Assembly: GCA_016212295.1 (NCBI GenBank) | Contig: JACRGO010000052.1 | Location: forward strand, 1 to 19,465 | Direction of reading: 5' to 3' | Length of the DNA stretch: 19,465 nucleotides | Source of the DNA: Nitrospinota bacterium | GTDB taxonomy: Bacteria; Nitrospinota; Nitrospinia; JACRGO01 | Part shown: positions 1 to 19,465 of the stretch, in pieces | Position numbering within the stretch: the stretch's first letter is position 1 | Layout of the letters: each line of letters begins with the position of its first letter | The notes under the pieces: model-generated | Database searches by the model: none | Told to the model about the DNA's origin: nothing | Seen by the model: the letters and a program-made list of their open reading frames with translations, nothing else | Program-made: the position numbers and the translations under genes

Positions 1-60
1 CCGGCTTTCAGGCATTGCCCGGAACTCTTTTTTGCTATAGACTTCTTCATGGCCGTTTCT

Positions 61-107
61 CCTCCGCTAAAGGGTTAAGGTTATCAACCGCTATTTTAAC
101 CCGGAGG
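61..107. repeat. Nested inverted repeat in the leading non-coding stretch
   Basis: Positions 1-290 hold no gene that I can support. Within them, 72-78 (gggttaa) pairs with 96-102 (ttaaccc), a small inner hairpin ggtt-atc-aacc lies at 79-89, and cctcc (61-65) can pair with ggagg (103-107) across a bulge. No T-run follows, so it is not a classical terminator. It could be a cruciform or the remains of a repeat element. From about 190 to 285 the sequence is pyrimidine-rich low complexity (repeated cccctat/cctgtccc), similar to 4658-4674. Confidence 0.35.
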
Positions 108-290
108 AAGACTGCCTACATATTAACTGAACTTGTTTCAGTATCTCATAACGCGCATGGCCGAATTAGGCTATTTACTCTATTATCCGTTCCTCCGCCA
201 TCTGTCCTCTATCCCCCTATCCCCTACCTAACCTCTGTCCCTGGTTCCTGCCCCCTATTTTATTGTATCTTTCTCCCCTAATTTGGTATC

Positions 291-716
291 ATGATTTCCA
301 TGACGAGAAAGAAGATACTGGTACACACCCATCATATTTCCACGCATTTCACCAATGGTCTGTTTCCCGCCGCGGCGTTGATGATCACCCTGTTTTTGTA
401 TACCGGGGACCCATTGTTCGAATCCACCGCCTTCCATTGCATCGCAATCGGTTTTCTGGGCATCCCCTTTGCGTATTTGTCCGGGGTCATGGATTGGAAG
501 AAGCGGTTTCAAGGGAGGAGGACCAGGACCTTCGACCACAAGATCGCCTTCGGGCTTCTCTTTTTGATTTTGGGCGCAGTGACGTTTTTTATCCGATGGT
601 CTTACGGCGAGGAAATCAACGCCGCGGGCGCCGTGAAACTGGTTTACGTTGCCTTGATCTACATTTTGACCGGATTGGCCACCTACCTCGGCCATCTGGG
701 CAGCAAGTTCATTTGA
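291..716 (+). CDS. DUF2231-like four-helix inner-membrane protein
   Basis: This 141-residue protein shows four hydrophobic segments at about residues 20-38, 46-66, 84-102 and 112-134. The N-terminus has a histidine cluster (H12, H14, H15, H19) before the first helix. A GVMDWKKRF stretch follows helix 2, H83 opens helix 3, and the end reads TYLGHLGSKF. That arrangement fits DUF2231-type membrane proteins, whose conserved histidines are suspected haem or metal ligands; the family assignment is by eye. The start is taken at 291; a second ATG at 300 would remove three residues and neither has a clear ribosome binding site. It lies 10 bases upstream of a ferritin-like gene, so the two are probably cotranscribed. 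I infer a membrane redox role, but the electron donor or acceptor is not visible. Confidence 0.72.
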   Translation: MISMTRKKILVHTHHISTHFTNGLFPAAALMITLFLYTGDPLFESTAFHCIAIGFLGIPFAYLSGVMDWKKRFQGRRTRTFDHKIAFGLLFLILGAVTFFIRWSYGEEINAAGAVKLVYVALIYILTGLATYLGHLGSKFI

Positions 717-726
717 AATAAATAAA

Positions 727-978
727 ATGACGCTAAAAGCCAAAATAAAGGATTTGAAATCAAAAATCGAGGCCCTGGTCATTGCCATTCCAAGGGAGCA
801 GGAGGCGTACGAGTTTTATACGGAGCTTAAGGACTTGTACGATGACAAGGCATCCAAGGAGATGTTTGAATACCTTGCCAGGCAGGAGCTTCAGCACAGG
901 ATCAACCTGGAAAATATACTGAACGGACTTGAGGCGCAGTTAAAGGAGATTCAGAAAAGCGGGAACAAGGAAGAATGA
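727..978 (+). CDS. Short ferritin-like (half-rubrerythrin) protein
   Basis: This 83-residue, strongly helical protein carries the carboxylate/histidine signature of one half of a ferritin-like four-helix bundle. E24 or E26 in PREQEAYEFY is followed by E54 and H57 in ARQELQHRINLE (an ExxH motif). Full rubrerythrins contain two such halves in about 140 residues. Here only one is present, so a di-iron site would have to form between subunits, as in encapsulated ferritins, where the E-to-E and ExxH spacings are very similar. No encapsulin shell gene and no rubredoxin-type CxxC domain is visible. It is an intact short gene, because a lysine/glutamate-rich tail and a clear stop follow. It probably forms an operon with the membrane protein upstream. 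Expected role: iron binding, iron oxidation or peroxide handling. Confidence 0.75.
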   Translation: MTLKAKIKDLKSKIEALVIAIPREQEAYEFYTELKDLYDDKASKEMFEYLARQELQHRINLENILNGLEAQLKEIQKSGNKEE

Positions 979-990
979 TTTTAATAAATC

Positions 991-1057
991 GAATAAGTAT
1001 CTCCGCATGTGAAGAAACATTGCGCCTTTTTTGAAAATTTCAAATATTTTTGGCTAG
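991..1057. repeat. Dispersed repeat module, copy 1 of a long inverted pair
   Basis: Positions 1015-1057 (aaacattgcgcc ... ttttggctag) are the exact reverse complement of 8352-8394, 43 bases without mismatch by eye. The adjacent 994-1013 (taagtatctccgcatgtgaa) also matches the complement of 8395-8414 with one difference. The two copies lie 7.3 kb apart in opposite orientation and bracket the RCC1, slt and hisD genes. The module is AT-rich and sits in the gap between the ferritin-like gene and the RCC1 gene. Confidence 0.85.
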
Positions 1058-1127
1058 ATTTTACAAAAATCGTTCTTCGCCGCAACGTTAACCAGCTTTA
1101 ACCACTTTTCACGTCAAGGAGCGCCCA

Positions 1128-4100
1128 ATGAAAAAAAACCATCCTACGCCGCTTGTTTTTACCTTTGCCGCCTTGACACTCTTTTTGTTCTCCCTTTATT
1201 CCCCAACCGCCCAAGGGCTTGAAAAAGGCGTCCCGGCGGCGGCTTGCGCGCCGGAGATATTCATTCATCCAAAAGACAGAAACGTCGGGTATCCGGCGGG
1301 CAAGGCCTCTTTTAATATCCAGAACGAGGGCTGCGGCGCGCTGGAGTGGACCGCCGAGATCCACTATGGGACTGATTGGATCACTGTGGATTCAGGCGCA
1401 TCCGGCTCTGGTAAAGGCGATATAGTTGTTTCTTTTCCTGAAAATTCCAGCACAGGCGCAATGACGCGCCTTGGCATAATCAAGGTAACAGCCAAGGGAG
1501 CTTCCAAGGCCGAATACGGGGCCATCAGGCAGTTCAACAAGATAACTCCTGAAAGTTCAGGGGACGCAACCCCGCCCTCCACCACCGCCTCAATCACCAG
1601 CGGAAGCTATTCCACAGTCCAGACAGTGGCCTTGTCATGCGCGGACGAAGCCGGAGGCTCAGGTTGTTACCAGATATTTTACACAACTGACGGGACAGAG
1701 CCCGGCCTCTCCTCCCCGATTTATACCGCTCCCATACCCATCCAGTCAGGCGCGACCCTGAAATTTTACAGCATGGATTATTCCGGGAACAGTGAGACGG
1801 TGAAGACGGAGACATACACCATCACCGCGAGTATTACTGACACTATTCCGCCCAAGACCACGGCCTCTCCATCCGGCGCAGGGTACGGCCAGGCCCAGAC
1901 AGTGGCCCTTGCCTGCGCGGACAACGAGGGAGGGTCAGGGTGTTCCAATATTTACTACACCACGGACGGGACTGAGCCGGATATTTCCTCCCTTGTTTAC
2001 TCATCCCCCATTTCCGTCTCTTCTTCAATGTCCGCGCGGTTTTTCAGCATTGATAATGCCGGGAACCGGGAGGATGTCCAGACATCTGCCTATACCATAG
2101 GGACCGTGGCGGTTGAGCCTGCCATCGCAACCGGGGTTTATCATTCAGTTGCCCTGAAAAATAACGGCACTGTATGGACCTGGGGAGCTAATGGCTTCGG
2201 CCAGTTAGGGGACGGGACAACCGACAGGAAATCAGTCCCTGCCCAGGTCAGCGGCCTGTCCGGCGTGTCAGCGGTCTCGGCTGGGGGCTGGCATGCAGTT
2301 GCCATGAAGAATGACGGCACGATATGGGCTTGGGGATCCAATGGCTACGGCCAATTGGGGGCTGAGGGAATCGGGATGAGCCTTGTCCCTCGCCATGTCG
2401 AGGGCATCTCTGACGTGGCTGCCGTCTCCGCTGGAGAATTCCATACGGTTGCCCTGAAAAATGACGGCACTGTATGGGCTTGGGGCTACAATTACGATGG
2501 TCGCTTAGGAGACGGGACAACAACGGAGAGGTTCACCCCTGTCCAGGTCAGCGGCTTATCAGGCGTGTCCGCTGTCTCGGCTGGAGGAGGGCATACCGTA
2601 GCCTTGAAGAACGACGGCACTGTATGGGCTTGGGGAAAGAATGACAAGGGTCAATTGGGGGACGGGACAACAACGGACAGGCCGGCCCCGGTCCGCGCCA
2701 AGGGCCTCTCGGACGTTTCCGCTATAGCCGCTGGAAATAACTACACCCTCGCCTTGAAGAAAAACGGCACTGTATGGGCCTGGGGAAACGGCGGCCAGTT
2801 GGGAAACGGGACGAATAAAGACAAGAGTACGCCTGTCAAACTCAAGGGCCTCTCAAGCGCGTCCGCTGTCTCGGCTGGAAGCTACCATGCTGCCGCCATG
2901 AAAAAGGACGGCACGGTATGGACATGGGGAAGGAACGTGGAAGGCCAGTTGGGGGACGGGACAACAACGGACAGGTTCACCCCTGTACAGGCCAAGGGCC
3001 TCTCCAGCGTGTCCGCTGTCTCGGCTGGAGGCTGGCATACCGTTGCCATGAAGAGTGACGGCACGATCCGGGCCTGGGGACTTAACGACTACGGCCAGTT
3101 GGGGAACGGGACGGATAAGTACAGGCTTACCCCTGTACAGGCAAGAAACCTCTCCGGCGTTTCTTCAGTCGAAGCCGGCGATTGGCATTCAGTTGCCTTG
3201 AAGAGCGACGGCACTGTATGGGCATGGGGAAAGAATGACTACGGCCAATTGGGGGACGGGACAACCAATAACAGGCTTGTCCCTGTCCAGGTCAGCGGCC
3301 TCTCCGGCGTGTCCGCTGTGTCCGCTGGAAATAACCATACAGTAGCCTTGAAAAGTGATGGAACGTTATGGGCATGGGGGCTTAATATCTATGGTCAGTT
3401 AGGGGACGGAACAACCATTGACAGCCCAATCCCTGTGCGGGTGAAGAGTCTTTCGGGTTTGTCCGCCATTAACGCCGGAAACTACCATACATTAGCCTTG
3501 AAGAGCGACGGCACTGTATGGGCATGGGGAAGGAACGAGGAAGGCCAGTTGGGGGACGGGACAACTGATTGGAGGCGTTCCCCTGTCCAGGTCAGCGGCC
3601 TCTCCGGCGTGTCCGCCATCTCCGCTGGAGGCTGGCATACGGTTGCCCTGAAGAGCAACGGCACTGTATGGGCGTGGGGGCTTAACGACTACGGCCAGTT
3701 GGGGGACGGGACAACCAGCAACAGGCTTGTCCCGGTACAAGCAAAGGGCCTATCCGGCGTGTCCGTCATCAACGCTGGAGATTTGCACACGGCTGCCGTG
3801 AAGAGCGGCGGCGCGGTCTGGTCCTGGGGAAAGAATGACAAGGGCCAATTAGGGGAGGGGACAACCTCGGATAGCGCCACCCCTGTCCGGGTCAAGGGTC
3901 TCCTTAGCGTGTCCGCCATCGACGCTGAGCATAGCCACACAGTTGCCCTGAAGACGGACGGCACTTACTGGGCATGGGGGGCCAATGATTACGGCCAGTT
4001 GGGGGACGGGACAACCACGAACAGCCCCACCCCTGTGCAGGTCAAGAACCTCTCCGGCGTGTCCGCCATCGAGGCCGGACATAATCATACAGTTGCCCTT

Positions 4101-4214
4101 AAGAGTGACGGCACGGTCTGGGCATGGGGAGATAACAGCAGCGGCCAGTTGGGTGATGGCTCCAAATCATGGGCCGCTGGCCCGGTCAGGGTCAAATCCC
4201 TGAAGTTGAAGTAG
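1128..4214 (+). CDS. Secreted protein with CHB/HEX-type modules and 14 RCC1 repeats
   Basis: This 1028-residue protein starts after a good ribosome binding site (aaggag, 1115-1120). Residues 1-30 form a signal peptide. Residues 42-125 look like a BACON/Ig-like beta domain. Residues 146-232 and 237-323 are two copies of a chitobiase/hexosaminidase C-terminal-type module with the YTTDGTEP motif and paired cysteines. From residue 336 to the end there are 14 RCC1 repeats of about 50 residues, each of the form H-x-VALK-x-DGTVWAWG-x-N-x-x-GQLGDGTT. Repeats 2 and 5 are the most divergent, and repeat 5 is two residues short. RCC1 domains fold as seven-bladed propellers, so 14 repeats fit two propellers. 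The repeats are also very similar at DNA level, which suggests recent duplication or gene conversion. It probably acts at the cell surface in binding or adhesion; no catalytic residues are visible and no C-terminal anchor is seen. Confidence 0.9.
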   Translation: MKKNHPTPLVFTFAALTLFLFSLYSPTAQGLEKGVPAAACAPEIFIHPKDRNVGYPAGKASFNIQNEGCGALEWTAEIHYGTDWITVDSGASGSGKGDIVVSFPENSSTGAMTRLGIIKVTAKGASKAEYGAIRQFNKITPESSGDATPPSTTASITSGSYSTVQTVALSCADEAGGSGCYQIFYTTDGTEPGLSSPIYTAPIPIQSGATLKFYSMDYSGNSETVKTETYTITASITDTIPPKTTASPSGAGYGQAQTVALACADNEGGSGCSNIYYTTDGTEPDISSLVYSSPISVSSSMSARFFSIDNAGNREDVQTSAYTIGTVAVEPAIATGVYHSVALKNNGTVWTWGANGFGQLGDGTTDRKSVPAQVSGLSGVSAVSAGGWHAVAMKNDGTIWAWGSNGYGQLGAEGIGMSLVPRHVEGISDVAAVSAGEFHTVALKNDGTVWAWGYNYDGRLGDGTTTERFTPVQVSGLSGVSAVSAGGGHTVALKNDGTVWAWGKNDKGQLGDGTTTDRPAPVRAKGLSDVSAIAAGNNYTLALKKNGTVWAWGNGGQLGNGTNKDKSTPVKLKGLSSASAVSAGSYHAAAMKKDGTVWTWGRNVEGQLGDGTTTDRFTPVQAKGLSSVSAVSAGGWHTVAMKSDGTIRAWGLNDYGQLGNGTDKYRLTPVQARNLSGVSSVEAGDWHSVALKSDGTVWAWGKNDYGQLGDGTTNNRLVPVQVSGLSGVSAVSAGNNHTVALKSDGTLWAWGLNIYGQLGDGTTIDSPIPVRVKSLSGLSAINAGNYHTLALKSDGTVWAWGRNEEGQLGDGTTDWRRSPVQVSGLSGVSAISAGGWHTVALKSNGTVWAWGLNDYGQLGDGTTSNRLVPVQAKGLSGVSVINAGDLHTAAVKSGGAVWSWGKNDKGQLGEGTTSDSATPVRVKGLLSVSAIDAEHSHTVALKTDGTYWAWGANDYGQLGDGTTTNSPTPVQVKNLSGVSAIEAGHNHTVALKSDGTVWAWGDNSSGQLGDGSKSWAAGPVRVKSLKLK

Positions 4215-4284
4215 GGGAAGATAGGGGCCAGTTGCCAGAGGGCGGGAAAAAGGCGGAAGTCGGAATGAGAGGCAAAAAGGGTGA

Positions 4285-4327
4285 AGGGCTAAGGGCTAAG
4301 GGCGAAAGGTTGAAAGGTTGAAAGGTT
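4285..4327. repeat. Short tandem repeats (7-mer then 8-mer)
   Basis: Directly after the RCC1 gene there are about three copies of a 7-base unit (aagggct, from about 4285), followed by three perfect copies of the 8-base unit gaaaggtt (4304-4327). This is low-complexity purine-rich DNA. Reading frames through it are an artefact of the repeat. Confidence 0.85.
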
Positions 4328-4389
4328 GAAGACAGAGGGGCTTTATGACGCATGGCCGATGACGTCGACTTGCTTTGCCGCAAGCAGAT

Positions 4390-4645
4390 AATGAAATTGT
4401 TTTGGACATTCAGTAATTGTAATTTGAAATTTATTGTATAGGAATTTCCATTTTTTTCGCTTATAAATCAACGAGATGCTAAATGCAGAAGAAGAAAAAA
4501 CTGAACGTCCAACATCGAACATCGAACGCCCAACATCGAAGTAAGAAAAATTCGTTTTACGTTTTAAATCCTTTCTTCCTTTTTCGACGTTCAATGTTGG
4601 ATGTTCGATGTTCAATTCTTTAAAGTCCGCCCGAAGGGCGTTAAG
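4390..4645. repeat. Mosaic of dispersed repeat modules between RCC1 gene and slt
   Basis: Several modules recur elsewhere in the window. 4396-4426 matches the complement of 17102-17132 with about three differences. 4442-4467 (aatttccatttttttcgctt and onward) matches the complement of 8324-8350. 4504-4545 and 4583-4616 are arrays of the gaacatcgaac/ccaacatcgaa unit in opposite orientation, able to form a large imperfect hairpin. 4621-4645 (taaagtccgcccgaagggcg and onward) is the complement of 8199-8223 with one mismatch. The last module contains the palindrome cgcccgaagggcg. No gene is present in 4215-4674. Confidence 0.85.
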
Positions 4646-4674
4646 TTCATTCGTTTCCCTGATCCCTGTCCCCC

Positions 4675-6894
4675 GTGAACTATCCAACGAATTTAAAGTT
4701 CCTCCTGCTCCTGGTTCTATTTTTTTTCCCTCTCACTGTTGCCTCCGAAACCGGCGCCGGGAATTCCGGCTTTCAAAAGGCGTCTGAGGCCATCCGCTCC
4801 GGCGAATTCCAATCTGCCCTGGCGCTCCTGGAAAAATTCCCGGCGGACACAAAGGGGCTGGAGCGCGACCGGGTCCTCTTTCTTACCGGACTCTCACTAA
4901 TGGGCCTCAAGAAATATGAGGAGGCCAAGGCGTCCTTCAAGGAAATACCGGCGGATTATCCCCTCCAGGACTACGTGGAGTGGAACCTGCTCTTGTGCGA
5001 CTACAACTCAGGGAACCATCCCGGCGTAATACAGGGGGCCTCCCGTTTTTTCTCCAGCCAGCCCAATAGCAGGCTCCTGCCCGGCGTCCGCTCACTTCAA
5101 GTGAAAAGCCATATCGCGATAAAGGAGTGGGACAAGGCCCTGGAAATCTTGAAACCGCTGCTGAAGACCGGGGAAAAAGACACGGACGCCCCGGAGGCGT
5201 TTCAGCTTTACCACGAGGTCTTGCTCGAACAAAAAAAAATCCTGGACGCTTATAAAACCCTGCAAGACCTTTATTGCTATTTTCCCAATAGCCCGGAGGG
5301 GGCAAGGTCCAGGGAGAAGATGAAGCCAATAGAAGAAAAGAAGGGCCTTTCCCTGCCCCCGCTGGATATCATTAAACTTTTCACTAGATGGACAAGGCTC
5401 ATGGACCAAGGGGGATATGAAACCGTCATTCAGGAAAGCGACGGCATGGTTTCTGATCCAAAGCTTCCCAAGGGGCTCCATGAAAAACTCCTCATGCTGC
5501 GGGGAAATGCTCTCCGCCATTTAAAGGATTACTCCCAGGCATTGGACACTTACAAGGAATATCCGCGGAAATATCCAAATGGCCCGGACGCCCCGGAAAG
5601 CCTGTACTGGACCGCTTATATAAATTGGAACATCGGGAAACTGGACGAGGCTGAGGACGTTTACGGCCAGATAAAAAAGAAGTTTCCAAAAAGCGAGTGG
5701 ACCGTTCCAGCCCGTTTCGTAATCGCAGGGGTGATGGAAAACCGGAAGGATTTTGACAAGGCGCTGGCCTATTACCAGGAGATACTTGAAATCGCCACCG
5801 ACGAACAACATGTCGAAAAAGCCGCGTGGAAGATCGCGTGGATACATTACCAAATGAAGGAATACGACAAGTCCCTGGACCGGTTCAAGAAGGCCGTCGG
5901 CAAATTTCCTCCCTTCGAAAAGGAAAAGGCCCTCTTTTGGGCGGCGCGCTGCGCGGAGCGGTTGAACAAGCCGGAGGAAACCTCCGGGTTGCTGGAAGAC
6001 CTTTTCAAGACCCACTACCATGGGTTCTATATGTTTCTTGGCAGGGAGGTTTTCGGCGGGAAAAAAAACGCCGATCCGTTGAAAATCGAACCCGCGGGCG
6101 TTGCCGCTGATACCCAGCCTGACTCATTCGCGTTTCAGGAATTCAAAAAACCCGGCCTCTCCACCAGCGCCGCCTTCCATCTGGACAGGGCCGTGGAATT
6201 GACTGAGGCCGCGCTGTCCGATGACGCCTTGAAGGAATTCAGGGACGTGTACAAGGAGATTGACAAGAAGAAGCTGGATGAACTGATGTGGCTGGGACAA
6301 CTGTATTATCAGGCCGGGGCCTATGCCCAACTCATTTCCATGATGAACAGCTTCCTGCTTACCGCATCGCCTAATGAACGCACCGGACTCCCGGACCTCT
6401 TTTGGAGACTCTACTATCCCCCGGCTTATTTGGATGTTGTGGCGAAGGCCTCGGCCAGGCACGGCGTGGACCCGTTCCTGGTCCTCGGACTCATGAGACA
6501 GGAGAGTTCCTTCGACCGGAAATCTCTCTCCTCGGCGGGCGCCATGGGGTTGATGCAGTTGATGCCCCATACCGGGGAGAAGGTCTTTAAAAAAGTGTAT
6601 AATGCAGGGACGTTTTCCAAGGCGATGCTTTACGACACGGAACTCAACATTGAACTTGGCGTCAGCCACCTTGCGGAACTGATCCAGGAAAACGGCGGAA
6701 ACATAGTGGACGTCCTCGCGGGGTATAACGCCGGCATGAGCAAGGCGGCGGACTGGAAGAAAAGGTTCCAGGAATACACGGGAGAGGAATTCATAGAGAT
6801 GATATCTTACGGGGAGACAAGGAATTACATCAAGAAGGTATTGCGGAATTATTATAACTATAAGAGACTTTACGGGAAAGGAAACAGCGGTTGA
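4675..6894 (+). CDS. slt: Soluble lytic murein transglycosylase with TPR-like N-terminus
   Basis: This 739-residue protein begins with GTG, chosen because it is followed at once by a signal peptide (lysine, then LLLLVLFFFPLTVAS). No strong ribosome binding site is visible. Residues ~30-560 are helical TPR-like repeats, seen for example around KDYSQALDTYKEYPRKYPNG and the YQEILEIA region. The C-terminal SLT domain spans about 590-735: catalytic glutamate E610 in LMRQESSF, then SAGAMGLMQLMP, then GYNAG at 683-687, and a final YGETRNYIKKVLRNYY. Enzymes of this type cleave peptidoglycan glycan strands between MurNAc and GlcNAc, leaving 1,6-anhydro ends, in the periplasm. The stop overlaps the hisD start by one base (TGATG), which implies translational coupling to an unrelated biosynthetic gene. 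Confidence 0.93.
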   Translation: MNYPTNLKFLLLLVLFFFPLTVASETGAGNSGFQKASEAIRSGEFQSALALLEKFPADTKGLERDRVLFLTGLSLMGLKKYEEAKASFKEIPADYPLQDYVEWNLLLCDYNSGNHPGVIQGASRFFSSQPNSRLLPGVRSLQVKSHIAIKEWDKALEILKPLLKTGEKDTDAPEAFQLYHEVLLEQKKILDAYKTLQDLYCYFPNSPEGARSREKMKPIEEKKGLSLPPLDIIKLFTRWTRLMDQGGYETVIQESDGMVSDPKLPKGLHEKLLMLRGNALRHLKDYSQALDTYKEYPRKYPNGPDAPESLYWTAYINWNIGKLDEAEDVYGQIKKKFPKSEWTVPARFVIAGVMENRKDFDKALAYYQEILEIATDEQHVEKAAWKIAWIHYQMKEYDKSLDRFKKAVGKFPPFEKEKALFWAARCAERLNKPEETSGLLEDLFKTHYHGFYMFLGREVFGGKKNADPLKIEPAGVAADTQPDSFAFQEFKKPGLSTSAAFHLDRAVELTEAALSDDALKEFRDVYKEIDKKKLDELMWLGQLYYQAGAYAQLISMMNSFLLTASPNERTGLPDLFWRLYYPPAYLDVVAKASARHGVDPFLVLGLMRQESSFDRKSLSSAGAMGLMQLMPHTGEKVFKKVYNAGTFSKAMLYDTELNIELGVSHLAELIQENGGNIVDVLAGYNAGMSKAADWKKRFQEYTGEEFIEMISYGETRNYIKKVLRNYYNYKRLYGKGNSG

Positions 6895-8198
6895 TGAAAA
6901 TTTTCAGCTTCAATTCAAAGGGCTTTGATTCCGCCTTGCGAAAGGCAATCGACAGGACCGGCTTCCTGGCCCAGGCCAGGATCCAGGAACAGGTCCTCAA
7001 GATCATCCACGACGTCAGGAAAACCGGCGACCTCGGCCTTGTGCGCTATACAAGGAAATTCGACCGCTGGCGCCCGGTCCCGGAAACGTTGAAAGTCACG
7101 CCGGAAGAAATTGAGTCGGCCTGCCGTGCCGTCAGCCCCGCCTCCGTGAAAATGCTCAAAGCAGCGGCGAGCAGGATACGCCTGTTCCACGAGCGCCAGA
7201 AGGAGTCAACCTGGAACTACAAGGATTCCGGCGGTAATCTCCTTGGCCAGATGATCACCCCGATGGAAAAGGTTGGGCTTTACATTCCAGGCGGTAAAGC
7301 GGTTTATCCATCCACTGTCCTGATGAACGCCATTCCCGCCAGGGTGGCCGGGGTGGAGAGGATCATCGCCGTGTCCCCGGCAATGGACGGAGAACTTAAC
7401 CCGCATATCCTGGCCGCTGCGCGCGTAGCCGGGATAAGCGAGATTTATAAAGTCGGCGGCGCGCAGGCGATTGCCGCCCTGGCCTTCGGCACGGCCACGG
7501 TCCCGGAAGTGGACAAGATAGTTGGTCCAGGCAATATCTACGTGGCCGAGGCGAAAAGGGCGGTGTACGGGAAGGTGGATATTGATTCCATCGCCGGACC
7601 AAGCGAGATATTGGTCCTGGCGGATGATTCAGGCAATCCTGAATTCATCGCAGCCGACCTTCTTTCCCAGGCAGAGCATGACGAGATGGCTTCTTGTGTT
7701 CTCGTGACCCCGTCCGGGCCGCTGGCTAAAGCGGTACAGGTCCAGTTGAAGGCGCGGTTGGCGGAATTAAGCCGCCGCTCCATAGCGGAAAAATCCATAA
7801 GGTCGAACGGAAGGATTTTCGTCGTGAAGGACATGGACATGGCGGCGGAGATTTCAAACCGCTTCGCGCCGGAGCACCTGGAGTTGGCCGTGCGCTATCC
7901 GTTTAAGGTCCTTAAGAAAATCAGGCACGCGGGCGCGGTGTTCCTTGGACATTACACGCCGGAGGCCCTTGGGGATTATCTGGCCGGACCCAACCACGTG
8001 CTTCCGACCGGGGGCACGGCGCGGTTTTTCTCTCCCCTGGGCGTGTATGATTTCCTGAAACGGACCAGTCTCATTTCCTTTTCAGAAAAGGGACTCAGAA
8101 AGGTGGGCGGAATCGTGATGGATTTAGCCGCAATGGAAGGGCTCGAGGCCCACGGCAAGGCCGTGGAGGTTAGGCTCAGGCAAGGAGGCAAGCATTAA
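6894..8198 (+). CDS. hisD: Histidinol dehydrogenase
   Basis: This protein catalyses the last two steps of histidine synthesis, oxidising L-histidinol to L-histidine with two NAD+. It has 434 residues from the ATG at 6894; a TTG one codon earlier is possible but less likely. All landmark residues are present with spacing as in E. coli HisD: zinc ligands Q259 and H262 (SQAEHDE), D361 (GDYLAGPNH) and H420 (LEAHGKAVE), and the catalytic pair E327-H328 (FAPEHLE). The cofactor region GPGNIYVAEAKR is also intact, as is SIAGPSEILV. A weak aagga sequence lies 14 bases before the ATG, inside slt. No other his genes are nearby, so this gene has been separated from the usual his operon. It should be cytoplasmic and active. 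Confidence 0.98.
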   Translation: MKIFSFNSKGFDSALRKAIDRTGFLAQARIQEQVLKIIHDVRKTGDLGLVRYTRKFDRWRPVPETLKVTPEEIESACRAVSPASVKMLKAAASRIRLFHERQKESTWNYKDSGGNLLGQMITPMEKVGLYIPGGKAVYPSTVLMNAIPARVAGVERIIAVSPAMDGELNPHILAAARVAGISEIYKVGGAQAIAALAFGTATVPEVDKIVGPGNIYVAEAKRAVYGKVDIDSIAGPSEILVLADDSGNPEFIAADLLSQAEHDEMASCVLVTPSGPLAKAVQVQLKARLAELSRRSIAEKSIRSNGRIFVVKDMDMAAEISNRFAPEHLELAVRYPFKVLKKIRHAGAVFLGHYTPEALGDYLAGPNHVLPTGGTARFFSPLGVYDFLKRTSLISFSEKGLRKVGGIVMDLAAMEGLEAHGKAVEVRLRQGGKH

Positions 8199-8350
8199 CT
8201 TAACACCCTTCGGGCGGACTTTAAAAAATTAACATCGAACATTGAACATCGAACGTAGAAATATGTCATGAGTCATGGGTGGTGAGTCATGCGCTCATGA
8301 CGCACTCCCTTCCCTACTTCGATGATTCATAAGCGAAAAAAATGGAAATT
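8199..8350. repeat. Mosaic repeat block after hisD
   Basis: In order this block holds: 8199-8223, the complement of 4621-4645 with one mismatch and a cccttcggg hairpin core; 8227-8256, a gaacatcgaac-type array; 8264-8303, a catgagtcatgggtggtgag module with a near-identical inverted copy at 13671-13710; and 8324-8350, matching the complement of 4442-4467. It starts immediately at the hisD stop codon. The gap lies between convergent genes, so the hairpins may help end transcription from both sides, although no long T-run is seen. Confidence 0.85.
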
Positions 8351-8351
8351 A

Positions 8352-8556
8352 CTAGCCAAAAATATTTGAAATTTTCAAAAAAGGCGCAATGTTTTTCACC
8401 TGCGGAGATACTTACTCGCCTATTCCGAAAATTTATCTCTTTTTTTGCCACGAAACGTTTTGCTTTTTGCCGCCTTTTTGAAATTTCAAATATTTTTGGC
8501 TCATTGCCGAAATGAAATGTGCGAGATAAATTCTCAGAATAGGCGAGTAAGTATCT
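8352..8556. repeat. Interleaved inverted repeats between convergent hisD and export gene
   Basis: 8352-8394 is the exact reverse complement of 1015-1057. A shorter, diverged inverted copy of its distal part lies at 8471-8501. 8405-8439 pairs with 8523-8556 as an inverted repeat with about two or three mismatches over 34 bases. The arms are in the order A, B, A', B', so they interleave instead of nesting. This suggests the block arose by insertion or rearrangement of more than one module. A minus-strand frame through this block is not credible as a gene. Confidence 0.8.
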
Positions 8557-8563
8557 ATTACGA

Positions 8564-10336
8564 TCAAGGCTGCACTTGAGGGAAGCTGACTGAAGCGCCG
8601 GGGTTGGATGGCGGGAATCCAGAATCGAAGCGCATACCGCCACCGGTGGAGTACATGTCCCTGTAAAGACCGGGATACATGAGGTTGGCAAGGATAGGCG
8701 CCAGTTTGAGCATGAAATGCGAAAGGGAGGCTATCTTGCTTCTTGGGACATAAATCACGTCTCCGTGCTCCAGCGTGACATTTTGGGAAAGGTCTTTGTC
8801 CTTCAGGAATCTATCCAGGTCCGCCCGCAAGACATTCGGCTTGCGCATATCCCCTCGCAGCACTACAACATCGCTTAACACCGCGTCCCGCGTGTACCCT
8901 TCAGCCTCGGCGATTGCGTCAGACACGGTGACTCTTTCCCCCTTCAGGTCAACTTGGCCGGACCGCCCAACCTCTCCAAAACAAGCCACGGAAATGATGT
9001 TTTGTTTCGGAATGTAAAGCACGTCCCCATCCAGCATTTCAAGTCCCGCGTACTTTTCAGGGGTCTTTAAAAATTCAACGAAATCAACAGGGAGTTTCCC
9101 TTCGTTGCGGATGATGAACGATTTGTTCATGAATGCCTCAGGCGTAAACCCGCCAGCCATTGCCACGGCCTCCATTACGCCCATCTTTTTATTGAACTCA
9201 TATAACTTTGGATATGTCACCCCGCCGGCGACATAAAATCTTTTCTTGGTGAGCCTGTCTTCCTCGAATATATCCAATTTCGGCACGAACACAATATCCG
9301 CGTCTTCTATCTGGACGTTCAGTTCCGTTTTCTTTTTATGAAGAATGTCCCTTATATTCACCGGGATAACTTCCTTCCCTCTCAGAATCCTGGTCGCGGC
9401 GTCATCCGCCTCGTTTTTAATTCCCCCGGCGAGGGCTATGGCCTCTACCGCTGAGATGTCCTTTTTAAACTCATACCGCCCGGGATAGGTGACGTCACCC
9501 AAAACGAAAACCTTTTTAGACGCGGTTTTTTCCGACTGGAAAATCGGCAGTGTCGGCACATTTATGGTGTCTCCGCCCTCCAGAAATATATTCTGGCTTA
9601 TATCGCCCTGGTATACGGCCTTGCCCAAATCCACTCTGTAGACCTTCCCCTTCCGCGTAATTTCAACACGTGATAGATTCGCCTTCTGGGTATAACCTCC
9701 GGCTTTCAGTATGATTTCGAGAAGCCTGGTCTCCCCGGTAAGCGGGTAGGTCCCTGGACCGGAATAGCCGGAACCCGTGTTCATTCTTTCAATTTCGCCT
9801 ATCAGGGTGACTTTTTTGGAATTATAACCCGTGACCAGAACATCTATCCTTGGGCTCTTGACATAATCCTCAAGTCTTTTGGTCAGGGTCGTGTCCACCT
9901 GCGTCGCGGTCAGGCCGGCGGCCGGCAAATCCTCAACAAAGGAAAATGAAATTTTCCCGTTTTGCTGCACAAGGATTTTGGATATTTCCGGCTTGGTTTT
10001 AAGCCAAAGAGTAATGGTCAGCTCATCCGTCGGACCTATTATGTATTCCGGGAAGCCAAGGACCGAACTGCCCGCCTGATTTTCCTTGTAATGCGGAATA
10101 GTCTCTTCCGTTACTGGAATGCCGTAGGATTCTTCCTCGATAATATCCAGCGGTTTTTGATTTTGCATTATCTGCTGTTGCGGGGCCAGCCGGCTGGAGT
10201 CTATGGCCCTTGGCGGAGGGGAGGAATCTGCTTTGCCCCCCGATCCGGCCCCGCCTTGCTCCTTGGCGAAACCCGGCGGCGCAGGAAATAGAAGCATCGC
10301 GCAAAGAAGAAAAACCAACGGTCTTTTTGCTTTCAT
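8564..10336 (-). CDS. Wza-like polysaccharide export protein with four SLBB domains
   Basis: This 590-residue protein has a signal peptide (residues 1-24, probable cleavage after PGFA; no lipobox) and a proline/serine-rich linker. A Poly_export domain follows at about 95-180, with YIIGPTDELTITLW and the later VKSPRIDVLVTGY. Four SLBB-type domains lie at about 175-262, 274-353, 365-445 and 447-532, each with a GDV/GEV strand, an AIALAGG-like turn and a final GD-(V/T)-(L/I)-x-(V/I)-P. A helical segment at 535-560 (ASLSHFMLKLAPILANLMY) could be the membrane-spanning C-terminal helix, as in Wza. Members of this family form outer-membrane channels for capsule or exopolysaccharide. It stands alone here: no Wzc kinase, glycosyltransferase or flippase is in the window, so its partner genes are elsewhere. 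A promoter is visible at 10395-10422. Confidence 0.92.
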   Translation of the reverse strand: MKAKRPLVFLLCAMLLFPAPPGFAKEQGGAGSGGKADSSPPPRAIDSSRLAPQQQIMQNQKPLDIIEEESYGIPVTEETIPHYKENQAGSSVLGFPEYIIGPTDELTITLWLKTKPEISKILVQQNGKISFSFVEDLPAAGLTATQVDTTLTKRLEDYVKSPRIDVLVTGYNSKKVTLIGEIERMNTGSGYSGPGTYPLTGETRLLEIILKAGGYTQKANLSRVEITRKGKVYRVDLGKAVYQGDISQNIFLEGGDTINVPTLPIFQSEKTASKKVFVLGDVTYPGRYEFKKDISAVEAIALAGGIKNEADDAATRILRGKEVIPVNIRDILHKKKTELNVQIEDADIVFVPKLDIFEEDRLTKKRFYVAGGVTYPKLYEFNKKMGVMEAVAMAGGFTPEAFMNKSFIIRNEGKLPVDFVEFLKTPEKYAGLEMLDGDVLYIPKQNIISVACFGEVGRSGQVDLKGERVTVSDAIAEAEGYTRDAVLSDVVVLRGDMRKPNVLRADLDRFLKDKDLSQNVTLEHGDVIYVPRSKIASLSHFMLKLAPILANLMYPGLYRDMYSTGGGMRFDSGFPPSNPGASVSFPQVQP

Positions 10337-10379
10337 GTTTTTTCTGAAAAATTGGAAAAAAAATAATAGAACGTAAATT

Positions 10380-10419
10380 ACGCTGATGTCATAGATTATC
10401 GCAGATAAAAAATCAGCGT
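10380..10419. promoter_or_regulatory. Possible operator: 8-base inverted repeat around the promoter
   Basis: ACGCTGAT (10380-10387) and ATCAGCGT (10412-10419) are perfect inverted half-sites 24 bases apart. One half overlaps the -35 box and the other lies at the predicted transcription start, an arrangement that suits a repressor site. Alternatively they form a weak hairpin. The binding protein is unknown. Confidence 0.35.
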
Positions 10420-10422
10420 CAA
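10395..10422 (-). promoter_or_regulatory. Predicted sigma-70 promoter of the export gene
   Basis: On the minus strand a -35 box TTGACG (10417-10422) and a -10 box GATAAT (10395-10400) are separated by 16 bases. This would start transcription near 10388 and give a leader of about 50 bases before the ATG at 10336. Confidence 0.55.
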
Positions 10423-10530
10423 AATGCCGTCATTTCAACCTGAAAAGAACATGCAAAATTGTAGAATACACATTTCATGCCATTTAATTGCATGGGAAGG
10501 GGCCGTTTATGGCGAAGAGATAGGAATTGC

Positions 10531-10705
10531 GGATTTGGGATTTAAGGACTTAGAAATTAAAAATATACCGCAGAGACACAGAGACGCTGAGAAAAACATA
10601 TATTGAAATTAAAGAATTTTTTTTCTGCGCCACTGCGTCTCCGCGGTTAATAAAATGGTATTTTAGTATTTGCCAAGTCCCTAAATCCGAAACCCTAAAT
10701 AAAAA
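10531..10705. repeat. Long imperfect inverted repeat (cgcagagacacagagacgc family)
   Basis: The left arm (about 10531-10600; ggatttgggatttaaggac, then accgcagagacacagagac) is matched in reverse complement by the right arm (about 10620-10705; ctgcgccactgcgtctccgc, then ccctaaatccgaaacccta). The arms are diverged but the order of sub-motifs is conserved. The 402 bases between the export gene and the HTH gene hold only this repeat and the promoter. A 60-codon plus-strand frame running into it is not supported as a gene. Confidence 0.75.
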
Positions 10706-10738
10706 CCTCACTTGGCTCCGGCTTGGGGCCGGGTTAGG

Positions 10739-11302
10739 TTAGTTTGTTAGTGAGAGTATCTTCTCCTGAATTCCTGAACGAGGGCTATATTTCCCGCCTT
10801 CCCACCCGGCAACAGCCCCTGTGCTGACGTTCAATCGCCTGGCGAAATCCTTCTGGGAGAGTTTCAGTTTTTTCCTGGTCTTTTTAATTTGCGATGGTTT
10901 CAGCCCGGCTTGCTGGTTTGGTGAATCTCCATTTTTTTTCGTGGAAACCCCTGCCACGGCAAGGGAGGTTATTCTTTCCTGGACCCTGGGCCGAGGAAGA
11001 AATCTCCCGCGTTCCCAGGCAACAACCGCGCCAAGGCTCACGTCCAATTGTCTGGCGAAATCCTTCCGGGAGAGTTTCAGTTTTTTCCTGATCTTTTTGA
11101 TACCAGAGGGGCTGAGTCCTCTTTCGTTGCCGATAGGCGCCGCCCTTCCCCGTCTTCTCTTTGCTCCCTTGGCGAGCCCCGTTTTTGAAACGGAATTTTT
11201 AAATTCGCTTATTTCACCCTTAAGACTTTTCATGGCAGCGCCGACTTCTTTTTTCACCAAGCGCGCGATTTCGGATTTCAAAATAGCAGTTATGCTCTTC
11301 AT
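10739..11302 (-). CDS. DNA-binding protein with two tandem XRE-type HTH domains
   Basis: This 187-residue basic protein has three parts. Residues 1-40 form a charged helix (LKSEIARLVKKEV) that may be a coiled coil. Residues 47-55 are a basic KRRRGRAAP patch resembling an AT-hook core. Two HTH copies follow at 62-114 and 133-185, each with the pattern KLKLS-x-KDFAR-x-L-x-VS-x-GAV-x-x-WE. About 35 of 53 aligned residues are identical between the copies. The DNA repeats with a 213-base offset (for example 10839 and 11052), so the second HTH is an internal duplication. A good ribosome binding site (agagagg) precedes the ATG. It probably binds DNA as a regulator or nucleoid protein with one subunit contacting two sites. 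Its target is unknown; the inverted half-sites at 10380-10419 are candidates only by proximity. Confidence 0.8.
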   Translation of the reverse strand: MKSITAILKSEIARLVKKEVGAAMKSLKGEISEFKNSVSKTGLAKGAKRRRGRAAPIGNERGLSPSGIKKIRKKLKLSRKDFARQLDVSLGAVVAWERGRFLPRPRVQERITSLAVAGVSTKKNGDSPNQQAGLKPSQIKKTRKKLKLSQKDFARRLNVSTGAVAGWEGGKYSPRSGIQEKILSLTN

Positions 11303-11337
11303 GGCCGCCTCTCTTTTAAAAAAGTTTAATTTTTCAT

Positions 11338-11436
11338 GGGCACTTCCAGAAACTCATTTACATCCCCCTAGTCCCCTTTATTAAGGGGGAATTAGATGGC
11401 GAAAAGCTTTCTTTTAGTGAGTTTCTGGAAGTGCCC
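11338..11436. mobile_element. MITE-like element with perfect 19-base terminal inverted repeats
   Basis: gggcacttccagaaactca (11338-11356) and its exact reverse complement (11418-11436) bound a 99-base element with no coding capacity. The interior (11358-11397) contains a catccccct...agggggaatta palindrome that also occurs at 14718-14755. The right terminus lies inside the shikimate kinase frame. I see no clear target-site duplication, so it may be old, or the duplication may be very short. The parent transposon is not in the window. Confidence 0.65.
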
Positions 11437-11938
11437 TTATATAAGAAATAATCCTGTCCACGCATGAATCCGCCGGCTCATTGGATGTATCGACGGTAAA
11501 ATCAGCCGCAGCCTTGTAAATGGGGGATCTTTCCTCCAGGACCTTTTTTTGTTCTTCCAAAAAAGACATGCCCTCCTTCAAAGGAGGGCGGTTGGGATCG
11601 GACTGAATGCGCTCCACGATTTTTTCCAGGGCCGCTATGAGCAGTATCAGTTTGCCGTTTTTTTTTAAATGGCCGACGTTTTGCCCGCGCAGGACAATCC
11701 CTCCGCCCGTGTCTATCACGAAGTTCTCCAGGCCCGAAACCTCCTCCGCGACCGAGGACTCCAGGTCCCTGAAATATTGCCATCCATGTTTTTCCACGAT
11801 CGCCGGTATGGACATCCCCGCCTTTTCCGTTATTTTCTCATCCGTGCTTATATACAATTTGCCTGTTCTTTCAGCGAGGAGTTTTCCTATGGCGCTTTTC
11901 CCGCATCCCCTATAGCCTATCAGCACGATGTTCATCAT
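11414..11938 (-). CDS. aroK: Shikimate kinase
   Basis: This kinase phosphorylates shikimate with ATP in the chorismate pathway, in the cytoplasm. The 174-residue protein has the Walker A loop GYRGCGKSA near residues 8-16, the shikimate-binding aspartate in STDEKI, the arginine in FRDLE, the DTGGG loop, the lid motif NRPPL and the adenine-side arginine in RSPIYKAAAD. All expected active-site elements are there. The start overlaps the stop of the upstream 551-residue gene by four bases (ATGA), with a second ATG one codon later, so the two are translationally coupled. The last seven or so residues (ALPETH and stop) are encoded by the terminal repeat of the MITE-like element, so the native C-terminus seems to have been replaced without touching the core. 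aroK and aroL names are used interchangeably for this family. Confidence 0.95.
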   Translation of the reverse strand: MMNIVLIGYRGCGKSAIGKLLAERTGKLYISTDEKITEKAGMSIPAIVEKHGWQYFRDLESSVAEEVSGLENFVIDTGGGIVLRGQNVGHLKKNGKLILLIAALEKIVERIQSDPNRPPLKEGMSFLEEQKKVLEERSPIYKAAADFTVDTSNEPADSCVDRIISYIRALPETH

Positions 11939-13590
11939 CCGAGTATTCTCTGAATGCTTTGCAGAAAAACAGAGGGCATGAGCAAGGCTTCCCGCTCTCT
12001 TTTTTCGTTATAAAAACGTCTTATGGCGTCTCGCACGCCATCAACATGGCTCTCCTTGCCAAAGCAATTAACTATAATGCCCAATTCTTTTTTATAATAA
12101 CACAGAAAACCCGCCAGCGTGAATATGTCATTGGCTATAAAAACGATCTGGCGGTTTAAAAGGCATGGCTCCTGGCGAAAATTATTAATAAGTTCTCTTG
12201 CCGCCCTTAAAAGAAAGCTCATCATGAGGTCTATTCCGCCGCCCTTTTCCATGCCTTCCGCCATGGCCGATTTGAACGCCCTGGGCATGGCCGAGGTTTC
12301 CGGGTCCTCAAGGCTCATGGTCCCATTGAATCCCAGCGGCGCCGCTAATATGTTAATAATCTCACCATAATTTTCAACCGACATATTCAGGGCCGCCGAC
12401 AAATCAATACTGGCCGCCTTGGTTCTCTTGCTTAGGAAAATGAAGAAGGGAATGAATATGTCCCTGATGGTTACGGCGCCGGGCGCTTCGAAATACGATT
12501 CAACTGGATTGGGGCTGAAAAGGGACTGCCTGGTCCGGCCCATTAATGAAAAGAACGGGGCAAGCTTATATACCATGGCCGCGTCGTCGATGGACATAAA
12601 GGATTCAAAATTTTGAAACAATTCCTCCAGCCTGGGAACATGCATATTTCTTTCCAGCTCAGGATAGGATATGAGGCCGGCCATTTCAAACCTTTCCGTC
12701 CATTGGATAAGCGCCCTGATCTCCTGATGGAAGGCCCTCCCGTGGTCAATGGTGAATAAAGTGGCCGCCATGTGAAACCATTCCCTTGCCGAATCCAGGA
12801 ACAAAGGATTGCTTTGGATATGGCCGGTTAATTCATAATATAGGGCGGGCCACTTTCCCTTTAATTCCAGAAGGGCCTTTTTATCGGTTTCAAGATAGCG
12901 GGAGGCGCGTTCCACGAAACCTTCAAAAAATCCGTAAAAGACGTTTTGGCTTTTTTTAGAGTCAAGAAAGGCAAGGGAATCGCTTGCCGGAGGAGAGGGG
13001 ACAGTCAGGCATAAAAAATTCCCGCTGGCCGTCGAAGGGGCGTCAATGTCCTTTTTTGCCTTTTGATTGAGATCAACAATAAAAATCGCAGGGAACCTTT
13101 CTCCCCCGGGAGTTTCCCCTTTTTCGATTTTTTTCAGCGCCCGAAGTTCGGTTTCCCCCAGATTTTCAATGTTCATTATGATGGGAGGTAGAGTTCCGTT
13201 TTCCACTTCGGGAAAATACTGGGCCGGGGGAACGCCATGAAGGAGCTTCAGAAAATCCTCGGCCAGGTCCGCGTGGCCGGTCCCTGAAGCGGACTGGAGA
13301 AAAACCGGAATGCCTGTGACCGCGGCCCCTAGGAGAAGCTCGGTCACGCCTACGCATAAAACCTCCTTTCCCGCTATTGTCCCTTTTCCTTCGCAATCGT
13401 AGACATGGAATTGGCACTGGCCGCTTTCCTTGGGAAAAAAGGAAAAGAGCGGGATTGGAAGAATTTTTGTGTTTGCCGCGCCTGAAAAAGCATCGAGGAA
13501 GGAAAGGGTAAGAATCCCCAGGAATTTTTCTTCACCGAAATGTTTTTTCAAGGCGATATGCATTTCTTCAGCATTTTCTGGTTTAGCCAT
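11935..13590 (-). CDS. Unknown 551-residue protein, possible degenerate AAA+ module
   Basis: I do not recognise this protein as a named family. It has no signal peptide or clear transmembrane segment and is probably cytoplasmic. By eye, residues 94-118 (GIPVFLQSASGTGHADLAED, then FLKLLHG) resemble the P-loop of sigma-54-activator AAA+ domains, with the lysine replaced by H106. Residues 132-158 (NGTLPPIIMNIENLGETELR, then ALKKIEKG) resemble the GGTLFLDEI Walker B region of the same proteins with the acidic pair lost. RFPAIFIVDLNQ (165-176) resembles the following sensor strand. Residues 220-551 are helical with no motif that I know; an IDHGRAFHQE stretch is at 281-290. If correct, this is a non-hydrolysing AAA+ relative. 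A ribosome binding site (aaggggcaagg) precedes the ATG. It is coupled to shikimate kinase, which implies co-expression but not necessarily a shared function. Confidence 0.75.
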   Translation of the reverse strand: MAKPENAEEMHIALKKHFGEEKFLGILTLSFLDAFSGAANTKILPIPLFSFFPKESGQCQFHVYDCEGKGTIAGKEVLCVGVTELLLGAAVTGIPVFLQSASGTGHADLAEDFLKLLHGVPPAQYFPEVENGTLPPIIMNIENLGETELRALKKIEKGETPGGERFPAIFIVDLNQKAKKDIDAPSTASGNFLCLTVPSPPASDSLAFLDSKKSQNVFYGFFEGFVERASRYLETDKKALLELKGKWPALYYELTGHIQSNPLFLDSAREWFHMAATLFTIDHGRAFHQEIRALIQWTERFEMAGLISYPELERNMHVPRLEELFQNFESFMSIDDAAMVYKLAPFFSLMGRTRQSLFSPNPVESYFEAPGAVTIRDIFIPFFIFLSKRTKAASIDLSAALNMSVENYGEIINILAAPLGFNGTMSLEDPETSAMPRAFKSAMAEGMEKGGGIDLMMSFLLRAARELINNFRQEPCLLNRQIVFIANDIFTLAGFLCYYKKELGIIVNCFGKESHVDGVRDAIRRFYNEKREREALLMPSVFLQSIQRILG

Positions 13591-13616
13591 CCTTGCCCCT
13601 TAAAGAGGGAAAACAG

Positions 13617-13712
13617 AACGTCGAACATTGAACATTGAACGTCCAACATCGAAGTAAGGAAGTGCGTCATGTGTCATGAGCGCATGGCTCACCACCCATG
13701 ACTCATGACATA
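13617..13712. repeat. Dispersed repeat block upstream of the 551-residue gene
   Basis: 13617-13656 is an array of gaacattgaac/gtccaacatcgaa units ending in ccaacatcgaagtaag, the same ending as at 4529-4545. 13656-13712 is the reverse complement of the module at 8262-8318, near-identical except for one substitution, a 7-base duplication (tgtcatg) and small indels. The block fills the whole gap between the two minus-strand genes. Confidence 0.85.
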
Positions 13713-13718
13713 CACGGT

Positions 13719-14642
13719 TTAAAAGCTCTTCGCGCATCTGAAGCCAAAATTTTCAAGACCAAGGTTTTTGTTGACAACGTGGCGGTAAGAAAGATCCGCC
13801 TGTTCCGGCAGGCTCCTCCACGATCCTCCCTTCAGGACGCCGTCCCCTTTTGGAATTTCGTTTTCCTTGCCTGGAAGGTAAGGGGAAGAGACCCATTCCC
13901 ATGCGTTTCCAATCATGTCCTTTACTCCGTATCCGCTTGCGCCCAGTGGAAAGGAACCAACCGGGGACCCCGCCGGATAACCGTCTTCCTCTCCAAAAAT
14001 ATTGGCCCTTCCGGGCTCATAATGATCGCCCCAAGGCCAAGGGGACGCTTTATCGCCCTGGGCCGCCTTGAGCCATTCCAGTTCGCTTGGAAGCCTTTTC
14101 CCGGCCCATTGGCAGTATCCGGAAGCCAGCTCGAAGGAAACATGGCCCGCGGCGCAATCAGGGCATGAAGCCGCGCGCTCCGTTTTTTTTAAATTTTTTT
14201 CACTTAGAAAAACGTTGAATTGCTCATAACTGATTTCTAATTTGTCTATATAATATTGATACACCTCCACCTTTATCACATCCTTGCCCTGTTTCTCCTT
14301 TTGGGAGGAAGGGGAAGGCGGAAATAAAGGGCCGGTGGGAATAAGGACCATTTCAGACTTGTCTTGCGGGTTTTGAACCACCGGGAGAATTACCTTTGTC
14401 CGCAAAGGCGGGGCCGACGGCGGCGGCGGAGGCTCTATGCGCTTCTCCTCCTGGATTTTTGGTGGTTCCTTCATGGCTTTAGGCGGGGATTCGGCTTGGG
14501 GACGCTCAACGCGCTGAGTTTCTACGTGTGGAGTTTCTACGCGCGGGGCCTCAACGTGCGGAGGCTTGAGGGCCGGGGGGCCAGCGCAGGAGCCCAGAAA
14601 AAAAAACAAAAAAATAACGGGAATGGAATGTGTCTTTTGCAT
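13719..14642 (-). CDS. Lipoprotein with SUMF1/FGE-like domain lacking catalytic cysteines
   Basis: From the ATG at 14642 this is a 307-residue protein; a TTG at 14657 would add five residues, and neither start has a strong ribosome binding site. The N-terminus is a lipoprotein signal with lipobox LGSC. A proline-rich linker follows with about five degenerate PHVET/PRVEA hexamer units and then a run of prolines. The C-terminal ~200 residues show the formylglycine-generating-enzyme fold: GYCQWAGKRLPSELEWLKAA, WPWGD, SGYGVKDMIGNAWEWVSSPY, VLKGGSW and a closing GFRC. True FGE enzymes have a cysteine pair after GGSW; here the segment reads SLPEQADLSYRH, without cysteine. It is therefore probably a non-catalytic binding or structural relative on the periplasmic side. 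A CPDC motif sits just before the GYCQWAG region. Confidence 0.85.
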   Translation of the reverse strand: MQKTHSIPVIFLFFFLGSCAGPPALKPPHVEAPRVETPHVETQRVERPQAESPPKAMKEPPKIQEEKRIEPPPPPSAPPLRTKVILPVVQNPQDKSEMVLIPTGPLFPPSPSSQKEKQGKDVIKVEVYQYYIDKLEISYEQFNVFLSEKNLKKTERAASCPDCAAGHVSFELASGYCQWAGKRLPSELEWLKAAQGDKASPWPWGDHYEPGRANIFGEEDGYPAGSPVGSFPLGASGYGVKDMIGNAWEWVSSPYLPGKENEIPKGDGVLKGGSWRSLPEQADLSYRHVVNKNLGLENFGFRCAKSF

Positions 14643-14716
14643 ATGTATTACGTTCAAAAATTGTAACCGTTCACAGGGTTGTCATGAAAAACCGGAGAAA
14701 GCCTCATCAGCTATTT

Positions 14717-14845
14717 TTTACATCCCCCTTAATCCCCCTTGCCAAGGGGGAATTAAAACAAAGCCCATTTAGGGGCGTTTTCCGTCCGTTAGGGGTGTTT
14801 TCCGCATTCCCCCTTACCAAAGGGGGACCAAGGGGGATGTGGTTT
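14717..14845. repeat. Inverted repeat pair of the catcccccttaatcccc family plus short tandem repeat
   Basis: tttacatcccccttaatccc (from 14717), with its aagggggaatta partner, is matched in reverse complement by 14806-14841 (ttcccccttaccaaaggggg, then accaagggggatg). Between the arms, ttaggggcgttttccg (14769-14784) repeats at 14789-14804 with one mismatch and a period of 20. The left arm also resembles 11358-11397 inside the MITE-like element. The gap 14658-15086 has no gene. Confidence 0.85.
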
Positions 14846-14954
14846 TCCCTGCAATTGAGCATGAAGCCGTTTTCCTCGTGATCTATTACTAAAATTTGCG
14901 TTTTAAACTTGAAATAAAACCGGCGTTGAATGCTTCAAGAAAAATTTATTTTGG

Positions 14955-14971
14955 TTGCGGCCGTGCCGCAA
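14955..14971. repeat. Perfect short hairpin upstream of the pheA promoter
   Basis: TTGCGGC-CGT-GCCGCAA forms a perfect 7-base stem with a 3-base loop. A TATAAT sequence follows at 14976-14981, but no good -35 box is at the right distance. It lies upstream of the stronger promoter at 15020-15048, so it is not an attenuator for transcripts from that promoter. It could be a protein-binding site. Confidence 0.4.
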
Positions 14972-15019
14972 GCAATATAATATACCAGAGAAGGTGAAAA
15001 ATTTAAAGCATTGAAATAT

Positions 15020-15048
15020 TTGCAAAACCGCTTTTTGTTTTCTATAAT
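15020..15048 (+). promoter_or_regulatory. Predicted sigma-70 promoter of pheA-tyrA
   Basis: TTGCAA (15020-15025) and a consensus TATAAT (15043-15048) are separated by the ideal 17 bases. Transcription would begin near 15055, about 32 bases before the pheA start. The leader is too short for a peptide-based attenuator. Confidence 0.7.
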
Positions 15049-15086
15049 GATTTATTTAAATCCAAAGAAAAGGTGGTTTCAATAAT

Positions 15087-16157
15087 TTGGGGAAAATAGA
15101 TGTTCTCCGTAAGGAAATCGATAAAATCGATGACAAGGTTTTAGAACTCCTTAGCAAAAGGGGTAATATAGCCCAAAAAATCGGGGAAGAAAAACTTAAG
15201 GCGAAATTGCATAATTTCCATTCGCCTTCCCGTGAATTAAAAATTTTTCAGCGGCTTTCCAAGCGCAACCAAGGCCCTTACCCGGATTCGGCCATCCAAG
15301 GCATTTTCCGGGAAATTTTCTCGGCGACCCTTCTATTGGAAAAACCCTTGAGGGTTGGATTTCTTGGGCCGGAAGCGACCTTCACCCACCTTGCCGCCCA
15401 AAAGAAATTCGGCAAATTCGCCCAGTTCGCGCCTTATAGGTCCATAGCGGACATATTCTCCGAGGTTGAAAAGGGGAATGTTGACTATGGGGTTGTCCCC
15501 ATGGAAAATTCCGTCGAAGGGGTAGTGGGTTATACCCTAGACCTTCTGGTGGATTCCCCCCTGAATATCATAGCGGAAATACCGCTGCCGGTGTCCCTTC
15601 ATTTTCTTACATCCCACGGCGACCCTTCCAGAATAAAAAAGATTTTTTCCCATCCTCACGCCATCGCGCAATGCAGGATGTGGATTGCAAAAAACTTCCC
15701 GCAAGCCGACGTCGAAAACGCTGAAAGCACCGCCGCCGCGGCCCAGATAGCCAGGGAGGATGAGTCCGTTGGCGCCCTTGCGAATGAAATCGCCGCTGAA
15801 ATGTACGGGTTGAAAGTCACAGGCCGGAGCATACAGGACTTGTCTCATAGCATGACCCGCTTTGTGGCCATCTCCCGTAAGGGGGTAGAAAAAAGCGGAA
15901 GGGACAAGACCTCCGTTGTTTTTTCAGTTCAGGACAAACCAGGCGCATTGGTTAAATGCCTGAAAATTTTGTCCAGGGACAATATCAACATGACCAAAAT
16001 AGAATCCAGGCCAGTTAAAAAAAGGGCATGGGAATATATCTTTTTCGTGGACCTTGATGGACACGCCGGAGCCGAGGTGATGAAAAAGGCGCTGGGGGAA
16101 ATAGAAAAGTTCTGCACCTTTTTCAAGGTCCTGGGCTCTTATCCGAAGGAGATATGA
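15087..16157 (+). CDS. pheA: Bifunctional chorismate mutase / prephenate dehydratase
   Basis: This enzyme converts chorismate to prephenate and then to phenylpyruvate, committing carbon to phenylalanine. It has 356 residues and a TTG start with aggtgg 10 bases upstream; no better ATG lies nearby. Residues 1-85 are the AroQ chorismate mutase, with R8 and R25 in LRKEIDKIDDKVLELLSKR and R49-E50. Residues 88-265 are the dehydratase: GFLGPEATFTH, VVPMENSVEGVV and the essential TRF motif at 257-259. Residues 275-352 are the ACT regulatory domain with GAL (286-288) and ESRP (306-309), the phenylalanine-binding signature, so feedback inhibition by phenylalanine is expected. The 3' end overlaps tyrA (ATGA), and the tyrA ribosome binding site lies inside the last codons of pheA. 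Confidence 0.97.
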   Translation: MGKIDVLRKEIDKIDDKVLELLSKRGNIAQKIGEEKLKAKLHNFHSPSRELKIFQRLSKRNQGPYPDSAIQGIFREIFSATLLLEKPLRVGFLGPEATFTHLAAQKKFGKFAQFAPYRSIADIFSEVEKGNVDYGVVPMENSVEGVVGYTLDLLVDSPLNIIAEIPLPVSLHFLTSHGDPSRIKKIFSHPHAIAQCRMWIAKNFPQADVENAESTAAAAQIAREDESVGALANEIAAEMYGLKVTGRSIQDLSHSMTRFVAISRKGVEKSGRDKTSVVFSVQDKPGALVKCLKILSRDNINMTKIESRPVKKRAWEYIFFVDLDGHAGAEVMKKALGEIEKFCTFFKVLGSYPKEI

Positions 16158-17017
16158 TGAGGACCAGATTGGAAAAAATCGCCATAATAGGCGTTGGTTT
16201 GATAGGAGGGTCTCTCGGCCTTATTTGCCGGGAGAAGCGGCTTGCCGGGTCCGTTTGGGGACATGGCAGGAGCGAATCCAATCTCAGGAAGGCCGTGGAA
16301 TTGGGCCTGATCGACCGGTATTCCCTGGACTTAAGGGAAGCGGTGGAAGGCGCGGATTTGGTTGTTCTTGCCACGCCGGTGGAAAGCATTATAAAAACAG
16401 GCGAAAAGATATCCCCTTTCCTCCGGGAAAACGCGGTGGTTACCGATGTAGGGAGCGCGAAGGAAAAAATAGTGCGGCGGATGGAAGAGATTTTGCCCAG
16501 GAATATCCGGTTCGTGGGCGCCCATCCAATAGCCGGAACGGAAAAATCCGGGCCGGAAGCCGCCTTTGCGGAACTTTTTCAGGACCGTTATTGCATCCTG
16601 ACCCCTACTGAATACACGGACAATGGGGCGCTTGGCCTGGTAAGGGAATTATGGGAACAGACCGGGGCCAGGGTCGACGTCATGGACCCTGAAAAACACG
16701 ACCGGATTTTGGCGCTTATAAGCCATCTTCCCCACATGGCCGCTTATGCGCTGGTTGATTCCCTTTCAAAAAAGGAGCGGGAGTTCCCTGGGTTGTTTTC
16801 CTATGTGGCGGGCGGTTTCAGGGATTTCTCAAGGATTGCGTCCAGTTCTCCAGTGATGTGGAAGGAGATATGCCTGCAGAACGGGAAGGCTATCATTCAG
16901 GGCATAGAGGTCCTGCGCGGCGCCCTTTCGGAAATAGCCGAAGCCATTGAAAACGGAAACGGTGAAAAACTGGAAAAAATTTTCCTAAACGCGAAGGTAA
17001 TCAGGGACGGCCTTTAA
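16157..17017 (+). CDS. tyrA: Prephenate dehydrogenase
   Basis: This protein oxidatively decarboxylates prephenate (or arogenate) toward tyrosine using NAD(P)+. The N-terminal Rossmann fold has IIGVGLIGGSLG at about residues 10-21. VGAHPIAGTEKSG (about 120-132) carries the catalytic histidine, and SHLPHMAAYAL and GGFRDFSRIASSSP lie in the helical dimerisation domain. At about 286 residues it has the basic length, with no ACT domain and no fused mutase, so feedback control is likely weak or absent, or depends on the active site. Two adjacent ATG codons exist (16154 and 16157); I chose the second because aaggag (16146-16151) is five bases from it but only two from the first. It is translationally coupled to pheA. 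Confidence 0.96.
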   Translation: MRTRLEKIAIIGVGLIGGSLGLICREKRLAGSVWGHGRSESNLRKAVELGLIDRYSLDLREAVEGADLVVLATPVESIIKTGEKISPFLRENAVVTDVGSAKEKIVRRMEEILPRNIRFVGAHPIAGTEKSGPEAAFAELFQDRYCILTPTEYTDNGALGLVRELWEQTGARVDVMDPEKHDRILALISHLPHMAAYALVDSLSKKEREFPGLFSYVAGGFRDFSRIASSSPVMWKEICLQNGKAIIQGIEVLRGALSEIAEAIENGNGEKLEKIFLNAKVIRDGL

Positions 17018-17067
17018 CTTTTTTCACGCGGATTTCATGGCGCGGCTTAGCAGCAAACAAAAGGAAA

Positions 17068-17215
17068 ACAAAATCCCAAATAACAAATTACAAATAAACT
17101 ACAAATCACAATTACTGAATGACCGAAACAATCCCATTTCCTTGTTTATTCTTTGTAATTTTGGTTATTGGGATTTATTTGTTATTTGGCAATTGAGATT
17201 TGAAATTTCATTATT
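17068..17215. repeat. AT-rich imperfect inverted repeat after tyrA
   Basis: 17068-17099 (acaaaatcccaaataacaaa and onward) is echoed in reverse complement by about 17152-17189 (ttttggttattgggatttat and onward). 17102-17132 is shared, inverted, with 4396-4426. The 70-codon frame across this block (from 17037) is built from the repeat and is not a gene. This block and the next fill the 494 bases between tyrA and rpsA. Confidence 0.75.
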
Positions 17216-17262
17216 TTCTCATATCCTTGAGCGAAAAGGAGGTGTGTAATATTTAAGTAGCG

Positions 17263-17470
17263 CTTGACCGAAAACCCTGATTTTCGGTCAAGAAATTCGA
17301 AATCCGAAACACTAAATCCGAAACAAGAACCAAAGCACAAATTTCTAAATGACAAAACATAATATTGCCAAGGTTTTGGTTCAGGTGATTTTGTCTTATG
17401 ACATTCGAATTTGTTTCGGATTTCGGTATTCGATATTTGAATTTTACCTGAACGGGGGTTTTCGTTCAGG
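17263..17470. repeat. Long imperfect palindrome with terminal hairpins in the rpsA leader
   Basis: The left end is a perfect 12-base hairpin, CTTGACCGAAAA (17263-17274), a 6-base loop, and TTTTCGGTCAAG (17281-17292). The right end is a perfect 8-base hairpin, CCTGAACG (17447-17454), an 8-base loop, and CGTTCAGG (17463-17470). Read in reverse complement the right hairpin resembles the left one. The flanking inner sequences (aattcgaaatccgaaacac on the left; ttgtttcggatttcggtatt on the right) also pair, so the whole ~208-base block can fold back on itself. No T-run follows either hairpin. Confidence 0.8.
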
Positions 17471-17511
17471 CACTAAGCGGCTATACATAAAAAATCGAAA
17501 GGAGAGTTTTA

Positions 17512-19287
17512 ATGGCAAAACGAGCTACCAAGGCCCAATCGGGCGAAACGGAAGAGGACCTCTTGGATGATGAGCCTCGGGAGGACGCGGATTACGCTGA
17601 TATTTCCGAGGAAGACAGAAACCTCATGCGGGAATATTATGAGCGGGACGTCAAATCCTTTAAAGAGGGCGAGATCATAGTCGGCAAGGTCCTGAGGATC
17701 GGCAAGGAATCAGTTCTTGTGGATGTCGGGTTTAAATCCGAGGGAGAGGTCAACATCAATGAATTCCCTGACCGCGGGAGGAGCCTGAAGGTCGGGGATG
17801 AAATAGAAATTTTCCTGGAAAAAACCGAGGACAAGGAAGGACAGATCGTTCTTTCCAAGGACAAGGCCAACAAGATTAAAATCTGGGACAAGATCGCCAA
17901 GGCTTATGAGAAGAGGGAAACCCTGGAAGGCGTGATTGTGTCCCGCGCCAAGGGGGGACTTACCGTTGACATCGGCCTGAGGGCGTTTCTACCCGGCTCC
18001 CAGATCGACCTGCGTCCTGTAAGAAACATGGACAGGCTGCTGGGCAAAAAGCTTGAGATGAAAGTCATCAAGATGAACAAAAAGCGCGGCAATATAGTTC
18101 TTTCGCGAAGGATCATTCTTGAGGAGGAAAGGACCCAGGCGAAGGTCGACACCCTGGCCAATCTCGAGGAAGGGAAGGTCATGGAAGGGATCGTCAAGAA
18201 CATCACGGAATACGGCGTGTTCGTGGACCTCGGCGGCGTGGATGGACTGCTGCATATCACGGACATGTCCTGGGGAAGGGTCAGCCATCCCTCGGAAATG
18301 TTCGCCATCGGCGACAAGGTCAATGTGATGATCCTCAAATACGACAAGGAAAAAGAGCGGGTTTCGCTTGGCTTGAAACAAATCTCCGAAGATCCATGGA
18401 ACAGGGCGGACGCGAAATATTCCCCCGGCACCAAGCTGCGGGGAAAAGTGGTGAGCATCACGGATTACGGCGCGTTTTTGGAATTGGAGCAGGGGATAGA
18501 GGGTCTTGTCCATATCTCGGAAATGTCCTGGAGCAAGCACTTGAAGCACCCTTCCAAGATGGTGGCAATAGGCGACACGGTGGAAGCGGTCGTTCTTTCC
18601 CTGGACAAGGAGAAGAGGAGAATTTCCCTCGGCATGAAACAAACGGAATCCAATCCCTGGGAAAATATAGAAGCGAAATATCCCGTTAGCTCAGTAGTGG
18701 AAGGAAAGGTCAGGAATTTGACCGACTTCGGCGCTTTCATTGAATTGGAAGACGGCGTGGACGGCTTGATTCATATCTCGGACATGTCCTGGTCCAAGAA
18801 GGTAAAGCATCCGTCCGAAGTCCTGAAGAAACGGGAATCTGTGAAGGCGATGGTCCTGAGCGTGGACAGGGAGGGAGAAAAGCTTTCCCTGGGACTTAAA
18901 CAATTGGAAGAGGACCCCTGGGAAAAGTCCATTTCGAAATACAGCCTGGGGCAGGACGTGGACACCAAGATAGATAAAATCACCTCCTTTGGCGTTTTCG
19001 GCCAGTTGGATGAGTATCTGGAAGGCTTGATTCACGTTTCTCAATATGGCAAGGACCGGTCAGCGAATCCTGAAAAGGCCTTTAATGTGGGCGATACCGT
19101 GAAATGCCGCATCATTAAAATCGACAATGAAAAACGGAAAATCGGCTTGAGCGTCAAGGCCATAGAGGAAGGGCTTTCCCTTGAGGACTTCAAGGAAACC
19201 GAGATCGCTCTGATTGACCAGGAGCAGCCTTCCGAGGAAATCGAGGAAAAGGCCCCGCGACGGACAAAAAAAGCCAAGGATGAGTAA
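17512..19287 (+). CDS. rpsA: 30S ribosomal protein S1
   Basis: S1 binds mRNA leaders and helps load them on the 30S subunit, especially mRNAs with weak ribosome binding sites. This 591-residue protein has six S1 (OB-fold) repeats at about residues 52-117, 135-200, 221-290, 307-376, 394-463 and 480-548. The middle repeats show the classic pattern YGVFVDLGGVDGLLHITDMS, then HPSEM, then GLKQ, as in the long Gram-negative form. The N-terminus is an acidic extension (TEEDLLDDEPREDADYADIS) and the C-terminus ends in a basic lysine tail. A strong ribosome binding site (aaggagag, about 17499-17506) precedes the ATG. The usual upstream neighbour cmk is missing; a palindromic block lies in the leader instead. 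A possible -10 box (TATACA, 17482-17487) is present without a good -35. Confidence 0.97.
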   Translation: MAKRATKAQSGETEEDLLDDEPREDADYADISEEDRNLMREYYERDVKSFKEGEIIVGKVLRIGKESVLVDVGFKSEGEVNINEFPDRGRSLKVGDEIEIFLEKTEDKEGQIVLSKDKANKIKIWDKIAKAYEKRETLEGVIVSRAKGGLTVDIGLRAFLPGSQIDLRPVRNMDRLLGKKLEMKVIKMNKKRGNIVLSRRIILEEERTQAKVDTLANLEEGKVMEGIVKNITEYGVFVDLGGVDGLLHITDMSWGRVSHPSEMFAIGDKVNVMILKYDKEKERVSLGLKQISEDPWNRADAKYSPGTKLRGKVVSITDYGAFLELEQGIEGLVHISEMSWSKHLKHPSKMVAIGDTVEAVVLSLDKEKRRISLGMKQTESNPWENIEAKYPVSSVVEGKVRNLTDFGAFIELEDGVDGLIHISDMSWSKKVKHPSEVLKKRESVKAMVLSVDREGEKLSLGLKQLEEDPWEKSISKYSLGQDVDTKIDKITSFGVFGQLDEYLEGLIHVSQYGKDRSANPEKAFNVGDTVKCRIIKIDNEKRKIGLSVKAIEEGLSLEDFKETEIALIDQEQPSEEIEEKAPRRTKKAKDE

Positions 19288-19460
19288 AGCCCCATGCATG
19301 GCATCAATCTCGTTCCCAGGTCCTCCCTCACTGCCATTAAGTTAAGGAAAAAAGCCTTTGTTTTCAATTAGTTAGGCGGGCTAGATTTTATATTAACTAT
19401 ATGGTAATATGTGTCTATTATGCATTAATTATTAAATTTATAGTAAAAAAGGATGATATA

Positions 19461-19465
19461 ATGGC
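19461..19465 (+). CDS. Possible start of the next gene, cut by the window edge
   Basis: An ATG at 19461 follows aaaaagga (19446-19453) at a suitable distance in an AT-rich stretch that may hold a promoter. Only five bases are visible, so no product can be named. The 19288-19460 gap has no other gene and no clear terminator after rpsA. Confidence 0.3.

Follow-up and report, generated by a model that had tools for sequence, protein, structure and literature searches.

Fixed ends around differing hairpin cores: an intergenic repeat mosaic in a Nitrospinota genome

The intergenic gaps of this Nitrospinota genome are best explained, in a reading that we hold with middling confidence, as housing small non-autonomous elements, one kind of which (family A) would be copied by an HUH transposase acting in trans, most likely one of the IS91/Y2 rolling-circle type. 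The repeats themselves are genome-wide families. In the window, by which we mean the whole stretch of 19,465 nt analysed, every gap longer than ~100 bp contains repeats according to BLAST coverage. A sequence-only reading had named five modules here, and all of them were found where it had placed them or a few bases off: the hairpin CCCTTCGGGCGGAC at 8206 (+) and 4621 (-), GAACATCGAAC-type arrays at 4504, 4583 (-), 8227 and 13617, CATAAGCGAAAAAAATGG at 8328 (+) and 4448 (-), CATGAGTCATGGGTGGTGAG at 8267 (+) and 13688 (-), and AATTACTGAATG at 17110 (+) and 4407 (-). With each pattern read backwards as the control, an 803-kb sample of the same genome held 35 copies of the hairpin, 79 of the array, 19 of CATAAGCGAAAAAAATGG and 10 of CATGAGTCATGGGTGGTGAG, each against none reversed, and seven of AATTACTGAATG against one; genome-wide, the heptamer-array pattern occurs at 261 places, versus 0 in the reversed control. 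These counts exclude what the same reading had itself raised against its modules, namely that they might be random matches or occur in a few places only. The genome is a 3.74-Mb draft in 237 contigs, ~90% complete, with several contigs ending inside elements; about a quarter of it was read, in stretches chosen partly around repeats, and a single set of 77 genomes served as comparison for both class and phylum.

Family A: two ends and their cores

That the gaps form a mosaic and not one repeat family is borne out. The separate modules are real repeats, too, with the amendment that most of the words come from a single kind of element, in which they represent the left end, the core arm, the inner core and the right end. 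The 12-mer AATTACTGAATG belongs to a larger family of ~185 bp (window 17026-17217), and further repeat families at 990-1068, 8352-8556, 10548-10656, 14656-14896 and 17290-17477 form part of it as well. The features of the window are as follows.

990-1068, plus strand: family D fragment with its right end
4390-4435, minus strand: family B fragment; the family A copy sits where other copies enter the centre of B
4433-4648, plus strand: complete family A element (left end, GAACRTY-array core, right end); 13 near-full-length copies with sharp aligned ends, boundaries taken from the empty site of another copy
4433-4470, plus strand: family A left end, fixed, ATTGTATAGGAATTTCCATTTTTTTCGCTTATAAATCAA; matched at 65 genomic places with no more than one mismatch, against none for the reversed control
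4504-4540, plus strand: 5' arm of the core, degenerate GAACRTY heptamers with period 7
4582-4616, minus strand: 3' arm of the core, inverted heptamers (inverted repeat I9/I10)
4617-4648, plus strand: fixed right end of family A, hairpin CGCCCGAAGGGCG then TTAAGTTC; matched at 51 genomic places, against none for the reversed control; fold better than that of its shuffles (z -2.6)
8196-8351, minus strand: second copy of family A; right end directly adjoining the stop codon of hisD, half a core containing the inner CATGAGTCATGGG hairpin, left end cut short where it meets family D
8352-8556, minus strand: family D element, from AGATACTTACTCGCC... to ...AAATATTTTTGGCTAG
10548-10656, no strand assigned: CAGAG-word hairpin, elsewhere a core inside family D ends
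13603-13713, plus strand: truncated family A, with an array arm and the CATGAGTCATGGGTGGTGAG inner hairpin and without ends
14656-14896, no strand assigned: family C, outer arms GTAACCGTTCAC..., core CCCCCTTAATCCCCC
17026-17217, minus strand: family B (CAAATTA words), end module GGTTGCGGC..GCCGCGCCATG
17290-17477, no strand assigned: family F (CCGAAAC words, period 7)

Besides these repeats, the window holds a short open reading frame with two tandem HTH-like repeats that are 75% identical (10739-11302, minus strand).

What defines family A is the pair of ends. The left one is ATAGTATAGGAATTTCCATTTTT and the right one the hairpin CGCCCGAAGGGCG with TTAAGTTC (HMM pairing with CTTTAAAGTCCGCCCGAAGGGCGTTAAGTTC); the aligned copies have unlike termini at the two sides and no terminal inverted repeats. 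When folded against shuffles, the right-end hairpin stands out (z -2.6), and the left end forms no clear hairpin (z 0.06). For 55 of the 73 left ends collected, a right end lies at most 450 bp away, and the span from end to end runs from 135 to 350 bp. As HMM pairing of both ends revealed, what lies between this pair of ends varies, and the unrelated hairpin cores number nine or more. Some are inverted GAACRTY arrays, either plain or containing a GGGGCACGATGCATCGTGCCCT insert or CATGAGTCATGGGTGGTGAG as an inner hairpin; others consist of GTCATTG words, of CACGGATTA words, of a double hairpin (CCCCCTTGATCCCCC), of TTAGCGTCTCGATTAC or of CAGGAGTTAGGAGCCAGAATT; the cores TCATTCTGAAGGAGTGAAGCGAC, CGAATAACGAATATCGAAC and CGCAAAGAACGCAAAG were found with the left end only. 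The exchange also works the other way round, in that one core, CACGGATTA, lies inside both family A and family D ends. The latter (AGATACTTACTCGCC... and ...TTTCAAATATTTTTGGCTAG) are also found around CAGAG or CACGAAA cores, or with nothing between them, and no fewer than five cores lie next to a third end module, TTTTGGTTGCGGCGAAGCCGCGCCATG.

The cores have a style in common, not a sequence: autocorrelation was best at 7 nt (p <=0.005) in 9 of 18 core arms and at 8 to 10 nt in five, a descriptive result given that the arms were hand-picked. At one locus (L107, positions 1501-1760, G004 C48), a family A left end is followed by a short open reading frame bracketed by AACTACTCAGG and CCTGAGTAGTTAC inverted repeats, which is possibly another type of cargo. 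An interpretation of GTTAAGTT as an integron attC site was set aside because the left and the right end of family A do not form an inverted repeat with each other.

Insertion sites and nesting

Do these elements move? At one locus (L032/L120), a 1.1-kb segment is duplicated, and one copy carries the element while the other is without it. The alignment across the junction (105 bp, 95%) shows neither target duplication nor loss, and this single fully unambiguous empty site (n = 1) therefore sets the limits of the element at ATAG(TATAGG) and (GTTA)AGTTC. Insertions into the centre of family B and into the loops of two other hairpins agree with these limits. Target preference is on the left side only: the left flanks favour TAATTTA (AATTTA; p down to 4e-12), and the right flank is at background beyond +2. 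At five loci, a left end comes directly after another right end, with TTAAGTTC running into ATAGTATAGG or a close relative of that junction. Nested insertion, one possibility that the earlier reading had raised, was seen in the family B centre, in hairpin loops and in a triple nest, where family C lies within a CAGAG hairpin within family D ends (L348). The term MITE in its strict sense did not hold for family A, which has neither terminal inverted repeats nor a target duplication; in a test that concerns family A only, it does not qualify as the MITE of a DDE transposon on these same grounds.

Nearly all family A copies (41 of 43) are intergenic, and those examined displayed no orientation bias relative to genes. 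In a sister genome (L190), the gene order rubrerythrin-slt-hisD is kept and both the RCC1-like gene and the repeats at the two gaps are absent. In the window, this RCC1-type gene (1128-4214, between rubrerythrin and slt) encodes 1028 aa, has 150-bp repeats and is flanked on both sides by repeats. When arms were compared for covariation, those of one copy paired no better than those of different copies; in this test, whose power is low with copies so alike, there is therefore no sign that hairpins are maintained after insertion.

Candidate transposases and rival explanations

In search of the responsible enzyme, the Y1, TnpB, IS110 and Y2 genes of ~20 transposase loci were checked for family A ends. 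Among the loci inspected, no transposase gene lay between such ends (ATAGTATAGGAATTTCC and CGCCCGAAGGGCGTTAAGTTC), and only the Y2 surroundings gave a match to the left end. The sister genome has an undamaged gene for this Y2 transposase (L356, 822-2174), which includes an IS91 zinc domain; in the present genome, a remnant of such a gene is located ~700 bp away from one of the family A copies. On the 3' side of the gene, the Y2 element terminates in CTTG followed directly by ATAGGAATTTGCTTTTTT and then a long hairpin. This terminus, from the same genus, shares 16 of 18 bases with the left end of family A, a match equalled by 20 of 20,000 dinucleotide shuffles and weaker than that raw frequency suggests because ~20 transposase loci were inspected; a variant end from genomes of family f4 matches at 16/18 as well. 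IS91-type elements have no inverted termini, make no target duplication and select their target on one side, with CTTG/GTTC preferred. CTTG precedes the Y2 element in 18 of 23 cases, and 38 of 55 family A right ends finish in GTTC. Exact CTTG or GTTC is found at six of 73 family A left flanks (GTTC four, CTTG two). The right end of the Y2 element has no family A match: when a right-end HMM was run on the Y2 loci, its only hit was the family A copy nearby. A likeness noted by eye, CGCCGC..CTTGAATTTA upstream of the intact Y2 gene, proved unsupported. As a separate observation, seven loci of this genome carry ~12 one-ended IS91-type termini, CTTG followed by ATAGGAATTTGC and a long hairpin, whose downstream break points differ, as expected of one-ended rolling-circle transposition.

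Together, these data suggest the following scheme. The ends would be the parts recognised for movement and the middles interchangeable hairpins. An HUH single-strand transposase—proposed because family A lacks inverted termini and target duplications and shows its target preference on one side only—would be supplied in trans and copy the element, beginning at the left end and stopping at the right-end hairpin with TTAAGTTC, and would take along any hairpin between the ends. Nested and tandem elements would arise when the target is an AT-rich site or the end or loop of a different repeat, and decay would leave single modules behind. We infer the HUH/Y2 chemistry, the supply in trans and the exchange of cores by rolling-circle read-through; movement in trans by a Y2-like enzyme with rolling-circle capture of cores is the least supported step, because the Y2 right end is unmatched and most targets of family A read TTTA, ATTT or TTAA, the CTTG target of the Y2 element not being kept. 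The elements fit a PATE- or MITE-like description; we claim membership in neither IS91 nor IS200/IS605.

Alternatively, family A might descend from IS200/IS605 (Y1) and so be a PATE, with an IS200-type TnpA moving it in the form of a single-strand circle. Three traits listed for IS200/IS605—no inverted ends, no target duplication and a T-rich target with preference on the 5' side (PMC4227781)—are matched by family A, with its AT/T-rich target on the 5' side only. Of the subterminal palindromes listed for IS200/IS605 at both ends, family A has the one at the right end, while its left end does not fold better than shuffles; the right-end AAGTTC resembles the target AATTTA. We nevertheless consider this derivation unlikely: none of the Y1 loci in seven genomes (this one and six relatives) has family A ends, this genome yields no TnpB match, and the left end resembles a Y2 terminus instead. 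The sequence-only reading had proposed REP-like repeats and a search for a RAYT-type Y1 transposase acting from elsewhere in the genome. Two such Y1 (RAYT-like) genes are indeed present, and the repeats are intergenic, palindromic and high in copy number, but neither gene carries family A ends, and elements of 135-350 bp with unlike ends are no REP doublets. Moreover, a different REP family surrounds one of the two: the RAYT on contig C211 (~14,300-15,600) is flanked by its own GATTTGCAATCC palindromes and constitutes, with its REP palindromes GGATTTGCAATCC and GTTACAGGTTACAAACCTGTAAC, a separate repeat system. Movement of REP- or REPIN-like repeats by either RAYT is hence very improbable in our estimate, and what survives of the proposal is its general form: an enzyme acting in trans is likely, for which an IS91-type Y2 is a better candidate than the unsupported RAYT.

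The remaining explanations dispense with an enzyme. The repeats might work in place as RNA or DNA structures, for example as terminators or protein-binding sites, and be kept by selection, in line with their strong hairpins, their intergenic location and the single left ends that precede genes in family f4 genomes. Yet the missing orientation bias disfavours a terminator or regulatory role, and the arms pair no better within copies than between them, so that we judge this possibility very improbable. Hardly credible, finally, is that chance low-complexity matches, replication slippage alone or an assembly artefact produced the repeats. The arms are simple degenerate heptamers and several contigs do end inside elements; against this, the reversed controls for the array, left-end and right-end patterns are zero in this genome, unique flanks occur inside contigs, and the same left end recurs in further genera of the phylum. 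For the families taken together, chance and artefact are refuted, while slippage may explain the variation in arm length.

Heptamer words and related systems

Family A ends are lineage-bound and the words of the cores are not. The left end is present in seven of the 77 genomes and has no match in IMG/VR. In the sister genome it adjoins the CACGGATTA core, and in another family of the class a ACAGGATGA core. The array word, in turn, was found in at least 80 contig stretches of IMG/VR, versus 0 for the scrambled and 21 for the reversed pattern, which is itself a heptamer array; an opposite array lies nearby in 30 of 164 cases there (mostly one-sided) versus 58 of 90 here. In four genomes of family f6 the reversed control pattern matches real AAGYTAC heptamer arrays, so that further lineages of the phylum seem to use heptamer words of their own. 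A literature search with the array sequence returned unrelated subjects only. Heptamer repeats are also familiar from cyanobacteria, as STRR.

Compared to described systems, the closest are the PATEs and SMRs of Haloquadratum walsbyi (PMC3119063). The PATEs are transposase-free, lack inverted ends and target duplications and have inverted-repeat elements nested in them, all of which family A shares; their ends, however, derive from IS605-type elements, a descent that is only hypothetical for family A. The SMRs, which have inverted repeats and for which no enzyme is known, resemble our cores. Neither description (PMC3119063) includes cores made of heptamer words or a systematic exchange of cores from one end family to another. 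IS91/ISCR Y2 elements have two unlike ends, no duplication and a CTTG-flanked end resembling the family A left end, but family A is gene-free, sits mostly at AT-rich targets and has a right end for which the Y2 element offers no match. Repeats of the REP, REPIN and BIME kinds, with their RAYT, are likewise intergenic palindromes of high copy number that form mosaics and move in trans (PMC2817692, PMC3116915), whereas the elements here have unlike ends, measure 135-350 bp and show no link to the RAYT genes present. The TAACTGA heptamer repeats of Beggiatoaceae and cyanobacteria are scattered with no evident mechanism of transfer (PMC4679880). Like these and STRR, the arrays described here consist of degenerate 7-nt words, are intergenic and are spread over unrelated lineages; they differ in that they are paired in inverted orientation within mobile elements, by which they might be spread.

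Intergenic mosaics in drafts of uncultured bacteria usually go unexplained. Here, one resolves into a few ends and swappable cores, with one clean empty site, and such ends and such a site make mobility testable and the enzyme searchable. Elements of this kind may account for contig breaks in draft assemblies and offer a possible route for the movement of heptamer arrays, whose scatter had been noted without a mechanism (PMC4679880). More tentatively—we find the idea possible, if on balance doubtful—rolling-circle (IS91-like) ends might serve as a general capture device, in which fixed, lineage-specific ends exchange hairpin cores of heptamer words pooled across unrelated bacteria. If true, this would account for the mosaics of repeats as well as for the scattered occurrence of heptamer arrays.
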